Source of the DNA: a virus | Reading direction: 5' to 3' (one strand) | IMG/VR virus record: IMGVR_UViG_3300005095_000141 | Coordinates: 1-60,538 of that record | DNA length: 60,538 nucleotides | Part shown: positions 1 to 60,538 of the stretch, piece after piece | Layout: every line of letters begins with the position of its first letter | Position numbering within the stretch: position 1 is the first letter of the stretch | Program-made: the position numbers and the translations under genes | The notes under the pieces: model-generated | What the model saw: the letters and a program-made list of their open reading frames with translations, nothing else | Database searches by the model: none | Told to the model about the DNA's origin: nothing

Positions 1-91
1 TAAGAACTCGTATATTATACCGTTGTATGCCCGTCTTACCGGTGCTGGTAGCATACGTGTTGCTGGCTATGCTTTTCTTGATAGGTGGAGT
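1..91. repeat. Direct terminal repeat (circular overlap), left copy
   Basis: Bases 1-91 are identical to 60448-60538. The E2-like gene stays open across the join, so the two ends are the same place on a circular or permuted molecule. A 91-base overlap is typical of a k-mer assembler closing a circle, so it need not be a biological repeat. The true genome length would be 60,447 bp. Confidence 0.97.
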
Positions 92-1078
92 AATGCGTTG
101 ATTGAGAGGTTGTTGAGGGAGTATGATGTTGTGGCGTTTGCGTATGGGTATGGTAATGGCCCGGTTGTATGTAGTGTTGCTTCGCAGGTATATGGCGGCG
201 GCACCGGTGTTCCGGCTGTGCTTGTACGGTCGCCTAGTACTGAGGCTTCGAATGTAGTGGATGCACTTACCGGTTTCCGCGGTGTATGCTATGTTGATGA
301 TGACACGTTCTTCTGCAGTGTTACCGATAGCGATGGCCGTATGCATGTGTTTGGCAGTACGAATTTCTTCGAGTACCGGTCTAGCCGTGCCGCCGGCGTT
401 ATGGTGGTGCTTAGAAGGTATTTCGGCAGTGACAGGGTTGAGGACGCCTATGTGATGGAGACCCTGCGCGACCTGTTCGGCGCTGTGCAGAACACTGTTG
501 TTGCTGAGACCCGTCTTGTAAGCTACCGTGTTAACGCTGTGTTCGACGTTGTGCCGGGGCGTGAAAAGCTGTATATGGGCAGGTACTGTACCGACTATAC
601 CGGTGATGAGTGCCTGTTTGGACTGGAGCGCCTTGTTGATTTTACAGGTAACCGTGTAGTGCTTAGATATGATAGTAGGCGTGGCATGGAGTACGTTGTG
701 TTGCCGGAGCCGTTCCGTGTTACCGGTAAGCTTGTAGTGTACGCTGTTGGCAGTTCCAGTAGATTGAGCGATGAGGGCATACCGCTTAGCCTATACGGAG
801 ACCTGTGGATAAGGTTTGACAACCAGTTGTTCAGGCACCCGAACAACAGTGACAGCGGCTCGGTGTGTCTGGGAGGCTATGAGTTGCCACGCTATACTGG
901 TAGGGGTGATACTGTGGATGAGCTTAGACGTGTGCTTGACACCGCCGTGTCTATACTGAGCATGCCGACCAGTAATGCGTTTAACAGCTCGTTTATTGAC
1001 TATGTGCGTGAATACTGTGATACGCATAGGTGCGAGGAAGGAGTGTTCAGGATGGATGAGGCGTGGGGCACCGGGTAG
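1..1078 (+). CDS. Ubiquitin-conjugating (E2-like) enzyme with unknown N-terminal domain, C-terminal part
   Basis: Continuation of the gene that starts at 60269; joined length is 418 residues. About residues 285-400 match the E2 (UBC) fold. Beta strands are followed by HPN at residues 339-341, then seven residues, then Cys349 and Leu. This HPN-x7-C-L spacing, with Gly at the fifth spacer position, is the canonical E2 active-site signature. The Cys would carry the ubiquitin-like thioester and the HPN Asn would stabilise transfer. Helices follow (around DELRRVLDTAVSILSMP) as in E2 proteins. Residues of about 36-280 form a domain I cannot place. The gene lies between two E1-like genes and a ubiquitin-like gene, which supports the role. 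The assignment rests on motif and context only. Confidence 0.72.
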   Translation, partial: KNSYIIPLYARLTGAGSIRVAGYAFLDRWSNALIERLLREYDVVAFAYGYGNGPVVCSVASQVYGGGTGVPAVLVRSPSTEASNVVDALTGFRGVCYVDDDTFFCSVTDSDGRMHVFGSTNFFEYRSSRAAGVMVVLRRYFGSDRVEDAYVMETLRDLFGAVQNTVVAETRLVSYRVNAVFDVVPGREKLYMGRYCTDYTGDECLFGLERLVDFTGNRVVLRYDSRRGMEYVVLPEPFRVTGKLVVYAVGSSSRLSDEGIPLSLYGDLWIRFDNQLFRHPNNSDSGSVCLGGYELPRYTGRGDTVDELRRVLDTAVSILSMPTSNAFNSSFIDYVREYCDTHRCEEGVFRMDEAWGTG

Positions 1079-1080
1079 TA

Positions 1081-1099
1081 TGTGCTCTGCATATACTGG
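1081..1099 (+). promoter_or_regulatory. 19-bp viral boundary motif, copy 1 (upstream of the ubiquitin-like gene)
   Basis: TGTGCTCTGCATATACTGG, one mismatch in the TGTGCTTTG core. It sits directly after the E2 stop and 27 bases before the TTG start at 1127. An AGGAGGTG ribosome-binding site lies between. Confidence 0.65.
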
Positions 1100-1126
1100 A
1101 ATATGGAACAGTAGGAGGTGTATGGG

Positions 1127-1333
1127 TTGCCTAAAGTAGTAATAGCCGGGAACGAGTACGAGGTAACAGGTACTGGCGAGGAGATAGTTAAGTTTATACT
1201 GGAGAAGGCGGCTGAGCTTGGCTGGGCAAGTGTACGCATATTTGCCGATGGGAAGGTTGTACCCGAGGGCGATGTACAGGCGCTTGAGCAGGCTTCGACG
1301 ATTGAGGTTGTTAAGGCGGACGTAGCGGCTTAG
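1127..1333 (+). CDS. Ubiquitin-like beta-grasp protein
   Basis: A 68-residue protein with the beta-beta-alpha-beta-beta order of ubiquitin/ThiS-like beta-grasp folds. Strands lie at about residues 2-13 (PKVVIAGNEYEV), a helix at 17-31 (EEIVKFILEKAAELGW), a strand at 33-42 (VRIFADGKVV), and a last strand at 57-64 (TIEVVKADVAA tail). The start is the TTG at 1127, chosen for the strong AGGAGGTG site 6 bases upstream; GTG at 1118 would add three residues. It directly follows the E2-like gene and the E1-like pair, so it is the natural modifier of the cascade. The C-terminus is Ala-Ala, not Gly-Gly, which is odd for a conjugated modifier. It could instead be a ThiS/MoaD-like carrier. Confidence 0.62.
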   Translation: MPKVVIAGNEYEVTGTGEEIVKFILEKAAELGWASVRIFADGKVVPEGDVQALEQASTIEVVKADVAA

Positions 1334-1433
1334 CCGTGTATGTGGCGTAGGGCTTAGCTTAAAGGGTTTTTTCCACGTGCCTGTAATACCGGGAAAGCCG
1401 TGCACTGGGGGTGTCTGAGGCGGTGTGCCGCTG

Positions 1434-1685
1434 ATGTATATGCCCCCGGTGTTCGGCCCCGACGGGTTGGAGGTGTATGCGTGTATGGATGGGGAGAAAA
1501 AGGTTATTGTCTGTGACCTGATTGAGAAGAGTGTTAAGGAGAAGGGAGCCGTTATTGATACTGAGTGGTGGGCTGAGCACGCTGTTTTTACGAAGAAGGA
1601 GCACGACGCAGTAGCTGTTGTAGCCGATAACGGGCTGATGCTTGTGATTATTGATGGGAAGGCTCGTGTCGGAAGGATACAGTAG
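1434..1685 (+). CDS. Hypothetical protein, 83 residues
   Basis: Not recognised. ATG at 1434 follows GAGGCGGT; an in-frame GTG at 1425 is an alternative. The sequence is mixed alpha/beta, with two cysteines, a Trp-Trp pair near the middle and a strand-rich C-terminus (around AVAVVADNGLMLVIIDG). It is 100 bases downstream of the ubiquitin-like gene, without the 19-bp motif, so it could be cotranscribed with it. No catalytic motif is evident. Confidence 0.6.
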   Translation: MYMPPVFGPDGLEVYACMDGEKKVIVCDLIEKSVKEKGAVIDTEWWAEHAVFTKKEHDAVAVVADNGLMLVIIDGKARVGRIQ

Positions 1686-1703
1686 TATGTGTGGAGGGAA
1701 AGG

Positions 1704-1713
1704 CTTTTTTATT
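1704..1713 (+). promoter_or_regulatory. Candidate archaeal TATA promoter
   Basis: CTTTTTTATT preceded by purines (GGAAAGG). It is followed by an A-rich stretch with AAACAAAAAGGTTA about 30 bases later. It lies about 50 bases before the ATG at 1764. A similar layout occurs at 3173. Confidence 0.45.
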
Positions 1714-1763
1714 TGTCGTGCAGATTATTACCCAAACAAAAAGGTTAGGTCGGGTGGTAAGTT

Positions 1764-2003
1764 ATGAATTGGGTAGATGAGCTGTGTAAGATTAGGCGTA
1801 TAGCCCAGATGATGGTGGATGCGATAGACCGTGTAATGGATGATGATATGGATTGTTTGGATGAGCTACGGTATTTCCTGCACATGGCTGGTACCGATAT
1901 TGCGGATGCGATGAAGAGCGAGGGAGCGATACCGATTGCCGTGATGTTTGTGAACAGGAACTACGAGCACGTGATTAGATGTGTTGAGGGGCGTTTAGAG
2001 TAA
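1764..2003 (+). CDS. Hypothetical helical protein, 79 residues
   Basis: Not recognised. The protein is acidic and almost wholly helical in appearance, with an aspartate-rich centre (VMDDDMDCLDEL). ATG at 1764 follows GGGTGGT with a typical short spacer. It is the first gene after the TATA-like element at 1704, so it may head a transcript that continues into the RarA-like gene at 2046. Confidence 0.65.
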   Translation: MNWVDELCKIRRIAQMMVDAIDRVMDDDMDCLDELRYFLHMAGTDIADAMKSEGAIPIAVMFVNRNYEHVIRCVEGRLE

Positions 2004-2045
2004 TGTGTTTTTTACTGTGCATCGGGTTCGAGTGGGGTGTGTGTA

Positions 2046-2870
2046 ATGGTTAGTCTGGCCGAGTTTGTACCGGAGCTGAAAAAGGTTCGTACAGGCAGTA
2101 CTGGTGGTGAAGAGAAGCTGGCCAAGGGAAGCGAGATATGCTTGTGGTTGCCCGGTAAGAAGGGCTGGTTTAAGACGAAGTATTGCTACAAGAGGAGTGT
2201 TGTGACGAGCTGGTTGCAGAAGGCGATACGTCGTGGTGACTGGATACGGGCGGCTTGGGCTGGTCTGATACTGGGGCAGAATGAGCCGTGGTATTTCTGG
2301 CACCGTGCACGTATTATTGCTGTTGAGGACTGCCTTGGTAGCCCGGAGCTGTTCGGCCTTGTGTATGGTATGATGCGTGAATTCGAGGCGCTTACCGGTT
2401 ACCGTATGTCGAAGGAGGATAAGAGGCAGTTGTTGAAGCTGGTTGACCTGGTATGTGCCAGTACCGGTGATGCCGACCTGTGCGATGGGTTGCACGAGTA
2501 TGTGAATAATTTGACCGGGTTTAAGGGGCCGGTGAAGAACTGGGATGCGCTGAGACTGATTGTTGCCGTTAGTGTGTTGCTGGCTAGGGCGAAACATGAC
2601 CGTAGTTCTGATGCGTTCCTTGACCTGATAACGGAGATTGTGAACCGTTTGAGCGATGGACGTGTGGATGAGGATAACGAGGCTGTTAGGTGGTTGGAGG
2701 AGCTGAGTAGGCCGCCTGAGTATGTGTTTGATATGCATGTGCTTGGTAAGGCGGCCCGTGTTAGCTGGGTTGAGAGTAGCCGTACCGTGAATAATACTGA
2801 GGAGTACGAGGAGTTCCGTGGGCTGTGGGAGCGGCTGTACCGTGCTGTTGGTGCGGCTGATGATTACTAG
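2046..2870 (+). CDS. RarA/MgsA C-terminal-like protein without the ATPase domain
   Basis: 274 residues from ATG 2046 (GAGTGGGGTG upstream). About residues 50-115 resemble the helical C-terminal domain of RarA/WRNIP1 ATPases. The features are a conserved basic LQKAIRRGDW segment, an Ala-rich helix, a WHRARIIAVEDC segment (the family has RR-I-A-EDIG) and a later Leu/Ala helix (about 170-185). In RarA this part drives oligomerisation at forks and binds SSB; the AAA+ motor is absent here. It may be a clamp-loader-like or fork adaptor working with PCNA (8039) and PolB. The similarity is by pattern only, and the C-terminal third is not recognised. Confidence 0.45.
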   Translation: MVSLAEFVPELKKVRTGSTGGEEKLAKGSEICLWLPGKKGWFKTKYCYKRSVVTSWLQKAIRRGDWIRAAWAGLILGQNEPWYFWHRARIIAVEDCLGSPELFGLVYGMMREFEALTGYRMSKEDKRQLLKLVDLVCASTGDADLCDGLHEYVNNLTGFKGPVKNWDALRLIVAVSVLLARAKHDRSSDAFLDLITEIVNRLSDGRVDEDNEAVRWLEELSRPPEYVFDMHVLGKAARVSWVESSRTVNNTEEYEEFRGLWERLYRAVGAADDY

Positions 2871-3235
2871 GCTTGTTTTTCCCGTTGTGTGTATGTGTTT
2901 GTGGTTTGCCCCGGTACTGGGTGTTCTGGCCGGTGCTGGTGTTTTTTGTACGGTTTCTGTCTTTGTTATACTGTATATTGTACGGTATGGTATGGTATGG
3001 TTTCCGTATATTGTACGGTTGTTTCTGTTCTGTGCTGGTTTGCGATGTGTTTGTGATGGTGTTTTTTCGTGGGCCGGACGTTTTTTGTGGGGGTGTGTTT
3101 CTGGTGTTTGACTTAGGTGTTTTACCGGTTGGCTGTGTCTGTACTGGTTATTTGAGTGGTGTGGATAAGAAACTTTTTAAACCGTCACGAGAACATTTAC
3201 ACAACAAACAAAATGTAACGGGTAGGTGTATAGGA
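2871..3235 (+). other. Intergenic T/G-rich region with short direct repeats (possible control region)
   Basis: About 365 bases with no convincing gene. A frame stays open across it and joins the gene at 3236, but its translation is a low-complexity Cys/Phe/Val run unlike a protein. It contains two exact copies of GTATATTGTACGG (2973-2985 and 3006-3018) flanking GGTATGGTATGGTATGG. A third TTGTACGG lies at 2946-2953, and T-runs follow. A TATA-like box and small inverted repeat lie at its downstream end. It could be a regulatory or origin region; nothing proves either. Confidence 0.45.
3173..3182 (+). promoter_or_regulatory. Candidate archaeal TATA promoter
   Basis: CTTTTTAAAC preceded by AAGAAA, 53 bases before the TTG at 3236. 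Downstream is ACAAACAAAA, also present after the 1704 box. ACATTT and AAATGT form a 6-bp inverted repeat around it. This suggests a common promoter type for the two adjacent units. Confidence 0.45.
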
Positions 3236-3547
3236 TTGGGTAGGAGGAAGAGTAGGCGGGTTGTCCCCGCACCTGTACCGTACTGGAAAAGAATAGCTTT
3301 TTTAGAAGACCGTGCTACGCAGATAAGGTTTGTCCGGTTCAGCCTGATAAGGAAGGATGAGAAGGCTGGACGTTACCGCTACAGTGTACAGGTGTTCGAT
3401 GCCGATAATGGCAGGCCCGGACGGGTGTACGTTGTTAGTGACCGTAGGCTGGACAGGTTCGGCCTGTGGAACGCGGTGCAGTGCTATTTCAGATTCGGCG
3501 ATACCGAGATGGATGGGGTAAGGGTTGAGAAGGAGGTGTGGAAGTAA
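3236..3547 (+). CDS. Hypothetical basic protein, 103 residues
   Basis: Not recognised. TTG at 3236 is chosen because coding character begins here and GGTAGG lies just upstream. The N-terminus is very basic (MGRRKSRRV), followed by a Trp-Lys-Arg segment and a beta-rich core. A DNA- or RNA-binding role is plausible from charge alone. The TAA stop overlaps the ATG of the next gene (TAATG), so the two are translated as a unit. Confidence 0.55.
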   Translation: MGRRKSRRVVPAPVPYWKRIAFLEDRATQIRFVRFSLIRKDEKAGRYRYSVQVFDADNGRPGRVYVVSDRRLDRFGLWNAVQCYFRFGDTEMDGVRVEKEVWK

Positions 3548-4179
3548 TGATTGGGACTGAGGAGATTAGGTCGTCGGTTGAGAGCGGTGGGTACTGGAGT
3601 TTTACCGAGGATGAGCGCTGGGGTAGATGCCGTGAAGTAGTTGTTACCGAGTATGGGGAGGCGGTGTGTAAGGATACTGGTGAGGTGCTTGGGTATGCTT
3701 GGGATGGTAGTCCGTCTGCGGTTGGGGATGATACTGGTGTTGTGTTTAGTGATGTGAAGCCGATTAGCGGTAAGACTGTCTGGTATAGTGTGTCTGCTGA
3801 GCTGAAGAAGAAGGTTGGTGTTGCCGAGGAACTGCTTGGGGAGAGGCTGGACTGGTTTGTACCGGTGCTTGCAGAGTATGGTGGCTGGGCACGCCGTAAT
3901 AGTGGTGGGCTTGGCATGTTTGCCCGTGTTGTGTCTGGGAAGACGGTAGCGTTGTTCAGCCTGTACTACCGGTACCTTGAGGGTAAGATGTCGTACAGCG
4001 AGTTTAGGGAGAAGGCACGCAGTATCGGGTTCCTCTATATTGATAAGAGGTTGCTGTACAAGTTTAGGCTGTGGCATGACGGTGTCAGCCCCGATGATGC
4101 TGTATTGTTTGATAAGAAGGCCGGCGTGTATAGGCGTGTGTCTGAGATAAGGTTTGAGGACGTGTTTCCCCGTAAGTAG
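3547..4179 (+). CDS. Possible TFB-like (TFIIB-related) transcription factor
   Basis: 210 residues. About residues 28-50 contain a Cys, a hydrophobic strand and then GEAVCKDTGEVLG. This resembles the N-terminal ribbon of crenarchaeal TFB proteins, where GE-x-C-x-x-TGEVL is characteristic and the zinc site is degenerate. The C-terminal half is helical (SGKTVALFSLYYRYLEGK, then EFREKARSIGFLYIDKRLLYKFRLW-like turns). It could be a single cyclin-like repeat ending in a helix-turn-helix; full TFB has two repeats and about 300 residues. If correct, the protein could redirect host RNA polymerase to viral promoters such as the 19-bp motif. It could equally be an unrelated zinc-less regulator. Confidence 0.4.
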   Translation: MIGTEEIRSSVESGGYWSFTEDERWGRCREVVVTEYGEAVCKDTGEVLGYAWDGSPSAVGDDTGVVFSDVKPISGKTVWYSVSAELKKKVGVAEELLGERLDWFVPVLAEYGGWARRNSGGLGMFARVVSGKTVALFSLYYRYLEGKMSYSEFREKARSIGFLYIDKRLLYKFRLWHDGVSPDDAVLFDKKAGVYRRVSEIRFEDVFPRK

Positions 4180-4203
4180 AGTGTGTTTTTCCGGCTGTGT
4201 TTC

Positions 4204-4222
4204 TGTGCTTTGCTTATACTGG
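4204..4222 (+). promoter_or_regulatory. 19-bp viral boundary motif, copy 2
   Basis: TGTGCTTTGCTTATACTGG, 24 bases upstream of the ATG at 4247. A GGGTGGT ribosome-binding site follows it. It separates the TFB-like gene from the small-gene block. Confidence 0.7.
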
Positions 4223-4246
4223 ACTTGTACTGTACCGGGTGGTTGT

Positions 4247-4726
4247 ATGGTGGCTAGGTCTTCTGTACTGGAGTATGAGGGTATTGTGGGCGGCGGTGTT
4301 ATTAATGCTGTTTTTAGCCCTAGGAAGGGACGGTTTGCGAAGCCGTTCGATGCCGTGCCGAGCTATAACGGTGCTGTTGTGCTGAAGTACCGGTTGTTGC
4401 CGGGCAAGTATGTTGTTGTTAATGCCCGTGTTGAGGGTGACCCGTTTGTAAGTGGTGGTGCCATAGAGATTGTGTTTGAGGGTATGCGTGTACTGGGTGC
4501 TGGAGTGTTAGAGAATGGTGGCACCGTGTCTGTTGTGTATGATACTGGTGTGAAGCAGGTGTTTCTACGGCATATTGTAAGGGCGGCTACCCGTACCTAT
4601 AGTTCGCTGGAGCATGTGTTCCGCTGGCTGTGCAGACGATACGATACCGATAGCTGGCAGTGGCTGGTTGACCTTGTATTCGACAATACCGGTAAGAAGG
4701 TTGTTGTAGAGATTAGAGAGGAGTGA
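4247..4726 (+). CDS. Hypothetical protein, 159 residues
   Basis: Not recognised. ATG at 4247 follows GGGTGGT with a 4-base spacer. The protein begins with a beta-rich half containing several Val/Gly strands and ends with helices, including a Trp-rich segment near residues 125-140 (FRWLCRRYD, QWLVDLVFD). No catalytic pattern was seen. It is followed 6 bases later by the double zinc-finger gene. Confidence 0.65.
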   Translation: MVARSSVLEYEGIVGGGVINAVFSPRKGRFAKPFDAVPSYNGAVVLKYRLLPGKYVVVNARVEGDPFVSGGAIEIVFEGMRVLGAGVLENGGTVSVVYDTGVKQVFLRHIVRAATRTYSSLEHVFRWLCRRYDTDSWQWLVDLVFDNTGKKVVVEIREE

Positions 4727-4732
4727 CTTGTT

Positions 4733-5161
4733 ATGGATAAGAAGGACAGGGAGCGTATTAGGCGTGTACTGGGTGTTGAACCCGGTGATAGGAGCCGTGT
4801 GTTCACGCCTAGGGCTAGACAGTATGTGCTGAACAGGTTTGGCCGTGGTACGCCGCTTAGCCTTGACCGTGAAGGGATATGTGACCTGTGCGGCCGTAAG
4901 GATGTTGTGTTCCCGAATACCGGGGAGATACCGGTGTGCCGTAGGCATCTGGGCAAGTTTGTACGTATTGGGCAGTTGAAGGCGCTTGGACGTGTGCAGG
5001 TGGTTACGAATTTCTATGGGCGGATACGGTGTTTTTTCTGTGGCAGGGCTGATCCGGTGATGTATTTTGTTAGGCCGAGGAAGCTGTGTATTAGGTGTAT
5101 GTGGTATGTGCTTGGCAGGCAGAGCAAGAGGCTTAGTATTGACGGTACCCGTATAACGTAG
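4733..5161 (+). CDS. Double zinc-finger protein, likely nucleic-acid binding
   Basis: 142 residues with two metal-site candidates. The first is CDLCG at about residues 50-54 with CRRH some 19 residues later. The second is CFFCG at about 101-105 with CIRC at about 120-123. The N-terminus is strongly basic (KKDRERIRRVLG). Paired CxxC sites in a small basic protein suggest a DNA-binding or RNA-polymerase-binding regulator. The partner and target are unknown. Confidence 0.6.
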   Translation: MDKKDRERIRRVLGVEPGDRSRVFTPRARQYVLNRFGRGTPLSLDREGICDLCGRKDVVFPNTGEIPVCRRHLGKFVRIGQLKALGRVQVVTNFYGRIRCFFCGRADPVMYFVRPRKLCIRCMWYVLGRQSKRLSIDGTRIT

Positions 5162-5175
5162 CCGGGGTGGTGTGC

Positions 5176-5544
5176 TTGACTGATGCGTATAGTCTTGACA
5201 GGGATGATACTGAGCATTTGAAGAGTAAGGTTGCGGAGTACTGCGGTAAGCTGTGTAGTGGGCTGGTTGACCCGGCTGGTTTTGCCTTGTACCGGTGGTT
5301 TGCTGGTTTGCTTGGGACTAGGTGTGCCTGTATTGACGATGTTGTGCATGCCTATGTTGTTGTTTTGTGTGGCGATACCTATGTCTTTGTTGACAGTGAC
5401 TGTGATACCGATTTTGATGTTGCTGTGCGTTCTGCTATTGATAAGTGTGGGTGTGCGTATGAATGTTTTGCGGACGAGATGCGTTCTGCAGGCTTTATAC
5501 CGGTTCGTGTGCTGGATGTTGTGCGTGTAGATGCTGGGCGGTAG
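5176..5544 (+). CDS. Hypothetical Cys/Asp-rich protein, 122 residues
   Basis: Not recognised. TTG at 5176 fits a GGGGTGGT site with a 4-base spacer; GTG at 5167 is upstream. The sequence contains nine cysteines (several as CxC or CxxC-like pairs) and an aspartate-rich turn (VDSDCDTDFDV). It may bind metal. No family match is evident. Confidence 0.55.
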   Translation: MTDAYSLDRDDTEHLKSKVAEYCGKLCSGLVDPAGFALYRWFAGLLGTRCACIDDVVHAYVVVLCGDTYVFVDSDCDTDFDVAVRSAIDKCGCAYECFADEMRSAGFIPVRVLDVVRVDAGR

Positions 5545-5550
5545 GGTGTC

Positions 5551-5569
5551 TGTGCTTTGATTCTAACGG
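5551..5569 (+). promoter_or_regulatory. 19-bp viral boundary motif, copy 3
   Basis: TGTGCTTTGATTCTAACGG, ending 8 bases before the ATG at 5578. That spacing is too short for a normal archaeal TATA box at -26 if this ATG is used. Confidence 0.65.
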
Positions 5570-5577
5570 TGAATAAA

Positions 5578-5949
5578 ATGTCGGGTAAGAGCCTGTACCG
5601 TAGGGTTGCGGAGTATATTGTTCGTGATAGTTTTTTACAGGTTGGCCCTGAAAGCAGTATGAGAAAAGTAGCTGAGTGGCTTGAGAACGACGGCAAGGTC
5701 GTCCATACCGGTGCATGGGTGGCTGGAGAGATTGCTGTGCTGGTGCATGAGTGCGGTAAGAAGATGGGTGTTATTACCGAGGAGGGCGGAGAGGCTGTTA
5801 CTGTTACGTTTCCGAACAAGGGGTTAGCAGAGATACCGGTGTATGACAGTGACAGGCTGGTGGATTTTGTTGAGCGCATACTGATGGTTGTGAAGCTGTT
5901 CTATGGTGACGAGATGATTAAGTGTATTGAGAAGGAGGTGAACATGTGA
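5578..5949 (+). CDS. Hypothetical protein, 123 residues
   Basis: Not recognised. ATG at 5578. It has a helix-rich N-terminus (SLYRRVAEYIVRDSFL), a central strand pair with Gly-Gly, and a C-terminal amphipathic helix. Its stop overlaps the next ATG (TGATG), so it is coupled to the gene at 5949. Confidence 0.6.
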   Translation: MSGKSLYRRVAEYIVRDSFLQVGPESSMRKVAEWLENDGKVVHTGAWVAGEIAVLVHECGKKMGVITEEGGEAVTVTFPNKGLAEIPVYDSDRLVDFVERILMVVKLFYGDEMIKCIEKEVNM

Positions 5950-6263
5950 TGGCTGGTCTGTTCGTACCGGAGGATGTTGTGTTTGAAACTGTTGTTGTAG
6001 AGCACGGTGTTGCTGACGTGTACGGTGTTGTCCATACCGATAAGGGAGTGTTTAAGCTACATATTGAGGGGTGTGCGGACGACTTTGTGGCTGACAGGGA
6101 TTCGATAAAGGTGTTACTGGAGCTTGCGGCTGAGAGGGCTGAGACGGAGGTTGACGGCATATACAGGTACTGTGCCGGCAGGTTTGATGTGAAGATTACT
6201 ATGCTTGAAGGTGTTGATTGGCGTATAAGAATTGCTGAGTCTTGTAAGGGAGGTGGTAAGTGA
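5949..6263 (+). CDS. Hypothetical protein, 104 residues
   Basis: Not recognised. ATG at 5949 overlaps the preceding stop. The N-terminal half is beta-rich and acidic (VPEDVVFETVVVEHG), the middle is a helix, and the end is a basic strand. It overlaps the next gene by one base (TGATG), so it is part of one translational unit. Confidence 0.6.
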   Translation: MAGLFVPEDVVFETVVVEHGVADVYGVVHTDKGVFKLHIEGCADDFVADRDSIKVLLELAAERAETEVDGIYRYCAGRFDVKITMLEGVDWRIRIAESCKGGGK

Positions 6264-6463
6264 TGGGTAGGGCGTGTCCTGTGTGTGGCCGTGGAATGTT
6301 TAGCAGGAAGAAGCTGTTGGAGCATATTAAGAGGGAGCACCCGGCGTACTACCATAAGTGGATAGCGAATAGCCCGAGATACAGTGTCTGCCATTCACTA
6401 ATGATTGCGAAGAAGCGTGGCAGGGATGTTAAGATTCCGTCGCAGTGCAGGGGTGGTGCTTGA
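6263..6463 (+). CDS. C2H2 zinc-finger protein
   Basis: 66 residues with one classical finger: CPVCG at residues 5-9, then 12 residues, then His and His as HIKREH. This C-x2-C-x12-H-x4-H spacing is typical of single-finger DNA-binding proteins of archaeal viruses. A basic tail (KKRGRDVKIPSQCRGG) follows. It is likely a small transcription regulator; target unknown. Its stop overlaps the next ATG. Confidence 0.7.
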   Translation: MGRACPVCGRGMFSRKKLLEHIKREHPAYYHKWIANSPRYSVCHSLMIAKKRGRDVKIPSQCRGGA

Positions 6464-6639
6464 TGAAGAGTGTTATTGGAATTGTACCGTATGTGAAGCT
6501 TGAGGATATGCTTAGGAAGAGGGACTTCGAGGTTGCCAAGTACGTTGTCGAGGTGATGTGTAGGGGTAGTGTTAGTGTAGAAGGGGGCAATATTGTGTGT
6601 AAGGAGAAGGACAGGGTTGTTACGATAGAGCTGTACTAG
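6463..6639 (+). CDS. Hypothetical protein, 58 residues
   Basis: Not recognised. ATG at 6463 overlaps the stop of the C2H2 gene and follows GGGTGGT. It has a helix with many Lys/Arg/Glu (LEDMLRKRDFEVAKYVVEVM) and a C-terminal beta hairpin. Confidence 0.55.
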   Translation: MKSVIGIVPYVKLEDMLRKRDFEVAKYVVEVMCRGSVSVEGGNIVCKEKDRVVTIELY

Positions 6640-6651
6640 TGGTGGTTGTGG

Positions 6652-6894
6652 ATGAGTATTAGGGCTTACGATATACTGTCTAGGATTGACTTGGAGGGCG
6701 TTGGTAAGGCTAAGCAGGTTATTGACGCTATTAGGGAGTTGCTTAGGGCTAGCTGTGCCAGTGTAGAGGAGTTTGACAATGGCTTTGACTGCCTGATACC
6801 GGATGAGGAGACTGTGCTTGATAATGGCGATGTTGTTGTTGCCCGGTGGGTTGTACTGCGTGTAATGTATGGTGTTGAGAAGAAGGAGGTGTAG
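6652..6894 (+). CDS. Hypothetical protein, 80 residues
   Basis: Not recognised. ATG at 6652, with GGTGGT 6 bases upstream. The N-terminal half is helical (ILSRIDLEGVGKAKQVIDAIRELL), then an acidic loop and a C-terminal strand. No motif was seen. Confidence 0.55.
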   Translation: MSIRAYDILSRIDLEGVGKAKQVIDAIRELLRASCASVEEFDNGFDCLIPDEETVLDNGDVVVARWVVLRVMYGVEKKEV

Positions 6895-6898
6895 CTGT

Positions 6899-7219
6899 GT
6901 GTCTAAGACTAGGATTGTGTGCTGGGCAGGCGGTAGGGAGACCGTTGTTGATGATGCTGAGAACTGTATATGGGAGATTGCCAGGCTCGGTAACGGCAGG
7001 ATGTACGTTGTGGTAGGCGATGTGAAGCTACCGGTTGATGTTAACGAGGCTGTTAAGAAGATGATGGTTGAGAAGGGCTTGGTCATACAGTCCCGTATGT
7101 GGCTGGCGCACCGCTACAGCAATGATATTGAGGATGAGGAGTGGAGAAGCGAGGTGTTCAGCAGGATTATGAGGGCGCTTAGAGAGTACGAGATGATGTG
7201 GTTCGACGGGAAGAGATGA
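6899..7219 (+). CDS. Hypothetical protein, 106 residues
   Basis: Not recognised. GTG at 6899 follows AAGGAGGTG with a 6-base spacer, the best site in this block. The start is beta-rich (KTRIVCWAGGRET) and the end helical and charged (EEWRSEVFSRIMRALREYEMM). It overlaps the next gene by 4 bases (ATGA). Confidence 0.6.
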   Translation: MSKTRIVCWAGGRETVVDDAENCIWEIARLGNGRMYVVVGDVKLPVDVNEAVKKMMVEKGLVIQSRMWLAHRYSNDIEDEEWRSEVFSRIMRALREYEMMWFDGKR

Positions 7220-7410
7220 CCGTGTATTTTTGTTTTTGTTACTGTGGTGATAAGGAGTTTTTGGGTCTTGAAGCTGTTAGTGCTGATACCGATTCTGACG
7301 CTGTTAGCAGGGCTGTTGAGAAGGTTCGTGGATACGGCGATGTATGTGATGAACGTATTGTGTGCGAGTGTGTTGATAAGGACTATTTTGTTGTGACGGC
7401 TAGGCTTTGA
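7216..7410 (+). CDS. Hypothetical Cys-containing protein, 64 residues
   Basis: Not recognised. ATG at 7216 overlaps the upstream stop. Cysteines cluster near the N-terminus (FCFCYCG) and the C-terminus (CECVD), which could pair to bind metal. A single helix lies between. Confidence 0.55.
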   Translation: MTVYFCFCYCGDKEFLGLEAVSADTDSDAVSRAVEKVRGYGDVCDERIVCECVDKDYFVVTARL

Positions 7411-7429
7411 TGTGCTTTGATTTTACCGG
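7411..7429 (+). promoter_or_regulatory. 19-bp viral boundary motif, copy 4
   Basis: TGTGCTTTGATTTTACCGG immediately after a stop codon and 11 bases before the ATG at 7441. Confidence 0.7.
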
Positions 7430-7440
7430 GGGTGGTTGTT

Positions 7441-7632
7441 ATGGATGGTGTTGATTCACGGTGTGTGGAGGAGTGTTGTTCTGCCGGGTTCGGGCTTAGT
7501 GACTGTGTTTTTATGTGTGCTGGTGTATTAGAGTATTTGGGTACGGACTGGTATGGAACGGTGCATTACCGGGTTGGTGTTGCCCGTATTAGTCTTAGGC
7601 GAGACGTGTTTGCAGGTGGTGGTACGTGGTGA
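7441..7632 (+). CDS. Hypothetical small Cys-rich protein, 63 residues
   Basis: Not recognised. ATG at 7441 with GGTGG upstream. Five cysteines lie in the first 30 residues, including a CC pair (CVEECCSAGFGLSDC). It ends in a Gly-Gly-Gly-Thr-Trp tail. The stop overlaps the GTG of the next gene (GTGA). Confidence 0.5.
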   Translation: MDGVDSRCVEECCSAGFGLSDCVFMCAGVLEYLGTDWYGTVHYRVGVARISLRRDVFAGGGTW

Positions 7633-8018
7633 ACGTGGGTAAGGCTGTGTGTGTGTATAGGAGTTTGTATGAGATGTGGCGTTGTATAGGAGAGGAGCTG
7701 TGTGGTTTGTTTGCAGATGCGCTACGCAGTGTTGTACCGGATATTAAGTGTGCGGATGACAGTTATGGAGATATTATGCTGGATAGTGATGCTAGGAGTG
7801 CCTTTGTAATGCTTGAGCATAACGGAGAGATTGTCAGTATTGAGGATGTTATTAAGAAGGTGTTCCCCGAGCTTAGAGGCTATGAGGGGATAATGTGCGA
7901 CGTGTTCTTTACCGAGGAGGAGGCCGAGAAGGCTGTGCAGGTGCTTGAAAGGATTAGGAACGAGGAGTTCGACCGTGTTATTGCTAAGTGTGTTGAGCGT
8001 GCAGGGAATGTGCTTTGA
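7629..8018 (+). CDS. Hypothetical protein, 129 residues
   Basis: Not recognised. GTG at 7629 overlaps the upstream stop; GTG at 7626 is equally possible. It is helical at both ends, with an acidic loop around residues 45-55. The last residues lie inside a copy of the 19-bp motif (8009-8027), so the end of this gene and the control site for PCNA share bases. Confidence 0.6.
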   Translation: MNVGKAVCVYRSLYEMWRCIGEELCGLFADALRSVVPDIKCADDSYGDIMLDSDARSAFVMLEHNGEIVSIEDVIKKVFPELRGYEGIMCDVFFTEEEAEKAVQVLERIRNEEFDRVIAKCVERAGNVL

Positions 8019-8027
8019 ATAATACGG
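8009..8027 (+). promoter_or_regulatory. 19-bp viral boundary motif, copy 5 (upstream of PCNA)
   Basis: TGTGCTTTGAATAATACGG, overlapping the end of the previous gene and lying 11 bases before the PCNA ATG at 8039. GGAGGTG follows at once. Confidence 0.7.
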
Positions 8028-8038
8028 AGGTGTACTGG

Positions 8039-8779
8039 ATGCCTGGTCTGAGTATTGCAGGGGATGAGCTTAAGGGTTTGTTCAAGCTGTTAAAGGAGCT
8101 TGGTGTTAGTGTGGCTGAGTTCAGGTTTGAGAATGGCCGTGTGTCGCTGTTCGGTATGGATGCCAGTAGGGTGTCTGCTGTTAAGTGGTATGCTGACGGT
8201 GTTGACGGCGAGGGTGTCTTTGCGATACCGATTGACCGTGTTGTTAAGTGGCTTGGACGCGTAGGTAAGAGCGAGGTGTCAGTGGAGTTTAAGGAGAACC
8301 GTGCTGTATTCCGTAGCGGTAGGCGGAGACTGTATGTGCCGTACAGTGCATCTAGCAATGAGTTCGAGGATGTTGCGCTGGAGCAGATTATTGAGAGCGT
8401 TGATAATGCGGCGCTCAGGGTTACCGGTAAGGAGTATAAGCAGGTTGTTGACACAGTGGTTGACTACCCGGAGGCGACGTTCGAGTTCCATACCGGTACT
8501 GATGAGAGGCTTGGCATTGTTGCTGACCAGTACAAGGGATACGTGATTGTTAGGGGAGAGGACGAGAGCGGCGTTAAGGAGGAAGCTGTGTTTGGATTGG
8601 AAGAGATTAACGACGAGTTCAGCATTAAGTTTTCGCCGGAGTACCTGAAGATGGGTAAGTACGTTGTTGATGCATGCAGTGTTGTTGATATAAGGTTTGA
8701 CGAGAACAAGCCGCTGGTAATGGTAGGCAGTACCGTTGGAGATAACAAGCTGTTCTACGTGGTGGCGCCCCGTGCCTGA
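8039..8779 (+). CDS. pcn: PCNA-like DNA sliding clamp
   Basis: 246 residues, the usual length for archaeal PCNA. The DNA polymerase processivity clamp forms a trimeric ring. Family features seen are an N-terminal domain with a FRFENGRVSLFGMDASRV segment (the helix and D-x-S region), a central connector around residues 115-130, and a C-terminal KFSPEYLKMG helix. Strands DIRFDENKPLVM and FYVVAPRA close the fold; PCNA typically ends with a Y-x-(V/L)-APR(I/V) motif. It should serve the virus PolB (38536). It has its own 19-bp motif and ATG following GGAGGTG. Confidence 0.88.
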   Translation: MPGLSIAGDELKGLFKLLKELGVSVAEFRFENGRVSLFGMDASRVSAVKWYADGVDGEGVFAIPIDRVVKWLGRVGKSEVSVEFKENRAVFRSGRRRLYVPYSASSNEFEDVALEQIIESVDNAALRVTGKEYKQVVDTVVDYPEATFEFHTGTDERLGIVADQYKGYVIVRGEDESGVKEEAVFGLEEINDEFSIKFSPEYLKMGKYVVDACSVVDIRFDENKPLVMVGSTVGDNKLFYVVAPRA

Positions 8780-9002
8780 TACCGGTGTTAAGCTTTTGAA
8801 TGCTAAGTGTTTTTCTGATAAGAAAGGGCGTAAAGTGTATGTTGCTGTGGCTGTTAAGGGAGAAGAGTTCAGCATTGTAATTGCAGGTGATAAGGGCGAT
8901 ATGGATGTCGGCGAGTGTATGGTTGTTGATGATATTGGGGAAGCTGTTATAAGGTATGTTGTTGATACGTATAAACATGGTGTTGGTGGTGCGGGTGCTT
9001 AA
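8772..9002 (+). CDS. Hypothetical protein, 76 residues
   Basis: Not recognised. GTG at 8772 overlaps the PCNA end. The sequence is mostly beta (RKVYVAVAVKGEEFSIVIAG), with an acidic helix at the C-terminus. It is probably translated with PCNA; no clear PIP box was seen. Confidence 0.5.
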   Translation: MPDTGVKLLNAKCFSDKKGRKVYVAVAVKGEEFSIVIAGDKGDMDVGECMVVDDIGEAVIRYVVDTYKHGVGGAGA

Positions 9003-9222
9003 CAAGTACGACGTGCTTATAGTTGTGATTATAGCTGTTACCGTTATTGCGGCGCTTCTAATAGTGTTTAAGGGCAACGATGAGCTGGCGGCTGGATTGA
9101 TAACGGGTATTATTGGTACTGTGCTTGGGTATCTTACCGGTAAGAACAGCGGGGAGGAGACGGCTAGGCGCTTGCTAATGGGTTCTGGAGGTAAGGATGA
9201 GAAGAGAGGTGATGATAAGTGA
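8995..9222 (+). CDS. Small membrane protein with two hydrophobic segments
   Basis: 75 residues. GTG at 8995 follows GGTGGT. Segment 1 spans about residues 7-25 (VLIVVIIAVTVIAALLIVF) and segment 2 about residues 31-45 (AGLITGIIGTVLGYL). A charged tail follows, rich in Lys, Glu, Asp and Gly. The topology resembles small holins (two transmembrane segments, charged C-terminus). It is far from the other lysis candidates at 52.7 kb, so function is open. Confidence 0.6.
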   Translation: MLNKYDVLIVVIIAVTVIAALLIVFKGNDELAAGLITGIIGTVLGYLTGKNSGEETARRLLMGSGGKDEKRGDDK

Positions 9223-9809
9223 AAGACCGTGCTATGATTAACCACCGTGTTTTGACCCGTATATACAAGATGCTTAGGCAGAGACGTGGTGTTGACGCTG
9301 TAGAGTTTGCCCGTTCGCTGTGGTTTGCCTATGCACGTTTTACTGTGTTGAGGCAGTCTGCACGTATGCAGTTGAAACGTATGCTTGACGCTATTAGTGG
9401 CGGTAAGCCTGTTGTTAGCAAGGTTCTGCGTGAAGCGCTTAGTATTGTTACTGCGCCTGAGCTACCGAGCGGTGCCGTATCGTATGTTCAGAAGAAGTTT
9501 AACGAGGAGCCGACGCTTAGTAATTTAGCGGCTATTGTACTGGCAGGTCAGAGGCCGGACGTGGAGTTTAAGCTGTACAGGGACGCTGTTGACACTGTTA
9601 TTGAGAAGTACGGTGCGCCTGCACGTTATTTGCTTGGAGACGATACTGTTCCGACTGATGTTGTTATAGCTACGCCGGAGACATGGGTGCTTGTACGGAA
9701 CTGGAAGTATGTTGTGGTTGAAAGACCTCGCAAGAAGAAGAGTAGGAAGAAGAAGAAAAAGACCGGCAGTACCGGTGCTGAGGAGGTGACTGATAGTGGC
9801 TCTGCCTAA
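9219..9809 (+). CDS. Hypothetical basic-tailed protein, 196 residues
   Basis: Not recognised. GTG at 9219 overlaps the upstream stop. The body is helical; about residues 165-182 form a Lys/Arg tract (KKKSRKKKKK), followed by an acidic Ser/Thr/Gly tail. The tail suggests nucleic-acid or virion-surface contact. Overlap with the downstream gene at 9796 indicates coupling. Confidence 0.6.
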   Translation: MKDRAMINHRVLTRIYKMLRQRRGVDAVEFARSLWFAYARFTVLRQSARMQLKRMLDAISGGKPVVSKVLREALSIVTAPELPSGAVSYVQKKFNEEPTLSNLAAIVLAGQRPDVEFKLYRDAVDTVIEKYGAPARYLLGDDTVPTDVVIATPETWVLVRNWKYVVVERPRKKKSRKKKKKTGSTGAEEVTDSGSA

Positions 9810-9930
9810 GGATAAGGTTGTTGTTGTGGGGGAGGGTAAGAGGATTGTTTTTATACGTGGGTGTCCCGACGGTTCTTGTAGGCGGGACGGTAAGCGGGTG
9901 TTTTTTGTTTCTGATGTTTTTGCTTGTTGA
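9796..9930 (+). CDS. Small protein, 44 residues, with a CPDGSC motif
   Basis: GTG at 9796 lies 7 bases after an excellent AGGAGGTGA site, which would otherwise have no gene. The protein has two beta-like segments (VVVVGEG, RIVFIRG), a C-P-D-G-S-C turn and a basic stretch, and ends with Cys. It overlaps both neighbours. CPxxxC turns occur in thioredoxin-like and zinc sites, but the protein is too short to be a thioredoxin. It is easily missed because of its size. Confidence 0.5.
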   Translation: MALPKDKVVVVGEGKRIVFIRGCPDGSCRRDGKRVFFVSDVFAC

Positions 9931-10612
9931 ACTGTATGGTGGAGTGCCTGTTGTAGGTTCTGGTCTTGGGACGCTAGGGGTTGTAGTACCGTTTAGTGAT
10001 GGTTTCTACGGTGTTTCTGCCGGGCATGTATTGGCAGATGTTTTTACCGGTAGTTCGTATGACGTGTATTTGCCGGGAGATGGACGTGTAGGATATACCG
10101 TGTACTATACTGGTTTGAGACGGGAGAAGCGTTTTCTTGGAGTGTTTTACCGGTTCTTTGCATGGCTGTGCAATGTGTTTGGGAGTGGAGACCCTATAAG
10201 CCTTGGAAATACCGTTGATTACGGAGTGTTTAGGATTGACGGCAGGGTTGGTGTTAGGCCGTTCGTTGTTGGTGATGGAAGGCGGTTCTACGACCTTAGA
10301 GAGAGACGTATTGTAGGCATGGTGTTTGCAGGGGCTGTTGGTTTGTCTGGCAAGGTGTTTTTCTACGTGCCTTACCGGAGGTTTGCCGATATGTATGGCG
10401 GTGTGCTTAGTGGTTTTGAAGAATATGTGCCTGTATCTGGAGATGTTGTAAGGTTCTGCGGTGTTAGTGGTTGTCACGAGGGAGTTGTGCTTGATACTGA
10501 TGTATGGGTTAGGATACGTTTTTACGGCGGTGTGTCTGCATTGTTTAGCGGTGTAGGGGCTGTTAGCGGGGAGTTCGAGATAGGTGATAGTGGGGCGATT
10601 GTTTTTACCTAG
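9914..10612 (+). CDS. Trypsin-like (chymotrypsin-fold) serine protease
   Basis: 232 residues from ATG 9914. The catalytic triad can be read in the family order: His38 in GVSAGHV (family TAAHC/AAHV), Asp102 in VDYGVFRID (family D-x-ALL-x-L) and Ser226 in IGDSGA (family GDSGGP). The N-terminal LGTLGVVVPFSDG strand pair precedes the His as in trypsins. The Gly after GDSG is Ala, which is tolerated in the family. No signal peptide is clear from this start. It may process virion proteins or host targets. It follows the small CPDGSC gene and precedes a 19-bp motif. Confidence 0.72.
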   Translation: MFLLVELYGGVPVVGSGLGTLGVVVPFSDGFYGVSAGHVLADVFTGSSYDVYLPGDGRVGYTVYYTGLRREKRFLGVFYRFFAWLCNVFGSGDPISLGNTVDYGVFRIDGRVGVRPFVVGDGRRFYDLRERRIVGMVFAGAVGLSGKVFFYVPYRRFADMYGGVLSGFEEYVPVSGDVVRFCGVSGCHEGVVLDTDVWVRIRFYGGVSALFSGVGAVSGEFEIGDSGAIVFT

Positions 10613-10614
10613 TA

Positions 10615-10633
10615 TGTGCTTTGTATATAACGG
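10615..10633 (+). promoter_or_regulatory. 19-bp viral boundary motif, copy 6
   Basis: TGTGCTTTGTATATAACGG, 31 bases before the ATG at 10665. It is followed by GGAGGT and the short palindrome ACTAGTAACTAGT (10638-10650). Confidence 0.68.
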
Positions 10634-10664
10634 AGGTACTAGTAACTAGTATGGGCGCTAGGAA

Positions 10665-10856
10665 ATGATTGACCCCGTTGCGTTTCTTGTTGTTATACTG
10701 GCCGTTATTCTTGGTGCAGGTGCAGGAGTGTTGATAATGGTTGAGTCTGTGCGTGTTATGCTTAAATGCATGTTTACCGGTGACTGCTATGACGATAAAG
10801 AGTATGATGAGCAGGAAGACGATGAGGGATGGCTTGCTTCTGAGAGCAATGCTTAA
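10665..10856 (+). CDS. Small single-pass membrane protein with acidic tail
   Basis: 63 residues. One hydrophobic segment spans about residues 4-27 (VAFLVVILAVILGAGAGVLIMV). A Cys pair follows (LKCMFTGDCY) and then a strongly acidic tail (DDKEYDEQEDDE). ATG at 10665 is chosen. A five-codon open frame at 10651 (ATGGGCGCTAGGAAATGA) ends across this ATG and might couple translation. It precedes the virion gene block. Confidence 0.6.
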   Translation: MIDPVAFLVVILAVILGAGAGVLIMVESVRVMLKCMFTGDCYDDKEYDEQEDDEGWLASESNA

Positions 10857-10895
10857 GACCTGTTCTTGCAATACCGTTATTTAGGTGCGTGTATT

Positions 10896-11753
10896 ATGCT
10901 GTCGGCTTCTGCATCAGCCTGTATAAACGATGTATGCACGGAGCACCACAGCCCGACCAGTACGTTATTGGGTAAGATAGCAAGCGAGCTTGGAAGCGAT
11001 GGAAGTACCGCTATTGTAGGCACGATTGACAAGATTGTGCTTGCATACTATGACAGTAGCAGTGGCAATACTACCGAGTACAGTGATTTGAGCTGGAGCG
11101 TTGCTACGTCTGACTGGACAACAGGTACTGGGATACAGTGTACCGATACGAATAGTGATGGCTTGGCAGATACATGTACCGTTGGTACGAACTACGTGTG
11201 TAAAACAGCTACTGTAAGCGGTGCAAAGACAGTTAATAGGCTGAGAGCATATAGCGGAACAGACCTGTACTTCGAGATAAGCTTTACCGATACGTCGCTT
11301 GCAGACCAGCAAGAGGTAAAGGTATGCTTCTATGTAGGTGCTAAGATGGTTGTTGACGGAGCTAATACCACGTTCAGCAAGGTAGCTATTAATGACCATG
11401 TATATACGCAGGCGCTTAGGGACAGGCTTACAGTAGGAAGCAGTACGAAGCTGGCAGTTGTTACAGCCAAGTTCTTTGACAGCGGTGGAAACGCTATTAG
11501 TGGCTCGTTAACGATTAACAGGAGTGTAAGCGGTACGACTGCTACTGTGAACCTGTTGTTTACGCCTGACGGTACTACTGGAAATACGACAGCAGTATTT
11601 AGTGTGAACGTGTTCCCGGACACTACGAATACGACGAGTAGCGATGGGCTTGAATTCAGCCTTGTTGACCCCAGCACGAATACGAGCGAGTACAACGTTG
11701 TACAGGGAGTTACGAACCAGCTAGACATAGTGTTTGAGGTGAGTAGCTCGTGA
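10896..11753 (+). CDS. Virion surface-like beta-rich protein A
   Basis: 285 residues from ATG 10896, following TTAGGTG. It is rich in Ser/Thr/Gly/Asn with repeated beta-strand patterns and no catalytic motif. The composition is typical of tail-fibre or decoration proteins. The cysteines (CTDTNSDGLADTC-like) suggest a disulfide or metal loop with Asp residues, as in calcium-binding EF-like turns (DTNSDGLAD). The stop overlaps the next start (GTGA). It is placed upstream of the tail genes. Confidence 0.55.
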   Translation: MLSASASACINDVCTEHHSPTSTLLGKIASELGSDGSTAIVGTIDKIVLAYYDSSSGNTTEYSDLSWSVATSDWTTGTGIQCTDTNSDGLADTCTVGTNYVCKTATVSGAKTVNRLRAYSGTDLYFEISFTDTSLADQQEVKVCFYVGAKMVVDGANTTFSKVAINDHVYTQALRDRLTVGSSTKLAVVTAKFFDSGGNAISGSLTINRSVSGTTATVNLLFTPDGTTGNTTAVFSVNVFPDTTNTTSSDGLEFSLVDPSTNTSEYNVVQGVTNQLDIVFEVSSS

Positions 11754-12475
11754 CGGTGGTTAAGCCGGAGATAACGGTTACTGTTGGAGATGAGACTGTA
11801 GGTGCTTTGCACCAGAGCTTTACAAGTACGTTTCAGAGTGACTTTATAGGTGAACTGGTGAATGCTACGAAGACGCTTGGCGTTATTGATACTGTTGTTC
11901 TTAACGGGAGCGATACGATAAGCAGTGTTACGTGGTCGCTTGTTGATAGTGGAAGCGGTTATGCCACGTTTAGAACCAGTGTTACGACCAGTATTAACGG
12001 GCAGATAACGAGTATTGAGCTGAAAAGCGGTACTAAGAGCTATGCTTCTGCAACTATTACTGGGCCGAACGTTAAGTCTGGGTGGAAAATAGTTATTGAC
12101 GTAAAGGTTAGCTGGTCTGAAAGCGCTAGTGTAGGCCCTGGAGGTAGCATTACCGGTGTTGGTGACTGGATGCTTCAGAGTCTGCAGGAGATATTTGGCA
12201 CTGCTACCCGTACGGGTATATGGTTTAGTGCGGCGGCGGCATACCAGCTTGTAAACGATACGCCGACCAAGATAGCAGATATGAGCATAAGCAGGTCGAA
12301 CCCGGCAAGCGATACTGCTGAATATGTGTTTTCGACTACGACCGGCGGTAGCATTAACTATATTGAGATTACGACGTATAATGGGAAGAAGATTGACATT
12401 AACTTTACCAGTGCACAGGAATTCGTTAGTGGTTTGACGAACAAGGTAGTGTTTGACGTTAAGCTGAGTGTGTAA
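11750..12475 (+). CDS. Virion surface-like beta-rich protein B
   Basis: 241 residues, GTG at 11750 overlapping the upstream stop. It is Ser/Thr/Val-rich with regular beta strands. Internal similarity is visible: SDTISSVTWSLVDSGSGYATF near residue 50 and SNPASDTAEYVFSTT near residue 185 sit in similar strand-turn patterns. It also shares the LGxIDTVVL-type strand with the protein at 10896 (IVGTIDKIVLAYYDSS). It is probably a paralogous virion protein. Confidence 0.55.
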   Translation: MTVVKPEITVTVGDETVGALHQSFTSTFQSDFIGELVNATKTLGVIDTVVLNGSDTISSVTWSLVDSGSGYATFRTSVTTSINGQITSIELKSGTKSYASATITGPNVKSGWKIVIDVKVSWSESASVGPGGSITGVGDWMLQSLQEIFGTATRTGIWFSAAAAYQLVNDTPTKIADMSISRSNPASDTAEYVFSTTTGGSINYIEITTYNGKKIDINFTSAQEFVSGLTNKVVFDVKLSV

Positions 12476-12497
12476 GCATTGTAGATAGTGACTTGCA

Positions 12498-13745
12498 TTG
12501 ACGCTGTATTACTGGACGAGCAATACCGGTACTGTGAACGGTATAAGTGCGTATTTGCTTAGCACGACGAACAGCAGTAGTTCTGTAGAGGTTTATGGTG
12601 CGGCTGTTACCGTTGAGTTTGTAATAGTTGCTAGTGACGGTACTGTTACGAGTGTGGAGAGCAAGACTGTTTCTACGACTAGTGTGACGCCGGTGCAGAA
12701 CACATATACGTTTGCTGTTAGCGGTAAAGTAGTTAAGTCTGGGGAGGCATGGGGTTTTAAGGTAAGCGGGGACAGTGGTACTGCATATATTTTGTCGAGT
12801 GCCGCTACTGCTGACTTTGGATTTACTGCTGATGCCGACCTTCACGTATGGGTTAGCTATGACAGTTACAGTGGCAACACGTATGTTATGTGGGGAGACA
12901 GCACCTACGATACTAGTGTTGACGTAAGCATTGGGTACCCGGCAAACATTAGCTGTAGCGATACGATAACGGTGTCTGACGCATATACTGTTACGAGCGG
13001 TAGATACGGTAAATGCGCTGTTAAGCCGATACCTACCGACAGCCATGGATTGACAAAGAGCTATATTTCTAGGTGTTCAGACAGCATTAGCATTAGTGAT
13101 GCATACAGTTTTACAGCAGGTAAGTACGGAAAATGCACAGTTAAACCGATGCCGACGGACAGCTACGGCATTACGACCGCATACATTACTAGATGCTCTG
13201 ATACTGTAAGCATTGCAGACAGCTATAGCTTTAAGACTGGAATATATGGGAAGTGCGCAGTTAAGCCGGTGCCGACAGATGACTACCGGATACTGTTCCC
13301 TGCGAATATAAAGACGAGCGACGAGATAACGATTACAGACAGCTACAGCTTCGGAGTAGGTAAGTACAGCAAGTGTGCCGTGACGTTTGCACCTACAGAC
13401 AGCTACAAGATGTTGTTTCCGGCGAACATTAGTGTGACAGACACAATAAGCATTAGCGACGCATACAGCTTCATAATAGGTAGGGCAGGGGCACTGTACT
13501 TAGACCTGAGCCTTACAGATACATGCACAGTACGTGGAGCAGTAACGATAATAGCAAGTGACGAGATAAGCCTTTCAGACCAGTACCTGATATATGCGGG
13601 CCAGTACCGTATAGCACTGTGGTTTGCACCGACAGACCTGATAACAGGTGATTTTCTAGCAAATGCAATAGCTGTTGTGTTTACGCCGTTCGAGTTCCAG
13701 AAGAACAATATGAGGAAGTTCGGGTGTGGAAGATTATTATCTTGA
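12498..13745 (+). CDS. Repeat-containing virion protein (40-residue tandem repeats)
   Basis: 415 residues from TTG 12498; no strong ribosome site, so the start is uncertain. Residues of about 145-390 hold six tandem units of about 40 residues. Each has a CSDxIxIxDxYSF strand, a GKYGKCAVKP segment and a PTDSY turn. The last two units lose the Cys. Such SD-x-I-x-(I/L)-SD repeats are found in phage tail spikes and fibres and form elongated rods. It sits just upstream of the tail completion and tube genes. Codon use shifts to A/C-rich codons within it. Confidence 0.65.
   Translation: MTLYYWTSNTGTVNGISAYLLSTTNSSSSVEVYGAAVTVEFVIVASDGTVTSVESKTVSTTSVTPVQNTYTFAVSGKVVKSGEAWGFKVSGDSGTAYILSSAATADFGFTADADLHVWVSYDSYSGNTYVMWGDSTYDTSVDVSIGYPANISCSDTITVSDAYTVTSGRYGKCAVKPIPTDSHGLTKSYISRCSDSISISDAYSFTAGKYGKCTVKPMPTDSYGITTAYITRCSDTVSIADSYSFKTGIYGKCAVKPVPTDDYRILFPANIKTSDEITITDSYSFGVGKYSKCAVTFAPTDSYKMLFPANISVTDTISISDAYSFIIGRAGALYLDLSLTDTCTVRGAVTIIASDEISLSDQYLIYAGQYRIALWFAPTDLITGDFLANAIAVVFTPFEFQKNNMRKFGCGRLLS
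12936..13665 (+). repeat. Coding tandem repeats, six units of about 120 bp
   Basis: Six degenerate in-frame units inside the gene at 12498, each about 120 bases. They are recognised by repeated AGCATTAGCGAC-like and GGTAAGTACGG-like segments. Units 1-5 are most alike; the last is divergent. Confidence 0.65.
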
Positions 13746-13774
13746 TGAAGCATAGTATGTAGTGGTGGATAAAA

Positions 13775-14212
13775 GTGCTTGGAGTACTTGAAGCGCTTAG
13801 GGAACGCATTGATGGACTGCTGAGCAGATACGGTATTGACCACGAAATAGTGGAGTACGGTGCGTTTAAGCAGTTGAACCCTACCCGTGAAGTAACGGTT
13901 GTTATTAGAGCTAGGGATGAACGTGTGTCCCCTGCTGGTATTGGTTTTAAACTGTTTGAGCGTGAAGGAACTGTTGAGCTGGTAGTGTATGTCCAGAGGA
14001 CGATGCCCGGAGCAACGAATGCTAGTCTGGAAGAATGTAGTGACAGGCTTGACTATATTATTGCTTTGATAATGAATGATTTTTCCCGTAACGCCGTTAT
14101 TGGCAAATATGTTATTTCGTATATTGACAGGGTTGCACCGAACTATAGTGAATTCGGATACTGTGTGGAGGTGCTTGAAATAAGCTTAAAGAGGTATGAC
14201 GCTATACAATGA
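13775..14212 (+). CDS. Tail completion/terminator-like protein
   Basis: 145 residues, GTG at 13775 after AGTGGTGG. Size, alpha/beta pattern and position right before the tail tube gene match the tail terminator or head-tail joining class (lambda gpU / SPP1 gp17 type). It has an N-terminal helix (LEALRERIDGLLSRYG), a strand-rich centre and a helix-strand end. No sequence signature proves it. Confidence 0.45.
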   Translation: MLGVLEALRERIDGLLSRYGIDHEIVEYGAFKQLNPTREVTVVIRARDERVSPAGIGFKLFEREGTVELVVYVQRTMPGATNASLEECSDRLDYIIALIMNDFSRNAVIGKYVISYIDRVAPNYSEFGYCVEVLEISLKRYDAIQ

Positions 14213-14229
14213 CATGGAGAGGTGGTTAG

Positions 14230-15225
14230 ATGAGTGCTACAGGTGGATTTGTCCCGATAACAGGCAATGTAGTTGACATGGAGTACTGGTACGAGGATAC
14301 GTTTGCCGGTGGGGGCACTGTAAAGAGGAGATTTGGGCATGCACAGAGAATAGACAGGATAAGCATAAGCAGAGAGTATGAGCGCATATACAAGCTTGGA
14401 AGCAGGCAGTACGTTGCGAACATACCGATGAGATGGGGGATAGACTTTTCTGTTGCAGGGATACTGAGCGACCCGTACATACTGGAGTTCTTTCTGAAGC
14501 CGAACGTAGATACGAGTTCTACGCCAGCAACGCTTAACGGATACGTATTTGATAACGAATGGATTAGGAGTGGAGTAGTTGATTTATGGGTTAAAGGAGC
14601 GAGTGCAATAGAAAAAGTAGAGATAGCAGGCTTTGTGCCTAGGACGCTTAGTCTTAACATAAGGAACGGCGAGACCGTAGAGTTTACACTTGACGGTGTA
14701 GCGGCTAAGATAAGCAAGACGACCGATACTGCGTTACCGTCTGTAACGGTTGACAGTAGCAGTGGATTGGGAGACACTAGTGACGTGATACATACATACT
14801 GGGGTGCAAGCATAGGGTTTGGCAGTGATTCCAGCCTTAGCGAGGGAAGCAACATAATAGTAAGCAGTATGACGATGAGGATAAACCAGAACCCGAACAT
14901 GGTATTTGTAGTTGGAAGCGATGTAGCTAAGACCGTGTTTCTACGCCAGTTCGTAGTTACCGGTAGTGTGACTGCATATATTACTGATTTGAAGACGCTT
15001 GACAAGATACTGAACAACGAGAACATAGCTGAGATAGATGTGACGCTTACAGGCATAGGACTGGATGGGAGCACGTCCAGCAAGACAATAACGATTAAGC
15101 TGACAGATATTGTGAAGATTGAGAACCTGAGCTATACGATACAGCCGAACAACGCAGTTACAGTAAGCTTTGACTATGCGGCCAGCAACATAAGTGTGAC
15201 GACAAGCGGATACCTGTACTACTAG
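14230..15225 (+). CDS. Major tail tube protein (predicted)
   Basis: 331 residues, ATG at 14230 after GAGGTGGT. It is beta-rich, with a typical tail-tube start (SATGGFVPITGNVVDMEYWYEDTF). It has alternating strands throughout and a Ser/Thr-rich C-terminal domain ending in SGYLYY. It lies immediately before the frameshifted chaperone pair, where long-tailed phages place the tube gene. A/C-ending codons are enriched, as in the capsid gene, which fits high expression. It is larger than many tube proteins, so an extra C-terminal domain is likely. Confidence 0.6.
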   Translation: MSATGGFVPITGNVVDMEYWYEDTFAGGGTVKRRFGHAQRIDRISISREYERIYKLGSRQYVANIPMRWGIDFSVAGILSDPYILEFFLKPNVDTSSTPATLNGYVFDNEWIRSGVVDLWVKGASAIEKVEIAGFVPRTLSLNIRNGETVEFTLDGVAAKISKTTDTALPSVTVDSSSGLGDTSDVIHTYWGASIGFGSDSSLSEGSNIIVSSMTMRINQNPNMVFVVGSDVAKTVFLRQFVVTGSVTAYITDLKTLDKILNNENIAEIDVTLTGIGLDGSTSSKTITIKLTDIVKIENLSYTIQPNNAVTVSFDYAASNISVTTSGYLYY

Positions 15226-15227
15226 TC

Positions 15228-15246
15228 TGTGCTTTGACAATAATGG
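15228..15246 (+). promoter_or_regulatory. 19-bp viral boundary motif, copy 7
   Basis: TGTGCTTTGACAATAATGG, ending 3 bases before the ATG at 15250 and 9 before the ATG at 15256. That is very close to the start of the tail chaperone gene. Confidence 0.65.
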
Positions 15247-15249
15247 TGT

Positions 15250-15543
15250 ATGGAAATGAGGCAGGCAGAAGTAGAGATTGAATGGGAAGGCAGAAAGGAG
15301 ACAGTAGTGGTTAGGGAGCTGACGTTCGGAGAGCATAACGAGGTACTGAGCAAGTCGCTGAAAGTACGGAATGTAGGCGGTCTTTCACAGGTTGACTTCG
15401 ATATAGCGACATACCGGAAAGAAGTTATGAAGAAGGCGATTGTGAAGGCGCCGTTCGATAAGAACAGGATTGACGATATACCGCTTAGCGTTGCCAATAA
15501 GATATGGGAGAAGATTGCAGAGCTGAACCCTTTGATGGAGTAA
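15250..15543 (+). CDS. Tail assembly chaperone, short form (gpG-like)
   Basis: 97 residues, with ATG at 15250 or 15256. It has an N-terminal beta segment (EVEIEWEGRKETVVVRELTFG) followed by helices. This strand-then-helix pattern is common in tail chaperones, which coat the tape measure protein during tail assembly. The gene lies between tail tube and tape measure and ends in a -1 frameshift site, the classical arrangement in lambda G/GT. Translation that does not slip ends at 15543. Confidence 0.75.
   Translation: MEMRQAEVEIEWEGRKETVVVRELTFGEHNEVLSKSLKVRNVGGLSQVDFDIATYRKEVMKKAIVKAPFDKNRIDDIPLSVANKIWEKIAELNPLME
15528..15534 (+). promoter_or_regulatory. Programmed -1 ribosomal frameshift site (CCCTTTG)
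   Basis: Read in the frame of the gene at 15250 the codons are aaC CCT TTG, an exact X XXY YYZ slippery heptamer. It lies 9 bases before the short-form stop. Slipping back one base enters the frame that runs to 15707. I did not resolve a downstream stimulatory structure. Confidence 0.75.
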
Positions 15544-15707
15544 CGCTTAACGAGAGGGAGAGAGCTAGGTATGAGGCATACTATGTTTTTGCACGGGAAT
15601 TCGGATGGACGCCGGAGCAAGTTGATGATTTGCCGGTGACTGTACTGGTGTTTCTGCTGAACAAGATACGGGAGGAGCGTGAACGGATAAAGAGGATTTC
15701 CGGGTAG
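15535..15707 (+). CDS. Tail assembly chaperone, -1 frameshift extension (gpT-like)
   Basis: The -1 frame continues for about 58 codons after CCCTTTG and is strongly coding in character. It has an acidic/basic helix (LNERERARYEAYYVFAREFG), a WTPEQVDDLPV turn and a second amphipathic helix. The fusion of short form plus extension would be about 152 residues. The extension has no good ribosome site of its own, which supports frameshift expression. In phages the extended form recruits the tape measure protein. Confidence 0.75.
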
Positions 15708-15753
15708 AAAAATATATGGTGTTTGAAGCCAATATTTTTATGCAGGTGGTTAA

Positions 15754-17100
15754 ATGCCGGTAAGAGCACGTTTGCCTAATTTGTCCAGCCGGGATATACC
15801 GGAGCTACGGACTGTTATGCGTGTTTTGGAGAACGGACGTGTGTTTCTGCGTATGGAGAGGATACTGGAGTTTATGAAGCGTATAAGCATTAGGCTTAGT
15901 CGTAGAGAGGAGACGGAGATTAGACGTAGGGGTCTGCTTCTTATTGCTATTGACAAGATTGTTAAGACTGTGGGTGATATTAGCCGTACTATGGACAGCT
16001 ATATGCAGACTACACGGCGTTTGCCCCGTATGTTTGTTGATATGATGCTTGCACGTAGCAGTGCGTTTCTGCACGGCATGACATACGGCATTACCAGTAT
16101 AGCCAGAGCACAGGAGAAAATAGCGTTTATGATTGGCGGAGTGTTTAACCTGCTTGCACCGATTGCACCGTACGCTATTTACTTTGTGTATTTGACCGAT
16201 AGTGTTGCCATGATATACAAGCAGGTAACGGCGATAACGGAGAGCGTTAGGCTGTTCTTCGGCGTACTTAGACGTGTGTATAGTGTGTTCGGTAAGCCGG
16301 TCATTGCGTTTCTGCGTAGAATACTGTTGGCGATACTGAGTATTGAAACATTGCAAAAAATTAAGCTTGTAAGAGATTTATTTAGTAAAGGTGTTGGAAA
16401 GATAGCTTCTGCTATTGGTGCTGGTACTGGTGTTGCTATTCTTTCCCGGATAAGTACAACACTTGCTGGTATTGCTTCGTCTTTAGGGGGGTTATTGCTG
16501 ATTATTACTATGATTGTTACTGCTGGTGGTAAGATAGCTGAGGCTATGGGTGTTACTGCGTCTGGACTGGAGCGTGAAAGCAGGCAGTTGCTTGTAAAGG
16601 GTAACTGGTTTGCGGCTGGAGTAGCTAATCTTGCTTATACTGTATGGGTATGGGGAGACCAGGCTAAACAGTATTTGGAGAAGAACGTACCGGTTATTGG
16701 GTGGTTGCTTGGTAATTTTGCACAGGGACTAGCGCATGGAGTCAGTATGATACTGAATGCGTTTGCAGGGCTGTTCGACCTGTTTGGATGGATACGTGAT
16801 AAGATAGTGTCCGGAGTTATGTCTGTGTGGAACGCAATACTGGGGCTTAGCAAGATTGTTATGAACGCTATTAATTCGTTGATTGCACCGCTTAGGGGAT
16901 TAGCAGATGCTATACGTGGTGTTGCTACTGGTGGAACTGATGTGTGGGGTGCTATTGCTGGTCTTGGAAAGGAGATAGCTGATGCGGTGTCTAGGGCTGT
17001 TCGTGGCATAGGCATAACGGTTAATGTAAGCGGGGGAGGAAGCGCTACTGGGTCTGCTACGTTGGGCGCTGGAATACTTGATTTGTTTGGTGTGCCTTGA
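15754..17100 (+). CDS. Tape measure protein
   Basis: 448 residues, ATG at 15754 after GCAGGTGGT. The N-terminal third is basic and helical; two or three hydrophobic segments follow (about residues 125-155 and 215-265). A Gly/Ala-rich C-terminus ends it. Position after the chaperone pair and before the hub genes identifies it. At 448 residues it predicts a short tail compared with most siphoviruses, if length scales as usual. Confidence 0.75.
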   Translation: MPVRARLPNLSSRDIPELRTVMRVLENGRVFLRMERILEFMKRISIRLSRREETEIRRRGLLLIAIDKIVKTVGDISRTMDSYMQTTRRLPRMFVDMMLARSSAFLHGMTYGITSIARAQEKIAFMIGGVFNLLAPIAPYAIYFVYLTDSVAMIYKQVTAITESVRLFFGVLRRVYSVFGKPVIAFLRRILLAILSIETLQKIKLVRDLFSKGVGKIASAIGAGTGVAILSRISTTLAGIASSLGGLLLIITMIVTAGGKIAEAMGVTASGLERESRQLLVKGNWFAAGVANLAYTVWVWGDQAKQYLEKNVPVIGWLLGNFAQGLAHGVSMILNAFAGLFDLFGWIRDKIVSGVMSVWNAILGLSKIVMNAINSLIAPLRGLADAIRGVATGGTDVWGAIAGLGKEIADAVSRAVRGIGITVNVSGGGSATGSATLGAGILDLFGVP

Positions 17101-17111
17101 GGTGGTAAGAC

Positions 17112-17546
17112 ATGTTTGTACGCATAGTTAAGGGGAAAAGCACGGATACGAACGTGTGTACCGACACTAGTACGTACCCGACGTTCGAGATAAAGAATAC
17201 TGTAGGGCTTGAAGTGGAGAACAAGGTGAACTTCGCCGTTAATATAGGGATGCCGGGGGCTGTGCCGGAGAACAGGATACTGATTAACCTTGGAGGAGGC
17301 GAGATGCAACTTAGAGTTACAGGCGTTGTTACCGGTGTTGCGGCTAACCTGCAGACAATACTGGGTAAGGTGCATGATTTTGTAAGCTATGGAGTTAACG
17401 ATGACCGTGTTCTCTGCATACTGAGTGATGATGGCAGTACTGTTATTGCTAAGTACCCCGGACGTGTAAGCACGATACGTGCGACTGTTAAGGGCGGAGA
17501 GGACGTTATTGACTTGGCTGTGTCGTTTATTGTTGCGGCTGACTAG
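17112..17546 (+). CDS. Distal tail/baseplate-like protein, 144 residues
   Basis: ATG at 17112 after GAGGTGGT. It is beta-rich with a VNFAVNIGMPGAVPENRILIN central stretch (split by turns) and a helix around residues 75-90. Position between tape measure and the hub protein matches distal tail or tail-tip genes. No family motif is visible, so the role comes from gene order. Confidence 0.5.
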   Translation: MFVRIVKGKSTDTNVCTDTSTYPTFEIKNTVGLEVENKVNFAVNIGMPGAVPENRILINLGGGEMQLRVTGVVTGVAANLQTILGKVHDFVSYGVNDDRVLCILSDDGSTVIAKYPGRVSTIRATVKGGEDVIDLAVSFIVAAD

Positions 17547-17557
17547 CGGTGGTGCTT

Positions 17558-18937
17558 ATGGTTTACAGTATTAGTGTTGCTGGGAGCACTGTTACAGGTG
17601 TGCTAGACCGTATTGAATGCGTTGCTAATAAGCCCTGTATAGCCGTGTTTTACACTACGCAGAGCGTTAGTCAGGGAAGCAGTGTAGCCATAACAGTTAG
17701 TACTGGAAATGTGTCTTCGCCTACACAGATACCGGTGTTTGCAGGTTATGTTTACCGTGCGGTTGACAGGAGTAAAGGTACTGGTAAGTGGTACGAAGTA
17801 AACGCTGTTAGCCGTATAGACCTGATACTGCATGGATTTATAGATGCTAGTTTTAACGAGACGCTTGACAATTTTATGAATAATTTGCTTAGCAAGTACT
17901 TGAACAACGGTAGCATACCGGGTGGAATGAGCTATTTTCTGAACGATGAGCTGACAAGCTATAATGCTAGTGGCAGGTACTATGGAGAGCTTGATGCGTT
18001 TTTTGATGCCTTGTACGCTAAGGGCTTTGTACTTGTGTCTATACCGCATAGTGATGGTACGGAGGGGATTACTCTTAGTGGCAGGGGACGTGTTGCGTAT
18101 GAGGTTACAGAGAAGGTTGACGCTGTTACGAATATTGGTGGTGCTACTGGTGTAAGGCATTACAACTGCCTGTATGTTAAGGCGTGGAGCGTGGTAGAGC
18201 AGTACCAAGACCAGATAGACGGCAACGACAATAACGGCACTGTGCAGTTATCTGCGATACCGGTAGGGGAGATAAAAGTATATGTTACAGACGACCAGTA
18301 CACGCCGCAGTTCGAGCTATGCAAGGACGTTGACTATACGATACAGGTTGACGACCCCGAGACGCCGCCCAGCATTGTTCTTAACGACGAGTATAGTGGG
18401 CAGTACCTGTTGATAACGTATAGTGGAAGGACGCTGTATAAGAAGAAGTACACTTCCAGCACAGGAGTACCGACTAGGTGTTATGCTGTTGAAATAAAGG
18501 ATGTTGCGACCAGCGATAATTTACAGACAGCAGTTGACGATTTTGCGAATAAATGGCTTGCCACACATACCGGTAGTAAGGAGAGGCACATTTACCAGCC
18601 GACGATAATTGATGGTCAGTACTTTAAGATGCTTGGAGCCGGGACTGTGTTTTACCAGAGTGGAAGCGCTGTTACTGTGCATGGCCTGTTTAACCTGACG
18701 ATACGTAGATGGCTTGATGCGGCGCACACTAGTAACGAGCTACTGTATGTTAAGAAGATAGTGCTTAGACCTACCGGTATAGACGTGTATGCGTTGCCGC
18801 CTAGCGCAGTAAGTGATGTTGCAGAGGCTATAGGAGATATAGGAGTGGCGATAACGGCGTTGAAGACCCGTGTAACAGGATTCAGACCAGCATTACCGGT
18901 ACAGAATGATAGTGGGTCGGGATTAGTACCTATATAA
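17558..18937 (+). CDS. Tail hub/baseplate protein
   Basis: 459 residues, ATG at 17558 after GCGGTGGT. A beta-rich N-terminal part contains PVFAGYVYRAVDRSKGTG, then NAVSRIDLILHG. That order resembles gpD/gp27-like hub folds (strand, GYV-x(10)-Y-V-x-A-S-x-D). A helical segment follows, and the C-terminus ends in a Pro/Val-rich tail. It is the last gene of the tail block. The assignment rests on the strand order and position. Confidence 0.55.
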   Translation: MVYSISVAGSTVTGVLDRIECVANKPCIAVFYTTQSVSQGSSVAITVSTGNVSSPTQIPVFAGYVYRAVDRSKGTGKWYEVNAVSRIDLILHGFIDASFNETLDNFMNNLLSKYLNNGSIPGGMSYFLNDELTSYNASGRYYGELDAFFDALYAKGFVLVSIPHSDGTEGITLSGRGRVAYEVTEKVDAVTNIGGATGVRHYNCLYVKAWSVVEQYQDQIDGNDNNGTVQLSAIPVGEIKVYVTDDQYTPQFELCKDVDYTIQVDDPETPPSIVLNDEYSGQYLLITYSGRTLYKKKYTSSTGVPTRCYAVEIKDVATSDNLQTAVDDFANKWLATHTGSKERHIYQPTIIDGQYFKMLGAGTVFYQSGSAVTVHGLFNLTIRRWLDAAHTSNELLYVKKIVLRPTGIDVYALPPSAVSDVAEAIGDIGVAITALKTRVTGFRPALPVQNDSGSGLVPI

Positions 18938-18972
18938 GCCATGAGAAAGATACATAAGAAGGAGTGATATGC

Positions 18973-19752
18973 ATGGAGCTGGAACCGAAAGAGGCGGTTG
19001 CGGTTCTTCTGGTATCGGATACACATGTAGGTAGGAAGACCGAGACGTATGATACCGACGTGTTTCAGCACAGGATGTCCATGCTTACTAGGTGCGTTAG
19101 AAGGCATAAGAGACTGCTTAGCAGAGGACGTGTAAGCCTTACCGATACGTATGTTGTGTTTTTAGGAGACATTGTTGATGGAGAAGCGATATACCGTAGG
19201 CAGAGATATGAGCAGGAGATAAATATTGATGACCAGATAGACATAGCGGTTGACGAGTTCGAGAAGCTATTACTGGAAGTAGGCGCTACGAAGGCGTACT
19301 GTGTGCCCGGAAACCACGGAAGAAGCAGGCTGGACGGTACTGGGAACTGGGACTACGTGTTCTACCGGTTGCTGAAAGAGAAGACAGGAATAGATATGGA
19401 GATAGGGCATCCAGACCTGTACATAGATATAGATGGATTGACAGCGTATGCTTTTCACGGCGACCAGATACGTATGTACCAGCAGATACCGTTCTACGGG
19501 ATAATGAAGTATGTGGGGCGCCAGTACATGATAAGGCCGTTTGATGCGGCGTTCCTAGGGCATTTCCACGTTAACGCTAAGTACGTGTATAATGGTGTGC
19601 GGATATACTTTAACGGCACGTTGCTTACCGATGACGAGCTTAGCAAGAGGTATGCATTGCGTAGCATACCGGAGTATTGGTTTTTAGCTGTTAGTGGAAA
19701 AAGCATAATTTATGAGGCAAGCATAGGTATGGATGGTGGTGGTTGTATTTGA
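18973..19752 (+). CDS. Calcineurin-like metallophosphoesterase
   Basis: 259 residues, ATG at 18973 after GGAGTG. All five metal-binding blocks are present in order: SDTHVG (residues 17-22), GDIVDG (about 58-63), PGNHGR (about 103-108), FHGDQ (about 156-160) and LGHFHVN (about 195-201). These ligate two metals and hydrolyse phosphoesters (phosphatase or nuclease). It lies between the tail hub and portal genes and overlaps the portal start, an odd place for an enzyme. It may process DNA ends or act as a nuclease in infection; the substrate cannot be told from sequence. Confidence 0.85.
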   Translation: MELEPKEAVAVLLVSDTHVGRKTETYDTDVFQHRMSMLTRCVRRHKRLLSRGRVSLTDTYVVFLGDIVDGEAIYRRQRYEQEINIDDQIDIAVDEFEKLLLEVGATKAYCVPGNHGRSRLDGTGNWDYVFYRLLKEKTGIDMEIGHPDLYIDIDGLTAYAFHGDQIRMYQQIPFYGIMKYVGRQYMIRPFDAAFLGHFHVNAKYVYNGVRIYFNGTLLTDDELSKRYALRSIPEYWFLAVSGKSIIYEASIGMDGGGCI

Positions 19753-21425
19753 GCTTTCTGCGGAGACTGTTCGGAAGAAAAATAGAGAAGCAGGAAAGCA
19801 AGGACTATTCGGCAGTACTGAACCCGTCTATGGTAGCTAACTTTGACAGCGACCGACCAGTAGGTAGCCAGATACCGCTTATGGGGTACGGAACAGCCAG
19901 ACTGCCAGTGCTTCCGCTACCGTTTAAATGGGCGTACAACCTAGCATACAGTAGTGACATACTGAGAACAGTGATACGTGCACTAGTAACAGAAACGTTT
20001 AGGAACGGCATAGCGATAAAACAGAGATACGTTATGAAATGCAAAGTATGCGGAGCAGAATTTCACCACAAAGTAGATAGATGCCCGATATGCGGTTCTA
20101 CCAAGTTCTACGTACCGAACCCGCAGAACAAGCAGTACTTAGAGAAGGTACTGAGGGATGCTAACCTGAACGACGAGGCACTGGTGGATGTATTGATGGC
20201 TATTGACTGGGACTTAAATGTTGTAGATAACGCTTACTTGGTAGTGATTAAGAAGTATTTCTTCGACGACGAAGGCAATATTGTTGGTGCAGAGCCTGTT
20301 GAGGTACTGCGTGCAGACCCCCGGTATATGCAGTTAGTTATGAGTAAGGATGGAAGGCCCGGATATACTGATGATGGTAAGGTAGTTGTGTTTTGCCCGG
20401 AGCATAGGGACGAGTTCGATACCGTTGACCCGGACGAGGTTGGGAAGAAGAAATGTCCCGTATGCGGTAAGACGATGTTGCCTGCGTATTTCAGGTTCTA
20501 CCGTAAGGGCAATTACGTGTTTTATACTGGCGGAGAGGTTCTGCATATTAAGAAGTTCACGTATGGAATAGGGTATGGGTACCCGCCGATAATGTCTATA
20601 CTGTTTAAGGTGCTGATACTGCTTAGGCAGGACTACTTTATGCTGTTAGCATATACGTTGCAGAGAAGTCCCCGTGGAATACTGGTTATTAAGACGCTGA
20701 ACCGTGAAAGCGTGGAGCGTGCATGGAGCTATTTGGAGGAAAGAGCTAGGAATAACCCGTGGATGATATACCCGCTGATAGTTGAGGGAGACCCGAAGGC
20801 TAGGAATATTATTGAGTGGCTAGACCTGAGCTTTAGGCCGCAGGAGTTTAACCTTATGGAGTACAGGCAGGAGCTACGCAGAAGCATAAGTGCGTTGTAC
20901 GGTGTTACGCCGATATGGGTTGGAGAACCCGGTGGGAGTGGACGTGATACGATGCAGGTGCTTGTAACGAACCGTGCGGTTGAAATGGAGCAGAGGCTGT
21001 TTAACGAGAAAGTGTTGCCTTGGCTTACGAAACAGCTAGGAGTGGATGACTGGACGTACCAGCTAATACCGAATGAGATGCGTGATGTTGAGAAGAAGCT
21101 TAAGATACTTGAGGATAAGCTACGGCTTGCAGAGAAGCTTAAGGAGCTTGGATATGTACCGAAGGTTATTAGCAATGAGCTTGGAGAAATAGATATTACA
21201 TGGGAGCCTGCTAAGAAACAGGAGGAAAACGTTGTAGCGAATGTTCTTTCCACCGATACTGATAAGAATAGACGTAGTGCTGAGAGATACTATGAGCGGT
21301 TTGAGACAGGTGGGTTGGAAGGGGAGAACAGGGATGTTAATGCTAAGCCGAGGAAATACGACCAGCGCTTTACCGGGGAGCCGACTGCACCACAGGAAGA
21401 ACTAGAAGGGGAGGATAGGCCGTAG
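19749..21425 (+). CDS. Portal protein with two zinc-ribbon insertions
   Basis: 558 residues, TTG at 19749 overlapping the upstream stop (TTGA). The body matches portal proteins: an N-terminal PLPFKWAYNLAYSSDILRT segment, a central MEYRQELRRSISALYGVTPIW segment (in two parts) with the conserved GVTP turn, and a helical C-terminus. Two CxxC pairs at about residues 98-117 (CKVCG, CPICG) and a second set at about 215-240 (CPEH, CPVCG) look like zinc ribbons. These are uncommon in bacterial phage portals. The portal forms the dodecameric DNA gate at one capsid vertex. The terminases are more than 30 kb downstream. Confidence 0.82.
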   Translation: MSFLRRLFGRKIEKQESKDYSAVLNPSMVANFDSDRPVGSQIPLMGYGTARLPVLPLPFKWAYNLAYSSDILRTVIRALVTETFRNGIAIKQRYVMKCKVCGAEFHHKVDRCPICGSTKFYVPNPQNKQYLEKVLRDANLNDEALVDVLMAIDWDLNVVDNAYLVVIKKYFFDDEGNIVGAEPVEVLRADPRYMQLVMSKDGRPGYTDDGKVVVFCPEHRDEFDTVDPDEVGKKKCPVCGKTMLPAYFRFYRKGNYVFYTGGEVLHIKKFTYGIGYGYPPIMSILFKVLILLRQDYFMLLAYTLQRSPRGILVIKTLNRESVERAWSYLEERARNNPWMIYPLIVEGDPKARNIIEWLDLSFRPQEFNLMEYRQELRRSISALYGVTPIWVGEPGGSGRDTMQVLVTNRAVEMEQRLFNEKVLPWLTKQLGVDDWTYQLIPNEMRDVEKKLKILEDKLRLAEKLKELGYVPKVISNELGEIDITWEPAKKQEENVVANVLSTDTDKNRRSAERYYERFETGGLEGENRDVNAKPRKYDQRFTGEPTAPQEELEGEDRP

Positions 21426-21437
21426 CTTAGTTTTTAT

Positions 21438-21456
21438 TGTGCTTTGATAATACTGG
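21438..21456 (+). promoter_or_regulatory. 19-bp viral boundary motif, copy 8
   Basis: TGTGCTTTGATAATACTGG, 16 bases before the ATG at 21473, right after the portal gene. Confidence 0.7.
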
Positions 21457-21472
21457 AACATGGTGGAAAGAT

Positions 21473-21793
21473 ATGGATGAGCTTAGGAAGAAGATTCTTG
21501 AGGTAAAAAAGAAGGTAATGAGAAAAGCACTGGAATATATTGGTACGGTTAGAGTGCCTGCTTTAAGCGCTAGTGAAGTAAAAGCGCTGATTGACAATAA
21601 TGTTGACATAGGAGAACTAGTACTGGATGTTAATAATGATGCTTCAAGAAGTCTTTCCAGAACAGTGGAGCTGACGGTTTCTGGAATAAATGCTGATGGG
21701 ACTGTAGATGTGTATGTTAGAGTTGATACCGATGAGATGACAAGAATAATACGGAGAGCGTTTGCTCAGAATCTAAGACGATATGATATTTAG
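21473..21793 (+). CDS. Hypothetical protein, 106 residues
   Basis: Not recognised. The first 25 residues form a basic amphipathic helix (DELRKKILEVKKKVMRKAL). A strand-rich end contains DGTVDVYVRVDTDE. It is the first gene after the motif behind the portal and lies among small helical genes in the head block, so a minor head role is possible. Confidence 0.55.
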   Translation: MDELRKKILEVKKKVMRKALEYIGTVRVPALSASEVKALIDNNVDIGELVLDVNNDASRSLSRTVELTVSGINADGTVDVYVRVDTDEMTRIIRRAFAQNLRRYDI

Positions 21794-21837
21794 ATGCGGC
21801 AAATGATAATTGCAGAGGTGTTAGAAGACTGATTGAA

Positions 21838-22059
21838 TTGAAGAAAAGGCTGGAAAAAATAAGAAAGGAGTTGGTAGAAAAACAGGGTGCTGGCATACTG
21901 GGAATAAGAGATGAACTTTCTGATATTATGGATAGGCTTTCTAGGATTGCAACTGCAGTTAGGAATGAAGGCTTAGAAGATGTTGCTCAGTATATTGATG
22001 ATGCAATGGTAAGATTGGCTAGAGCTAGACTTAAGTTGAGAGAATTAGGTCAGAAGTGA
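21838..22059 (+). CDS. Small coiled-coil protein, 73 residues
   Basis: Helical throughout with heptad-like Leu/Ile spacing (KKRLEKIRKELVEKQGAG; LSRIATAVRNEGLEDVAQ). TTG at 21838 is a weak choice; a GAGGTG lies 17 bases upstream, and CTG or ATT starts in between cannot be excluded. The stop overlaps the next gene. Codons are A-rich here. Possible scaffold or head fibre component. Confidence 0.5.
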   Translation: MKKRLEKIRKELVEKQGAGILGIRDELSDIMDRLSRIATAVRNEGLEDVAQYIDDAMVRLARARLKLRELGQK

Positions 22060-22376
22060 TGATGATGGATATGGATGATTTTATTGCTCGCATTGAGAGG
22101 ATAAAGAAGGAGCTTAAGAAGCAGGAAATAGATGTTGCGACCGCTGTTAACGAGCTTAAAGCTATATATGACAGGCTCGACGCTATTATGGATGAAGTTA
22201 GACGTGCATACCGTAGAGTAGAGGAGCTTGTTACTGGTGGCCCGGTGTACCAGATAGTATCGTTTGCCAGTATAAGGCAGTTAAGAGAAAGCTATAATGA
22301 TGCTATTACGCAGTTAGAGGAATTAAAGGACACAGTGTATGATATGCTTATAGACCTTATGGATTCTGGCAAGTAG
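22059..22376 (+). CDS. Coiled-coil protein, 105 residues
   Basis: ATG at 22059 overlaps the upstream stop; further in-frame ATGs follow at once. There are two long helices separated by a Gly-Gly-Pro turn (about residue 60), rich in Lys, Glu and Arg. No motif. It is coupled to the gene before it. Confidence 0.55.
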   Translation: MMMDMDDFIARIERIKKELKKQEIDVATAVNELKAIYDRLDAIMDEVRRAYRRVEELVTGGPVYQIVSFASIRQLRESYNDAITQLEELKDTVYDMLIDLMDSGK

Positions 22377-22502
22377 TTTGGTAACGGCTAGATTATTATA
22401 AGTTGACTGTGTTTTTCCGTGTACTTTTCTAGTTGTTGATGATGTGCGAACAGTATATTTTTGTGCTTTGTATATACTAGCAAACAGGAGTGGTGATACT
22501 GG
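22377..22502 (+). other. Intergenic spacer
   Basis: Non-coding, with an A/T-rich stretch (GATTATTATAAG near 22391-22402), several T-runs and, at its end, copy 9 of the 19-bp motif. I see no RNA gene in it. Confidence 0.5.
22462..22480 (+). promoter_or_regulatory. 19-bp viral boundary motif, copy 9
   Basis: TGTGCTTTGTATATACTAG (one mismatch in the last GG), 22 bases before the ATG at 22503. Confidence 0.65.
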
Positions 22503-22775
22503 ATGGAGAAAGCAGAGGATGTCTTTCATGCAATGCTTAAAGTATATAAGTTCATAGCGATACTGATGGAGCATGCCAAGCCGGACGATGAACGTGCAAA
22601 AAAGGCTAAGGAGATTATTGCAGAGATGGAGAAGATTGCCAAGCAGATAGAGGAGCTGTATGGTCAGTACCTAGTACTGTATGCTGAGCTTAGGAAACTG
22701 ATACTTGACGCTATGTCCCTATACCTAGACTTTAAGAAAGAGTTTGATGATGGAGACGGGAAAGGTAAAAAATAA
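22503..22775 (+). CDS. Coiled-coil protein, 90 residues
   Basis: ATG at 22503 after GGAGTGGTG. It is nearly all helix (AKEIIAEMEKIAKQIEELYG and flanks) with an acidic Gly/Lys tail. Similar in size and style to the helical proteins at 21838 and 22059, so the three may be related head-associated proteins. Overlaps the next gene. Confidence 0.55.
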   Translation: MEKAEDVFHAMLKVYKFIAILMEHAKPDDERAKKAKEIIAEMEKIAKQIEELYGQYLVLYAELRKLILDAMSLYLDFKKEFDDGDGKGKK

Positions 22776-23073
22776 CTTTTTTGGCGATGCCCTTATGCCT
22801 ACCGGTAATAACGGACGGATATACGATGCTGAATGCATAAGGAGTGGTAACGGCAGGAAGATATGTGTGCTTATAGGTGACGGTAAGACCTATGTTGGAA
22901 GTGCGGCTGACCGTATAATACTGCATATAGGGGATGACTGCACGTCTGCATGGGACATTGTGTATGCTCTTCTAGTGGGAGGTATAGGATTAGATGGTGA
23001 TAGTGCGGGTTTTCTGGTTGATTTTATGAGGAGGCATATTAATGTGGATGAGGAAAAGAAATATTTGATTTAA
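22750..23073 (+). CDS. Hypothetical protein, 107 residues
   Basis: Not recognised. Start uncertain (ATG 22747/22750 inside the previous gene, or ATG 22795). The protein has a beta-rich core (RKICVLIGDGKTYVG), an aspartate-rich turn and a helix with hydrophobic Gly-rich residues. It ends 26 bases before speD, which has a GGTGGT site, so it may be cotranscribed with the SpeD/ATP-grasp pair. Confidence 0.5.
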   Translation: METGKVKNNFFGDALMPTGNNGRIYDAECIRSGNGRKICVLIGDGKTYVGSAADRIILHIGDDCTSAWDIVYALLVGGIGLDGDSAGFLVDFMRRHINVDEEKKYLI

Positions 23074-23099
23074 GCCATACTTGTTTACAGGTGGTTTAG

Positions 23100-23531
23100 A
23101 TGCCAGTGATTGGTAAGCACATAATAGCAGATATGCATGACATTGCATGGATACCGAGTCTTGACGAGCTTGAAAGCATTGTTGTGGAAGCGGCTAAGAG
23201 TGCCGGTATGCATGTTGTTAGTACCGCCAAGTTTCTAGAGGGGAAGCCTGGGGACGAGTTCTATGGGCCGAGCGTGATAGTTATTGTTGTTGAGAGCCAT
23301 ATTGCTGTGCATATATGGGCTTCTTACAGGTTTGCAACTGTTGATGTATATACGTGTGGAGAGAAGAGTGACCCGTACAGGGCGTTTGCATACATACTGA
23401 GCGTGCTGAAGCCCGGTAAGGTTGAAATGTACTATTTGAACCGCAGTAGCGATAAGAAGCTATGTCCGATGCGTATGTCGTGGATGCACAGATATACCGA
23501 CGCCAAAACAGTTACCGGTGGCTGTGAATGA
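23100..23531 (+). CDS. speD: S-adenosylmethionine decarboxylase proenzyme (SpeD)
   Basis: 143 residues, ATG at 23100 after AGGTGGT. The pro-enzyme cleaves itself at a Glu-Ser bond to make the pyruvoyl cofactor and decarboxylates AdoMet for spermidine synthesis. The ES dipeptide is at 65-66 (VVESHIAVHIW). His71 and Cys86 (TCGE) follow at the spacings +5 and +20 seen in the prokaryotic class (Ser63, His68, Cys83 in Thermotoga). The N-terminus GKHIIADMHD also fits. No spermidine synthase gene is visible. It is coupled to the ATP-grasp gene at 23528 (ATGA). Presence of both in the head-gene region is unusual. Confidence 0.88.
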   Translation: MPVIGKHIIADMHDIAWIPSLDELESIVVEAAKSAGMHVVSTAKFLEGKPGDEFYGPSVIVIVVESHIAVHIWASYRFATVDVYTCGEKSDPYRAFAYILSVLKPGKVEMYYLNRSSDKKLCPMRMSWMHRYTDAKTVTGGCE

Positions 23532-24772
23532 GAGTCTTAGTTGTTGATACCGGCTATTTTATGGAGATACCGCTTGAGATAGCATGGCGTGGAGACGCAG
23601 TATTCTACCATGTAGAGTGGCGCAAGGATTTCCCCGACATAGAGAGCTGGGCGCCCGGATACGGGTTTAAAGACATTGTGAAGATAAAGGACTATATGGT
23701 GGAGGTTGACGAGGCAGACCTTATAGTGTTTCCAGACGTTGGTTTTGGTGGAGTAGCTGATTATTTGAGGAGCAAAGGCTATACTGTGTATGGAGCTAGT
23801 TATGCGGGACAGTTACTGGAGCTTAACAGGGAGTTTATGCATAGGACGGCGGTTGAGCTTGGAATAGGCAGGCCGAGAACAGCTATTGCAAAAGGAGTTG
23901 ACGGTATTAAGGCGGTGTTTCGATACGGTGATAACGGGGAGAAGTATGTGAAGATTAGTACTTGGCGTGGAAACATGGAGACGCTTAAAGTGTCTAGCGA
24001 GAAAGAAGTTGATGCATTGATTTCTGGCACGAGGCTAGGCCCCCTTGCAGACGATATAGAGTTTATAGTAGAGGATAAGGTTGGCAATGGAGAAAAAGCG
24101 GTTGAGATAGGTGCTGATTTCTTCTTTAATGGAAGAGAGTTTGTTAGGCCGTACCTGTTTAGCCCCGAAGTGAAGGATACAATAACGGTTGCTAGGTGGG
24201 TTAACAGCAGTGTGCTTGACGAGGAATTCATTGATAAGATAGAGGGCTGGCTTGCAGATACCGGCTATAGAGGACAGATAAGTATTGAGGGGTTCTTGAC
24301 GGAGAGCGGAAGGTTCTACCTGTTAGACGTTACTGCTAGACAGCCGTTTCCCGCTGGCGGGATACTGTGTAAGAGCATAGAGAATTACAGCGAGGTATTG
24401 TACCAGATTGCCAGAGGAGAAGACGTTAGGATTGTGCCGAGGAAAGAGTTTGGAGTGGAGATTGTTATTGGTACTGAGAACACGAAGATGTGGATACCGG
24501 TGCATATAGATGGCGGTATGGATACTGTTAAGCAGGGGATTACGCCGAAGATGATGATATATAAGGACGACGTGTTCTGGCATATACCGGCGCCGACTGT
24601 TGCTGGTGCTGTAGGGCTTGGAGACAGTATTGAGGAGGCGTACCGTAACGCTGTTGCGTTTGTTGACAAGGTGCATGCACAGTTCCTGTATGACGGTAGA
24701 TACGGTATAGAGGAGTTTGAGAAGAGGAAGAAGTTATTAGAAGAGATGGGTTATAATGTTTTTAGTGGATAA
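23528..24772 (+). CDS. ATP-grasp ligase
   Basis: 414 residues, ATG overlapping the speD stop. An N-terminal Rossmann-like part (MRVLVVDTGYFMEIPLEI) is followed by an ATP-grasp core with GYRGQISIEGFLT and FYLLDVTARQPFPAGG. In this core an acidic residue and Asn/Arg-type ligands for Mg-ATP usually lie; the middle Lys strand is EKYVKISTWRG. The overall pattern is closest to the PurD/carbamoyl phosphate synthase-type grasp. Such enzymes join a carboxylate to an amine through an acylphosphate. Tight coupling to SpeD suggests the amine could be decarboxylated AdoMet-derived or a polyamine, but that is inference. Confidence 0.7.
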   Translation: MRVLVVDTGYFMEIPLEIAWRGDAVFYHVEWRKDFPDIESWAPGYGFKDIVKIKDYMVEVDEADLIVFPDVGFGGVADYLRSKGYTVYGASYAGQLLELNREFMHRTAVELGIGRPRTAIAKGVDGIKAVFRYGDNGEKYVKISTWRGNMETLKVSSEKEVDALISGTRLGPLADDIEFIVEDKVGNGEKAVEIGADFFFNGREFVRPYLFSPEVKDTITVARWVNSSVLDEEFIDKIEGWLADTGYRGQISIEGFLTESGRFYLLDVTARQPFPAGGILCKSIENYSEVLYQIARGEDVRIVPRKEFGVEIVIGTENTKMWIPVHIDGGMDTVKQGITPKMMIYKDDVFWHIPAPTVAGAVGLGDSIEEAYRNAVAFVDKVHAQFLYDGRYGIEEFEKRKKLLEEMGYNVFSG

Positions 24773-24793
24773 AGAATATTGAGGAGTGATGCG

Positions 24794-27148
24794 TTGAGCC
24801 GCCCAGAACAGTTTAAGATAACAGACCCTGACGAACGAATAGTTGCTGGATGGGCAAGCGTAGAAATAGTTGATTTACAGAAAGACATTATACCGGTCAA
24901 AGTGCTTGAAAGAGCAATGTACAAGTACATGGACAGAGGAGGGCACATACTGTATCATCACAGCAATGTACCGGTAGGCAAGGTGCTTAGATGGGAGGTT
25001 AAGAAGCACCCGGAGACAGGTAAGTACGGTGTTTGGATAGAGGCGAAGATTTTCAACGAGTATGAGACAGACAATATTGTATGGAACGCCATTAAGCAGG
25101 GCAAGATAAAGGGGTTCAGCATAGGCGGTGTGGGTAAGGAGAAGAAAGTTAAGATAAAGGATGCAGATGGAAAGGAACAGGAAGTTGACCTTGTAACCGA
25201 TATTGAGCTTAACGAGATAAGCTTGGTAGAGGAGCCTGCTAACCCGCTGGCTAAGATTGAGCAGATAAACTGGTATGCTAAAAGCAATGATGCTGTAAAA
25301 AAGAGTGTGAACAGGATAACCTCTGACTATAGTGTTGTTGACGATGATATTGTTAGGATAGTGTTTGTCATTGAAGGAGATAATGTAGGAGAGCTTGAGG
25401 ATAAGGTCAGGGACATACTGGTGGCTGTTTCTAGGGCTGGAGACTATGGCGGTAGAGAAGTGTTTGTTACCGCTTCTGGCAATAAGATAATGGCTGACAT
25501 ACTGGTGAAGAAGGATTTCTTTGATATTGCGAAGAGATATGCTGACGAGCTGTTTAGACGTGATTTCGGCGTTGATATAGACTGGACTGTAAAGGGTATT
25601 GTGAAGGAAGCTACTGATATTGAGAAGGCGTGTAAGGACAGGTATTTAGTATGCAGTGGTGACGAGTGCCACTTTAAAGAGATGACGTGCCCCGATAACC
25701 CGAACCATAAGAGCAGGTTCTGTGGATGTGTACGGTACATGATGACCTGTAACGGTAAGAGCTTGGAGAGTGCTAAGAAAATATGTGCGAAGATATACCA
25801 TGAGAAGTACGGTAAGAGCCTTAGCAAGGATATTGACTGGTACGAGGACATTATTAGCGGTAAGAAGTACATTGTTGAGATAGAGACCGTAGAGGGAGAG
25901 GATGGGGAGAACCTGTTTATTGCTAGGATACGCAACCCGGACAATGGAGACATAATTGTGGAGACAGAGCCGCTTTATACCGAGGAGGAAGCTATTGATG
26001 TTGCGTATGACTTGCTTGAGAGCAAGGAGGGTATGGTTAAGGCGCTTGTACCGATTATGAAGCCGTTTGCAGGGTTTAAGAACTTTGACGAATGTGTTGA
26101 TACGATGCGTAAGCGTGGATACGATAAGGACAGTGCACGCAGAATATGTGGATGGCTGTACTGGAGATATGAGCGTGGAGACAAGAACAAGAGTGTTGAC
26201 GACATGCTTAAAGAATTTATGGATAAGAAGAAGAGACTGCTACGCACGTTCAAGATAGACCTGTACAACATACCGAGCGCTATAGCACGCAGGATAGAGA
26301 ACGTGGTTGACTCTGTGTTTGTAACGCCGGTATGGAAGTTTTATATACCTATAACGAGATACGTTAAGACGGGTGCAGAAAGTATGGCTGACGAAGAACC
26401 TAAGACCGAGAAGAAGCCAGTCAAGGAAGAAGAAGTCACAATTACAGTTACAGACCCGACTACTGATGAGAAGAAGAAAGAGAATGACGAGGAAGGAGGA
26501 AAGGGTGTGAAGGAAGAACTAGCGGAGATAAAGGCGCTTCTTACACAGCTTATAGAGACGCTTGGGCGTAGGGAGACTTCTGTACAGGACGCAGAGAAGA
26601 GCATTGAGGAAACAAGCGGGAGACAGCCCGGAATTGCTAAGGGCAGGATAGACAAGCTTGAAAAAGCGGTTCTAGAGCTTACCGATATTGTGGAGAAGAT
26701 AGCCGAGAAGGTAAACGAAATTGAAAAGAAGATTACCAAGCAGGCAGTAACTACTGACAGCACTGCAAACGATAACCCGACCTATGGAGGGACACCGATT
26801 AAGCCCGGCGATACGGTAACGATTGTCGAAGCACCGTTTAACAGGCCGGACGCTAAGGGTAAGACCGGGACTGTTGTAAGCGTTGACCTTGACAAGAACA
26901 CCGCTGTTATTAGGCTTGAAGACGGTACCGAGCTGGTAGTAGGTCTTGACAAGCTAGAGCTTGCAAAGAGCATTGAGCCTGCACCTGCTGTTACAAAGGT
27001 AGCTAAAGGAGTAGTTGCGCCTAGACCGTTCGTTGCCAATACCGATGTTAATACCGGCGGGGACGAGAGACTAGAGATTATACAGAAGATACTTCGTGGA
27101 GAGCTGAAGCCAATAGATATTTTAAAGCAGAAGAAAGATATTATTTAG
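24794..27148 (+). CDS. Prohead protease fused to scaffold-like and zinc-containing regions
   Basis: 784 residues, TTG at 24794 after GAGGAGTG. Residues 15-150 match XkdF-like prohead proteases with an assemblin-type Ser-His-Glu set: His55/56 in LYHHSNVPVG, Ser109 in IKGFSIGG and Glu near 141 in NEISLVEEPANP. About residues 290-345 are Cys-rich (CSGDECHF, CPDNPNH, CGC). About 420-460 hold a FDECVDTMRKRGYD motif common in such proteins. Then comes a long acidic coiled coil (about 570-660) and an SH3/KOW-like strand set (about 680-740). The coiled coil likely serves as scaffold. Located directly upstream of the capsid gene. Confidence 0.75.
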   Translation: MSRPEQFKITDPDERIVAGWASVEIVDLQKDIIPVKVLERAMYKYMDRGGHILYHHSNVPVGKVLRWEVKKHPETGKYGVWIEAKIFNEYETDNIVWNAIKQGKIKGFSIGGVGKEKKVKIKDADGKEQEVDLVTDIELNEISLVEEPANPLAKIEQINWYAKSNDAVKKSVNRITSDYSVVDDDIVRIVFVIEGDNVGELEDKVRDILVAVSRAGDYGGREVFVTASGNKIMADILVKKDFFDIAKRYADELFRRDFGVDIDWTVKGIVKEATDIEKACKDRYLVCSGDECHFKEMTCPDNPNHKSRFCGCVRYMMTCNGKSLESAKKICAKIYHEKYGKSLSKDIDWYEDIISGKKYIVEIETVEGEDGENLFIARIRNPDNGDIIVETEPLYTEEEAIDVAYDLLESKEGMVKALVPIMKPFAGFKNFDECVDTMRKRGYDKDSARRICGWLYWRYERGDKNKSVDDMLKEFMDKKKRLLRTFKIDLYNIPSAIARRIENVVDSVFVTPVWKFYIPITRYVKTGAESMADEEPKTEKKPVKEEEVTITVTDPTTDEKKKENDEEGGKGVKEELAEIKALLTQLIETLGRRETSVQDAEKSIEETSGRQPGIAKGRIDKLEKAVLELTDIVEKIAEKVNEIEKKITKQAVTTDSTANDNPTYGGTPIKPGDTVTIVEAPFNRPDAKGKTGTVVSVDLDKNTAVIRLEDGTELVVGLDKLELAKSIEPAPAVTKVAKGVVAPRPFVANTDVNTGGDERLEIIQKILRGELKPIDILKQKKDII

Positions 27149-27169
27149 ATGGTGAGGTGAATAGGAAGA

Positions 27170-28369
27170 ATGCCAAGAATACTTACAGCAAAAGACATAG
27201 AGTTATTCTACGCAGGAGCACCGGGACACCCGTTCCTAGCACTGGGAGACGTAGCCTACATTACAAAGGCGGCAGGAGCGGTTACAACTGACCTTTCACC
27301 GCAGTTTATGAACTACGTATATGGAGCGCAGGTCTGGTACCAGATAAACATGGAGGCTAATGCGTTTGCCGCACTGCCGAAGACTACATGGCCGAGAAGC
27401 GGATGGCGTGTAATTACCAGCCTAAGCACTACGCCGGACAACATTGCCATTGCACAGACAGGTGCTTTACCGGACAGTGTAAGACCTAATGTTGAGACCG
27501 TTAAGACACCGCCAAAAGTAGAGGCGCTGACATTCGAGGTAAGCGAAGTAATAGAAGCACTTGCAAACATGAGCCAGGACGATATTTACGGCAGTGTTGA
27601 CCAGCTAAGAACATATTACGGCACAGAGTTTGCAAAGCTACTGAACATGCAGTTACTGCACAAGGCAATAGGAAACAGTGGAAGCACTTCAGAGGCAAGC
27701 GCAGGATATAAGCTTGAGAGCCTTGACAGGATAGTGTCTAGCTACAGCGAGAGCCAGATTGGAAGTTCGCTTTCAACGCCAGACCCTGTGGGTGCGGCTG
27801 TAGATGTATATGGTATTGACAGGCACAGTGCTGAGAGCTGGGCTGACAGCGTAGTACTGCATAATAACGGACAGCTACGTGCGCTTACAGACGACCTTAT
27901 ACGTGAACTGATACAGGCTACTACGACAAAGGGAGCACACCCGACAATGTTCATTACCGGTTACGACACGTATGCTACAATGCTTGGACTGTACATGACA
28001 TACGTAAGATACATACCGATGAGCGAGAAGCAGGTGCAGTTTGGACTAGAAGGCGTTAAGACCGCCAAGGGCATTAATGCCGGTGTAAAGGTAGCCAGCC
28101 TATACGACATACCGGTTATACAGGCTGTGAACACGCCGAACGACGGAGACGGAAGCATAAGCAGAATATACCTGCTAGACACCAGCGACTACGAGGGCAA
28201 CGGACTACCGAGACTAGGAATAGGAGTAGTAAGACCGATAGAGTACTTCGAGAGCCGTGACTTCGTACTGCTAAACAAGTTCGTGATAAAAGGAGTATAT
28301 AGATTCGTAGGAGAAACAATAGCAAGAGGACTAGCATACCAGGGCAAACTCCGCGATCTCTCTGCTTAA
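27170..28369 (+). CDS. Major capsid protein, HK97 fold
   Basis: 399 residues, ATG at 27170 after GGTGAATAGGAAG. HK97-like features are a hydrophobic/Ala-rich N-terminus, ALTFEVSEVIEALANMS (N-arm and spine helix region), an insertion rich in Ser, and the P-domain and A-domain strands PTMFITGYDTYATMLG and VASLYDIPVIQA. The end RDFVLLNKFVIKG then VGETIARGLAYQG fits. No N-terminal delta domain is apparent; the scaffold is in the upstream protease gene. A/C-ending codons dominate, unlike most of the genome, consistent with high expression. Confidence 0.85.
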   Translation: MPRILTAKDIELFYAGAPGHPFLALGDVAYITKAAGAVTTDLSPQFMNYVYGAQVWYQINMEANAFAALPKTTWPRSGWRVITSLSTTPDNIAIAQTGALPDSVRPNVETVKTPPKVEALTFEVSEVIEALANMSQDDIYGSVDQLRTYYGTEFAKLLNMQLLHKAIGNSGSTSEASAGYKLESLDRIVSSYSESQIGSSLSTPDPVGAAVDVYGIDRHSAESWADSVVLHNNGQLRALTDDLIRELIQATTTKGAHPTMFITGYDTYATMLGLYMTYVRYIPMSEKQVQFGLEGVKTAKGINAGVKVASLYDIPVIQAVNTPNDGDGSISRIYLLDTSDYEGNGLPRLGIGVVRPIEYFESRDFVLLNKFVIKGVYRFVGETIARGLAYQGKLRDLSA

Positions 28370-28426
28370 TGATATAGAGTAAGTAGAGTGTTTTTTAGAA
28401 TAAGCCTTATTATTTGCTTTTTGCAT

Positions 28427-28437
28427 ACTTTATATAG
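28427..28437 (+). promoter_or_regulatory. Candidate TATA promoter for the homing endonuclease
   Basis: TACTTTATATA lies 7 bases before the ATG at 28445, in a T-rich spacer after the capsid gene. The 5' untranslated part would be short or absent. Confidence 0.35.
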
Positions 28438-28444
28438 GGAACAA

Positions 28445-29253
28445 ATGTCACATGATAATAGATGGAATGCGTATGTTGCTGGATATTTTGATGGTGATGG
28501 TTCTGTTTGGATAGCACGTCATAAGTGTAAGCAGTGCAGGAGTGGTTATACGTATTTTTGGTGGTTGAGATTGTTTCTGTTGATAGGGATGTTCTTGACT
28601 TTATTGCTGGTGTTTATGGTGGCAAGGTTTATCCGAAGAGGAAAGTTGGTGCGTGGAAGTGGGTTGCATATAGTAATGTGGCGTATAATTTTTTGCTGAA
28701 CGTGTATAGGTATTTACAGATTAAGAGGAGACAGGCAGACCTAGCTATGATGTTTCAAGAAAGGATGATTAAGGGAAATAATTATATTTCTGATGATGAA
28801 ATGAAATGGCGTGAATGGGTTAGAAAAGAGATATCTGTGTTAAAGAAAATGTATGATGTTTTTGATTTTGCTGAGTTCGATACTGATGAAGAAGCTAGAC
28901 AATATATTGCTGGTTTGTTTGATGCGGAAGGATATGTAGGTGTATCTGAACGGAACAGAGGAAGTATGTATTTGCGAGTGGAAATTGGAAATAGATGTCT
29001 TAAATTACTTGAGTGGTTGAAAAGCATATATGGAGGGTCAATATACTGGAGCAGGAGGGCATACGTTTTTGAATTGGTATCGTTTGGTGCTAAGAGGTTG
29101 TTGGATGATGTTTTACCGTATTTGCATGTTAAGAAGGAGAGAGCTAAGATTGCACTTGAGTATCAGTCTATTACTAAGAAGGGGAGACAAGATTATGCTA
29201 TATTGAAAAGAAGAAAGAAGCTTGCTCGCTTATTGAAAGAACTTAATTATTAG
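28445..29253 (+). pseudogene. LAGLIDADG homing endonuclease, frameshifted
   Basis: Two LAGLIDADG motifs are visible: NAYVAGYFDGDGSV near the start and RQYIAGLFDAEGYVGV in the middle, as in monomeric two-domain enzymes. The reading frame shifts by -1 between about 28555 and 28570, in a TTTTTGGTGG stretch. The first frame gives YTYFWW; the second continues with EIVSVDRDVLDFIAGVYGG, which is what should follow. One missing base would restore a protein of about 269 residues. It is free-standing, immediately after the intact capsid gene, and has more A/T-rich codons than its neighbours, suggesting recent transfer. Sequencing error is the alternative to decay. Confidence 0.8.
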
Positions 29254-29262
29254 TATGGAAGA

Positions 29263-29275
29263 TAATTTTTATATG
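29263..29275 (+). promoter_or_regulatory. Candidate TATA promoter
   Basis: TAATTTTTATATG about 50 bases upstream of the ATG at 29323. It would restart transcription of virion genes after the endonuclease insertion. Confidence 0.4.
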
Positions 29276-29322
29276 TGGTGCTTGTGTATTGATATTATAG
29301 TTGTTGTTTCTGGTGGTTTTCT

Positions 29323-29451
29323 ATGCGTGAAAAGGGAGTGTTTGGAGAGCGTGTGGAGATAGTTGTTGTTAAGAATGGTAGGCGGATGCGTGTTTCTGGC
29401 AATGTTTTTTACCGCTTGAAGAGATACTTACTAAGATGGTGGAAGAAATGA
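29323..29451 (+). CDS. Small basic protein, 42 residues
   Basis: ATG at 29323 (spacer with GGTGG upstream). Very basic: strands VEIVVVKNGRRMRVSG then a helix FYRLKRYLLRWWKK. Its stop overlaps the ATG at 29436 by 16 bases in another frame. No family recognised. The consistent frame and strong basic pattern suggest a real gene. It could bind nucleic acid or the capsid interior. Confidence 0.45.
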   Translation: MREKGVFGERVEIVVVKNGRRMRVSGNVFYRLKRYLLRWWKK

Positions 29452-29930
29452 AGTTTAAGGTTAAAGGCTACGTAGTGCTTAGAGTATATAGGAACGGACG
29501 CCTTACCGATACGATTGAAGTGCCGAACGTGATAACGAATGTTGGTCTGAAACAGCTTTCTGGACTGATAAACGGGCTTGTGACCACGCCGTTCAAGTAC
29601 ATTGCCATAGGAGACGGTAGTAGCACTTCTGCCGGTAGCTGTACCGATGCCGCCGCTACTGATACGGCGCTTGGGCATGAGCTTAAACGTAAGGAGGCGA
29701 CCGCTAGCCAGGTAACGACAAGTGTTACTGATGATACTGCACAGTTGGTTGCTACGTTCAGCAGTGCAGACGGTCTTACAGGAAGCGCTAGCCTATGTGA
29801 AGCAGGAGTATTCGACGCCAGTACCGGTGGAAACATGCTTGCCCGCAGGACGTTCCCGGTGATAAACCTGAACTGGGATAACGGAGACAGCATACAGATA
29901 ACGTGGAAGATACAGGTCTCGACGTCATAA
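29436..29930 (+). CDS. Fibre- or decoration-like virion protein
   Basis: 164 residues, ATG at 29436 (29448 in frame is possible). It has a strand-rich start (GYVVLRVYRNGRLTDTIEVPN) and a central NVGLKQLSGLINGLVTTPFKYIAIGDG segment (in parts). These match a widespread class of phage proteins next to tail-fibre genes (an IAIGDG-like turn, then TDTALGHELKR). It ends with WDNGDSIQITWKIQV strands. Probably a surface or fibre-base protein. Confidence 0.55.
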   Translation: MVEEMKFKVKGYVVLRVYRNGRLTDTIEVPNVITNVGLKQLSGLINGLVTTPFKYIAIGDGSSTSAGSCTDAAATDTALGHELKRKEATASQVTTSVTDDTAQLVATFSSADGLTGSASLCEAGVFDASTGGNMLARRTFPVINLNWDNGDSIQITWKIQVSTS

Positions 29931-29943
29931 GGTTGATACAGGG

Positions 29944-31026
29944 ATGCCGGAGCTAGCAGAAGTAAGCAGTAGCAATACTGGATATTTTTCCCCGATACAG
30001 ATAACGAATGCTTCTGGTGCAGGAGACTACTATGATTTTACAGTTGAGATAAAGCTTGACAGTACGTGGGGCGGATGGAACTACCTAGCCAGTACAGATG
30101 GGAGCGACATATACTTTGTAGATGATGGTGGAGACCCCCTGTATTTCTACCTAGAAGAATTTGATGCGTCGAGCAAAATAGGCATAGCATGGGTCAAGAT
30201 ACCGAAGATAGCTGACGGGGAGACGAAGACAATATACATGATGTATGGCGCTGAAAACCCGTACAGTAACTATAACGACCCGACCAAGGCGTTCCTGTTC
30301 TACGATGGATTCGATACCGATACCGTGAACAGTGGGTTGTGGAAGAAATACTATGATGCGACCGACTTTACGTATTCGTACAGTATTTCGGCGTCAGTAT
30401 TGAATTTGACGATGACTGGTGCTGGGCTTAACCCGAGTGGATGGAGGCACTGGGGTATATGGACTACTGTGTCGCTGAGCAATTCTATACAGGGAATACG
30501 TGTGGTTTCTAAGGCGTTTGACAATGATGGTGTTAACACGTATTTGCATGTGTTTGTGTTTGGAGAAATAGATGGTTTGACAACTGTTGGGCAGGGATAC
30601 AATATTACGAAGAAGAACGGGCAGAGGTTTCTTGTAAGCACGTACCATACTGATTTGTGGAACGGAGACATTGAGTGTGGAGACGGCACGACAGCATATA
30701 GTACTGGACAGCTAACAGTAAATGTTACAGGATGGCTTGTGCATGATGCTAAGATGACAAATAGTAGCTGGTCATGGTATGCTTATTCCGACTTGATTGA
30801 TGATACCGGCACGAAGTTTGTTGATATTGACAGCAGTAGTTTCTCGTGTACGCCGAGCCTTGACACTGTTAGTAGTTTGACGATACTGCTTTTGCAGGTG
30901 CAGAACGATACAGCTAGCCATACCGTTAGGATTGACGATATACGTGTTATGAACTGGGGGCCGAACCCGCCTACGTATAGTATTGGCGGGGTATTTAGTA
31001 TGAAGAGAGATATTGATTTTATGTAG
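29944..31026 (+). CDS. DUF2341-type adhesin-like protein 1
   Basis: 360 residues, ATG at 29944. The N-terminal part has YDFTVEIKLDSTWGGWNYL, DIYFVDDGGDPLYFYLEEFD and IAWVKIPKIADG with TIYMMYG. This is the DUF2341 signature found in archaeal and viral surface proteins, followed by a concanavalin/LamG-like jelly-roll (FYDGFDTD ... LW). It probably recognises host surface glycans. Tandem paralogue at 31037. Confidence 0.72.
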   Translation: MPELAEVSSSNTGYFSPIQITNASGAGDYYDFTVEIKLDSTWGGWNYLASTDGSDIYFVDDGGDPLYFYLEEFDASSKIGIAWVKIPKIADGETKTIYMMYGAENPYSNYNDPTKAFLFYDGFDTDTVNSGLWKKYYDATDFTYSYSISASVLNLTMTGAGLNPSGWRHWGIWTTVSLSNSIQGIRVVSKAFDNDGVNTYLHVFVFGEIDGLTTVGQGYNITKKNGQRFLVSTYHTDLWNGDIECGDGTTAYSTGQLTVNVTGWLVHDAKMTNSSWSWYAYSDLIDDTGTKFVDIDSSSFSCTPSLDTVSSLTILLLQVQNDTASHTVRIDDIRVMNWGPNPPTYSIGGVFSMKRDIDFM

Positions 31027-31036
31027 GTGGTGCTAT

Positions 31037-32029
31037 ATGCCGAATATTTCGACGGTGCTTAGTAAGGTAAACAAGTATGCTTTACCGATAACGCTTACGG
31101 AGAACAGCGGAAGCACGCTTACCGACCAGCAGGTACTGATAAAGCTTGACAGCAGTTTTACAGGATGGGACATGATAAACAGTGATGGTAGCAATATATG
31201 GTTTGAAACAGAGGACTGGGAGCCTATATATTTCTGGATAGAGAAGATTGATACGGCGAACAAGATAGCGTATATATGGGTGAAAGTGCCGAGCATACCG
31301 GCTAGTTCGCAGACCGTTATTAATATGTGCTGGGGAGAGACGAACTCGTACAAGGCGTACCACAGTGGAAGCGGAGTATTTCTGTTCTTTGACGACCTGA
31401 ATAGCTGGAGTGGATGGAGCAACTACGGTACTGGTGCTGTAAGCCATGATACGAGCACGTATTTCTACGGTACCGGTAGCTTGGAGAAGATAACGAACTG
31501 TGACCCGAACGGAGGCTATAAGGCGCTTGGCATAACGATTGATAGGACGAGTGGTAGCTATGCATTGATGTACAGGGCTAGGCGTGGTAACGGCAGTGGT
31601 ACCGATTGTTATGCAGACCGTGTAGGGCTGGAGGCAAGCAGTAACTGGAACGGGTACAGCTTTAACTTGGGACACAGTACTGGCGGTACTGCACAGTTGT
31701 CTATAGATAAGAGGACAAGTGGAAGCGCTACTGTGCAGGGAAGCACTTCGTTGCCGAGCGGTAACAACGCTACCGATATATGGTATGTGGCGGAGCTTGT
31801 TCTTACCAGCAGTAGTGTTATAGCGACGCTGTACGATGAAAACTACAACAAGATTGTTAGTACGAGCAGTACCGATACTGCTTATACTACGTTTGACACG
31901 TTTGTTGTGCGCGGTGGAAGACCGTATAATGTTGATGTGCCCCGTGTTATGAAGTATGTTAGCAGTCCGCCCGGTGTTAGTTTTGGTAGCTGGGAATATA
32001 TAGGTAAGATACGAATAGGTTTTTACTAG
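31037..32029 (+). CDS. DUF2341-type adhesin-like protein 2
   Basis: 330 residues, ATG at 31037 after GGTGGT. Same order as the gene at 29944: ITLTENSGSTLTDQQVLIKLD strands in parts, then SNIWFETEDWEPIYFWIEKID, IAYIWVKVPSIPASS, INMCWG and a jelly-roll with FFDDLNSWSGW. The two proteins diverge strongly after the first 100 residues, suggesting duplication and specialisation for receptors. Confidence 0.72.
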   Translation: MPNISTVLSKVNKYALPITLTENSGSTLTDQQVLIKLDSSFTGWDMINSDGSNIWFETEDWEPIYFWIEKIDTANKIAYIWVKVPSIPASSQTVINMCWGETNSYKAYHSGSGVFLFFDDLNSWSGWSNYGTGAVSHDTSTYFYGTGSLEKITNCDPNGGYKALGITIDRTSGSYALMYRARRGNGSGTDCYADRVGLEASSNWNGYSFNLGHSTGGTAQLSIDKRTSGSATVQGSTSLPSGNNATDIWYVAELVLTSSSVIATLYDENYNKIVSTSSTDTAYTTFDTFVVRGGRPYNVDVPRVMKYVSSPPGVSFGSWEYIGKIRIGFY

Positions 32030-32040
32030 GGGTGTTTTAT

Positions 32041-32412
32041 ATGGGCGTGCAAATAGCCAGTAAGACCGATTATACAGGCAGTGTTACGCCGTCGGCGCTT
32101 AATACCGAGACGGATGTTGTTAGTATTTCTGCACAGACCGATGACTATATTGTTGAGGGATATATTGATTTGTCTGCTATGCAGGACGGGGACACGATTG
32201 TTGTTACCGAGTACATTAGTGTTGACGGGCAGAACTACCGTGTGTTTCTGCAGGCGACGTTTAACGGTGCACAGGCACAGCCGATACTGAGGTTTCACAG
32301 CAAGATGCTGTATAAGAACATGCTGTACAAGGTAACGATTAACCAGACAGCAGGTACTGTTAGGACGATACCGTATGCGTTTATACTGCAGGTACTGAAG
32401 ACTACTACGTGA
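32041..32412 (+). CDS. Small virion-like beta protein, 123 residues
   Basis: ATG at 32041 after GGGGTG. Beta-rich, with regular strands (TEDDYIVEGYIDL-like, DTIVVTEYISVDGQNYRVF) and a C-terminal YAFILQVLK. It lies between adhesins and a large repeat protein. No known family; likely a fibre segment. Confidence 0.5.
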   Translation: MGVQIASKTDYTGSVTPSALNTETDVVSISAQTDDYIVEGYIDLSAMQDGDTIVVTEYISVDGQNYRVFLQATFNGAQAQPILRFHSKMLYKNMLYKVTINQTAGTVRTIPYAFILQVLKTTT

Positions 32413-32418
32413 TGAGCA

Positions 32419-33948
32419 TTGAGCTTTGTAGCTGTTTACCCCGGATACGAGCCAGTATATACTGTTGGCACGAAGTACGAGGAGGCATGGTCGGAGACAC
32501 TGTATGGTTCTGAGTCAGCACCAGTACTGCCCCAGATACCGGTTGCTAGTGCTGTGGCTGTTGCTGGTGGTATTGTTTCTACTGTTGCGAGCGTGCTTAA
32601 GACTGTAGCTGTTTTTGCCAGTACAGTGTATGGTGCTGTAACGAGTGTTGCTAGGTCTGTAGCCGGCATTGTAGGAGCTATTGCAAATGCAGTGGCGAGT
32701 ACTGGAAAAGACAGAGTGGTTGTATCTGATTCTGGTGCAAGGTACGGTGTTGGTAAGAAGATAGAGTCTGTGTTAGCATATATTGGTGCTACGGTGCACG
32801 GTATTGTTAAGGGAATTGCTTCGGCGGCTGGTTACGCTGGTGTTGTTGCGAAGAAATACGCTACTGCTTTTACCGGAAAAGCAGGTGTTACGGGAACAGT
32901 TATTGCTGGTGCTGTGAAGAGTGTTCTTGATACTGTTAGGACTGCTGGTCTGCATATAGCCGGTACTGTTAAGAAAATAGGGGAAGTGTTTGGAGTTGCT
33001 GGTAGTAAGTTGGTGTTTCTAGTTGTTACCGGTAGGGAAAGCATAGGGTTATCTGAAGCGGTAAAGAACGGTGTTGCCGCTGTATGTTCACGGATACTGG
33101 GCGTTACTGGAAGAATTGGGAATGCTGTTGCCACTGTATTGGTTGATAGTGGTGGTTTGACAGAGTATTTCTCTGCGTTTAGACTGTATGTGGAAGTGCT
33201 TGTTGAAAAGATAGTTGTAGGTACGTCTGCCCTGTACGGCATTGTTAAGGGTGTGTTCGAGAAGCTTGTTTACTACGTGATTACTGGTACTAGGCATACC
33301 GTGTTGTTTGAAGACATAGTGTATGGTGCGGGGATGATAGCGGTGTACGTGGCAGAAACGATAAAGGATATTGTTAAGACTGCTGGGAGAGAGTTTCTCG
33401 ATGCATTGGCAGTGTTTGATATTGCGGTAAGAGTGGTTGCTAGGACTGTTGATGCTGTTACGTCTGTACTGCTGGAAGATATTGTAGCTACTGGTAGGAT
33501 AGTTAAGACTGCTGTCCGCAAAATAATTGACACTGTAGAGGTTGTGGTTGGAAAGATAATGAATAGTGTAGGGTCTGTGCACTGTGCTTTTACAGGGTTT
33601 GCTGATGCTATTGTCACGAACAAGTGGATATACAGGTTGTTTGTGGAGAACGTAGTTGTTACCGGTGCTGTGAAGTTTATACGTGGTAAGATGATGGTGT
33701 TTGTTGATTCTGTGAAATACGCTGTTAGTGCTGTGTCTGTGTTTGGCAAGACATTTATTGACGCTGTAGTGTACGGCGTAGCTGTTAAGGTATGGAAGAC
33801 TATTAAGAGGCTGGCAGTGTATGGTGCTAGGTCTGTCGTGCTTGTCTATACCGGTGTTAGGACTGCGTTCTACGGTATTAGGAAGCTTGTGGTACGTGCT
33901 CTGAGAACGAGAAAGGATGTGTTTTTTGAGGATGAAAAAGATAAGTAG
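32419..33948 (+). CDS. Large Ala/Val/Lys-rich repetitive virion protein
   Basis: 509 residues, TTG at 32419. A degenerate repeat of about 40-45 residues recurs: a short (V/L)-x-(V/L)-SDS or LFED strand, then GxVKxI-type helices alternating Ala/Val with Lys/Arg. It ends in an acidic/basic tail (RTRKDVFFEDEKDK). The strand (VVVSDSG, IGLSEA, VLFEDI, VLLEDI) is similar to the SD repeats in the protein at 12498. Probably an elongated fibre or internal virion protein; very Ala/Val-rich helices could also contact membranes. Confidence 0.5.
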   Translation: MSFVAVYPGYEPVYTVGTKYEEAWSETLYGSESAPVLPQIPVASAVAVAGGIVSTVASVLKTVAVFASTVYGAVTSVARSVAGIVGAIANAVASTGKDRVVVSDSGARYGVGKKIESVLAYIGATVHGIVKGIASAAGYAGVVAKKYATAFTGKAGVTGTVIAGAVKSVLDTVRTAGLHIAGTVKKIGEVFGVAGSKLVFLVVTGRESIGLSEAVKNGVAAVCSRILGVTGRIGNAVATVLVDSGGLTEYFSAFRLYVEVLVEKIVVGTSALYGIVKGVFEKLVYYVITGTRHTVLFEDIVYGAGMIAVYVAETIKDIVKTAGREFLDALAVFDIAVRVVARTVDAVTSVLLEDIVATGRIVKTAVRKIIDTVEVVVGKIMNSVGSVHCAFTGFADAIVTNKWIYRLFVENVVVTGAVKFIRGKMMVFVDSVKYAVSAVSVFGKTFIDAVVYGVAVKVWKTIKRLAVYGARSVVLVYTGVRTAFYGIRKLVVRALRTRKDVFFEDEKDK

Positions 33949-33960
33949 TAGTGGTGGTGC

Positions 33961-34269
33961 ATGGTGCTTGCGTGTATAAGTGTGCATAAGGGGGATTACG
34001 GGTTTTCGCTTACGTTTACGCTGGTGCGTGAAGACGGTAGTGCGGTGGAGATACCGGATGGCGCTACGATAAGCTTTGTGCTTACAGATTTTACCGGCAA
34101 GCAGGTGAACAGCATTACCGGTACAAAGATAGCTGATAATGACGTGATGTTTAACATACCGAGCGGTTTCTTCGATGTTGACGCTGGAAGATACTATGGA
34201 TACGTTGTGCTTGAGACAGATTCATATCGGGAGACAAGCAATAAGATATGTATAGATGTATGGGAGTGA
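33961..34269 (+). CDS. BppU-like / Ig-like fibre N-domain protein
   Basis: 102 residues, ATG at 33961 after GGTGGT. Strand order YGFSLTFTLVREDGSAVEIPDGATISFVL (in parts), then DVMFNIPSGFF and GRYYGYVVLE, resembles the immunoglobulin-like N-terminal domain of BppU baseplate proteins. Likely attaches fibres. Overlaps the next frame only slightly. Confidence 0.55.
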   Translation: MVLACISVHKGDYGFSLTFTLVREDGSAVEIPDGATISFVLTDFTGKQVNSITGTKIADNDVMFNIPSGFFDVDAGRYYGYVVLETDSYRETSNKICIDVWE

Positions 34270-34276
34270 TGAGAGA

Positions 34277-34987
34277 ATGTATGTAGAGCCAGACGAGATA
34301 CGCATGTTTCTGAATATTGATTCAACCGCTTTACCGGATGCTGTGCTTAGCAAGTATATTAGCATGGCCGAGGGATATGTTGACCGTCTTACCGATACGT
34401 GCTGGAACGGGAAGTGGAAGGATACGCTGAAGTATTTGCAGGATAACGGATTTGTTGACGATAACGGTGTGCTTACTGTTGACCCCGCTAGTCTGGCCGA
34501 TAAGCAGTGCTTTGACTATGAAGTGCATGACCTGACAAAGTATAAGGGCGGAGTCTGGTGGGGTGCAGGCATACCGGTTTATTTGGGGCACAGGTTTGTC
34601 AGGAAGCTTGTAAGCCTTAAACTGTTCAACGGTAGCGAGTACGAGGAATGGATAGGGGAGAAGACCGAGGCACGGAATATTGGTGACTACTGGGTTGACT
34701 ACTGGAACGGAGTAGTGTACATAAACGTGTTCTGGTACTACCAAGGAGGTAAGGAAGTGACTGTTGCGTACCTGTATGGAAGAGATGATTTGCCGTGGTA
34801 TATTAAGGAGCTGACGATGCTGTATGCGATTAAGTATGTACTGATGTTTGAGCGCAGGTTTGCCGCAATACTGGAGACCAGTGATTCGCCGAGGATTACA
34901 GATATGCTTGGATATATTGATGAGAGACTGGAGTATTTGGAGAGCATGGCTAGGAGTATTAAGGTGCCGAGAACCCGTGTAATGTAG
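34277..34987 (+). CDS. Head-tail connector-like protein
   Basis: 236 residues, ATG at 34277 after GGAGTGATG. The start YVEPDEIRMFLNID then AVLSKYISMAEGYVDRLT is the typical opening of gp6-like head-tail connectors (helical, after 'tpeevk..l...'). The middle is larger, with strands and a Trp-rich part (GGVWWGAGIP), and the end is helical (ELTMLYAIKYVLMFERRF). Far from the portal, but still in the virion block. Confidence 0.55.
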   Translation: MYVEPDEIRMFLNIDSTALPDAVLSKYISMAEGYVDRLTDTCWNGKWKDTLKYLQDNGFVDDNGVLTVDPASLADKQCFDYEVHDLTKYKGGVWWGAGIPVYLGHRFVRKLVSLKLFNGSEYEEWIGEKTEARNIGDYWVDYWNGVVYINVFWYYQGGKEVTVAYLYGRDDLPWYIKELTMLYAIKYVLMFERRFAAILETSDSPRITDMLGYIDERLEYLESMARSIKVPRTRVM

Positions 34988-34994
34988 TTTTTTC

Positions 34995-35013
34995 TGTGCT
35001 TTGCATATATCGG
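34995..35013 (+). promoter_or_regulatory. 19-bp viral boundary motif, copy 10
   Basis: TGTGCTTTGCATATATCGG, 9 bases before the ATG at 35023. Confidence 0.68.
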
Positions 35014-35022
35014 TGCAACAGT

Positions 35023-35370
35023 ATGGATGGAAACGACAGTAATGAAATAGATGCATTACTGGTTCTTAGGCCGAATGTAAGGGTTACTGAGCGAGGGATT
35101 TATGTCACGTACTATATGTATGTGCCGTTTGTAGTTGCGAAGAAAATACTGGAGAAGGCCGGTGCGCCGATGATTATTGGCAAGGTCAAAGGAGATACTG
35201 TGGTGTATGTGCATGTTAGGGCGAAGCTAGAGCCTGTAAGCTATGTTGTAGCTGTCATTGACCGGAATACTGAGAAAGAGGATGGAAGTGAAGAAGAGAT
35301 TGATGAGAAGGAAAAGGAGTTTGCCAAGACGATACTGGAGTACTTGGTTAGAATGGGAGGTGAGCAGTAA
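35023..35370 (+). CDS. Hypothetical acidic protein, 115 residues
   Basis: Not recognised. Beta-rich first half (GIYVTYYMYVPFVVAKKILEKAG) and an acidic helical end (KEDGSEEEIDEKEKEFAK). The stop overlaps the next ATG by one base, so it heads a run of small genes before the replication operon. Confidence 0.55.
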   Translation: MDGNDSNEIDALLVLRPNVRVTERGIYVTYYMYVPFVVAKKILEKAGAPMIIGKVKGDTVVYVHVRAKLEPVSYVVAVIDRNTEKEDGSEEEIDEKEKEFAKTILEYLVRMGGEQ

Positions 35371-35735
35371 TGTTTGTTGAGGCAGGAATAGTTCTGCATG
35401 ATAAACAGTACTTGCTATACAGGAGTGTTAATAACGACGTTGTGTGTGTATGGTTTCCAGCAGGGTTTGCCGGGCCGGGGGACGTTATAGGTGCGGATAG
35501 GGGATATGAAGGAGTGGGGCTGTGTTTTCACGATGACAAGTACAGCATGGAGATATGCATAGAGGGTAAGTGTACGAAGGTAGTGCCAGATACCGATTTT
35601 CTGAAGGCTGTTAGAGATATACTGGAGAATATTTCGAGGATTGGAGAGGACGAGATAGCTATTACGAGCATTGCTGACGAGCTTAGATATAAGATAGACA
35701 TGGTTTGTGCAAGAGGTGGTAGGAATGAGGCTTAA
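35370..35735 (+). CDS. Hypothetical protein, 121 residues
   Basis: Not recognised. ATG at 35370 after GGGAGGTGA. N-terminal strands with Trp-Phe-Pro (VCVWFPAGFAGPG), a Cys pair (CIEGKC) and a C-terminal helix. It overlaps the next gene by 11 bases. Confidence 0.55.
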   Translation: MFVEAGIVLHDKQYLLYRSVNNDVVCVWFPAGFAGPGDVIGADRGYEGVGLCFHDDKYSMEICIEGKCTKVVPDTDFLKAVRDILENISRIGEDEIAITSIADELRYKIDMVCARGGRNEA

Positions 35736-36024
35736 GAGTGGTAGGAACATTTACAGGGTTGTCCATGTACGTAGGATAGGAAGGAAGAAGGGAATGAGTA
35801 AATTAGAGGTTGACGTAGCATATAGGGACGGAAAGCCGTATTTCTACTTCAAGATAACGGATTTTAGGATGAGCACTGTTGTTATACGGCTTAGTGGTAA
35901 CGAGGTACTGGCGCTTATTAGTTCGTTGCTTACCGGCTTTATGAATGAGGAGAAAAACAGTAAAAGAGCCGGGCGAGATACTGGTTCTGACGAAGAGATA
36001 AGCACCGATGTTGAGGCGCTGTAG
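35725..36024 (+). CDS. Hypothetical protein, 99 residues
   Basis: Not recognised. ATG at 35725 after GAGGTGGT. Basic N-terminus (LKSGRNIYRVVHVRRIGRKKG), then strands, then an acidic tail (DTGSDEEISTDVEAL). It directly precedes the ribbon-helix-helix gene; possible single-strand nucleic-acid binder with acidic C-terminus, from charge pattern only. Confidence 0.5.
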   Translation: MRLKSGRNIYRVVHVRRIGRKKGMSKLEVDVAYRDGKPYFYFKITDFRMSTVVIRLSGNEVLALISSLLTGFMNEEKNSKRAGRDTGSDEEISTDVEAL

Positions 36025-36025
36025 C

Positions 36026-36370
36026 ATGATTGTTGATTCTGGTTTTGAGTACCGTAGATTTTTGATGAAGAGCGAGAAAGACGAGATGCGTAGGACGTCG
36101 TTGCACATGCCTGTACGGTTGCTGGAGGAGGTTACCCGTATAGCGCAGATAGAGAGAATTAGCCGTGCAGAGGTCATACGGTATGCTGTGTTTAAGCTTG
36201 TGGAGGAAGTGAATACGTCTGGCCGTATAGGTGTTATAGTGCTTGTTAGGAATGGCAAGCCGTTTAAGGTAACGTTTGACTGGACAGAGCTTAGCAGGAG
36301 GGACTGTTATTTTGTTCCCGGCACGAATGAGTATGAGTGTGCAGAGGGTGTGCATGCGTATGTGCTTTGA
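36026..36370 (+). CDS. Ribbon-helix-helix (CopG-like) regulator
   Basis: 114 residues, ATG at 36026. About residues 22-62 fit the ribbon-helix-helix fold: strand RRTSLHMPV, helix RLLEEVTRIAQIE, turn RISR, helix AEVIRYAVFKLVEEV. The C-terminal domain is beta-rich with Cys. It is the first gene before the replication operon and its end overlaps the 19-bp motif at 36361, so it may regulate replication genes. Confidence 0.7.
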   Translation: MIVDSGFEYRRFLMKSEKDEMRRTSLHMPVRLLEEVTRIAQIERISRAEVIRYAVFKLVEEVNTSGRIGVIVLVRNGKPFKVTFDWTELSRRDCYFVPGTNEYECAEGVHAYVL

Positions 36371-36379
36371 CTATACCGG
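36361..36379 (+). promoter_or_regulatory. 19-bp viral boundary motif, copy 11 (replication operon)
   Basis: TGTGCTTTGACTATACCGG, overlapping the stop of the RHH gene and 17 bases before the TTG at 36397. A near-copy (TGTGCTTTGGTATTACGGG) occurs inside the coding region at 36489-36507. Confidence 0.7.
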
Positions 36380-36396
36380 ATTCTGGTGTAATAGAG

Positions 36397-37497
36397 TTGA
36401 AGGTGCATGAGTATGCCCGTGTACAGACTAGGACGTATATGCACTTATACGCACTTGTTACCGGGAGCACTGGCACGCATACTGCTGATGTGCTTTGGTA
36501 TTACGGGGGCAGGACAGATGAATACTGTAGCTGTAAAGGGTTTAGAACCCGTAAAAACTGTAGTCATTTGAGGTGGGTGAAGGGATTGCCCGGCAAGAAC
36601 TTGCTTGGAGATATTCTGCCTATTGACGACTTTATAGAGAGAGAGGTGAAGCTGTACAAGAGTAGTTTGAATGCCCTTAACGAATTGTTTGACGGTGCGC
36701 CTTACAGTAACGATGCGATAACGGTTTTCTACGGTAAGCCGAAGGTTGGCAAGAGCCTTCTTGTATTACAGGAGGCGGCGTATTTAGAGTCTGAGGGGTA
36801 CAGAGTACTGATTATTGATACTGAGGGCAGTCTTAGGGAGAGCGCTAGGTACTGGTTGCCGATACTGCGTAACAGGTTTAACAGCAAGAATAAGGGCATA
36901 TATGTTGTTAAGAAGCTGACGCTACAGGTGCTGGGGGATTTTATGGGGAAGAAAGTAACTGTTGTCACGAAGGGTAATGAGAGGAAAGGTGGTAAGACGG
37001 AGTTCTATGTTATTGGTGATACTGTTGATTTGCTTGGCGAGGCGATTAAGAAGTATAAGATTGACGTTGTAATAGTGGACAGTATTACTGCGCCGATACG
37101 CACGGCGATTACCGCTACACAGCAGAACTTACCGGCTAAGAGTGATGCCGAGGCGTTTCTTATGGGGAGACTGCTACGCTATATTGACGTGTACGGGGTA
37201 GCTGTTATTGTTACGGCGCATGCAAGCTTTAACCCTGCTAACCCGTATGAGACGATGGCAAGTATTCGTGGAGGAGTAAGCATACTGCATTTCGCCAAGA
37301 ACGTAGTATATATTGACAGGCGTGAAAAGAAAGAGATACGTGATATACGTAGGTTCTGGCTTGTACGGCACGGAAGTAACGCAGAGGAGTTCAGCAAGGT
37401 GTCTGTTGCCCGCATTACCGATATAGGCTATGTTGACGTGGAGGGTGACCCGACAGATTATTTGACTGATGCGGAGATTAAGAGGCTTGGAAAGTAG
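36397..37497 (+). CDS. RadA/RecA-family ATPase with N-terminal SWIM zinc finger
   Basis: 366 residues; TTG at 36397 chosen (TTG 36367 and GTG 36403 possible). About residues 35-60 hold YCSCKGF ... CSHLRW, the C-x-C-xn-C-x-H SWIM finger. The ATPase follows: Walker A GKPKVGKSLL (about residues 112-121), LIIDTEG strand and Walker B VVIVDSI (about 225), then VTAHASFNP. The core matches RadB/Sms-like recombinases or a DnaB-like core. SWIM fingers in archaea occur with recombination proteins. It is the first gene of the replication operon and probably acts in strand exchange, or replaces a helicase; no separate helicase gene was seen. Confidence 0.75.
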   Translation: MKVHEYARVQTRTYMHLYALVTGSTGTHTADVLWYYGGRTDEYCSCKGFRTRKNCSHLRWVKGLPGKNLLGDILPIDDFIEREVKLYKSSLNALNELFDGAPYSNDAITVFYGKPKVGKSLLVLQEAAYLESEGYRVLIIDTEGSLRESARYWLPILRNRFNSKNKGIYVVKKLTLQVLGDFMGKKVTVVTKGNERKGGKTEFYVIGDTVDLLGEAIKKYKIDVVIVDSITAPIRTAITATQQNLPAKSDAEAFLMGRLLRYIDVYGVAVIVTAHASFNPANPYETMASIRGGVSILHFAKNVVYIDRREKKEIRDIRRFWLVRHGSNAEEFSKVSVARITDIGYVDVEGDPTDYLTDAEIKRLGK

Positions 37498-37517
37498 GTT
37501 TGAATAGAGGTGGTTTT

Positions 37518-38552
37518 TTGGAGCTTGACGGTTTCTACGAGAAGTTCTATAAGGGAAGGTTTTACCGAGAGGTAGGCATTAGGGAGAACGACAGGTTTAG
37601 CAGGTTTGTAGTGCGTAACAAGGTGCAGTTCTACCGGTTTCTGCGTGCTAATAGGTCTGAGAATAAGGACGTATATGCTGGACTGTACGATGTGCCCAGC
37701 ATTAACTCGATGGTTATTGACAGGATAATGCTTGATGTTGACTGGCATGATGGAAGCATTAACACACAGCTAGAGATGTCATACCGGTATATGAGGAAGG
37801 TTGCCGACAGGCTTGACGATGTAGGTATAGAGTATATGCTGTTCTTTACGGGGCGTGGATACCACTTCTATATTGATTTTGAACCTGTGCATATTAACAA
37901 CGTTGGAGATGCACTGCTTGGCTTTGTACAGATGCTTGGAATAGAAGAGTATGTAGATAAGAAAGTGTTTGACATACGGAGACTTGCCCGTGTGCCGTTC
38001 ACGTACAACACAGCTACCGGTCTTATGATGGTACCGGTAAGGAAGAATATGGAGCTTGAAGAGATAGTTAGACGTGCACGAAGCAGTAACGTGTTTGAAA
38101 CAATAGATTTGCCCGATAACGACTGGATAGCGGATGTACTGAAACAGCTAGACGTTGCGAAGACTGTAAGTGGAGACGTTAAGGACAGAGTGCCGTTCTT
38201 CAAGAAGTACAGGGAGTACAGATGGTTTCCGAGATGCGTTAGGAATGCATTGAACCAGTTGCTTGTTACCGGAGAGCTTGACCATTACCAGAGATTGTTT
38301 CTTGCATGGTTTCTGCTACGCATATACCCGGTAGAAGAAGTAGAGAAGATATTTAGGCTGGCGAAAGACTATAAGCCATACTATACCCGGTACCAGCTAG
38401 AATACATTAAGAGCAGGAAGCACAAGATATACAAGTGTGCCCGTATAAAAGACGAGCTTGGGCTTTGCCCGTACCAGAACATGCATGAGTGCCCGTTCTA
38501 CCCGTGGCTGGAAGCATGGTTGCCTAGGTGGGAGGATGCGCCTGTCCAGTAA
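37518..38552 (+). CDS. Archaeo-eukaryotic primase (PriS-like)
   Basis: 344 residues, TTG at 37518 after GAGGTGGT. AEP motifs are seen in order: MLDVDWHDG (the DxD metal site, residues about 73-80), FFTGRGYHFYID (the S/T-G-x-G-x-H motif, about 113-124) and RRLARVPFTYNTATGLMMVPV (the R-x-P and K/T-G-L motif). The C-terminal half has Cys/His near the end (CARIKDELGLCPYQNMHECPFYP), a likely metal site like the PriL/PriX region. It makes primers for PolB. It overlaps the polymerase gene by 17 bases. Confidence 0.82.
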   Translation: MELDGFYEKFYKGRFYREVGIRENDRFSRFVVRNKVQFYRFLRANRSENKDVYAGLYDVPSINSMVIDRIMLDVDWHDGSINTQLEMSYRYMRKVADRLDDVGIEYMLFFTGRGYHFYIDFEPVHINNVGDALLGFVQMLGIEEYVDKKVFDIRRLARVPFTYNTATGLMMVPVRKNMELEEIVRRARSSNVFETIDLPDNDWIADVLKQLDVAKTVSGDVKDRVPFFKKYREYRWFPRCVRNALNQLLVTGELDHYQRLFLAWFLLRIYPVEEVEKIFRLAKDYKPYYTRYQLEYIKSRKHKIYKCARIKDELGLCPYQNMHECPFYPWLEAWLPRWEDAPVQ

Positions 38553-40593
38553 GTTAGCTTATGTGCCCGGAAGAAAGCTTAGGATGTACGGTCTTATTGA
38601 CGGAGAGTACAGGGAGTTTGTACCGCCGAGGCCGTATATGTTTAGTGTTGTGGAGCCGAGGAATATTGATGCTGAGGTCGAGAAGACCGATTTAGTGGAC
38701 AAGATTACCGGTAGGAAGGTGTGGAAGATTAGTGCTGAGAGACCCAGCCTTATACCGAGGCTTAGGAACAAGATTGGCTATAATAATACGAGGGAAGCAG
38801 ATGTACGGTTCGACGTAGTGCTTATGAAAGACTATGTGCTTGAGTCTGCATTTAGTGCAGGTAATGTGTGCTTCTTAGACATTGAGGTGTGGGATGAAAA
38901 CGGTTTTCCTAGGTCTGACAGAGACAGAATAGTTGCTGTGTCTGTGACCAGCTATAACGGTAGCGATACGATGTTTTTCTACGTGGGCAACTATGGGGAT
39001 AGCGAGGCAGAGATGCTTCGTGCCCTTACCGATTATATGATGCGTAAGAAGTACAGTGTGGTTGTAGGCTGGAATATAGGGTTTGACGCCGAGTACTTGC
39101 TTGACAGGATGAAGATTAACGGTATTGATACGCTGTTCTATGATACGTTGCAGTTTATTGATTTGCGTGACGAGTACAAGGCGAGTGTTAAAGGGCTTGG
39201 GATTTATACGTTGTTGAACGTTGCGAAGCATGAGGGATTGTCTGGCTATGAGATTAAGAAGAAGTACGAGGATAAGCGGATATACCAGATGAGCGAGAAG
39301 GAGCTTGAGGAGTACAATGTTAACGATGTGAAGATGCTTGTTGATATTGAGCGTAAATACGGGTTTGTGAACGTGCTTGTGGAGTTTGCTAACCGGTTTA
39401 ACGTTACCGTTGAGCATGCTATGAAGCCCATAGTACGTAGCGACGTGATTATACTGAGGCGTATAAGGGAGCTTGGATACGTTGCTAAGAATGTGGATAG
39501 GAATAAGAAGAAGCATGGATACGAGGGAGCAATTGTTCTTCAGCCGCCGCTACCGGGGCTGTACAGAAATGTTGTTGAGTACGACTTCGATGCGATGTAC
39601 CCGAACATTATACGGATAAAGAAGATAGATATTGACGGTTTTAACGGAGAGGTTCTGCCGCACATTATTGACCGTTTGTATGCTGAGAGGCTGGAGGCTA
39701 AGCGCAAGTACAAGCTTACAGGAGATGTTAGATACGATGTTAAGCAGAAGGCGCTGAAAGTAGCTATGAACACATTGTACGGTGTATTTGGCAACAAGCA
39801 TTTCCGGTACTTTGACGAGAGGAAAGCAGAGATGGTAACGGCGAACGGAAGGAAACTGATACGGGGAGTGAAAGAGTTTGTGGAGAAGAACGGGTACTTT
39901 GTGGTGTATGGCGATACGGATAGTTTGTTCATTCAGAACCCGTATGTTGACGGGGAGAAGCTTGTGGAGTGGGCGAGGGCTACTGAGAGGCTGTTGAACG
40001 TGTTGATTAGGCCGTTTTCGCTTAAGCTTGAGGCTGTTGGAGACATACTGTTTCCGGCGGCGGCTACTAAGAAGAATGAGGCGCCGAAGAAGCGCTATAT
40101 TTTCAGGACGATAGACGGTAACTGGATTATACGTGGTATAGAGATACGTCGTGGTGACTGGGACGAGTTTACGAAGATGGTGGTGTGGAACGTGATACAG
40201 ATGATTTTTGAGGGTAAGTCGGAGAAGGAGATACGGGAGTATTTGAAGCAGGAGAAAGAAATGCTGTATATGGGCGTGTATGACCGTATGTTGATTATTA
40301 GCAAGGGGATTGACCCGGAGAAAAACTATAAGCAGTTGAACGCAGAGCATTTACGTGCATACCGGAAGCTGTGTCAGAGGCTTGGTGTTGATAGGCTGAA
40401 CATTGATACTGTGATGTACGTGTATGCTGGGAACGACGTGTACCCGGTTCTTACCGAGAAGGATGTTGACGCTATACGTGGTAAGCTGAACTATACCCGG
40501 TACTGGAACAGGCTGATGCGGTCTGTGCTTCGATACTTAATGGCTATAACTACACAGAATGCGCATACCTTGGAGGAGTGGTCTCGTGTCTGA
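38536..40593 (+). CDS. polB: Family B DNA polymerase
   Basis: 685 residues, ATG at 38536 after GGGAGG. Exonuclease motifs: FLDIEVWDE (Exo I), GWNIGFDAEYL (Exo II), YNVNDVKMLVDIE (Exo III). Polymerase motifs: YDFDAMYPNI (A), KQKALKVAMNTLYGVFGN (B, with K-x6-7-N-x-x-YG), YGDTDSLF (C). All catalytic Asp residues are present, so both proofreading and synthesis should be active. It is shorter than cellular PolB (about 770-800), with a reduced N-terminal region. Its neighbours are primase and OB-fold protein; the clamp is at 8039. Confidence 0.95.
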   Translation: MRLSSKLAYVPGRKLRMYGLIDGEYREFVPPRPYMFSVVEPRNIDAEVEKTDLVDKITGRKVWKISAERPSLIPRLRNKIGYNNTREADVRFDVVLMKDYVLESAFSAGNVCFLDIEVWDENGFPRSDRDRIVAVSVTSYNGSDTMFFYVGNYGDSEAEMLRALTDYMMRKKYSVVVGWNIGFDAEYLLDRMKINGIDTLFYDTLQFIDLRDEYKASVKGLGIYTLLNVAKHEGLSGYEIKKKYEDKRIYQMSEKELEEYNVNDVKMLVDIERKYGFVNVLVEFANRFNVTVEHAMKPIVRSDVIILRRIRELGYVAKNVDRNKKKHGYEGAIVLQPPLPGLYRNVVEYDFDAMYPNIIRIKKIDIDGFNGEVLPHIIDRLYAERLEAKRKYKLTGDVRYDVKQKALKVAMNTLYGVFGNKHFRYFDERKAEMVTANGRKLIRGVKEFVEKNGYFVVYGDTDSLFIQNPYVDGEKLVEWARATERLLNVLIRPFSLKLEAVGDILFPAAATKKNEAPKKRYIFRTIDGNWIIRGIEIRRGDWDEFTKMVVWNVIQMIFEGKSEKEIREYLKQEKEMLYMGVYDRMLIISKGIDPEKNYKQLNAEHLRAYRKLCQRLGVDRLNIDTVMYVYAGNDVYPVLTEKDVDAIRGKLNYTRYWNRLMRSVLRYLMAITTQNAHTLEEWSRV

Positions 40594-41344
40594 AGTAGAG
40601 CCTAGTGAAGAGGAGATTAGAAGGTTTATGCAGAAGTATTACCCGGAGTACGCAGGTAATTTGGAGCTTGGCAGGATACTGTACAAGAGGTTTATGAAGA
40701 AGAAGTATGGTAGAAAGGGTGGCGGGGGAAGATATGCTAGAAAAAATATTGGTGATATAAGTGCTAGGGAGCGTGTAGAGGTTGAAGGGGTAATTGCGGA
40801 TGTTTACCGTGAATACGAGTATGTTGGCTGTGCTGTTTGCCGTAGGAAGAACTGTAATAACCCTAGGCATAGGGGTAGGAGGACGTATGTTGTAAAGAGC
40901 TTTGTGCTTGGAGATAATACCGGTACTGTGCATGTGTCGTATATTGTGCCGAAGGAGGAGAATGGCTCTGAGATAGAGGTTGGATGCAAGGTTGTTGTGC
41001 GTGGATATGTGAAGAACTACAGGGGCAATAACGAGATTGTTGCTGATAGTGTTGAGGTGAAGAAAAAAGTAAATATACGTGATGTGCAGAATGATAGTGT
41101 TGAAGGAGAGGAAGCTGATGAGCCAAGTTCTAGTTCTGAACCTGTACATGAGGATACGGAGGATACTGATAAGAAGAGCAGGATTGACGACCTATTGTCT
41201 GCACTTGGAGTGTTTGGTAAGCTTAAGAAAGAGTTGTTCCCGGTTGTTCTTGACAGGTATGGTCTTAGCTGGGATGATGTTAAACCGTATGTTGAAGTTG
41301 TGGAGGAGGGAGGAGAGGAATGGGTAGTGGTGAAGAAACAATAG
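40586..41344 (+). CDS. OB-fold single-strand DNA-binding (RPA-like) protein with zinc site
   Basis: 252 residues, GTG at 40586 overlapping the polymerase stop. Residues of about 60-155 form an OB fold (VEVEGVIADVYREYEYV, KSFVLGDNTGTVHVSYIV, VVVRGYVKNYRGNNEIVADS). A CAVCRRKNCNNPRH zinc knuckle is inserted in the first loop. After it come an acidic Ser/Glu/Asp linker and a C-terminal domain with LFPVVLDRYGL. The fold plus acidic linker resembles RPA/SSB organisation. It probably coats the template for PolB. Confidence 0.72.
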   Translation: MSEVEPSEEEIRRFMQKYYPEYAGNLELGRILYKRFMKKKYGRKGGGGRYARKNIGDISARERVEVEGVIADVYREYEYVGCAVCRRKNCNNPRHRGRRTYVVKSFVLGDNTGTVHVSYIVPKEENGSEIEVGCKVVVRGYVKNYRGNNEIVADSVEVKKKVNIRDVQNDSVEGEEADEPSSSSEPVHEDTEDTDKKSRIDDLLSALGVFGKLKKELFPVVLDRYGLSWDDVKPYVEVVEEGGEEWVVVKKQ

Positions 41345-41985
41345 CGCAGGAGATTAAGACCAAGTTTTACCGGGCTGTGCTTGACGAGATAGCCGAGGAT
41401 AGGAGTAATGAGGTGCATGTTACTGATTTGGTGTATGATTGTTTGAGGCGTGCGTATTTTGAGAAGAAATATGGGGAGACGCCGTCTGATGAGAGCGGGG
41501 CGCTTGTACTGTGGATTGGCAAGAAACTGCATGAGACACCTGTTTGTGACGGGCATGAAGTACCGCTTGAATACTCTGTCAATACCGATAATGGGATGGT
41601 GGCGGTGAAGGGAAGTATTGATGAGCTTTGCACTGTTGACGATAAGATTGTTATTGTGGATAAGAAGAGCACTAGGTCTGCACCGAGCAAACCGCATGAG
41701 CACCATGTTAAGCAGGTAATGTTTTATGCGGCGATGCTGTACAAGACGAAGGGGATAAAGGCTGACTATGGTGCGATACTGTATATTGATGTTGCGAACC
41801 TGTACAGCAGAGTGCATGTATTCCCGATAACGCTGGCGGATATAGAGTTGCATGCCGATGAGCTTGAGAAAAAGGCGGCTGAGCTTTGGAATTCGATGCA
41901 AACAGGTGTTTTGCCGAGGAAGAAGGCCGGGTGGCTGTGTAAGTATTGTCCGTACTGGAGGAAATGCATACGTGATACTGCTTAG
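41320..41985 (+). CDS. Cas4-like PD-(D/E)XK nuclease with Fe-S cluster
   Basis: 221 residues, ATG at 41320 in the end of the previous gene. Cas4/RecB features: VYDCLRRAYFEKKY (first Cys), KKLHE (His), VKGSIDEL (Asp), VIVDKKST (D-x-K), KQVMFYAAML (Q-x3-Y) and C-terminal CKYCPYWRKC. The first Cys and three C-terminal Cys would ligate an iron-sulfur cluster. It is a 5'-3' exonuclease family member. There are no cas1/cas2 genes, so it belongs to viral replication or recombination, as in several archaeal viruses. Confidence 0.85.
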   Translation: MGSGEETIAQEIKTKFYRAVLDEIAEDRSNEVHVTDLVYDCLRRAYFEKKYGETPSDESGALVLWIGKKLHETPVCDGHEVPLEYSVNTDNGMVAVKGSIDELCTVDDKIVIVDKKSTRSAPSKPHEHHVKQVMFYAAMLYKTKGIKADYGAILYIDVANLYSRVHVFPITLADIELHADELEKKAAELWNSMQTGVLPRKKAGWLCKYCPYWRKCIRDTA

Positions 41986-41996
41986 AGGTGGTCTGC

Positions 41997-42827
41997 ATGG
42001 AGCTTAAGATATTCATTCTGTGTGCAGGATATGGGAAGCGTGTTAGACCGGTTACTGGTGGTAAGCAGAAGTGTGCAGAGACCGTTAGGGTTGATTATGA
42101 GGAGTTGCCGATGTTTATGCATCAGATGAGAGTTATTAGTAAAGCTATGGATGACATTGCCCGTATTATTGGTGGGATTGAGTATGGCTTTTACCTAGTG
42201 GTGGGATACCGGGCGGACGATATTATTGATGCTATTGCAGAGTATGGTAGTGAAGTTGGACGAATACATGGTGTTCTGTATCAGCACGCTATTGACGGCA
42301 TAGGTGGTGCTTGGAACAGGATACGTGCGTTTCTGGACGGCGAGATGGTTGACGATGAAGATATGGTTGTTATTGTTAACTGCGACGACCATATAGGAGT
42401 TGATGATGCATACCGGTTTCTGCTTAGGACGATTCTGTTCTGGAGCGATACTAGTGTAGGGGCAGTGCTTGCCGCTAAGAATATTGTTGACGAATGCTCT
42501 GATGACGGTGACTGTAGAATAGTGTATGATGTTGAGAGATACGTGAATAAGACGATACTTGTGACTAGACGTGGGTGGAACGTGGCCGTTGACATTATAC
42601 CGAGGCTGGCAAGTGCCGATGAGCTACCGGATATTGACAGGTATGACCTGTACCTTGGAGTAGGATGGTATGCTGTGCGTAAACGATATGTTAACGCTGT
42701 ACGGTGCTGTGCCGAGTTTGAACCAGACGTGCAGGCGATTGTTAGTAGTAGGCTTGTACTGTTGAGCAGAGTTAATAAGTGGATAGACATGGGTAACCCG
42801 GAGATACTTGCTAAGTACCGTGCTTAG
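41997..42827 (+). CDS. Sugar-phosphate nucleotidylyltransferase
   Basis: 276 residues, ATG at 41997 after GAGGTGGT. The N-terminal MELKIFILCAGYGKRVRP matches the nucleotide-binding GxG-x-R loop of NTP transferases, with the later QHAIDGIGGAW and VIVNCDDHIG (the Asp that binds metal). It would activate a sugar-1-phosphate to an NDP-sugar. First gene of the sugar operon (42-50.3 kb); it is followed by the aminotransferase. The usual K-P-M segment is replaced (GKQKCAET). Confidence 0.72.
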   Translation: MELKIFILCAGYGKRVRPVTGGKQKCAETVRVDYEELPMFMHQMRVISKAMDDIARIIGGIEYGFYLVVGYRADDIIDAIAEYGSEVGRIHGVLYQHAIDGIGGAWNRIRAFLDGEMVDDEDMVVIVNCDDHIGVDDAYRFLLRTILFWSDTSVGAVLAAKNIVDECSDDGDCRIVYDVERYVNKTILVTRRGWNVAVDIIPRLASADELPDIDRYDLYLGVGWYAVRKRYVNAVRCCAEFEPDVQAIVSSRLVLLSRVNKWIDMGNPEILAKYRA

Positions 42828-42835
42828 GTGGTAGC

Positions 42836-43927
42836 ATGTATGTTCCTGCATGGAGACCGGTTATGAGTGCTGATAGGAAGAAAAGATTTCTTGCGTATGT
42901 AAAGGACATACTTGGCGGTACTGTGTTTAGGAATGGAAAATACGTTGCAGAGCTTGAAAAGACATTTGCGAAGAGACATGGATATAGGCATGGAATAGCT
43001 GTTAGTAGTGGAGGAGCAGGTATTGAGGCGTTACTGTATTATTACCGTGTGCGTGGATATAGGAACGTTGTTGTGCCTGCGGTTAGTTTTTCCGCCGACT
43101 ATACGATACCGAGCGAGCTTGGATACAATGTTGTTGTAGTTGATACGTTGAAGGATAAGCCGTTGATAGACCCGGATAAGGTACGGAAGGCAGTGCTGTA
43201 CTATGGCAGGAGCGTTGTGATAGCGATACCGTATTTTGGATATGTTGACCGTGAATGGGTTAAGGCACTGCTTGAGGTGAAAGAGGAGAACCCCGGCATG
43301 GAGATTATATGGGATACTGCGCACTGCTATGGTGTGGAGCTTGGCCGATACGGTATTGACCCCGCAGTTATAAGCATGTACACGACCAAGATAAGCAGTG
43401 GAGACAATGCGGGCATGGTTCTTACCGATAATATGATGCTTAGGGATAAGCTGTTACTGATACGCAGGTACGGTATTGACGGTGACGGCAGAACCGTGTA
43501 TGTTGGGAACAACTTTGGTCTTAGCGAGTTTAGTGCGGCGTTCATACTGGCTGGAATGGATGATGCTGAGAAAAGAATAGAGTCTGGACGTGCAGGATAT
43601 GATGTGATTAAGGACGAGTTGCCCGTGTACCCGGAGAACGCTACTGATGACTACAACTACTATGTGGTTGCAGTTCGCGTTAACGATAGGAAGGAGGCTG
43701 AGAAGGCGCTGATTGAGAACGGTATAGAGCCTTGGACACACTATGTACCGGATACTGTTGATAGGGAGAAGGTGCGTGTGCTTCTACGTGTATTTGTGTT
43801 TCCCGGCAAAACAGTTAATGCGCACAGGTTTGTAGAGCAGAACGTGTTTTTGTCCCCCGGCATACTGTATGAGTACCGTGTGCTTGAAAAAGTAGTGGAT
43901 ATTCTTAGACCGTATGCGAGGTGGTAG
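42836..43927 (+). CDS. DegT/DnrJ/EryC1-type sugar aminotransferase
   Basis: 363 residues, ATG at 42836 after GGTGGT. Family marks: GIAVSSGGAGIEALLY (the S-G-T-x-A-L loop), VVVPAVSFSADYTI (the P-x-x-T/S-F motif), WDTAHCYGVE (PLP-binding Asp160) and SMYTTKISSGDNAGMV with Lys185 as PLP Schiff base. It makes an amino-NDP-sugar from a keto-sugar. The stop overlaps the next gene. Confidence 0.85.
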   Translation: MYVPAWRPVMSADRKKRFLAYVKDILGGTVFRNGKYVAELEKTFAKRHGYRHGIAVSSGGAGIEALLYYYRVRGYRNVVVPAVSFSADYTIPSELGYNVVVVDTLKDKPLIDPDKVRKAVLYYGRSVVIAIPYFGYVDREWVKALLEVKEENPGMEIIWDTAHCYGVELGRYGIDPAVISMYTTKISSGDNAGMVLTDNMMLRDKLLLIRRYGIDGDGRTVYVGNNFGLSEFSAAFILAGMDDAEKRIESGRAGYDVIKDELPVYPENATDDYNYYVVAVRVNDRKEAEKALIENGIEPWTHYVPDTVDREKVRVLLRVFVFPGKTVNAHRFVEQNVFLSPGILYEYRVLEKVVDILRPYARW

Positions 43928-43929
43928 AT

Positions 43930-44898
43930 GTGGAGAACGTGCTTGTAACAGGAGGTTCTGGACAGATAGCTTCGTATATAGTTGAGGAGTTCGTTAGGCG
44001 TGGATACAGGGTATTTGTACTTGACCCTGCACCGCCGCTTAGGGAATGGGCTGGCCTGATACATGATGATAAGATAGTGTATAAGCATGGTACAAGCTAT
44101 GATGTGCACCAGATATTCGACCTTGCAACATACCGGTTTAAGTATATTGTTGACTGCGGTGCATTGCTTGGAAGCGAGGAGCTAACGCCTAGGCTTGACA
44201 GTGCCGCCGCATACGACTTTATTGGTAGCAGGAACGTGTTCGAGCTTGCCAGATACATTGGTGCGAAAGTATTCCATATAAGCATAGAGTTTGCAGGGTA
44301 TGGCTTTACCGACGGCTATAGTGTGACGAAGATGGCGGCGCTTAGGACGGCACAGGAATACGCTAAGAAGTACGGAGTAAATATTGTTGCGGCGACCGTG
44401 CACCACATATTTAGCCCTAGGCAGAAACTGTTACCGGCTAGAAAGATTATGCCGACACTGATATCGTATGCAATGACAGGTGCTAAGTTCAGAATATTTG
44501 GAAGCCCGGACAAGATGATGGATTTACTGTATGCCGGCGACTTTGCAAAGGTTGTAGTGGAGCTTCTGGAGTCTGATAATACGAAGACGGCCGATAAGCA
44601 CGTATATGATATTGGGAGTGGAGAAGGAATACGGCTTGAAGACCTTGTGATTCGCACATACTATGAATGCGGGCATGAGCCGAACTATACTGTGACCGAA
44701 GACTTTAGATTCCAGAGGCCAGACCCGTACCGTGTAGCTAGGAATGACTGGGTTGACGATGTTGAACATGTACCGATGCTTAGGAGCATAGATAAGATGC
44801 TGAACTGGCTTGTACGACAGTATAAGAAGAAATATAGTATGGAGGACTTTGAGCTAGCAGTAGAGGTTTACGAGCAGAGGCATAGATGGGGTGTATAA
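43930..44898 (+). CDS. NAD-dependent nucleotide-sugar epimerase/dehydratase 1
   Basis: 322 residues, GTG at 43930 after GAGGTGGT (GTG 43921 also possible). Extended SDR: N-terminal NVLVTGGSGQIASYIVEEFV (GxxGxxA Rossmann), Ser in the HISIEFAGYG area and Y-x-x-x-K in GYSVTKMAAL. It may act as a 4,6-dehydratase or epimerase of the NDP-sugar. Its stop overlaps the methyltransferase gene start. Confidence 0.82.
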   Translation: MENVLVTGGSGQIASYIVEEFVRRGYRVFVLDPAPPLREWAGLIHDDKIVYKHGTSYDVHQIFDLATYRFKYIVDCGALLGSEELTPRLDSAAAYDFIGSRNVFELARYIGAKVFHISIEFAGYGFTDGYSVTKMAALRTAQEYAKKYGVNIVAATVHHIFSPRQKLLPARKIMPTLISYAMTGAKFRIFGSPDKMMDLLYAGDFAKVVVELLESDNTKTADKHVYDIGSGEGIRLEDLVIRTYYECGHEPNYTVTEDFRFQRPDPYRVARNDWVDDVEHVPMLRSIDKMLNWLVRQYKKKYSMEDFELAVEVYEQRHRWGV

Positions 44899-44899
44899 C

Positions 44900-45601
44900 G
44901 TGAAGTGGTGCCACGGAGACCCTAGATGCCCGTATTATTTTGAGCAACTGGTGAAGATAGCCAAGTACATGGTGGATACTGTTGGAAGGGATGAGGGTAA
45001 GTCAATACTGGATGTTGGTGCGGGGGATGGTTTGCTTGGTCATCTGCTACGCATATATGGGTTTAGAGGACGCATAGACGCTGTTGAGATAGATAATAAG
45101 AAAGCCTATGTGCTGAAGCAGAGCGGTATATACGGCCGTGTGTTTGAGAATGATTTTCTGGAGATGCGGTATTTGGAGTACGTTAACTACCATAACAGCT
45201 ATGATGCTGTTGCGATGATAAACTTTCTGTATGCATTTGGAGGAGTACTGGTGAACCTTGTGCTTGACACGGCTAGTTTGCTTGTGAAGAGACGTGGACA
45301 CGTGTTTTTTACGTTTACGAACAGGGAGTCGCCGATAACGAAGTTTCTGGCAGAGCGTGGTATTAAGAAGTCGCATACGCAGAGCAGAGAAGAAATAATT
45401 GATGCGTGTTTTAGGGCAGGTCTAGACCCTAGGTTTGTGCACGACCTTAGCATGTGGATAGTGCCGTTCAGTACCGGAGATAAGTGGACTGGAGAGCTAT
45501 ATACTGGTGCGAAGGCTATGCTGAAATGGATTAAGTTGGCTGTTAAGTATAGGAAGTTCGGGCCGATAGAGTATTTTGTCGACGCAGTACCGTATTACTG
45601 A
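44900..45601 (+). CDS. SAM-dependent methyltransferase
   Basis: 233 residues, GTG at 44900 (GTG 44891 overlaps the previous gene). Class I motif I SILDVGAGDGLLGHLL (about residues 37-52), motif II AVEIDNKKAYVLKQ and a later HNSYDAVAMINFLYAFGG. The N-terminus has CHGDPRCPYYFEQL, likely sugar-binding. Probably methylates the sugar or glycan made by this operon. Confidence 0.75.
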   Translation: MKWCHGDPRCPYYFEQLVKIAKYMVDTVGRDEGKSILDVGAGDGLLGHLLRIYGFRGRIDAVEIDNKKAYVLKQSGIYGRVFENDFLEMRYLEYVNYHNSYDAVAMINFLYAFGGVLVNLVLDTASLLVKRRGHVFFTFTNRESPITKFLAERGIKKSHTQSREEIIDACFRAGLDPRFVHDLSMWIVPFSTGDKWTGELYTGAKAMLKWIKLAVKYRKFGPIEYFVDAVPYY

Positions 45602-45611
45602 GGCGGTGTGC

Positions 45612-47138
45612 ATGGATGACCTTGGAAAACTGAGAGTACTTGTGACACAGTATTATTATTCAGCGAGAGACCTTACCGGGGTAAGCATGTTTAACTGGTA
45701 TAGGGCGCTGTATAAGGCGAATGAAGATAGGATGATTATGTATTTGGAGGTGCCGAGGGAATGGTGGAAGGAATGGGGAAAAGCATTTGTGGAGTATGAT
45801 ATTGATGATGATGAACTTGAAAAATACAGGAAAATGATTGGAGATAATGTAAGGTTTATACGTCTTGCCAGAGCTAGGGAGATGAAGGAGTGGGAGACAT
45901 ACATACCGACTGAGGATGAGCACAGGTTTGTAAGGAACATTCGTTCTATGCCGATTGATGTTATACTGAGCGGTACGTATGGCTATACGTGGTTGCCTGT
46001 TATTTCACAGCTTGAAAGGAAGAGTGCATATTATAGTGAGGTACGTGTACCGGTTATTCATTTTCAGCACGAGACGTGGAGAGACTATATTAGCATGCAG
46101 ATGCTTGGAACTAGGCAGTTAAAGACCATAATACTGATGAACATGGTGTTGTCTGATATGGTGTTTGTATTTAACGAGCCTGACAAGATAGCTGTGCTTG
46201 AGGAAGCTAAGAAACTTCTGTCGCATTCTGTCTATAACGATTTGAAGAAGAAGATAGAGATTGTGCACCCGATATACCCGTACTACGAGATTGACGATAA
46301 GACCGAGAGCTATATTGAGAGTAGGAAGGAACGGATTAGAAGAGAGAAGAAGGTTGTGTTTTACCATGCTGGCACGCCTGAAAAGAAGAGAAGGTTGCAC
46401 GTATTTGCCGATATATTGAAGAAACTGGTTGATGATGGTAGTGTAGATGCTAAGTTTAAGATGATAATAAGTAGTGCTGGTACGTATGAGAAAGAGCTAA
46501 AGAAGTTTTTTGGGCATGAAAGCATTGAAATGCTGTTTGCATTGCCTAGGCATAGGTTGATTGAAGAGATGCGTACTGCTGATATTGCTGTGTGTCTGAG
46601 CATTTACTACGGTACTGGTCTTGCGTGTCTAGAGGCTAGTGCTAGTGGTATGCTACCAATATACTGGAGGATACCGGATACTGTTGATAGGGTTCCGCCG
46701 AAGTACCCGTACCGTGTGGTTGATGAGAAGGAGCTGGAAGAGGTTGTTAAACAGCTTGGTGACCCGGCAGAGTTTCTTAAGGTGTATGATGAGTGGGCGC
46801 ACAAGGTTGCTAGGCATGTACAGAAGAATTTCGGTAGGGAAGAGGCTAGAAGGATATTTGACTTGATAGTGAAGCTGAGGAAACGATTTGTTGATGATTA
46901 CAGCGAGAAAAAGATACTGTTGTGGGATGCGTTTAAAGACGCAGTTGACAGCATACCGAGTGGATGGAAGGTTGACCATGAAAGGCTGATTTCGATTGTT
47001 TCTGCTATGACGAAGAAGGGCAAGAGGCCGAAAGAGATTAGGTCGCTTATTACCGAGATTGGACTGCGTATTCTTGCACATAAGTATGGACTGCGTGATA
47101 TAGGGGATATAGACAAGATTGTGTGGTGGAAGCCATGA
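45612..47138 (+). CDS. Glycosyltransferase, GT4-like (GT-B fold), 1
   Basis: 508 residues, ATG at 45612 after GAGGCGGT. The C-terminal donor-binding domain is clear: VVFYHAGTPEKKRRLHVFADIL, KFKMIISSAGTYE, then ADIAVCLSIYYGTGLACLEASASGMLPIYW (the E-x7-E region of GT-B enzymes). The N-terminal acceptor domain is divergent and longer. A C-terminal helical extension follows. Pair with 47135, which overlaps it by 4 bases. Confidence 0.75.
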   Translation: MDDLGKLRVLVTQYYYSARDLTGVSMFNWYRALYKANEDRMIMYLEVPREWWKEWGKAFVEYDIDDDELEKYRKMIGDNVRFIRLARAREMKEWETYIPTEDEHRFVRNIRSMPIDVILSGTYGYTWLPVISQLERKSAYYSEVRVPVIHFQHETWRDYISMQMLGTRQLKTIILMNMVLSDMVFVFNEPDKIAVLEEAKKLLSHSVYNDLKKKIEIVHPIYPYYEIDDKTESYIESRKERIRREKKVVFYHAGTPEKKRRLHVFADILKKLVDDGSVDAKFKMIISSAGTYEKELKKFFGHESIEMLFALPRHRLIEEMRTADIAVCLSIYYGTGLACLEASASGMLPIYWRIPDTVDRVPPKYPYRVVDEKELEEVVKQLGDPAEFLKVYDEWAHKVARHVQKNFGREEARRIFDLIVKLRKRFVDDYSEKKILLWDAFKDAVDSIPSGWKVDHERLISIVSAMTKKGKRPKEIRSLITEIGLRILAHKYGLRDIGDIDKIVWWKP

Positions 47139-48619
47139 GGATACTTGTAATACCGCATGTGGCGAGCAAGAACCTTGAAGGAGAGAGTGTGGCGCTGGTG
47201 TTTGCAGAGTATATGAAGAGCATTAAGAAATATGCTGAGAAAAACGGTGAAAAAGTATGGTTTTACGTTGTGTTGCCCAGAGGAGTTACCGGAGAGAAGA
47301 TATATGAGGATGTAGGGAACACTACGGTTGTGTTTGAGAACAGACGCCTTAAGCAGTTCTATACCGAGATTGACGCTGTGGATGTTGATACGCTTGAACT
47401 GTTCGGTGCACGTACCGGTATTTACCCTGTTGACGCAGTTATAACGAGTAAGACTGGATTTGCATTGATGATGACGAAGTACCTTAGTGATTTTAGGTAT
47501 GCGCAGGAGAGTCTTGACTACCTTAGGATACCGGTAGTGATAATTGAGGACAGGGCATTTGGAAGGAAGAACACGCATAACCTTGTAGATGGAGTGGAGT
47601 TTATGCTTAGAGCGATGAGCTATGCAACGCATTATACCGTGTTTATGGATGAGTTCGAGTTCGAGGAAGCGTATGATGCCAGCAAGCAGTACTTGTCTAA
47701 GGCGATGCTACGACGCTTTATGAAGCACGCAATAATGTACCCCGGTGTACGGTGCAGAGAGATAGACAGGATAATACATGGTGTGAAAAAACGGGAGAAG
47801 TTCACGCTGTTCTGGGGAGGAAGGATTTCTGCACAGAAGAGACCCGGCTTTGTACTGGACGTGTACAATAGGTTTTACGAGCTTGGATACGATGTCGACA
47901 TAATTGTTACTACACCGCACGAGGCAGACGTGAAAACCGATGTAATACCGAAAGCACTGAGGAGAAACAGCAAGATAAAAGTACTGTATAACGTAAGCAG
48001 AGAAGAATACCTTAAGCTACTGGCTAGTAGCCATGTGTTTCTGAGTGGTAGCTTGTACGAGGGCTTCACGATTGGTCATACCGAGGCTGGCTATACTGGT
48101 GTGCCTGTGATTGTACCGAATAGGCCGTGGAGCAGATTGATATTTGGCAGTGACTATAAGCTGATGTATGACCCTAGGAGCGAGAAGGAGGCACTGGCAG
48201 TACTGATATGGTGTTATGAGAACTATGATGAGTGCGTGGAGATTAGTAGGAAGACTAGGGAGAGGATAAGGGAATTGTTTGATGCGGAGAAGACGCATGA
48301 GATACTGTATAATGTGGTGAAGAAAGCATATACTGAGACCGTGCTTGACAATATTGACCAGCTAATAATAGGCAGAGGGATAAAAGAGGTGCTTGACACA
48401 GTGATTTCAGAGGCTAGGAGCAGAGGATACGATAAGATTTCGCTTAGGATGCTGATAATGCTGATGAAGAAGTATATGCGTGTAAGCAACAGATGGACTG
48501 ACCCCCGCCTAGGAATGCCTAGTATGTGGGCGCTGTACCAGTACATTAAGAACGTGCTTGGATACCGTGACACATGTGATTCAGAAGAGCCTGTTTTTAA
48601 TATTGAAGTAGATAATTAA
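47135..48619 (+). CDS. Glycosyltransferase, GT4-like (GT-B fold), 2
   Basis: 494 residues, ATG at 47135 overlapping the upstream stop. Motifs TLFWGGRISAQKRPGFVLDVY, NVSREEYLKLLASSHVFLSGSLYEGFTIGHTEAGYTGVPVIVP (in parts) give a GT4 signature with E-G-F-x-x-x-x-x-E. It has a helical C-terminal extension of about 100 residues similar in style to the one at 45612 (both mention an IKEVLDTVISEARSRG or KKGKRPKEIRSL-like helix). Both may glycosylate a virion protein or host glycan. Confidence 0.82.
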   Translation: MRILVIPHVASKNLEGESVALVFAEYMKSIKKYAEKNGEKVWFYVVLPRGVTGEKIYEDVGNTTVVFENRRLKQFYTEIDAVDVDTLELFGARTGIYPVDAVITSKTGFALMMTKYLSDFRYAQESLDYLRIPVVIIEDRAFGRKNTHNLVDGVEFMLRAMSYATHYTVFMDEFEFEEAYDASKQYLSKAMLRRFMKHAIMYPGVRCREIDRIIHGVKKREKFTLFWGGRISAQKRPGFVLDVYNRFYELGYDVDIIVTTPHEADVKTDVIPKALRRNSKIKVLYNVSREEYLKLLASSHVFLSGSLYEGFTIGHTEAGYTGVPVIVPNRPWSRLIFGSDYKLMYDPRSEKEALAVLIWCYENYDECVEISRKTRERIRELFDAEKTHEILYNVVKKAYTETVLDNIDQLIIGRGIKEVLDTVISEARSRGYDKISLRMLIMLMKKYMRVSNRWTDPRLGMPSMWALYQYIKNVLGYRDTCDSEEPVFNIEVDN

Positions 48620-48638
48620 ACGTGTATGGGTGGTCTGC

Positions 48639-49424
48639 ATGCAAGACATAAAACGTGAAATAAAAGAAGTTCCTGTGTCCCAGATTATACCGCTTGAAGA
48701 GAACATTAGAGAGATGAGTGACGAGGAATTTAATGCGCTGTGCAAGAGCATAGAGGAAAACGGGTATGCGGAGCCGATACAGGTTGTTGAGACGCCTGAC
48801 GGTAAATACCGTATAGTGAACGGCCAGCACAGGTATGAAGCACTTGTAAATGTGTTTGGAGTTGATACCGTAACAGTTATAGTGCTTGGCAGGATGTGTA
48901 AGGAAGGAGAGGACCCTGAGAAGGATGGTTGCTGGGACGAGTACCGTTACTGGGCGGAGGTGATAAGGCTTAACAACATACGTGGTGACTGGAAGAAGCC
49001 GGCGCTTGCAAAGAAGATATTTGAGCTGTGGGAGTACTATAAGAAGAAAGGATATGACAGGCTTGACCTGAAGGAGCGTCTAGGTTTTACCGGGGCTAAG
49101 ACGTTCTTTGACAAGTTGTTTGAGGATGTGAAGAAGTCGTTACCGAAGGATATTGCAGAGGAGCTTGAGAAGAAAAAGGACAAGATAGATACTGTGGAGG
49201 ATTTGAGCAGGATAATAAACGAGATAATGAGGAAAAGCGGGAACACCGTGAAGTACGGATACCTGATATTCAGCCTTGGAGGAAAACAGCACATACTGGT
49301 ACGTGCGTTGCCGGAGCTGTTCTCGGTGGTGCGGGATATACTGGACTACTGCAAGTATAATGGGAGGAATGCGTCTGAAGTACTGTATGAACTGCTTAGT
49401 GGATGGGAGGAGAAACTGCAATGA
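48639..49424 (+). CDS. ParB/Srx-like nuclease-domain protein
   Basis: 261 residues, ATG at 48639 after GGTGGT. The ParB N-terminal domain: EVPVSQIIPLEENIREMSDEE (in parts), SIEENGYAEPIQVVE, YRIVNGQHRYEALVN (the G-x-H-R motif). An EVIRLNNIRGDW segment follows, then a helical DNA-binding part with GFTGAKTFFDKLF. Known roles are partition, nuclease or regulator of DNA modification. It sits inside the sugar operon and overlaps the downstream epimerase gene by 4 bases, which is odd for a partition gene. Confidence 0.75.
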   Translation: MQDIKREIKEVPVSQIIPLEENIREMSDEEFNALCKSIEENGYAEPIQVVETPDGKYRIVNGQHRYEALVNVFGVDTVTVIVLGRMCKEGEDPEKDGCWDEYRYWAEVIRLNNIRGDWKKPALAKKIFELWEYYKKKGYDRLDLKERLGFTGAKTFFDKLFEDVKKSLPKDIAEELEKKKDKIDTVEDLSRIINEIMRKSGNTVKYGYLIFSLGGKQHILVRALPELFSVVRDILDYCKYNGRNASEVLYELLSGWEEKLQ

Positions 49425-50314
49425 CGCTGACCGTGCTTCTTACCGGTAGCGAGGGTGTTCTTGGGAAGAGAATAAAGGAACTGTTGCCGAAGATGATTGA
49501 TGCGAGGATAATAGGTCTTGACATAAAGGAGACTGCCGATATTGTGGGTGATATACGGAACTATGATGTACTTGTGTCCGCTATGAAAACATATAGACCG
49601 GATGTTGTACTGCATTTTGCGGCTTTGACAAGCCCGATAGAGAGTACGTACCGTGAAATAGAGTATTATGACGTGAACATGATTGGTACTGCGAAGCTTG
49701 TGAAGATAGTGCCGAGGGATGCCCTGTTTATATTTGCGAGTAGCTGTGCAGTATATGGGAATGCGTACGATGTTCTTAAGAGACCGGTGATTCTTAGCGA
49801 TGCATGGAGGTTTACGCCGCTAAGCCCGTATGGTCTGAGCAAGCTGTTTGCAGAGAAAATAATACGTAGCCATAGAGACGATGCGGTTATACTGAGGTTT
49901 GGAAACGTGTATAGCCCGTATGACGATAAGTATGTGTTCTGGAAGATGTTTAGCAACAAGGTGTTCGTTCTTAACGACCCTGATGCTGTAAGGGATTTTG
50001 TAAGTGTGGATGACCTGATACGGCTGATTGTGAAGATAATACGTAGATGGGATGCGGGCGAATACGTTGGAGGTACGTATAATGTTGGTGGTGAACCGCT
50101 TAAGATGGCTGATGTGGTAGAGATTGCTAGGAAAAAGGCTGGATGGCCGGAGAAAGTGGTTATTGGCAATGGTTTGAAGCCTGGAGAGTTTAAGCGCATG
50201 GTTCTGAACATTACAGCTACTAGGGATGCATTTGACTGGTCGCCTATTGACAGGCTGGAAAACTATATAGATGTTCTAGACCGATACTTTAGAATGAGGT
50301 CTGCGGGGAGATAA
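49421..50314 (+). CDS. NAD-dependent nucleotide-sugar epimerase/dehydratase 2
   Basis: 297 residues, ATG at 49421 overlapping the upstream stop. Extended SDR with VLLTGSEGVLGKRIKELL, VLHFAALTSPIES, FASSCAVYGNAYD and SPYGLSKLFAEKII (Y-x-x-x-K). The S-S-x-A-V-Y-G block is typical of UDP-glucose 4-epimerase-like enzymes. With the genes at 41997-48619 it completes a nucleotide-amino-sugar and glycan pathway. Confidence 0.82.
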   Translation: MTLTVLLTGSEGVLGKRIKELLPKMIDARIIGLDIKETADIVGDIRNYDVLVSAMKTYRPDVVLHFAALTSPIESTYREIEYYDVNMIGTAKLVKIVPRDALFIFASSCAVYGNAYDVLKRPVILSDAWRFTPLSPYGLSKLFAEKIIRSHRDDAVILRFGNVYSPYDDKYVFWKMFSNKVFVLNDPDAVRDFVSVDDLIRLIVKIIRRWDAGEYVGGTYNVGGEPLKMADVVEIARKKAGWPEKVVIGNGLKPGEFKRMVLNITATRDAFDWSPIDRLENYIDVLDRYFRMRSAGR

Positions 50315-50317
50315 ATT

Positions 50318-50668
50318 ATGGCGCTTGAAGACCTTGTACGTGAATGTAACCCGGAGCATGCAAAGGAGATTGTGCGTGCTATAAGGAAGCTTGAACGATA
50401 CGCTAATGGCATGGATGTGAATGCTGTGTATGACAGGTATTCGTTACTGGTGTTTAAGGAGCCGTTGTTTACGATAGAGTATGAACTGTACGGTGCCGCA
50501 TACGGTGGAAGCTTTAAGTGTCAGGAAATGATAGGCAAGATACAGGATGCTATAAGCCAGATAAAGGACATACTGGTTGAGATGGAGGACAGATACCGTA
50601 GGAACGAGTCGCAGAGCGACCTGATAGTTAAGCTACAGAGCCTTGTAAACAGCCTTAACGAGATATGA
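50318..50668 (+). CDS. Hypothetical helical protein, 116 residues
   Basis: Not recognised. ATG at 50318. Helices at both ends (AKEIVRAIRKLERYAN; MIGKIQDAISQIKDILVEME) separated by a short beta part. Likely oligomeric coiled coil. It follows the sugar operon by three bases, so it may be cotranscribed. Confidence 0.55.
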   Translation: MALEDLVRECNPEHAKEIVRAIRKLERYANGMDVNAVYDRYSLLVFKEPLFTIEYELYGAAYGGSFKCQEMIGKIQDAISQIKDILVEMEDRYRRNESQSDLIVKLQSLVNSLNEI

Positions 50669-50677
50669 TGATGAGGT

Positions 50678-50944
50678 ATGAGTAAGAGGCGTTTTTTCAC
50701 ACGCTATATAGATGAGAAGTGGCTTAGGACAGCGCATTTTCTGCATGGTTTTTTGACAGCACTTGCAATGCATTTCTACGGGATAGGAGTAGCTTTGTTT
50801 ATGTTTGTACAGTTTATGAGCTATGAGGCAATAGAGTATATGAAGATACGTGATACGTTTTACCCCGAAGTACTGGAATGGGATATGGGGTTTGCGCTTG
50901 GAATAGTTGTGCTGATTATACTGAGGCTGTTTTCTGTGCTTTGA
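50678..50944 (+). CDS. Small membrane protein, 88 residues
   Basis: ATG at 50678 after GATGAGGT. A basic N-terminus (SKRRFFTRYIDEKW) and two or three hydrophobic segments (about 20-45 and 70-88) with His/Phe/Met-rich residues. The end is a bare hydrophobic helix (ALGIVVLIILRLFSVL). Its final codons form part of the 19-bp motif at 50935. Confidence 0.6.
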   Translation: MSKRRFFTRYIDEKWLRTAHFLHGFLTALAMHFYGIGVALFMFVQFMSYEAIEYMKIRDTFYPEVLEWDMGFALGIVVLIILRLFSVL

Positions 50945-50953
50945 ATTAACCGG
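50935..50953 (+). promoter_or_regulatory. 19-bp viral boundary motif, copy 12
   Basis: TGTGCTTTGAATTAACCGG, overlapping the end of the membrane-protein gene and 8 bases before the ATG at 50962. Confidence 0.7.
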
Positions 50954-50961
50954 TGGATAAA

Positions 50962-51348
50962 ATGGCTTGGAACGTAGGAAAATGGTCGACCCGTAGTGTA
51001 ATACTGGAAAAGGTTAAAAAGAGCGTTGACATTGACGCTATTAAGCAGAAGATTGAGAAGATAGAGATGCCCAGCTTCAATGTCTATATAGACAAGGAGA
51101 ATGACAATGAACTGAAAGTAGAGGGCGGAGTTAAGACGGTCTATAGGCTTGTATTCGACATTAACGGTCTTGACTATACGATAATAGCAGATACTGAGGA
51201 CGCTGTTATTGAGAAGCTTATTGACAAGCTTGTAGAAGTAGTATGGATGAAGATTATGGAGAGAGAGTCTGAGATAAGCGATGAGGAAGACGATGAATAT
51301 ACTGATGACGAATACGATGATTGGGAAGACGATGACGATGACTGGTGA
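50962..51348 (+). CDS. Hypothetical protein with highly acidic C-terminus
   Basis: 128 residues, ATG at 50962. Basic N-terminal helix, a beta middle (KTVYRLVFDINGLDYTIIA) and a final stretch of almost only Asp/Glu/Tyr/Trp (about residues 105-128). Acidic tails of this type occur in DNA-mimic and SSB-interaction proteins. No family can be assigned. Confidence 0.55.
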   Translation: MAWNVGKWSTRSVILEKVKKSVDIDAIKQKIEKIEMPSFNVYIDKENDNELKVEGGVKTVYRLVFDINGLDYTIIADTEDAVIEKLIDKLVEVVWMKIMERESEISDEEDDEYTDDEYDDWEDDDDDW

Positions 51349-51366
51349 ATAGGTGGGGGATAAAGA

Positions 51367-52677
51367 TTGGGTTTCCCCCGTATGCCATTAGAAATTGTTT
51401 TTTCACGCCCCGATACTGTTCTTGCACATAGATTAGTAGGAGCTACAGATACCGATGATTATGAGAGGAAGATGCATAAGATTTTCGATATTTACGCCAG
51501 TAAGCAGTGTGTGGAAGGAAAGGAATGGTGTGAATGTGTGTACCGTTACACAGAGCTTGGCACGATAAAGTATTTCAGATACCCGATACTGAGTGTTCTG
51601 CGTGGAAGTGTTGTGCGGTTCTACAGCAATGGAGAAGCAAGGCAGGTTAGCTTTCCGTTTGCCAAGTTCTTTAACGAGGGAGAAGTTAGGGCGGACAGGC
51701 TGGAGAAATACGGTATTGTTGCTAGGGATACCGAGAACGTTGACAAGTATGCTGGGAAGAATGCCCTTGCTACCGAGAAGATTGACGGAACGCTTATAGT
51801 GGTTTGGAGAGACCCGGATACCGGTGTACTGCGTGCTAATACTAGAGGACGACTGGATGTTGGTAAGAGGAACTGGTTTGTAGAGATTTTCTTTGGAACG
51901 ATTGAGAGACGTGGTATGTGGAATGACTTAGAGGAACTGGTAGGAGACAACGAGACTGTTATGTTTGAGCTTAGAAGCAGTGATTACCCTGGAAGCACTA
52001 TGCCGTTCAAGTATGTTGAGTGGTCTGCAGACAATATTGATGGTTGCTGGGAGAAGTGGACGCCGTACCTGCTTGCCCGTAGAAGACATGATACGCTTGA
52101 GATAGAGTACTACCGTGACAGTGTGTTTGATATGCCCGTAACGATTGATGCTAGGAGATTTGATGATGTGATGGAGTTTGTTAGGACGCACCCGGAGAAA
52201 GAAGGTGTTGTACTGTGGTTTCCCGGCATGCGGTATATGGATGAGTTTGTGTGGTGGGATTACCTTGTGAAGATGAAGAACTTCGCCTATTTACTAAAGA
52301 CGGTGTTTACTGGCAGGAAGCCGTACAGGAAGATAATGAAGTATATTGGGAACGGACGCATAGATGACCTGTACCCGTTCTTACCGGATGATATGAAGGA
52401 GTTTGTTGATACTGTTAGGGAGAAATATGATAAGTTGATGGAGATTGTGAACGAGATACGGTATTTGTACGATACTGCTGATGAGGAGACGAGGAAGAAA
52501 ATATATGGTGTGCTTAGACGAAAGATATGGTTTGCCCGTGATATTGTTACTGGACGGCTTGGGAGGATGATGTCTGTTCTGGTGAAAGACGATAATGAGA
52601 AGACGTTTAAGGCTGTTGATAGACTGCTTAGGAGAATGAAGGATGTATATAGTGCTGTGCTGGAAGTGGTTGATTAA
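51367..52677 (+). CDS. T4 RNA ligase 1-like (Rnl1) RNA repair ligase
   Basis: 436 residues, TTG at 51367 (ATG 51382 possible). Nucleotidyltransferase motif I is TEKIDGTLIVVW with Lys138 as the AMP-accepting residue. The FAKFFNEGE segment upstream (residues 98-106) is diagnostic of the T4 Rnl1 group (FPKFFN-like). Later are VMFELRSS (motif III-like), EGVVLWFPG (motif IV) and VKMKN (motif V). Rnl1 reseals tRNAs cut by host anticodon nucleases; here it may counter such defence. It has a C-terminal helical domain. Confidence 0.85.
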   Translation: MGFPRMPLEIVFSRPDTVLAHRLVGATDTDDYERKMHKIFDIYASKQCVEGKEWCECVYRYTELGTIKYFRYPILSVLRGSVVRFYSNGEARQVSFPFAKFFNEGEVRADRLEKYGIVARDTENVDKYAGKNALATEKIDGTLIVVWRDPDTGVLRANTRGRLDVGKRNWFVEIFFGTIERRGMWNDLEELVGDNETVMFELRSSDYPGSTMPFKYVEWSADNIDGCWEKWTPYLLARRRHDTLEIEYYRDSVFDMPVTIDARRFDDVMEFVRTHPEKEGVVLWFPGMRYMDEFVWWDYLVKMKNFAYLLKTVFTGRKPYRKIMKYIGNGRIDDLYPFLPDDMKEFVDTVREKYDKLMEIVNEIRYLYDTADEETRKKIYGVLRRKIWFARDIVTGRLGRMMSVLVKDDNEKTFKAVDRLLRRMKDVYSAVLEVVD

Positions 52678-52762
52678 ATAGGTTTTTGACTAGGCTTTTA
52701 TGCGGTGATGATTATTTTGTTTAAATGGGAATACCGACATACAAACAGCATGGTGTGCAGGG
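52678..52762 (+). other. Intergenic spacer with possible TATA-like elements
   Basis: 85 bases with GGCTTTTATGCGG (52694-52706) and TTTGTTTAAATGGG (52716-52729), both possible A/T promoter boxes for the membrane-protein/cysteine-protease unit. No gene is seen. Confidence 0.35.
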
Positions 52763-52975
52763 ATGTCTGCGAGGGCAAGTGCCTTTGTGGAGATGCTACT
52801 GGTTATACTGGCGTTGGTAGGCGGTATTCTATGGCTTGTGTTTCCGTTGATAGTGTTTCTAGCTATTGGATATAGTGATGGGAGTCTGAGTGTTAAGGAT
52901 GTTGCTGTTGCTGTTGGATGCGAGGTGGCTTACCTGTTGTTCCTGTACATTGTTTATTACCGGCGACGCAGATAA
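52763..52975 (+). CDS. Small two-transmembrane protein, holin candidate
   Basis: 70 residues, ATG at 52763. Hydrophobic segments at about residues 8-35 (FVEMLLVILALVGGILWLVFPLIVFLAI) and 47-65 (VAVAVGCEVAYLLFLYIVYY), with a short basic end (RRRR). Two segments and a basic tail fit small holins. The close cysteine-protease gene (53175) supports a lysis or egress role, by context only. Confidence 0.55.
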   Translation: MSARASAFVEMLLVILALVGGILWLVFPLIVFLAIGYSDGSLSVKDVAVAVGCEVAYLLFLYIVYYRRRR

Positions 52976-52993
52976 GATATTGTGGTGGTAGCT

Positions 52994-53188
52994 GTGCCCG
53001 AAGACCTTAACACGCTAGCCGAGAAGCTGAACATGATTGTGAAGCTATTGGCTGGTAAGAAATGTGAATGCTACTGTGACGAGGAGCTTGATAACCTTGT
53101 TAAGGAGTTGCAGGAGACTGTTAACCTGCTTATTGACTGGGCAACAAAGGCTGGTATGGGGGTGATTGGCAGAGATGTTGAAGGCTGA
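52994..53188 (+). CDS. Hypothetical helical protein with CECYC motif, 64 residues
   Basis: Not recognised. GTG at 52994 after GGTGGT. Helical with CECYC in the middle (KKCECYCDEEL), a possible metal clamp or hinge. It overlaps the cysteine-protease gene by 14 bases; possibly its partner or regulator. Confidence 0.5.
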   Translation: MPEDLNTLAEKLNMIVKLLAGKKCECYCDEELDNLVKELQETVNLLIDWATKAGMGVIGRDVEG

Positions 53189-53663
53189 TATTGGTACGAT
53201 TGCACAGTATGTGAAGCAACTGTATGACTGGTATGTGCCGCCGTTTAAGCCAAAGACCGTCAATATTGGTTGGCAGGGAATGTATAAGGTGCTTAGCAAG
53301 TTACCGAACTTTAGCCCTGCAAAGGTGCTTCGTACTGATGGTAATTACTATGCTACTGATTATGAGACGTTTAAGAAGATTATTGCTTGGGACTGGACGA
53401 ACACTAGGCAGTACATTGTTGATACGTTTGACTGTGACAAGTTTGCTCTGTACTTTAAGGTTAGGATGGCGATAAACTTCGGCATTAACGCTGTACCGGC
53501 TGTGTTTGACTATGACGGTGGACACGCATATAATGTTGTAGTGTTTACCGATAAGGATGAGCCGTACCTGTACGAGCCGCAGAACGACAGGCTGTTCTTA
53601 CCGACTAAGGAGAACCTTAAGAAGCCGTATGTTCTTGGACAGCACTACATACTGATTGTGTGA
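53175..53663 (+). CDS. Predicted papain/transglutaminase-like cysteine protease
   Basis: 162 residues, ATG at 53175. The pattern FDCDKFAL with Cys87, GGHAYNVVV with His117 and YEPQND with Glu134 and Gln136 gives a Cys-His-(Glu/Asp) order. It resembles small phage and bacterial transglutaminase-like peptidases (D-C-D-x-F-A ... G-G-H-A-x-N-V ... E-P-Q). No signal peptide is clear. Beside the holin candidate it could cleave a peptide in the host wall or S-layer anchor. It could instead process virion proteins. Confidence 0.62.
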   Translation: MLKADIGTIAQYVKQLYDWYVPPFKPKTVNIGWQGMYKVLSKLPNFSPAKVLRTDGNYYATDYETFKKIIAWDWTNTRQYIVDTFDCDKFALYFKVRMAINFGINAVPAVFDYDGGHAYNVVVFTDKDEPYLYEPQNDRLFLPTKENLKKPYVLGQHYILIV

Positions 53664-53669
53664 TGCTGT

Positions 53670-53933
53670 ATGGGAGAGACGAAGTGTTTTGAAGTAGAGC
53701 TTGTTTTTACGGGCAGTCTTTCCTACACGTATGTTTTGCCGATAACGGGGTATGCTGTAGGATACGGTAATTTGTTTGGTCTTGACGGCACTGTTTATGC
53801 CTATGTAAAGGAGAATAGCTGTGGAGATACCGGTGTATGCAGTAGAAACCTTATATACAGGATTGTGCTTAATGAAGTACCTGAGAAGATAGGAGACAAG
53901 TTCACCGTGTTTCTATGTTATACAGAGTTTTGA
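53670..53933 (+). CDS. Hypothetical beta-rich protein, 87 residues
   Basis: Not recognised. ATG at 53670. Beta-rich with a Cys pair (NSCGDTGVCS) and Gly/Tyr-rich strands (GYAVGYGNLFG). It lies between the cysteine-protease gene and the terminase small subunit. Confidence 0.5.
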   Translation: MGETKCFEVELVFTGSLSYTYVLPITGYAVGYGNLFGLDGTVYAYVKENSCGDTGVCSRNLIYRIVLNEVPEKIGDKFTVFLCYTEF

Positions 53934-53945
53934 GCGTGATATGGT

Positions 53946-54398
53946 TTGAAGACCCCGCTTGATGATGTTAAGGATACGGCTAAACGTGTTATTGCTGAAG
54001 GCGTCGCGTCTGGAAAGAAGTTTGAAGAGATAGCGCAGGAGCTTAGCGAGATGCTAGGTAAGAAGATAACGCCTAGTATGGTGCGGTATTTCTACTACAG
54101 AGAGTTTGGGGATGTTGTTTCTGATACGCCTAGAAGCAGTACCGATGTTGTTGACGATGAAGGAGAATTTGATTTGGAGAAGGAATTGATATGGCTGTAC
54201 CGTGTGCAGAAGAAACGTATTAGACGGCTGGTTAGACTGGAGGAAGAAGCTGGACTGCCACTGCCTGATACGAGCAAGAACATTGATATTGCAAGCAGGA
54301 TACTGGAGAAGCTTGGAAAAATAGGAAGTGCAGAGGATGAGAACATTATTGAGAAGGTGCTTGAGGCGCTGGAGTCTGATACTGGTACTGAGCAGTAG
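53946..54398 (+). CDS. Terminase small subunit (predicted)
   Basis: 150 residues, TTG at 53946. The N-terminal part is a helix-turn-helix-like segment (GKKFEEIAQELSEMLGKKITPSMVRYFYYRE). A middle acidic linker and a helical C-terminus (IDIASRILEKLGKIG) follow. Small terminases recognise viral DNA through an N-terminal HTH. Direct overlap with the large terminase supports the call. Confidence 0.65.
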   Translation: MKTPLDDVKDTAKRVIAEGVASGKKFEEIAQELSEMLGKKITPSMVRYFYYREFGDVVSDTPRSSTDVVDDEGEFDLEKELIWLYRVQKKRIRRLVRLEEEAGLPLPDTSKNIDIASRILEKLGKIGSAEDENIIEKVLEALESDTGTEQ

Positions 54399-54409
54399 TG
54401 GTGTTTGTT

Positions 54410-55831
54410 TTGAACAAGCTTGTTGAGAAGGCGCTTAGGAATTTCGACAAGTTTGTAGCGGCTTTGTTTGTAGGGCCGGACGGCAAGCCGTTGCGGCTGA
54501 CGTATTACCAGAAAGAGTTTATTATGAAGGCGCTTACGAGGAAGCCGGGCAAGTTTATTTTCTTGGCGGCGACCCGTAGCGGTAAGACGACCAGTACAGC
54601 CGTGCTTGCAATACTGTATGGATTGCTGTACCCGAGAGAAGAGATTGTTGTTGTTGCGCCCACGTTTAGACAGGCAAACATACTGTTTGGAAGGATACGA
54701 GAATTCATTATGTCCAGCCCGATACTGATGCGCATGATAGACAGGGAGAAGAGCTTTAGGCACGACCTGATACACTTTAAGAACAAGACTGTACTGAGAG
54801 CGTTGTCTGCAGGTAACCCTGAGGCGTTGCTTGGCTTCGGTGCTACTGTGCTGATTGTTGATGAGGCTGGTAGCATACCGGACAATATTTTCAGAACCCG
54901 TATATTGAGGATGATTATGAGTAACCCGCTTGGAAGGAAGCCTGTGCTGATACTGCTTGGTACGCCGCACGTACACAACTATATGTGGAGGCTGTGGGTA
55001 GAAGGTGATGAGAAAGAAGTGTTTAAGATGCGTGTTACTTGGAGGGACGCTGTTAAGGCTGGAATAATGAGGAAGGATGAGGTGGAGTTTGCCCGTAAGA
55101 TGCTTAGCGAGACAGAGTTTAGGATGTGGTATGAGGCGGAGTTCGTGAATACTGAGGGCAAGTTCTTCGATATTGATGATATTAGGAAGTGTGCTGTTGC
55201 CCGTGGAATAGTTGGTGCGAAGCCTTTGCCTAGGAGACCGGGGCATATACGGATACTGAGTGTTGATGTTGCACGGCTGGGGGATGACGAGACAGCCGCT
55301 GTTATTGTTGAGGTGCCGAAGAACTTTACGCCGGAGGAAGGCATAGTAGAAGTGCTTGGAGTGTACCGGCGCAAGAAGATGTACTTGAATGAGACAATAG
55401 GCTGGGTACTGCACTTGGCAGAGGAATGGCTGGTAGATTATGTAGCTGTTGACGCTATAGGAATGGGCGTCGGGGTCTGCGACGTGCTTAGGGAGAAGCT
55501 TGGTTTTTACCGTGTTGTTGATGTTTCGGCGGCTGGTAGGGAGCGTATTGATATGTTTATGCTGTTTAGGCGTCTTGCTAGGGAGAGGCGTATTATTTTG
55601 CCTGAGAATGAAGATATAGTTAGGCAGTTCTGGTCTTATGAGGTTCGCTATGGCGGTAATGGTGATGTGCGCATTATTAAGAAGGCCGGGTACCGTGATG
55701 ATGTTGCCGATGCTATTATTTATGGTGTTTGGGTGGGCTACAAGTACAGTAACTACGCTGGCTATACCGTGCATGTGTCTGACAAGATAGCCAATATTGT
55801 TGAGCGCATGTCTGCTAGTGGAAGCCTGTGA
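54410..55831 (+). CDS. terL: Terminase large subunit
   Basis: 473 residues from TTG 54410 (GTG 54398 gives four more). The ATPase domain has Walker A AATRSGKTTS (residues 53-62), Walker B TVLIVDEAGS (Asp151, Glu152) and LILLGTPH (motif III). The C-terminal RNase H-like nuclease has LSVDVARLGDD, AVDAIGMGVGVCDVL and YRDDVADAIIYG. The motor translocates DNA into the prohead through the portal (19749). Followed 4 bases later by the 19-bp motif and the JAMM gene. Confidence 0.93.
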   Translation: MNKLVEKALRNFDKFVAALFVGPDGKPLRLTYYQKEFIMKALTRKPGKFIFLAATRSGKTTSTAVLAILYGLLYPREEIVVVAPTFRQANILFGRIREFIMSSPILMRMIDREKSFRHDLIHFKNKTVLRALSAGNPEALLGFGATVLIVDEAGSIPDNIFRTRILRMIMSNPLGRKPVLILLGTPHVHNYMWRLWVEGDEKEVFKMRVTWRDAVKAGIMRKDEVEFARKMLSETEFRMWYEAEFVNTEGKFFDIDDIRKCAVARGIVGAKPLPRRPGHIRILSVDVARLGDDETAAVIVEVPKNFTPEEGIVEVLGVYRRKKMYLNETIGWVLHLAEEWLVDYVAVDAIGMGVGVCDVLREKLGFYRVVDVSAAGRERIDMFMLFRRLARERRIILPENEDIVRQFWSYEVRYGGNGDVRIIKKAGYRDDVADAIIYGVWVGYKYSNYAGYTVHVSDKIANIVERMSASGSL

Positions 55832-55835
55832 CGGC

Positions 55836-55854
55836 TGTGCTTTGAGAATACCGG
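55836..55854 (+). promoter_or_regulatory. 19-bp viral boundary motif, copy 13 (upstream of JAMM)
   Basis: TGTGCTTTGAGAATACCGG, 24 bases before the ATG at 55879. It starts the ubiquitin-like cassette as a separate unit from the terminase. Confidence 0.7.
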
Positions 55855-55878
55855 ATAAACTGCATTGGGCTGGTAGGT

Positions 55879-56598
55879 ATGCGTGTTAAGAAAATACGTG
55901 CTAGTTCGTCTAAATGGAGTACTGGGTATAAGCCTGTAACTGAATGCCCGTATATGAAGATTGGTAAGCTGATAGTGCTTGTTGATTTTTCGTTGTTCGA
56001 GAAGATAAGCAGGCTTGCAGACGAGATTGATACCGAGTTCCTGATGTATGCTAAGTACAAGAAGCTTGGTGAAAATGAAATATACGTTGTTGATGACGTG
56101 TTTGTACCGAAACAGAAAGCTAGTGCTACGTTTGTAGAGGTAGAGGACAAGATACCGGAGAAGTTTGCTACTGAGACTGTTGTTATACATAAGCACCCGC
56201 CGAATATAGAGTCGTTCAGCAGAACAGATTATGAGTACATTAATGCGAATAACGATGTTAGTCTGCTGTGGTGTGATGGAGAGTTTACTGATGCTACTGT
56301 AAGGCGCAAGCTACCGTGTGGTAAGACTGCTATTGCGAGTGCAGATACTGTTAAGATGTATGTTGTTCTGCCTACTGGTAAGAAGGTTGATAAGCTGATA
56401 GATGGTATTAAGAAATGGGTTGAGGAGGCGAAGAAGAAGATAAAGCAGGAATATGTGCATGTGGCGAATGGCAAGACTATTCTTGACTATAGCGATTATG
56501 GTGGGTGGAGGACTAGCCTGTACGACATACCGGATTATGATGATGAGATAGAGGAGCTGTATAATGGAGAGATTAGTAGGATGATGCGTAGAAGGTGA
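55879..56598 (+). CDS. JAMM/MPN metalloprotease (deubiquitinase-like)
   Basis: 239 residues, ATG at 55879 after GGTAGG. The zinc site is read as Glu53 in EFLMYAKY, then His104-x-His106, seven residues, Ser114, two residues, Asp117 (HKHPPNIESFSRTD). This exactly matches HxH-x7-S-x2-D of active JAMM isopeptidases. These cleave ubiquitin-like tags (Rpn11, AMSH, archaeal HvJAMM). Central strands (EIYVVDDVFVPKQ) fit the MPN fold; the C-terminal third is helical and basic. Phage tail protein K also has a JAB domain, but this gene is far from the tail block and lies in the cassette with E1-, E2- and ubiquitin-like genes. Confidence 0.85.
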   Translation: MRVKKIRASSSKWSTGYKPVTECPYMKIGKLIVLVDFSLFEKISRLADEIDTEFLMYAKYKKLGENEIYVVDDVFVPKQKASATFVEVEDKIPEKFATETVVIHKHPPNIESFSRTDYEYINANNDVSLLWCDGEFTDATVRRKLPCGKTAIASADTVKMYVVLPTGKKVDKLIDGIKKWVEEAKKKIKQEYVHVANGKTILDYSDYGGWRTSLYDIPDYDDEIEELYNGEISRMMRRR

Positions 56599-56939
56599 TG
56601 TTTGTGGATAGATGGGACTTTGTGTATTGGTTTAGGAGACCGGTTGGAAGTACTGCTGATGTTGTAGAGGCGGTTGCTAGTGACGGTGATAAATGGTATG
56701 TTGTAACTATGGGTGGAAGGATTAACGAGAGAGGGGAATACGAGATTATGGGAGAACCGATACCGATTGATGGGCCGAAGGATGACCCTGTAGATATGCT
56801 GTGTAGTCACCTAGAGTTTTACAGGGAGATTGGTATTGTTGGGAAATGGGATAAGCAGGTTGAGAAGTTCTGTAGCGATACCGGTGTAGATGATGAGATT
56901 GTGTTTATGAAGCACTTGAGGATAAGGAGGTCTAGGTGA
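56598..56939 (+). CDS. Hypothetical protein in the ubiquitin-like cassette, 113 residues
   Basis: Not recognised. ATG at 56598 overlaps the JAMM stop. N-terminal helix with aromatic and basic residues (DRWDFVYWFRRP) like the Trp-rich helices of the E1 and E2 starts. Then a beta hairpin with Gly-Gly and an acidic loop with two Cys. Coupled translation with JAMM suggests a JAMM partner or substrate adaptor (inference). Confidence 0.55.
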   Translation: MFVDRWDFVYWFRRPVGSTADVVEAVASDGDKWYVVTMGGRINERGEYEIMGEPIPIDGPKDDPVDMLCSHLEFYREIGIVGKWDKQVEKFCSDTGVDDEIVFMKHLRIRRSR

Positions 56940-56946
56940 TAGTGGA

Positions 56947-57144
56947 ATGAGTGGAAACGATAGTGCTGTTATAGAGGATTGGTGTGGAGAAAAATACGAT
57001 GTGAACGAGATACTTGTAGAAGTAGATAGCGTAGAGGATATACTGAGGAGACTGTGCAATCCATATAAGAGAATAGGTGATGTGCATGTGTGTGTAATAG
57101 AATGTAGTGCGTTTGCATTTAGAGTTAGAGGTGATAGTGCTTGA
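56947..57144 (+). CDS. Hypothetical protein, 65 residues
   Basis: Not recognised. ATG at 56947. It is acidic, with a helix containing VEVDSVEDILRRLC and a C-terminal beta segment with Cys (VHVCVIECSAFAFRV). Its stop overlaps the TTG of the next gene. Confidence 0.5.
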   Translation: MSGNDSAVIEDWCGEKYDVNEILVEVDSVEDILRRLCNPYKRIGDVHVCVIECSAFAFRVRGDSA

Positions 57145-57260
57145 TAACGGTTCCGATGGATGAATGTGTTAAGAAGTGCTTGGAGAAGAATGGCTGGACA
57201 CAGGAGAACATGATACGGTGTATGCATAAGTGTGCGGAGGAGGTGAAGTCTGCATGGTGA
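57141..57260 (+). CDS. Twin CX3C mini-protein, 39 residues
   Basis: TTG at 57141 overlaps the upstream stop (TTGA), and the stop overlaps the next ATG. Two helices each carry a C-x3-C motif: Cys9/Cys13 and Cys27/Cys31, 13 residues between. This twin CX3C helical-hairpin layout is known from small Tim chaperones and CHCH-like proteins, where two disulfides join the helices. The frame is exactly coupled on both sides, supporting expression. Function unknown. Confidence 0.55.
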   Translation: MITVPMDECVKKCLEKNGWTQENMIRCMHKCAEEVKSAW

Positions 57261-57646
57261 AATGGCGTGTTGACGATATGGATGATTTGGGAGACAAGGT
57301 CTGGGTGACCGTTATATTTGAGATAGATAAGGATGACTGGGTTGAGAGGTCTGTGTCTAGGTATAGTGAACTGCGTGATAAATGGACGAAGCTGTACCGT
57401 AAGGAGCTTGACATATATAGGAAGCTTGGTGGAAGAACTGGAGATGTTGTTGAGGTGTATAAGGACGGCACGGTTGTTATTGAGTATGGTGGTTTGCTGG
57501 GGAGGAAGCGTGTGAAGAAAGTGGTGTCTGCTGAGCTTAAACGCATTATTGATGAGAGAGCTGTGGTTGAGAAGGCTGTTAGCAATATTGTTGACAGGCT
57601 TGCTGAGAGGATTTTCGAGGAACTGTGCGGTGATAATGGTTATTAG
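57254..57646 (+). CDS. Hypothetical protein, 130 residues
   Basis: Not recognised. ATG at 57254 overlaps the previous stop. Beta-strand start (KVWVTVIFEID), a charged helix (RYSELRDKWTKLYRKELDIYRKL), a short hairpin (TGDVVEVYKDGTVVIEYGG, an SH3-like look) and a helical end. No catalytic motif. Confidence 0.55.
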   Translation: MVKWRVDDMDDLGDKVWVTVIFEIDKDDWVERSVSRYSELRDKWTKLYRKELDIYRKLGGRTGDVVEVYKDGTVVIEYGGLLGRKRVKKVVSAELKRIIDERAVVEKAVSNIVDRLAERIFEELCGDNGY

Positions 57647-57679
57647 TTGTTTGTTGTATAGTTTGTAGTGGTGGTAGGT

Positions 57680-58066
57680 ATGCCGTTTACTGGTAGGAGT
57701 GCGTTGAACCGTATTGTTGGTTTGCTTGAGGGTGTGCTTCGTGTTGCTAGTGATGTTGTAAGCGGTAGTTCTGGCAGTGTTTCTACTGGTGATGCTGAGG
57801 CTGTTGTTGCTAGTGTTGATTTGTCTGGCTGTGTGCGTGGCGTTGTGTTGGTTGCTAATACTGGTGGTAATGGTGTGGATGTTGTTGTGTCTGCTGTTGT
57901 TCCCGGCGGTAGTGTTTCGTACCAGTTGTTTAGCGGTAGTGTTGCGGCTGGTGCTGTACAGCGTGTGGATGTTGATTTTCCCTGTAAGGTCAGTGTGTTT
58001 GCTAAGAATAGTACGAGTGGTGCGGGCAGTACTGTTGTTGTTGACTGGGTTGGCTGGAAAGCCTAG
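57680..58066 (+). CDS. Hypothetical beta-rich protein, 128 residues
   Basis: Not recognised. ATG at 57680 after GGTGGT. N-terminal helix (ALNRIVGLLEGVLRVASDVV), then Ser/Gly/Val-rich strands (GVVLVANTGGNGVDVVVSAVV, in parts) and a final WVGW. It looks like a small jelly-roll or beta-sandwich. Surface or secreted role possible. Confidence 0.5.
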   Translation: MPFTGRSALNRIVGLLEGVLRVASDVVSGSSGSVSTGDAEAVVASVDLSGCVRGVVLVANTGGNGVDVVVSAVVPGGSVSYQLFSGSVAAGAVQRVDVDFPCKVSVFAKNSTSGAGSTVVVDWVGWKA

Positions 58067-58160
58067 CACTGTTTTTTAGCCTGTACTGAACAATGTGTGC
58101 CGGGCAATGTACAGGCGCCGGACACAGACCACCATATAGAATACAGGAGAGGAGAACACA
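58067..58160 (+). promoter_or_regulatory. Spacer with inverted repeat (operator or hairpin) before the 58161 gene
   Basis: GCCTGTAC (58079-58086) and GTACAGGC (58109-58116) are perfect 8-bp inverted arms with a 22-base spacer. This fits a dimeric regulator operator or a stem. A/C-rich bases (58130-58220) contrast with the G/T-rich surroundings. The next gene encodes a possible RHH protein, so autoregulation is plausible. No 19-bp motif is here. Confidence 0.5.
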
Positions 58161-58511
58161 ATGCCCAGACACATACACACAATAATAACAGAGAAACTAT
58201 ACTGGGTAATAGACAGTATTAGGGGCCGGTACGGTGTTAGTAGTGGTGCTTTGCTAGAGTTTGTTTTCTGGGCTTGCTGGGAGGATAGTGGTTGTAGGCG
58301 GCGTGTTTTGGACTGGCTTGCTGGCCGTGGTGTTCGTACTGGTAGTACTGGTGGTGCTGGCGATACTGGTTCTGGTTCGGCTGGTTCTGCTGGTGGTGTG
58401 GATAGTACCGGTAATGCTGGTGGTGGTGGTGCTTCGTCTTTTGCTGAGTGGTTGGTGCGTGGGTGGGGTGACCCGTTGAACCAGTTGTTGTTTGAGCTTG
58501 GCGGTGACTAG
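58161..58511 (+). CDS. RHH-like protein with Gly/Ser linker and C-terminal Trp helix
   Basis: 116 residues, ATG at 58161 after GGAGAGGAG. Residues of about 5-40 (HTIITEKLYWVIDSIRGRYG, then VSSGALLEFVFWACW) resemble ribbon-helix-helix proteins. Residues of about 55-90 are a Gly/Ser/Thr/Ala-rich linker (GSTGGAGDTG, GSAGSAGG). The end is a helix SFAEWLVRGWGDPLNQLLFEL finishing in Gly-Gly-Asp. The linker style is shared with the E1 and E2 starts. GG plus one residue could be read as a processed conjugation tail, but the fold is not beta-grasp. Confidence 0.5.
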   Translation: MPRHIHTIITEKLYWVIDSIRGRYGVSSGALLEFVFWACWEDSGCRRRVLDWLAGRGVRTGSTGGAGDTGSGSAGSAGGVDSTGNAGGGGASSFAEWLVRGWGDPLNQLLFELGGD

Positions 58512-58523
58512 GCTGGTTTGTGC

Positions 58524-58542
58524 TGTGCTTTGTTTTTACTGG
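58524..58542 (+). promoter_or_regulatory. 19-bp viral boundary motif, copy 14 (upstream of E1)
   Basis: TGTGCTTTGTTTTTACTGG, 28 bases before the GTG at 58571. Confidence 0.7.
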
Positions 58543-58570
58543 TATTTACTGGGTTTGTGGGTGGTGTGTT

Positions 58571-59416
58571 GTGTCTGGTCGGGATTTGCTGTGGTTTCTT
58601 AGGCGGGCGGCGGCTGGAGGGTCTGTTTCTGGCAGTACTGGTTCTGTGGCTGGTGATTCTAGGTCTGCTGGTGCAGACGATGCTGGCGTTGCTGTTAATA
58701 CTGGTACTGGTGGTTCTGGTGCTGGGTTTGTGTTTCCTGGTGTGCGTGCTGTTGTGTTTGGGTTGGGTGGTGTTGGTTCGTGGCTTGTGTTTCTTGCTGG
58801 TGGTTACCGGTTGTTTGGTGGTTTTGTATTGGTTGATGGTGATGTGTGGGAGCCGGTGAATAGTAATAGGTTGTGGTTGTACCCGTTTGGGGGGTTGTTG
58901 GGCCGGTGTGTTGCTGGTGGCCGGTGTTTTAAGGCTGGTTTGGCTGGTGGGTGGCTTGTGCGGCGTGCTGGCTATACTGGTGGCCGGGTAAGGGTTGTTC
59001 CCCGGTATGTGCGTGGGGTGGATGATGTGCGTGCTGTTTTGTCCCGTTACTGTACCGGTACCGGCGGTGACGGTGCTGGTTATCGTTACCCGTGTGTTGT
59101 GTTTGACTGTGTTGATTCGCCGCGTGTGTCTGCTGATGTTCGGTATGCTGGTGTTGGTGCTGGGTTGCCTGTTGTTAGTCTTCATTTTGACGGTGGTAGT
59201 GTTACTGGTGAGGTGTTTTTGCCGGGGTCTGGGGCTGGTGTTTTTAGTGTTGGTGGTGCTCGTGGTGGGTATGTGGCTGGTAGTGTTGCGGGGTCTAGTG
59301 TGTTGGCGGCTTGGCTTGGCGTGGTGCTTGCTTACCGTGTTCTTACTGGGGCTGTTGGTGGCTATGTGTTGGTTGGTGGTGATACTGGGTCTGGGCTTCG
59401 TGTTTTTGGCTTGTAG
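58571..59416 (+). CDS. E1/ThiF-family ubiquitin-like activating enzyme
   Basis: 281 residues, GTG at 58571 after GGGTGGTG. A short Trp helix (RDLLWFLRR) and a Gly/Ser/Ala linker (to about residue 52) precede the Rossmann core. The core has GLGGVG (64-69), VDGDVWEP (Asp89, Asp91), NSNRLW (Arg100, the family R finger), GRCFKAG (Lys121), and VVFDCVDSP (Asp179, Asp182). These are E1/MoeB/ThiF adenylation features: ATP-Mg binding and activation of a C-terminal carboxylate. There is no Cys after residue 180, so no obvious thioester site in the usual position. The last third continues with strand LPVVSLHFDGG as in E1 proteins. Codons are extremely G/T-rich. Confidence 0.78.
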   Translation: MSGRDLLWFLRRAAAGGSVSGSTGSVAGDSRSAGADDAGVAVNTGTGGSGAGFVFPGVRAVVFGLGGVGSWLVFLAGGYRLFGGFVLVDGDVWEPVNSNRLWLYPFGGLLGRCVAGGRCFKAGLAGGWLVRRAGYTGGRVRVVPRYVRGVDDVRAVLSRYCTGTGGDGAGYRYPCVVFDCVDSPRVSADVRYAGVGAGLPVVSLHFDGGSVTGEVFLPGSGAGVFSVGGARGGYVAGSVAGSSVLAAWLGVVLAYRVLTGAVGGYVLVGGDTGSGLRVFGL

Positions 59417-59417
59417 T

Positions 59418-59436
59418 TGTGCTTTGTTTTTACCGG
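59418..59436 (+). promoter_or_regulatory. 19-bp viral boundary motif, copy 15 (upstream of the second E1-like gene)
   Basis: TGTGCTTTGTTTTTACCGG, immediately after the E1 stop and 61 bases before the chosen ATG at 59498. A (TCTGTAnTG)-like T/G repeat lies between. Confidence 0.68.
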
Positions 59437-59497
59437 TATCTGTACTGTATCTGTAACTGTACTGTATTGTATCTGTATTGGTATGGTATGTATTGGT

Positions 59498-60262
59498 ATG
59501 TGTTTGGGGGTGTTGGTTGGGTTGTTTGTGCGGAGTGTGGATGTTGGTGGTGTTAGGCGGGCTGGTTCTGGGCGTGTTCCTGGTCGTTACCGGGTTGGTG
59601 ATTGGGGTGTTGAGTGGTTGTTTGTTCTTGATGGTGCTGGTGGGTTCGGTGTTGTTGCCGGGTTTTTGCTTGGTTTGGGGGGTTCTGGTGTTGTTGTTGT
59701 TGGTAGTGGTGGTGTGCCGGGTGTTGTTGCGCCTTGTTATGGTGTGCCGGGGGGTGCTGGGCTTGGTGGTTGGCCGTCTTGTTTTGCTGGTTTGGGCGGT
59801 GTTGTTTCTTACCGGGTTGTTGCTGAGTGGTTGTCTTCCGGTGTTGTGTTTCAGGGTGTTGGGGATGTGTTTGTTGTTGATGTTGGGCTTGGGTTGCCGG
59901 TTTCTTCTTGGCTTTACCGGGGCGGTGTGGGGCTTGTCTTTACCGGTGTTGATGGGGGTGTGTATGTGTTTGTTGCTAGGAGGCTGTATCTTTCTGATTT
60001 GCGCAGGATAGGCCGTGTGTCTGGCGGTGGTGATGGATGGTTTGTGCGTGGGGAGGAGTGCGGTGCGCTGTGCTCTGGTTTAAACGTACCCGGTGCCCTT
60101 ACCGGTGATGAGGGCTTGTTCGGGGGGTATGGCTTGGCTGGATGGGTTAGCAATGTGTTGCTGGAGGGTATTGTTACTGTGCTGAGGCGTACTAGTGATA
60201 GGGCGGTGATGTACCGGCTTGACACTGGTTCTGGCGGTGTTGAGAGACGTGTTTGGAGGTGA
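59498..60262 (+). CDS. Second, degenerate E1/ThiF-like protein
   Basis: 254 residues; start uncertain (ATG 59483 or 59498, or GTG 59528). A Rossmann-like core starts with WLFVLDGAGGFG (GxGGxG, 46-51). The next strand VVVVGSGGVPG lacks the acidic Asp, and no SNR motif follows (VAPCYGVP instead). VFVVDVGLGLPVSS (about 124-137) and GVGLVFTGVDGGVYVF match the later E1 strands. Cys188 and Cys192 lie in an EECGALCSG segment, before a Gly-rich helix LAGWVSNVLLEGIV like the end of E1 domains. It could be the inactive half of a heterodimeric E1, supplying a Cys or docking site. Paralogy with 58571 is inferred from strand order. Confidence 0.5.
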   Translation: MCLGVLVGLFVRSVDVGGVRRAGSGRVPGRYRVGDWGVEWLFVLDGAGGFGVVAGFLLGLGGSGVVVVGSGGVPGVVAPCYGVPGGAGLGGWPSCFAGLGGVVSYRVVAEWLSSGVVFQGVGDVFVVDVGLGLPVSSWLYRGGVGLVFTGVDGGVYVFVARRLYLSDLRRIGRVSGGGDGWFVRGEECGALCSGLNVPGALTGDEGLFGGYGLAGWVSNVLLEGIVTVLRRTSDRAVMYRLDTGSGGVERRVWR

Positions 60263-60268
60263 CCGTGT

Positions 60269-60538
60269 ATGAGCTGGAGTGTTGAGAGCTGGTATGCATG
60301 GTTTTCCCGCCGGGATACCGGTGCTGGGCGTGGTACTGGTGGTGATGCGGGGTCTGGGCCTGTTAGGACGCTGAGCTTTAGGCGTGCTGGTGCGGACGTT
60401 GTGTTTGACCTGTACGGTGATGTTAACGACAGGTTTGTGCGTGCTGTTAAGAACTCGTATATTATACCGTTGTATGCCCGTCTTACCGGTGCTGGTAGCA
60501 TACGTGTTGCTGGCTATGCTTTTCTTGATAGGTGGAGT
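60269..60538 (+). CDS. E2-like conjugating enzyme, N-terminal 90 residues (continues at the start of the window)
   Basis: This is the 5' part of a 418-residue protein cut by the contig ends. The ATG at 60269 lies 6 bases after the stop of the second E1-like gene and follows a GGAGGTGA ribosome-binding site. The first residues form a Trp-rich helix (SWYAWFSRR). A Gly/Thr/Ser-rich linker follows (about residues 15-35), then the beginning of a folded domain I do not recognise. A similar helix-plus-linker start is seen in the E1 at 58571. The E2 fold itself is in the C-terminal half (see 1..1078). The frame is unambiguous because the 91-base overlap preserves it. Confidence 0.85.
   Translation, partial: MSWSVESWYAWFSRRDTGAGRGTGGDAGSGPVRTLSFRRAGADVVFDLYGDVNDRFVRAVKNSYIIPLYARLTGAGSIRVAGYAFLDRWS
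60448..60538. repeat. Direct terminal repeat (circular overlap), right copy
   Basis: Identical to bases 1-91 and in the same reading frame of the gene that starts at 60269. One of the two copies should be removed to obtain the circular genome. Confidence 0.97.

Follow-up and report, generated by a model that had tools for sequence, protein, structure and literature searches.

A viral cassette of E1-, E2- and JAB-type genes with a ubiquitin-like protein that ends in Ala-Ala

The locus and its genome setting

The window analysed here is the whole stretch of 60,538 nt that makes up the virus record IMGVR_UViG_3300005095_000141 (IMG/VR). Because its two ends carry an exact direct terminal repeat of 91 bp (1-91 = 60448-60538), the contig is best read as a circular (or circularly permuted) molecule of 60,447 bp. 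The genome contains the genes of a head-tail virus, including those for terminase, portal, capsid and tape measure, and also encodes an archaeal/eukaryotic-type primase large subunit. The product of positions 8015-8779 weakly resembles sliding clamps of the archaeal PCNA3 type (E = 0.002), and the best E-value among the matches listed for the terminase (7e-27) belongs to Halogranum tailed virus 1, an archaeal virus. These sequence comparisons point to an archaeon as the likely host, probably one with a heat-loving lifestyle. Directly 3' of the capsid gene, two overlapping frames (28388-29253) carry the LAGLIDADG-like motif YVAGYFDGDGS and are likely to represent a homing endonuclease, possibly frameshifted. 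A separate run of genes at 41988-50314 reads as sugar-nucleotide, aminotransferase, epimerase, methyltransferase and glycosyltransferase functions, as if the virion or the virus DNA were glycosylated.

Four genes for a ubiquitin-like protein (Ubl), an E1-like enzyme, an E2-like enzyme and a JAB-type metalloprotease were all recovered in this genome by profiles built without the window. Together with two neighbouring genes, they are arranged as follows.

1..1078, + strand: E2-like enzyme, C-terminal part, with the motif HPNNSDSGSVCLG (leave-out HMM; PDB matches of the family profile)
1127..1333, + strand: putative Ubl modifier of 68 aa, beta-grasp, C-terminus KADVAA (AlphaFold, PDB matches, leave-out HMM)
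55879..56598, + strand: JAB/JAMM metalloprotease with the motif HKHPPNIESFSRTD (leave-out HMM; alignment with phage JABs)
58161..58511, + strand: small protein ending LGGD, outside the conserved cassette (no family match)
58520..59416, + strand: E1-like (ThiF/MoeB-type) adenylating enzyme (Pfam ThiF, leave-out HMM, motifs)
59417..60262, + strand: Gly/Val-rich protein between E1 and E2, no family match (family-library searches)
60269..60538, + strand: E2-like enzyme, N-terminal part (91-bp repeat; frame continuous over the join)

The Ubl gene opens with a TTG at 1127, about 8 nt downstream of AGGAGGT, and closes with a stop codon at 1331-1333. Its product is (M)PKVVIAGNEYEVTGTGEEIVKFILEKAAELGWASVRIFADGKVVPEGDVQALEQASTIEVVKADVAA, with EVVKADVAA as the last residues and GG nowhere in the protein; an alternative in-frame GTG at 1118 would make it slightly longer at the start and leave the C-terminus unchanged. 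The original prediction had placed at these coordinates a ubiquitin-like protein ending in VAA without Gly-Gly, and both the C-terminus and the assignment hold. The AlphaFold model (pLDDT 89) has the beta-grasp order strand-strand-helix-strand-(short helix)-strand, and nearly all of its best 50 Foldseek matches in the PDB are SUMO, ubiquitin, ISG15 or related ubiquitin-like domains, the top ones with a probability of about 0.99. Raf RBDs and other small beta-grasp domains reach the same VIA-align range (Z about 6), so that the fold appears clear from the model and the nearest kin does not. Searches of Pfam, PHROGs and PADLOC gave no match for the protein. A family profile built without the window and without the archaeal relative ranks it first among 666 ORFs (E = 2.8e-5; next ORF, 1.2), and the match extends into the C-terminal motif. 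A typical Ubl bears a C-terminal Gly after processing, usually as Gly-Gly; the VAA end lowers the standing of this protein as a typical Ubl, not as one that works like one.

The contig cut falls within the E2 gene, which precedes the Ubl gene and runs from 60269 over the join to 1078 as a continuous frame of 418 aa. The leave-out profile of its family also ranks the window protein first of the 666 ORFs, although at E = 0.0013 this is the weakest of the four cassette matches. Searched against the PDB, the family profile finds only ubiquitin-conjugating enzymes among its best 60 matches, UBE2C being the best (7.8e-5), and five of 18 members match Pfam UQ_con (best 5.5e-5). The active-site Cys and the Gly of Cys-x-Gly are invariant in the 18 aligned members. 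The window protein has both the HPN triad and the active-site Cys of the E2 (UBC) family, with the spacing of eukaryotic E2 active sites. Its AlphaFold model reached a pLDDT of 55 in this region and was left out of the fold searches.

The E1-like protein, the true start of which may be an internal GTG at 58571, matches Pfam ThiF at E = 3.7e-4, below the curated cut-off, and ranks first of 666 ORFs with the leave-out profile (E = 3e-8). The motifs GxGGxG, DxDxxE, NxNR and DxxD of the ThiF/MoeB/E1 superfamily are invariant in seven aligned members, including that of the window. The family also matches Pfam ThiF, and the structures found with its profile are those of SUMO E1, NEDD8 E1, ThiF, MoeB, Cap2 and BubCD. 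The alignment contains no conserved Cys beyond that of the DCxD motif, and hence nothing corresponding to the catalytic Cys domain of canonical E1 enzymes.

The JAB gene comes after the terminase gene and 2 kb upstream of the E1 gene. Its product carries the JAMM signature E...HxHPx6SxxD, ranks first of 666 ORFs with the leave-out profile (E = 3.7e-42) and is likely to be a tag-removing or tag-maturing enzyme; two JABs of the family match Pfam Prok-JAB just under its cut-off. The Gly/Val-rich protein encoded at 59417-60262 was considered as a second E1 and rejected, its similarity to E1 being compositional: 39 of 500 shuffled sequences score as high. The product of 58161-58511 reads as a ribbon-helix-helix N-terminus followed by a Gly/Ser-rich middle and the LGGD end.

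Related cassettes and their C-terminal motif

Direct IMG/VR searches with the window Ubl, E2, TerL and capsid returned no relatives, since the window proteins are too divergent, and no credible match came from tblastn searches of isolated phages with the Ubl, E2, E1 and JAB. Relatives were instead reached through the DNA pattern HPN....G..C.G in IMG/VR, which led to phage loci with E2, E1 and JAB side by side; alignments of the E1 and JAB proteins found in this way then identified many more IMG/VR loci and some prokaryote genome assemblies. Matches from the genome scan were mostly without a cassette, resembled ordinary ThiF/MoeB neighbourhoods and were left out of the tally. After removal of duplicates, the set comprises 42 cassettes including that of the window, two of which (L028 and L049) show no JAB in the stretch examined. 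The 41 related cassettes are mostly on virus contigs, with four in genome assemblies. The kinship of the window Ubl with that of L014 is visible by profiles only, a pairwise BLAST between the two being not significant. The E2 motif is HPN in the window and its nearer relatives, and HYH....DCWG-like in a large T4-like branch.

Two sets of relatives may be described individually. The cassette of an Acidilobaceae archaeon (L119/L120) lies on a 387-kb contig of a crenarchaeal assembly and in a second assembly, with a gene for a HerA-like helicase (DUF87) nearby; at about 4683-6901 its Ubl reads on in frame into the E1 at ADVAA|STW. In the phage-classed L002 (IMGVR_UViG_2521172724_000002, 1946-4765), the genes for E1, Ubl (ending LVAG), E2 and JAB sit close together beside a DnaJ-like gene, an arrangement that resembles a bacterial Bil-type operon on a prophage.

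Aligned, the Ubls of the family end in (D/N/E)-x-A-(G/A/K). Among the 42 cassettes the terminal dipeptide is AG in 23, AA in nine and AK in six, with GA, VG, QG and RG once each and GG in none. The last residue of the motif is accordingly Gly in 26, Ala in 10 and Lys in six, and 38 cassettes have Ala in the position before. The protein ends right at the Gly in 16 members and right at the Ala in seven, whereas 17 continue beyond the dipeptide, either with short tails such as AG|NVNP (L050), AG|LV and AA|M or as fusions to E1 (ADVAA|STWIRETYC... in L119/L120; YNEAG|VEY... in L108). The five residues ADVAA are common to the window Ubl and its Acidilobaceae homologue. One subgroup (L030, L035, L116, L024, L029 and L032) ends in EAK or AAK, some with tails. 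A homologous virus with a GG end, which would have marked the window copy as divergent, was looked for, and none was found. The expectation that Gly-Gly is the norm does not apply in this family, where the usual ends are Ala-Gly and Ala-Ala.

The distribution of the Ala state was followed on an IQ-TREE tree of E1 plus JAB, with the terminal trait not included, which replaced an E1 tree with a badly trimmed window E1. Four changes are needed on this tree, of which at least three, to or from Ala, are unavoidable given its well-supported branches. Long branches lead to the window and to the Acidilobaceae cassette, and the pairing of these two as sisters (81/63) is insecure. Because the tree forces repeated changes while the catalytic motifs of E1, E2 and JAB stay, terminal Ala is a recurrent and tolerated state that is exchanged with Gly, normal for the family rather than a defect.

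Conjugation through alanine and its alternatives

The virus probably encodes a ubiquitin-like pathway in which the product of 1127-1333 serves as the modifier and is activated and conjugated through Ala. In this pathway, the E1 (58520) would use ATP to adenylate the C-terminal carboxylate of the Ubl. The E2 (60269 over the join to 1078) would then accept the Ubl as a thioester on the Cys of HPN....GSVCLG and pass it to a target amine, and the JAB (55879) would remove it; where the Ubl of a relative continues into a C-terminal tail or an E1, the JAB would also mature the Ubl. Adenylation, thioester formation, conjugation and removal are steps that we infer from the protein families concerned. 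The activated residue would be either the last encoded Ala or, after a one-residue trim, the Ala that precedes it, and the window tag would be Ala-terminated at either site.

The original prediction had left three options for a modifier with such an end, namely conjugation through Ala, a role as an adenylated carrier only, or another protein as the modifier, with the Gly-Gly-Asp-ended product of 58161 as the candidate. The first is favoured by Gly or Ala at the last position in 36 of 42 members, by the changes of Ala on the tree, by ADVAA standing before a fused E1 and by a precedent in CBASS. In CBASS with Cap2/Cap3, CD-NTases end in Gly or Ala, and the Ala-ended protein of E. cloacae was conjugated in experiments (PMC10097602); a Gly-to-Ala change still forms the thioester (PMC10097602; PMC10449767). 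Ubiquitin with a terminal Ala can also be activated, but its removal is poor. Several points count against conjugation through Ala as the explanation. The window E2 gave the weakest of the four cassette matches and a model of low pLDDT, the handover from E1 to E2 is hard to explain because no E1 Cys beyond DCxD is conserved, the gene between E1 and E2 is without an explanation, and the AK ends of six relatives are a poor fit to conjugation at that exact last position.

Trimming would be a special case of the same explanation, in which the JAB removes the last Gly, Ala or Lys and conjugation throughout the family proceeds through the nearly invariant Ala that precedes it. The constancy of this next-to-last Ala, the six members with Lys last and the extra residues or fusions in 17 of the 42 are all consistent with such a step. 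As a family-wide rule it is nonetheless unlikely, since an exact stop at Gly in sixteen members and at Ala in seven is not what one would expect of a residue that is always removed, and the last motif position lines up by eye with the terminal Gly of ThiS.

The second option, in which the Ubl would be adenylated as a sulfur or acyl carrier and deliver sulfur in the manner of ThiS or MoaD, with no conjugation, is less probable still, at roughly the level of an outside chance. A single-domain ThiF-type E1 without a conserved catalytic Cys would suit a carrier, and bacterial genomes contain ThiS-like proteins with a VGGG end that are weak matches of the Ubl HMM. However, the Ubl is accompanied across the cassettes by an E2 with an invariant active-site Cys and by a JAMM protease, neither of which is needed for sulfur transfer to thiamin or molybdopterin, and the activated end of ThiS and MoaD is Gly-Gly. 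A carrier-only role is disfavoured on these grounds.

It is very unlikely that the Ala end reflects a loss of function, leaving a degenerate Ubl that binds only and is not conjugated. The window E1 is indeed very divergent and sits on a long branch, but it keeps its catalytic residues, as do the window E2 and JAB; Ala ends occur in several lineages with intact E1, E2 and JAB motifs, and the window shares ADVAA with the Acidilobaceae homologue. The third option is hardly credible: the product of 58161 does end in ...FELGGD, as had been read, so that loss of the Asp would expose Gly-Gly, but it matches no ubiquitin-like family, and the recurring modifier gene of the relatives encodes the beta-grasp protein, of which the window has its own copy.

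Relation to known systems and possible role

Conjugation through Ala invites comparison with type II CBASS, which also combines E1, E2 and JAB activities and whose modifier has a variable penultimate residue followed by one terminal Gly or Ala, Ala-ended forms being conjugated (PMC10097602). There, however, an enzyme serves as the modifier, E1 and E2 form one fused protein and the setting is bacterial defence, whereas the cassette described here has a Ubl as modifier, separate genes and a mainly viral distribution. Membership in CBASS was rejected: E1 and E2 are separate genes in the window (no Cap2 fusion), and PADLOC gave no match for the four cassette proteins. The recurring modifier gene of the cassette is the Ubl, as opposed to the CD-NTase in CBASS.

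Iyer et al. (2006) described a bacterial operon, type 6d, that consists of Ubl, E2, E1, JAB and a helical protein, with a highly conserved C-terminal Gly in the Ubl and an E2 without His at the usual place; other Ubl families in the same study lack the terminal Gly (PMC1779556). The window cassette has the same four activities, but the E2s of the window and its nearer relatives have HPN, the Ubl ends in A-(G/A/K), the E1s are short and the setting is viral. The type 6d operons are, we presume, the PRTRC cassettes; membership in these was rejected, as an NCBIfam scan gave no PRTRC match for Ubl, E1, E2 or JAB, and a distant ParB gene of the window scored far below the cut-off of PRTRC_parB.

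Bil and Bub are described as bacterial cellular antiviral operons. The E1-type domain of the cassette is related to BubCD, and L002, with its LVAG-ended Ubl, has separate Ubl, E1, E2 and JAB genes as well; this cassette family, by contrast, is found mainly on viral contigs, and those neighbours that can be named are replication or packaging genes. With eukaryotic enzymes, the likeness lies in the HPN....G..CL and N.DS motifs of the E2 (UBE2C, UBE2N) and in the nucleotide-binding core of the E1 (SUMO E1, UBA5), whereas the viral E2s form the C-terminal part of larger proteins and the viral E1s are mostly about 200-300 aa with no Cys domain. ThiS, MoaD and the SAMP-type archaeal Ubls are likewise small beta-grasp proteins with ThiF-type activation, but their end is GG. 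At least one survey of archaeal Ubls took a conserved GG or CC end as a criterion (PMC2948915), and this would miss the present Ubl family. With no GG end and no Pfam, PHROGs or PADLOC match for the modifier, the family is easy to overlook, and no description of it was found in the open-licence literature.

The genomic neighbours provide a lead to function in one branch of the family. In all 15 loci of the T4-like branch (L037-L061, L114, L115), a sliding clamp gene, behind that of the clamp loader, lies just upstream of the Ubl gene or about one gene before it; this neighbourhood has one shared origin, not 15 independent ones, and is a lead only. A further branch has a gene for an SbcD-type nuclease after the cassette, as shown for L025. 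Since the T4-like cassettes adjoin the clamp gene, the viral clamp or replisome could be the target there, as a counterpart of PCNA ubiquitination and SUMOylation. The wider proposal, which includes this possible target and is tentative and rather doubtful as a whole, is that these cassettes belong to a broad, unannotated class of virus ubiquitin pathways in which the tag is conjugated through Ala (A-A or trimmed) and not through Gly-Gly.

Virus contigs from many samples carry the cassette, as does an archaeal assembly, and it offers a testable case of Ala as the activated residue of a beta-grasp modifier. Virus-borne E2s with a eukaryotic HPN motif, in what is probably an archaeal virus, also bear on the origin of the eukaryotic ubiquitin enzymes. 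A further question is why proteins should be tagged by a virus at all, the sliding clamp being the first candidate in one branch.

Follow-up and report, generated by a model that had tools for sequence, protein, structure and literature searches.

The window analysed here is the whole of an IMG/VR virus record of 60,538 bases, in which a SpeD-family gene and a gene for a PurD-like ATP-grasp ligase lie between the portal gene and the prohead protease gene (Table 1). A first-pass annotation, made from the letters alone, had described these two genes as coupled by an ATGA between portal and capsid protease, and this was confirmed by the sequence and by profile searches. Judging from the overlap, the two genes are translationally coupled. 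The best matches of the major capsid protein (MCP) were those of the haloarchaeal viruses HCTV-1 and HVTV-1 and of the Methanofastidiosa virus vir519, so the window was assigned to an archaeal tailed virus. As the first-pass annotation had stated, no aminopropyltransferase or spermidine synthase (PF01564) was found in the record, the same search being positive in control genomes, and no member of the agmatinase/arginase family (PF00491) is encoded in the record.

Elsewhere in the window, a LAGLIDADG homing-endonuclease-like ORF (28534-29253) was observed right after the MCP gene. A sugar-modification cluster (42836-50314) comprises a DegT aminotransferase, two epimerases, a methyltransferase and two glycosyltransferases, and a ParB_N/GmrSD-like gene (48630-49424) is located within it. 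Proteins with a Lectin_C_term or agglutinin-C-like domain are encoded in the window (53166-53663) and in another archaeal virus contig (L110:3621-4271).

Table 1. Genes and predicted functional residues of the SpeD/ligase locus (positions are those of the window)
Feature	Position	Strand	Remarks
Portal protein gene, upstream	19743..21425	+	phrog_18178, E 2e-40
SpeD-family pyruvoyl decarboxylase gene	23100..23531	+	143 aa; crenarchaeal arginine-decarboxylase-like type
Ser66 codon	23295..23297	+	Aligned with S63 of T. maritima SpeD; predicted site of self-cleavage, from which the pyruvoyl group would form
His71 codon	23310..23312	+	T. maritima H68, kept in the window; alignment
Ala74-Ser75 codons	23319..23324	+	Correspond to Pro71-Glu72 of AdoMet decarboxylases; AdoMetDC-diagnostic proline gone
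Cys86 codon	23355..23357	+	Predicted catalytic Cys (T. maritima C83); invariant in homologues
ATGA overlap	23528..23531	+	Ligase ATG inside the SpeD stop (GAATGA), 4 nt
PurD-like ATP-grasp ligase gene	23528..24772	+	414 aa; assigned from AF2 model, fold matches and catalytic residues
Lys142 codon	23951..23953	+	Invariant; motif K-I-S-x-x-R-G-x-x-E-T
Glu254 codon	24287..24289	+	Invariant; likely Mg-ATP ligand
Asp267 to Arg271 codons	24326..24340	+	D-x-x-x-R; invariant, predicted active-site pair
Prohead protease/scaffold gene, directly downstream of ligase	24779..27148	+	PF04586, E 2.5e-8; phrog_9427, 3.5e-19
Major capsid protein gene	27170..28369	+	phrog_24667, 3.7e-33

The window SpeD matched PF02675 (E 1.6e-24), and its score against TIGR03330, the NCBIfam equivalog model of AdoMet decarboxylase (AdoMetDC), passed the cut-off (3.8e-26; 91.6 bits against 75.65). 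In the alignment, S66, H71 and C86 occupy the positions of S63, H68 and C83 of T. maritima SpeD, and self-processing of the window protein is plausible for this reason. The earlier statement that the active residues are complete was upheld for self-processing, but not for the residues typical of AdoMet binding, as the HTWPE motif of AdoMetDC reads HIWAS in the window, P71 being replaced by Ala and E72 by Ser. In the T. maritima SpeD complexes, E72, the residue that is Ser in the window protein, touches the ribose of AdoMet. A proline is reported to be completely conserved in the true AdoMet decarboxylases and not in the arginine decarboxylases derived from them (PMC10407285); from the logo legend of that paper, we read this residue as the HTWPE proline.

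The nearest proteins to the window SpeD were from Thermoprotei (Desulfurococcales, Ignisphaera, Culexarchaeum), with 47-51% identity. These homologues share the motif HTW[IVT]EY, and the loop that precedes their GVSV strand is longer; the group was read as the crenarchaeal arginine decarboxylase (ArgDC) type. Of the 14 Thermoprotei genomes checked, 10 encode a further SpeD, either a second or a third, which typically has HTWPE and lacks the loop, and by identity the window protein was closer to the Pro-lacking paralogues than to the HTWPE paralogues of the same genomes. The SpeD tree placed the window sequence inside the crenarchaeal SpeD clade (support 99/97), on a long branch whose exact place is uncertain. 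A third SpeD paralogue of Sulfolobales (L040/L042), weakly paired with the window in the tree, was discarded as a relative of the pair; it lies among host genes and has no ligase.

The counterpart among known enzymes is the crenarchaeal pyruvoyl arginine decarboxylase SpeDA of the S. solfataricus type (Giles and Graham 2008, as cited in PMC10407285). The likeness consists of the identity given above, the Ser, His and Cys residues, the longer pre-GVSV loop and the loss of the diagnostic proline. Unlike SpeDA, the window protein is viral, lies on a long branch, has E72 replaced, is coupled to a ligase and is found in a record without the agmatinase family. The missing proline is not decisive by itself, since some crenarchaeal ArgDC-type proteins keep it (HTWPDY, HTWPLQ). 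Taken with the nearest relatives, arginine is the likely substrate of the window SpeD, and AdoMet, the substrate envisaged in the first-pass annotation, is an unlikely one. Spermidine synthesis by the window virus is also unlikely, because the AdoMet-pocket residues are missing, the nearest proteins are of the crenarchaeal ArgDC type and an aminopropyltransferase is absent.

The product of the second gene matched no Pfam family at E<=1 and had no significant match in PHROG, and against the purD model TIGR00877 it scored 15.8 bits, far below the cut-off of 288 bits. Despite the lack of a Pfam match, the first-pass assignment to ATP-grasp was borne out by the AlphaFold model (pLDDT 95.1, pTM 0.92; 48 relatives used as alignment). 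In a Foldseek search of the PDB, the best matches were all phosphoribosylamine-glycine ligases (GARS), full length, with E 2e-21. In VIA-align, the top 13 rows were GARS (Z 29-33), with 1vkz at Z 32.8 over 355 residues (rmsd 2.9, 19% identity). The profile of the ligase family also reached PurD by sequence (2e-9). As modelled, the window ligase is a member of the ATP-grasp superfamily with a full-length PurD/GARS fold. It differs from PurD in its identity of at most 19%, in its score far below that of the family and in forming a virus-specific clade in head-gene blocks.

The ligase residues K142, R147, G148, E151, T152, E193, D197, E214, E254, D267 and R271 were conserved in all 79 distinct relatives, and dN/dS was 0.06-0.17 in most pairs of related viruses, which reflects purifying selection. 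In the PurD reaction, an amino-acid carboxylate is phosphorylated and then joined to an amine, and an amide-forming reaction with an amine would for this reason be expected of the viral ligase. An apparent intein was observed in the ATP-grasp domain of a PurD-like protein of an archaeal genome (L097, L114:4941-7250, minus strand).

Searches with the single ligase sequence in viral, genome and phage records returned nothing. A two-sequence profile, made from the window ligase and a homologue encoded on a virus contig of 25 kb in the bin of a Thermoprotei genome, recovered 27 viral contigs where the single-sequence queries had failed, and a six-sequence profile raised the set to 81 uncultured viral loci. 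A SpeD-like ORF (120-145 aa) was present just upstream of the ligase in 28 of these 81 loci. In the other 53, no recognisable SpeD was found within the DNA examined, so the ligase can presumably work without SpeD. When viral contigs were picked by the SpeD-like sequence alone, 29 of the 30 had the ligase adjoining downstream, and the thirtieth ends 2 bases past SpeD; several contigs are common to the ligase-picked and SpeD-picked sets. A SpeD/ligase overlap of the window type was observed in L170, L175, L181, L182, L195, L204, L206, L213, L214, L221, L224, L231, L233 and L234, some of which come from overlapping contigs. The pair, for which the first-pass annotation had proposed a search in other viral genomes, is thus not isolated and is conserved in relatives.

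An archaeal relative on a shorter contig, L235, was found with the archaeal-type SpeD and has the order SpeD, ORF, ligase, protease and MCP, with identities to the window of 42% for the ligase, 32% for the protease and 48% for the capsid protein. Its SpeD reads HTWYD, the proline being lost and the Ser, His and Cys kept. The pair was not found in the head blocks of vir519 and HCTV-1, the nearest annotated archaeal viruses, and single-sequence scans of viral contigs with the portal protein and the MCP returned nothing. No spermidine synthase was found in the 11 pair viruses checked. None of 50,697 isolate phage records and 72,556 plasmids gave a match to the ligase, the isolate-phage queries including three family members. 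The first-pass remark that the pair is unusual in a virus agrees with this result for the ligase, but SpeD itself is common in marine phages (PMC9992855) and the pair is widespread in uncultured viruses. Viral contigs with SpeD only (L001-L019) were rejected as relatives of the pair; they are T4-like cyanophage-type contigs with an HTWPE SpeD beside baseplate genes.

A single clade of paired ligases was rejected by the AU test (p 0.0006). The two kinds of virus also differ in their SpeD, which is crenarchaeal in type in the archaeal viruses and belongs to a separate divergent clade in the phages. For these two reasons, the pairing probably either arose repeatedly or was lost on several occasions, and in either case it is selected. 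In two archaeal virus contigs (L110:11342-13326, L141:9411-11320), the ligase is preceded, at a distance of 11-14 bases, by an Amidase_3/endolysin-like gene and not by SpeD.

The divergent SpeD-like proteins of the phages aligned with cellular SpeD in hhalign with a probability of 96.7% (E 3.4e-10). The one member that was modelled (pLDDT 92) had T. maritima SpeD as its best match, and the SpeD-like profile, which includes three archaeal-type SpeDs, matched 2iii at 3.3e-13. Despite low overall identity, S63, T69 and C83 (T. maritima numbering) were invariant in all 38 viral SpeD-like proteins, whereas H68 is Asp in 33 of the 38 phage members. The dN/dS values between related viruses were mostly 0.04-0.27, again reflecting purifying selection. 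By predicted fold, pyruvoyl Ser and catalytic Cys, these partners are assigned to the SpeD family. Regarding activity in homologues, the invariant Ser and Cys speak for a retained pyruvoyl enzyme, but with Asp in place of H68, these proteins may process themselves or decarboxylate in another way or not at all, or may act as partner subunits. This substitution in most members is the main reason for caution about the function of the phage proteins.

In the bacterial phages, the gene for the terminase large subunit is followed by the SpeD-like gene, the ligase gene, small ORFs, the portal gene and, further on, the major capsid gene, the neighbours being identified by profile as TerL (phrog_38, phrog_979), portal (phrog_156) and capsid (phrog_334). 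In freshwater phages without SpeD, the ligase is located between an ORF of about 740 aa, without a PHROG match and taken to be the portal, and an ORF of about 562 aa with weak terminase similarity (E 1e-3). The position of the pair among head genes suggests a late function in the particle, and it is the sole tie of the product of the pair to the virion.

The explanation that best accommodates these results is a two-enzyme decarboxylase/ligase unit of head-gene blocks, to which a probability of roughly 0.6 is assigned. The SpeD-family protein would cut itself at Ser66 to form the pyruvoyl cofactor and would decarboxylate a small amino acid to an amine, most likely, in the window, arginine to agmatine and not AdoMet. 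The PurD-like ligase, translated from the overlapping start, would then phosphorylate a carboxylate with ATP and join the amine to it as an amide. That a decarboxylase and an amide ligase act as one pathway is held to be just as probable as the explanation as a whole. The product would probably serve particle assembly or DNA packaging, because the unit lies among terminase, portal, protease and capsid genes of otherwise unrelated viruses; provided that there is a single decarboxylase/ligase pathway, the chances of a role in the particle are put at about even. Two forms of this product are conceivable: a head protein with a carboxylate that carries the amine as a tag, or a small conjugate of the amine that stays with the DNA. 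The ligase stands alone in 53 of the 81 loci, which the divergent SpeD was never seen to do; most simply, the ligase would be the core component, and SpeD would provide it with an amine in those cases where the host provides none. A more specific version is tentative and is considered doubtful at present: tailed viruses of archaea and bacteria would have acquired, on more than one occasion, a conserved amine-tagging step of particle assembly, in which a PurD-derived ligase links the amine made by a SpeD-derived decarboxylase to a protein of the head or to a packaged component. If true, this step is without a described counterpart.

Among the alternatives, auxiliary metabolism survives best, though it is unlikely. 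Here SpeD would raise agmatine, putrescine or spermidine in the host, the PurD-like gene would boost purines, and the operon would be a matter of convenience only. Phage SpeD, pyruvoyl ODC and ADC are documented (PMC9992855), the viral protein clusters reported as shared at hydrothermal vents include PurD (PMC12043954) and the ligase has the PurD fold. However, the divergent phage SpeD-like gene was never seen without this ligase (29 of the 29 cases with DNA downstream), the overlap is recurrent and the ligase falls far short of the purD cut-off. The pair is also set in head genes and not in nucleotide metabolism, in a record lacking both spermidine synthase and the agmatinase family.

A slightly smaller likelihood is attached to the SpeD-like protein being a non-catalytic, prozyme-like subunit that binds the ATP-grasp ligase and activates or positions it, with no amine made. 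That SpeD-fold proteins can be activators is known from the T. brucei AdoMetDC/prozyme (5tvm, 6bm7), and the frequent Asp at H68 and the unconserved substrate pocket of the phage members would fit such a role. An invariant pyruvoyl Ser and catalytic Cys would be needless in a scaffold, though, and none of the three catalytic residues is lost in the proteins of the window and L235.

It is improbable that the pair modifies viral DNA, with a modified base or nucleotide precursor as the acceptor of the amine and hypermodified DNA in the particle as the result. Polyamine-type base modifications do occur in phages, as with putrescinyl-thymine in the DNA of phage phiW-14, and terminase and portal genes adjoin the pair in phages, but no thymidylate-synthase-like or hydroxymethylase gene was found among about 40 of the larger window ORFs, searched with Pfam. 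Least probable is a true AdoMet decarboxylase with an unrelated ligase, whose product would be used by a host spermidine synthase to give spermidine that condenses the packaged DNA: the equivalog cut-off is passed, the catalytic triad is intact and many marine phages carry a functional AdoMetDC (PMC9992855), but Ala and Ser replace P71 and E72, of which the proline is reported to be completely conserved in true AdoMetDC (PMC10407285), the crenarchaeal ArgDC-type paralogues are closer, and the coupling to the ligase is tight.

The decarboxylase/ligase unit was also compared with described systems. Virus-encoded SpeD homologues with ODC or ADC activity have been reported (PMC9992855), and neofunctionalised SpeD is widespread in cells (PMC10407285); an ATP-grasp partner of SpeD is mentioned in neither paper. 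The pair proteins resemble the phage enzymes of PMC9992855 in being of the SpeD family, virus-encoded and probably directed at amino acids rather than AdoMet, and differ from them in that their clade is partnered by a ligase and keeps Ser and Cys with mostly Asp for H68. In fungal E-64 clusters, a dedicated decarboxylase is expected to feed agmatine, putrescine or cadaverine to amide-bond-forming enzymes, and ATP-grasp enzymes activate an acid by phosphorylation before coupling it to an amine (PMC12568646). The logic of a dedicated amine supply with an amide-forming ligase would be the same as that proposed for the viral pair; in the fungal clusters, unlike the viral pair, the decarboxylase is PLP-dependent, the setting is secondary metabolism and an ANL-type synthetase, rather than the ATP-grasp enzyme, attaches the amine. 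A thaumarchaeal paper (PMC6563490) was discarded as a precedent, PurD being merely an integration site there.

The literature search, the scope of which did not extend to the amidoligase survey of Iyer 2009, where an earlier mention is possible, returned no description of the SpeD/ligase pair. Dedicated amine supply with an ATP-grasp ligase is known elsewhere; the viral head-block setting is new, and there is a real chance that the novelty extends further. Viral SpeD is usually read as auxiliary polyamine metabolism. The SpeD relative of this pair probably works for the virus particle and not for the polyamine pools of the host, because it is bound to a PurD-like ligase in the head block across very different viruses. 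If the product were an amide formed on a protein of the capsid, portal or scaffold, virus assembly would include a covalent modification not described before; if it were a small conjugate, the virus would be making its own cation to package DNA. The pair also puts a name to a large ligase family without a match in the isolate phage records.

Two further arrangements were observed in T4-like phage contigs. A divergent SpeD paralogue (IETSNICAHF...VFSC) lies in tandem with a canonical SpeD at L236:4623-5327 and at the corresponding position of L237-L261, and this divergent copy matched the SpeD profile of the pair clade at about 1e-16. In L012:4196-4783, L013:5371-5958 and L016:977-1564, an ORF of about 196 aa (phrog_3577) with ATP-grasp-like motifs is located just upstream of a canonical speD, which is possibly a separate SpeD/ATP-grasp coupling.

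Follow-up and report, generated by a model that had tools for sequence, protein, structure and literature searches.

Known prokaryotic operons that combine E1, E2 and JAMM genes are cellular, and several of them fight phages. ThiF, E2-like, Ubl-like and JAB genes also occur together in the PRTRC sets, which are linked to plasmids or viruses. The Bil operon (BilABCD) supplies ubiquitin-like modifier (Ubl), E2, JAMM and E1 functions; BilA contains a pair of Ubl domains and undergoes processing at a glycine, BilB carries a CEHH motif, and BilD combines an inactive and an active adenylation domain with a Cys domain (PMC11354881). Bacterial E1/E2/JAB operons of types 6a–6e and a phage tail TAPI/JAB pair were described by Iyer et al. 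(2006), with no full viral set among them (PMC1779556).

The window (the whole 60,538-nucleotide stretch of viral DNA analysed here) was proposed in an earlier note, made from the sequence alone, to encode a complete ubiquitin-like cascade. This was assessed with leave-window-out profiles, which were made from the sequences of other viruses, leaving out those of the window, and tested on 577 six-frame ORFs. Each of the four profiles chose the expected ORF, with the window JAMM, E1, Ubl and E2 being the sole or best match, and the four genes lie on the + strand along the circle with small ORFs between them, as had been claimed. The features are as follows:

54398–55831, +: terminase large subunit (PHROG terminase large subunit, 2.4e-39); context, outside the cascade
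55879–56598, +: JAMM/JAB metalloprotease, 239 aa (leave-window-out profile 1.4e-30)
56035–56037 (Glu53 codon), 56188 (H104), 56194 (H106), 56218 (S114) and 56227 (D117), +: JAMM catalytic residues
56595–58511, +: five small ORFs between JAMM and E1 (56595–56939, 56947–57144, 57230–57646, 57668–58066 and 58161–58511), with no family matches over noise
58520–59416, + (start at 58520 or 58571): E1-like adenylating enzyme of compact ThiF type (leave-window-out profile 1.5e-8)
58760–58783 (GLGGVGSW), 58835–58843 (DGD) and 59105–59116 (DCVD), +: E1 motifs
59417–60262, +: 281-aa protein rich in Gly and Val, containing GAGGFG; short gaps part it from the flanking E1 and E2
60269–60538, +: start of the E2-like protein, 90 codons (frame open when the sequence is circularised)
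1–1078, +: E2-like protein, remainder (leave-window-out core profile 1.1e-4)
836–844 (HPN) and 866–868 (Cys349), +: E2 active site, motif HPN-x7-C-L
1118–1333, +: ubiquitin-like modifier, 71 aa, beta-grasp (leave-window-out profile 7e-7)
1316–1330, +: Ubl C-terminal ADVAA

The likeness to the Bil and Caldiarchaeum operons drawn in the earlier note holds for the gene sets, with four functions common to Bil and the window, but not for the features that define Bil. The window has a single 71-aa Ubl ending in AA, an HPN-C E2 and a compact single-domain E1; it lacks a tandem Ubl, a CEHH-type E2 and a two-domain E1 with a Cys domain, and is not a Bil operon. The Caldiarchaeum subterraneum operon (PMC5654768) resembles the window in being archaeal and in grouping E1-, E2-, JAMM- and ubiquitin-like genes, but it is cellular and includes a small RING E3; no RING gene was recognised near the window cassette. 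By the features compared, the cassette falls outside the Bil type and probably also outside the Caldiarchaeum type.

Type 6d operons (PMC1779556) similarly bring together small Ubl, E2-like, E1 and JAB proteins, but unlike the window their E2 has no His before the Cys, and they include a JAB-N domain plus an additional helical protein. The phage TAPI/TAPK pair (PMC1779556) likewise unites Ubl and JAB proteins within a virus, but without E1 or E2. None of the window proteins matched the PRTRC NCBIfam models, and the E1 of a relative matched PRTRC_ThiF at only 3e-4 (cut-off 145 bits); with no match in the window and a weak, ThiF-only one in the relative, membership of PRTRC is not supported. The cassette is also not a type II CBASS, which has a fused E2-E1 protein (Cap2) and a CD-NTase, since its E1 and E2 are separate genes. 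An adjacent JAMM-E1 pair in crAss-like and Flavobacterium phages (L281, L149 and others) is homologous to the E1 and JAMM of the cassette, but no E2 or family Ubl was detected in the searched flanks and its E1 forms a distinct clade.

Anti-phage activity is known for bacterial E1/E2/JAB operons (PMC10097602), and the E1 family of the cassette is related to CBASS E1-E2 proteins; the set might thus serve to block, compete with or reverse CBASS Cap2/Cap3 or Bil/Bub defences. We regard such counter-defence as unlikely: a Ubl or a JAMM alone would suffice as decoy or deconjugase, making a whole cascade and a dedicated modifier superfluous, and PADLOC found no system protein, nor any defence-gene profile match, for the window E1, E2, JAMM or Ubl.

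The viral genome and its four components

The record carries a 91-bp direct terminal repeat (60448–60538 is a copy of 1–91), giving a circle of 60,447 bp without the repeat copy, and the E2 frame is open through the origin; the circularity that had been supposed holds. Its major capsid protein has 29–33% identity to those of haloarchaeal Druskaviridae and portal, terminase, head protease, PolB and processivity factor genes were also found, in agreement with the proposed head-tailed archaeal virus. A ubiquitin-like cascade encoded by such a virus is thus supported.

Queried as single sequences against Pfam, NCBIfam, PHROGs and PDB, these window proteins gave only noise, except for a ThiF match of the E1 in Pfam (3.2e-4); phmmer likewise matched neither the E2 nor the JAMM to any PDB entry, and scans of viral collections with the window's own E1, E2, JAMM and TerL as queries gave no matches.

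In the JAMM protein the zinc site (HKHPPNIESFSRTD) contains the predicted HxH-x7-S-x2-D motif, which together with the upstream catalytic Glu is invariant across 20 homologues including the window protein. The family profile matches AMSH/STAMBP deubiquitinases in PDB (5e-5).

The E1-like protein has the GxGGxG loop, DxD, NxNR and acidic DxxD site of the E1/ThiF superfamily; its GLGGVGSW, DGD, NSNR and DCVD align with 23 viral homologues, and the conserved residues (GxGGxGSW, DxD, N, R and D) are all present, including the core motifs that had been read from the sequence. The family profile matches TcdA, ThiF and UBA5 in PDB at 1e-25 to 1e-21, and also MoeB. The family has no conserved catalytic cysteine domain of the thioester-forming kind: beyond the structural DCxD (17/24) and the GCGG position (13/24; Leu in the window) no Cys column is conserved.

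The Ubl was modelled with AlphaFold2 at pLDDT 87, and its elements run E-E-H-E-E-H-E, the beta-beta-alpha-beta-beta(-alpha)-beta order of the fold; in Foldseek comparison with PDB, SUMO was the first match, with ISG15, ubiquitin and ThiS also among the top matches. The beta-grasp protein suspected near 1127–1333 is thus borne out, with a length of 71 aa from 1118. It ends in ADVAA rather than Gly-Gly, and tails in the family are AA, AG, RG, PG or AK. Some homologous Ubls have 1–3 or more residues beyond the A/G tail, consistent with maturation by the JAMM.

The E2-like ORF (60269 through the origin to 1078) encodes 418 aa, with an N-terminal region of ~290 residues followed by a UBC-like core. 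The active site (HPNNSDSGSVCLGG) has the expected HPN-x7-C-L with Cys349, the active-site Cys of the family, inside the UBC profile. The core profile made without the window scored 1.1e-4, compared with 0.41 for the runner-up among the 577 ORFs, and the family profile matches UBC E2s in PDB (best 2.3e-4). Because the AlphaFold2 model was too poor for Foldseek comparison (pLDDT 47), the identification depends on the profiles of the sequence surrounding the active site; these support a UBC-like E2.

A compact ThiF/MoeB/TcdA-type E1 that lacks a conserved catalytic cysteine could also belong to a sulfur carrier or small-molecule biosynthesis pathway, in which the Ubl would be thiocarboxylated as in ThiF/ThiS rather than conjugated. 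This is highly improbable given the accompanying JAMM and E2-like protein with its UBC active-site motif, and a Ubl tail of A-A or A-G instead of GG; the inspected neighbours of the cassette included no recognisable rhodanese, sulfur-metabolism or cofactor gene.

The second Rossmann-like protein (59417–60262), held in the earlier note to be E1-like, does have GAGGFG and a real-looking ORF (as long in 0.1% of shuffles), but kinship with E1 was not confirmed: no similarity was detectable to the E1 family profile or to small paralogues of E1 in jumbo phages. At most it is a candidate for an inactive second E1-like subunit. No relatives of it were found; and the window E1 is extremely divergent, with a branch of 8 changes per column and a skewed, A-poor and Gly/Val-rich composition. 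Both would fit a pathway that has decayed or been repurposed in this virus, with the E1 and this second protein degenerate and the cascade dead, a reading that we consider distinctly improbable, as the signature residues of E1, E2 and JAMM are all intact, no reading frame is interrupted and the Ubl retains a family tail.

Gene neighbourhood and proposed pathway

We think it fairly likely that the cassette is a self-contained viral pathway of Ubl conjugation and deconjugation, with the virus's own assembly or virion proteins as its most likely targets. Homology, intact catalytic residues and a conserved gene set underlie this proposal, and from them we infer each reaction step and its targets. 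The compact E1 would adenylate the C-terminal Ala of the 71-aa modifier. Since no catalytic cysteine is conserved in the E1 family, the modifier would probably then move directly from its adenylate onto Cys349 of the UBC-like E2. This E2 would join the modifier to target lysines with no recognisable E3, perhaps choosing targets through its long N-terminal region; and the JAMM would reverse the linkage and, in relatives, also trim precursors. Assembly or virion proteins are favoured as targets because the cassette abuts the terminase gene, which lies directly 5' of the JAMM gene; host proteins, possibly for proteasomal removal, would come next.

The gene order of the window is rearranged compared with its relatives, ~2 kb separating JAMM from E1, and the five small ORFs in between are only possible members of the conjugation system. 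Packaging genes adjoin the cassette in the window and are nearby in L122, L124, L130 and L132; head genes were not seen near it in L123, L127, L128, L131 or the jumbo phages. In tailed phages, a 16-kb stretch will fairly often include head genes by chance alone.

Relatives in viruses and an archaeal chromosome

Relatives were first reached by matching DNA to the pattern HPN-x4-G-x-V-C-[L/W]-G. Linkage of the whole four-gene set recurs in 12 other viral contigs, usually in the order Ubl-E2-E1-JAMM, and 13 further viral contigs have Ubl, E1 and JAMM; most of these contigs encode, at the E2 position, a long protein in which one Cys is a candidate for the active site. The cassette is not unique to the window, with about 25 other viral contigs carrying the set or most of it, and the finding reaches further than the earlier note supposed. 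No description of a complete viral set was found in the searchable literature. Some pattern matches were discarded: L107, L110, L112, L113 and L114 are unrelated, Cys-rich or repeat-like sequences, and L109 is a chance match of 24 codons.

On the chromosome of an Acidilobaceae archaeon (L203, JALVZQ010000005), and hence in a cellular setting unlike the viral set of the window, an operon encodes Ubl, E1, E2 (HPN..C) and JAMM; as far as could be found it has not been described before. Its Ubl is fused to the E1, and the Ubl part ends in ADVAA exactly like the window modifier; its JAMM has 38% identity to that of the window over 143 aa, and its 195-aa E2 is without the long N-terminal region.

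These relatives bear on the possibility of host takeover, in which the viral modifier is placed on host transcription, translation or defence factors, leading to their inactivation or to the archaeal proteasome. Archaeal Ubls (SAMPs and Urm1) can route proteins to the proteasome (PMC4895103, PMC4569737). The Acidilobaceae operon indicates that Ubl chemistry is at home in archaea, and in several phages the cassette lies away from head genes. Many relatives, however, are bacteriophages, whose hosts mostly lack proteasomes, and in the window the terminase gene immediately precedes the cassette; host takeover is accordingly the less probable course, though a credible one.

Whichever proteins are tagged, virion or host, there is about an even chance that a Ubl with an A-A or A-G tail, a long HPN-type E2, a cysteine-less compact E1 and a JAMM form a dedicated cassette shared by archaeal and bacterial tailed viruses, used during infection, moving between viruses and occasionally into cellular chromosomes such as that of Acidilobaceae. 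Its occurrence in dozens of viruses suggests that these viruses use protein tagging as a tool that has gone unrecognised; a complete virus-borne set with a core shared between archaeal and bacterial tailed viruses would show tagging to be the viruses' own tool. If the cassette is so shared, complete ubiquitin-like systems would have a natural home in viruses, from which cellular ones might derive, and the cassette bears on how ubiquitin systems spread across lineages. Such compact sets, with one modifier, E1, E2 and JAMM, offer a test case for a cysteine-less E1 feeding an E2, for an Ala-Ala modifier end and for what a virus gains from tagging.

A capsid-protein search yielded 80 relatives of the window virus. 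Window E1 and JAMM queries gave no matches in 34 records, nor did the profiles give any; the JAMM is lacking in 33 records reached through the capsid protein and in HCTV-1 and vir519, many of them being fragments. A zinc-finger protein of the window (4733–5161) has a counterpart in one relative, G007, in which no cassette was found. A genome scan with the E1 alignment kept 80 matches, of which only L201–L204 also fit the E2, JAMM or Ubl profiles; the remainder mostly look like TcdA-type ThiF proteins. Among Thermoproteota genomes the archaeal JAMM occurs in two Acidilobaceae MAGs, with borderline or frame-broken matches in three other genomes.

The virus and the parts of its cassette

The virus contig carries a 91-bp direct terminal repeat and was therefore read as a circle of 60,447 bp, on which our in-house gene call placed 85 genes, all on the + strand. 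Matches to its major capsid protein came only from haloarchaeal Druskaviridae-type tailed viruses and one Methanofastidiosa virus (29–33% identity), and a terminase, portal, head protease, tape measure, family-B DNA polymerase and processivity factor are also encoded; on these sequence grounds it is an archaeal tailed virus, as the earlier note had supposed. That note also described a virus-encoded ubiquitin-like cascade. Its positions for the JAMM and E1 motifs, for HPN-x7-C-L and for the small protein all proved correct, and the E2 reading frame is open across the origin of the circular sequence. The parts are, in order:

55879–56598, + strand, JAMM metalloprotease
between JAMM and E1, five small ORFs
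58520–59416, + strand, adenylating enzyme (E1)
59417–60262, + strand, Gly/Val-rich second Rossmann protein
60269 across the origin to 1078, + strand, UBC-like protein (E2)
1118–1333, + strand, ubiquitin-like modifier (Ubl)

Single-sequence searches of the window proteins against NCBIfam, PHROGs and the PDB (phmmer) returned only noise, and the sole match was a weak one of E1 to ThiF in Pfam (3.2e-4); as the cassette was almost invisible to such searches, relatives were sought. Each part was then sought among the window's 577 six-frame ORFs with profiles from which its own sequences had been left out. The JAMM (1.4e-30), E1 (1.5e-8) and Ubl (7e-7) profiles each matched a single ORF, these iterated profiles having initially been built up from seeds that included the window. 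The first E2 profile matched none of the 577 ORFs; a core profile of 13 HPN-type relatives, in which the window was never included, found the window E2 at 1.1e-4, with the next ORF at 0.41.

Across E1 and the next gene (58500–60450, + strand), A makes up only 7–9% of the sequence, T 38% and G 40%, and this skew yields Gly/Val/Leu/Phe-rich proteins. Even at so low an A content, ORF 59417–60262 is unlikely to be a chance product: simple shuffles yield one as long in 0.1% of cases. Its product had been taken for a second E1-like protein; GAGGFG is present, but a relation to the E1 family was not detectable. Four jumbo-phage loci encode a separate E1-like paralogue of 175–190 amino acids a few kb from the cassette, a precedent that might, purely as a suggestion, apply to a second E1-like subunit in the window. 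The smaller E1-like protein of jumbo loci L118, L129, L133 and L144 (at about 13–16 kb in the locus) has a conserved DCRD and lacks NxNR.

Viral and cellular relatives

Scans of the viral collection with the window's own proteins found zero relatives. Entry to the family came from searching DNA for the pattern HPN-x4-G-x-V-C-[L/W]-G, whose matches were viral contigs encoding an E2-like protein of about 360–700 amino acids adjoining a compact E1 and a JAMM; an E1 alignment scan then gave 80 viral loci. By iterated profiles, Ubl, E2, E1 and JAMM occur together on 12 distinct viral contigs besides the window, and further viral contigs carry Ubl, E1 and JAMM (13), E2, E1 and JAMM (three) or E1 and JAMM only (44). 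Most Ubl–E1–JAMM loci have a long protein before E1, in the place of E2, with a Cys that in many cases is preceded by His and not by HPN. The usual gene order is Ubl-E2-E1-JAMM, with Ubl-E1-E2-JAMM at some loci; in the window these parts are all present but differently ordered.

A 137-kb viral contig (L116:660–8736) encodes three tandem E2-like proteins (660–2132, 2178–3149 and 3189–4148) with Cys-rich C-terminal regions, together with an E1, a candidate Ubl and a 1333-amino-acid protein in which a JAMM motif occurs. An intein that includes an endonuclease-like region apparently splits the terminase of another cassette-bearing virus (L111:1026–3327). In cultured phage collections only related JAMM–E1 pairs were found; they occur in phages of Flavobacterium and in some crAss-like phages, and their annotation reads thiamine biosynthesis or hypothetical. 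An adjacent JAMM–E1 pair carrying the thiamine biosynthesis annotation is found in a large phage group that includes isolates and crAss-like phages (L149–L200, and Flavobacterium phage FpV4, L281); near such pairs in L157, L192 and L196 lie small proteins whose tails are of the KEGG type and which may be their modifiers.

Scanning species genomes turned up the set in an Acidilobaceae archaeon, where it lies on a contig of 387 kb, and again, among the same neighbouring genes, in a sister genome. This operon has three genes, encoding a Ubl–E1 fusion, a 195-amino-acid E2 (AHPNVDKTGSLCPGT) and a JAMM; Ubl is thus fused to E1 in the archaeon, whereas the window has a separate Ubl gene. The JAMM proteins share 38% identity over 143 amino acids, and pairwise BLAST gave 3e-8 for E1 and 6e-4 for E2; the window Ubl gave no BLAST alignment with the Ubl part of the fusion, which reads PADVAA followed by STW where the window has KADVAA and a stop. 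Among 398 Thermoproteota genomes, and 214 of the Acidilobaceae order, clear matches were confined to these two Acidilobaceae genomes, and cells therefore seldom carry the set. Two more MAG contigs with the set are labelled Sulfurovum and Ignavibacteria, and their cassette neighbours look phage-like. As the window was poorly resolved in the JAMM and E1 trees and its E1 branch was very long, we make no claim for the origin of its cassette.

A 2006 survey of ubiquitin relatives in prokaryotes described the cellular operons 6a–6e and, in phages, a TAPI Ubl paired with JAB, and no virus having E1 and E2 (PMC1779556). The open-access literature covered by our searches, as distinct from subscription papers and preprints, contained no account of a complete viral set, and this absence falls short of proof. 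The chemistry is known but, as far as can be seen, a virus-borne complete cassette with these features has not been described.

Folds and catalytic residues

The E2 family profile, with the window included, matched UBC enzymes throughout the PDB matches listed (best 2.3e-4), HPN/Cys aligning on HPN/Cys. The E1 profile matched TcdA, ThiF, UBA5, MccB and MoeB (1e-25 to 1e-19), and the JAMM profile AMSH and AMSH-like proteases (5e-5). The Ubl profile had no convincing sequence match among solved structures. The confident AlphaFold2 model of the window Ubl (pLDDT 87) bears out the beta-grasp first proposed for this small protein, its top PDB fold matches being SUMO, then ISG15, ubiquitin and ThiS (probability 1.00, best E 2.7e-3). 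The window E2 model was poor (pLDDT 47) and uninformative.

Catalytic residues are invariant in JAMM (E, HxH, S and D; 20 homologues), in E1 (GxGGxGSW, DxD, N, R and D; 24 sequences) and in E2 (the Cys; 23 aligned homologues). The E1 family has no conserved catalytic cysteine, frequent Cys occurring only in DCxD and GCGG, and by its sequence is accordingly classed as an adenylating enzyme of the ThiF/MoeB kind; if E1 feeds E2, transfer would probably be from the adenylate. Ubl family tails are AA, AG, RG, PG or AK, not GG, and several members have extra residues beyond the tail A or G, which would fit trimming by JAMM.

Function and genomic setting

The best-supported reading of the cassette is a complete, reversible modifier pathway. 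In the window it lies directly 3' of the terminase gene, terminase or head-protease genes fall within the same stretch as the cassette in four related viral loci (L122, L124, L130 and L132), and terminase, portal, major head and head-protease families dominate the most frequent matches among pooled neighbours of 17 loci. This proximity tentatively favours virion assembly as the target. It is absent in L123, L127, L128 and L131 and in the jumbo phages, and rival readings have the cassette serving host takeover, counter-defence or as a sulfur carrier.

Elsewhere in the genome, nucleotidyltransferase, aminotransferase, epimerase, methyltransferase and glycosyltransferase-like genes cluster with a ParB-like nuclease (41988–50314), which suggests glycan modification of virion or host. 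A LAGLIDADG-like homing endonuclease ORF (28534–29253) adjoins the major capsid gene, and a trypsin-like protease candidate with a GAGH-type motif and no PHROG match lies at 9818–10612.
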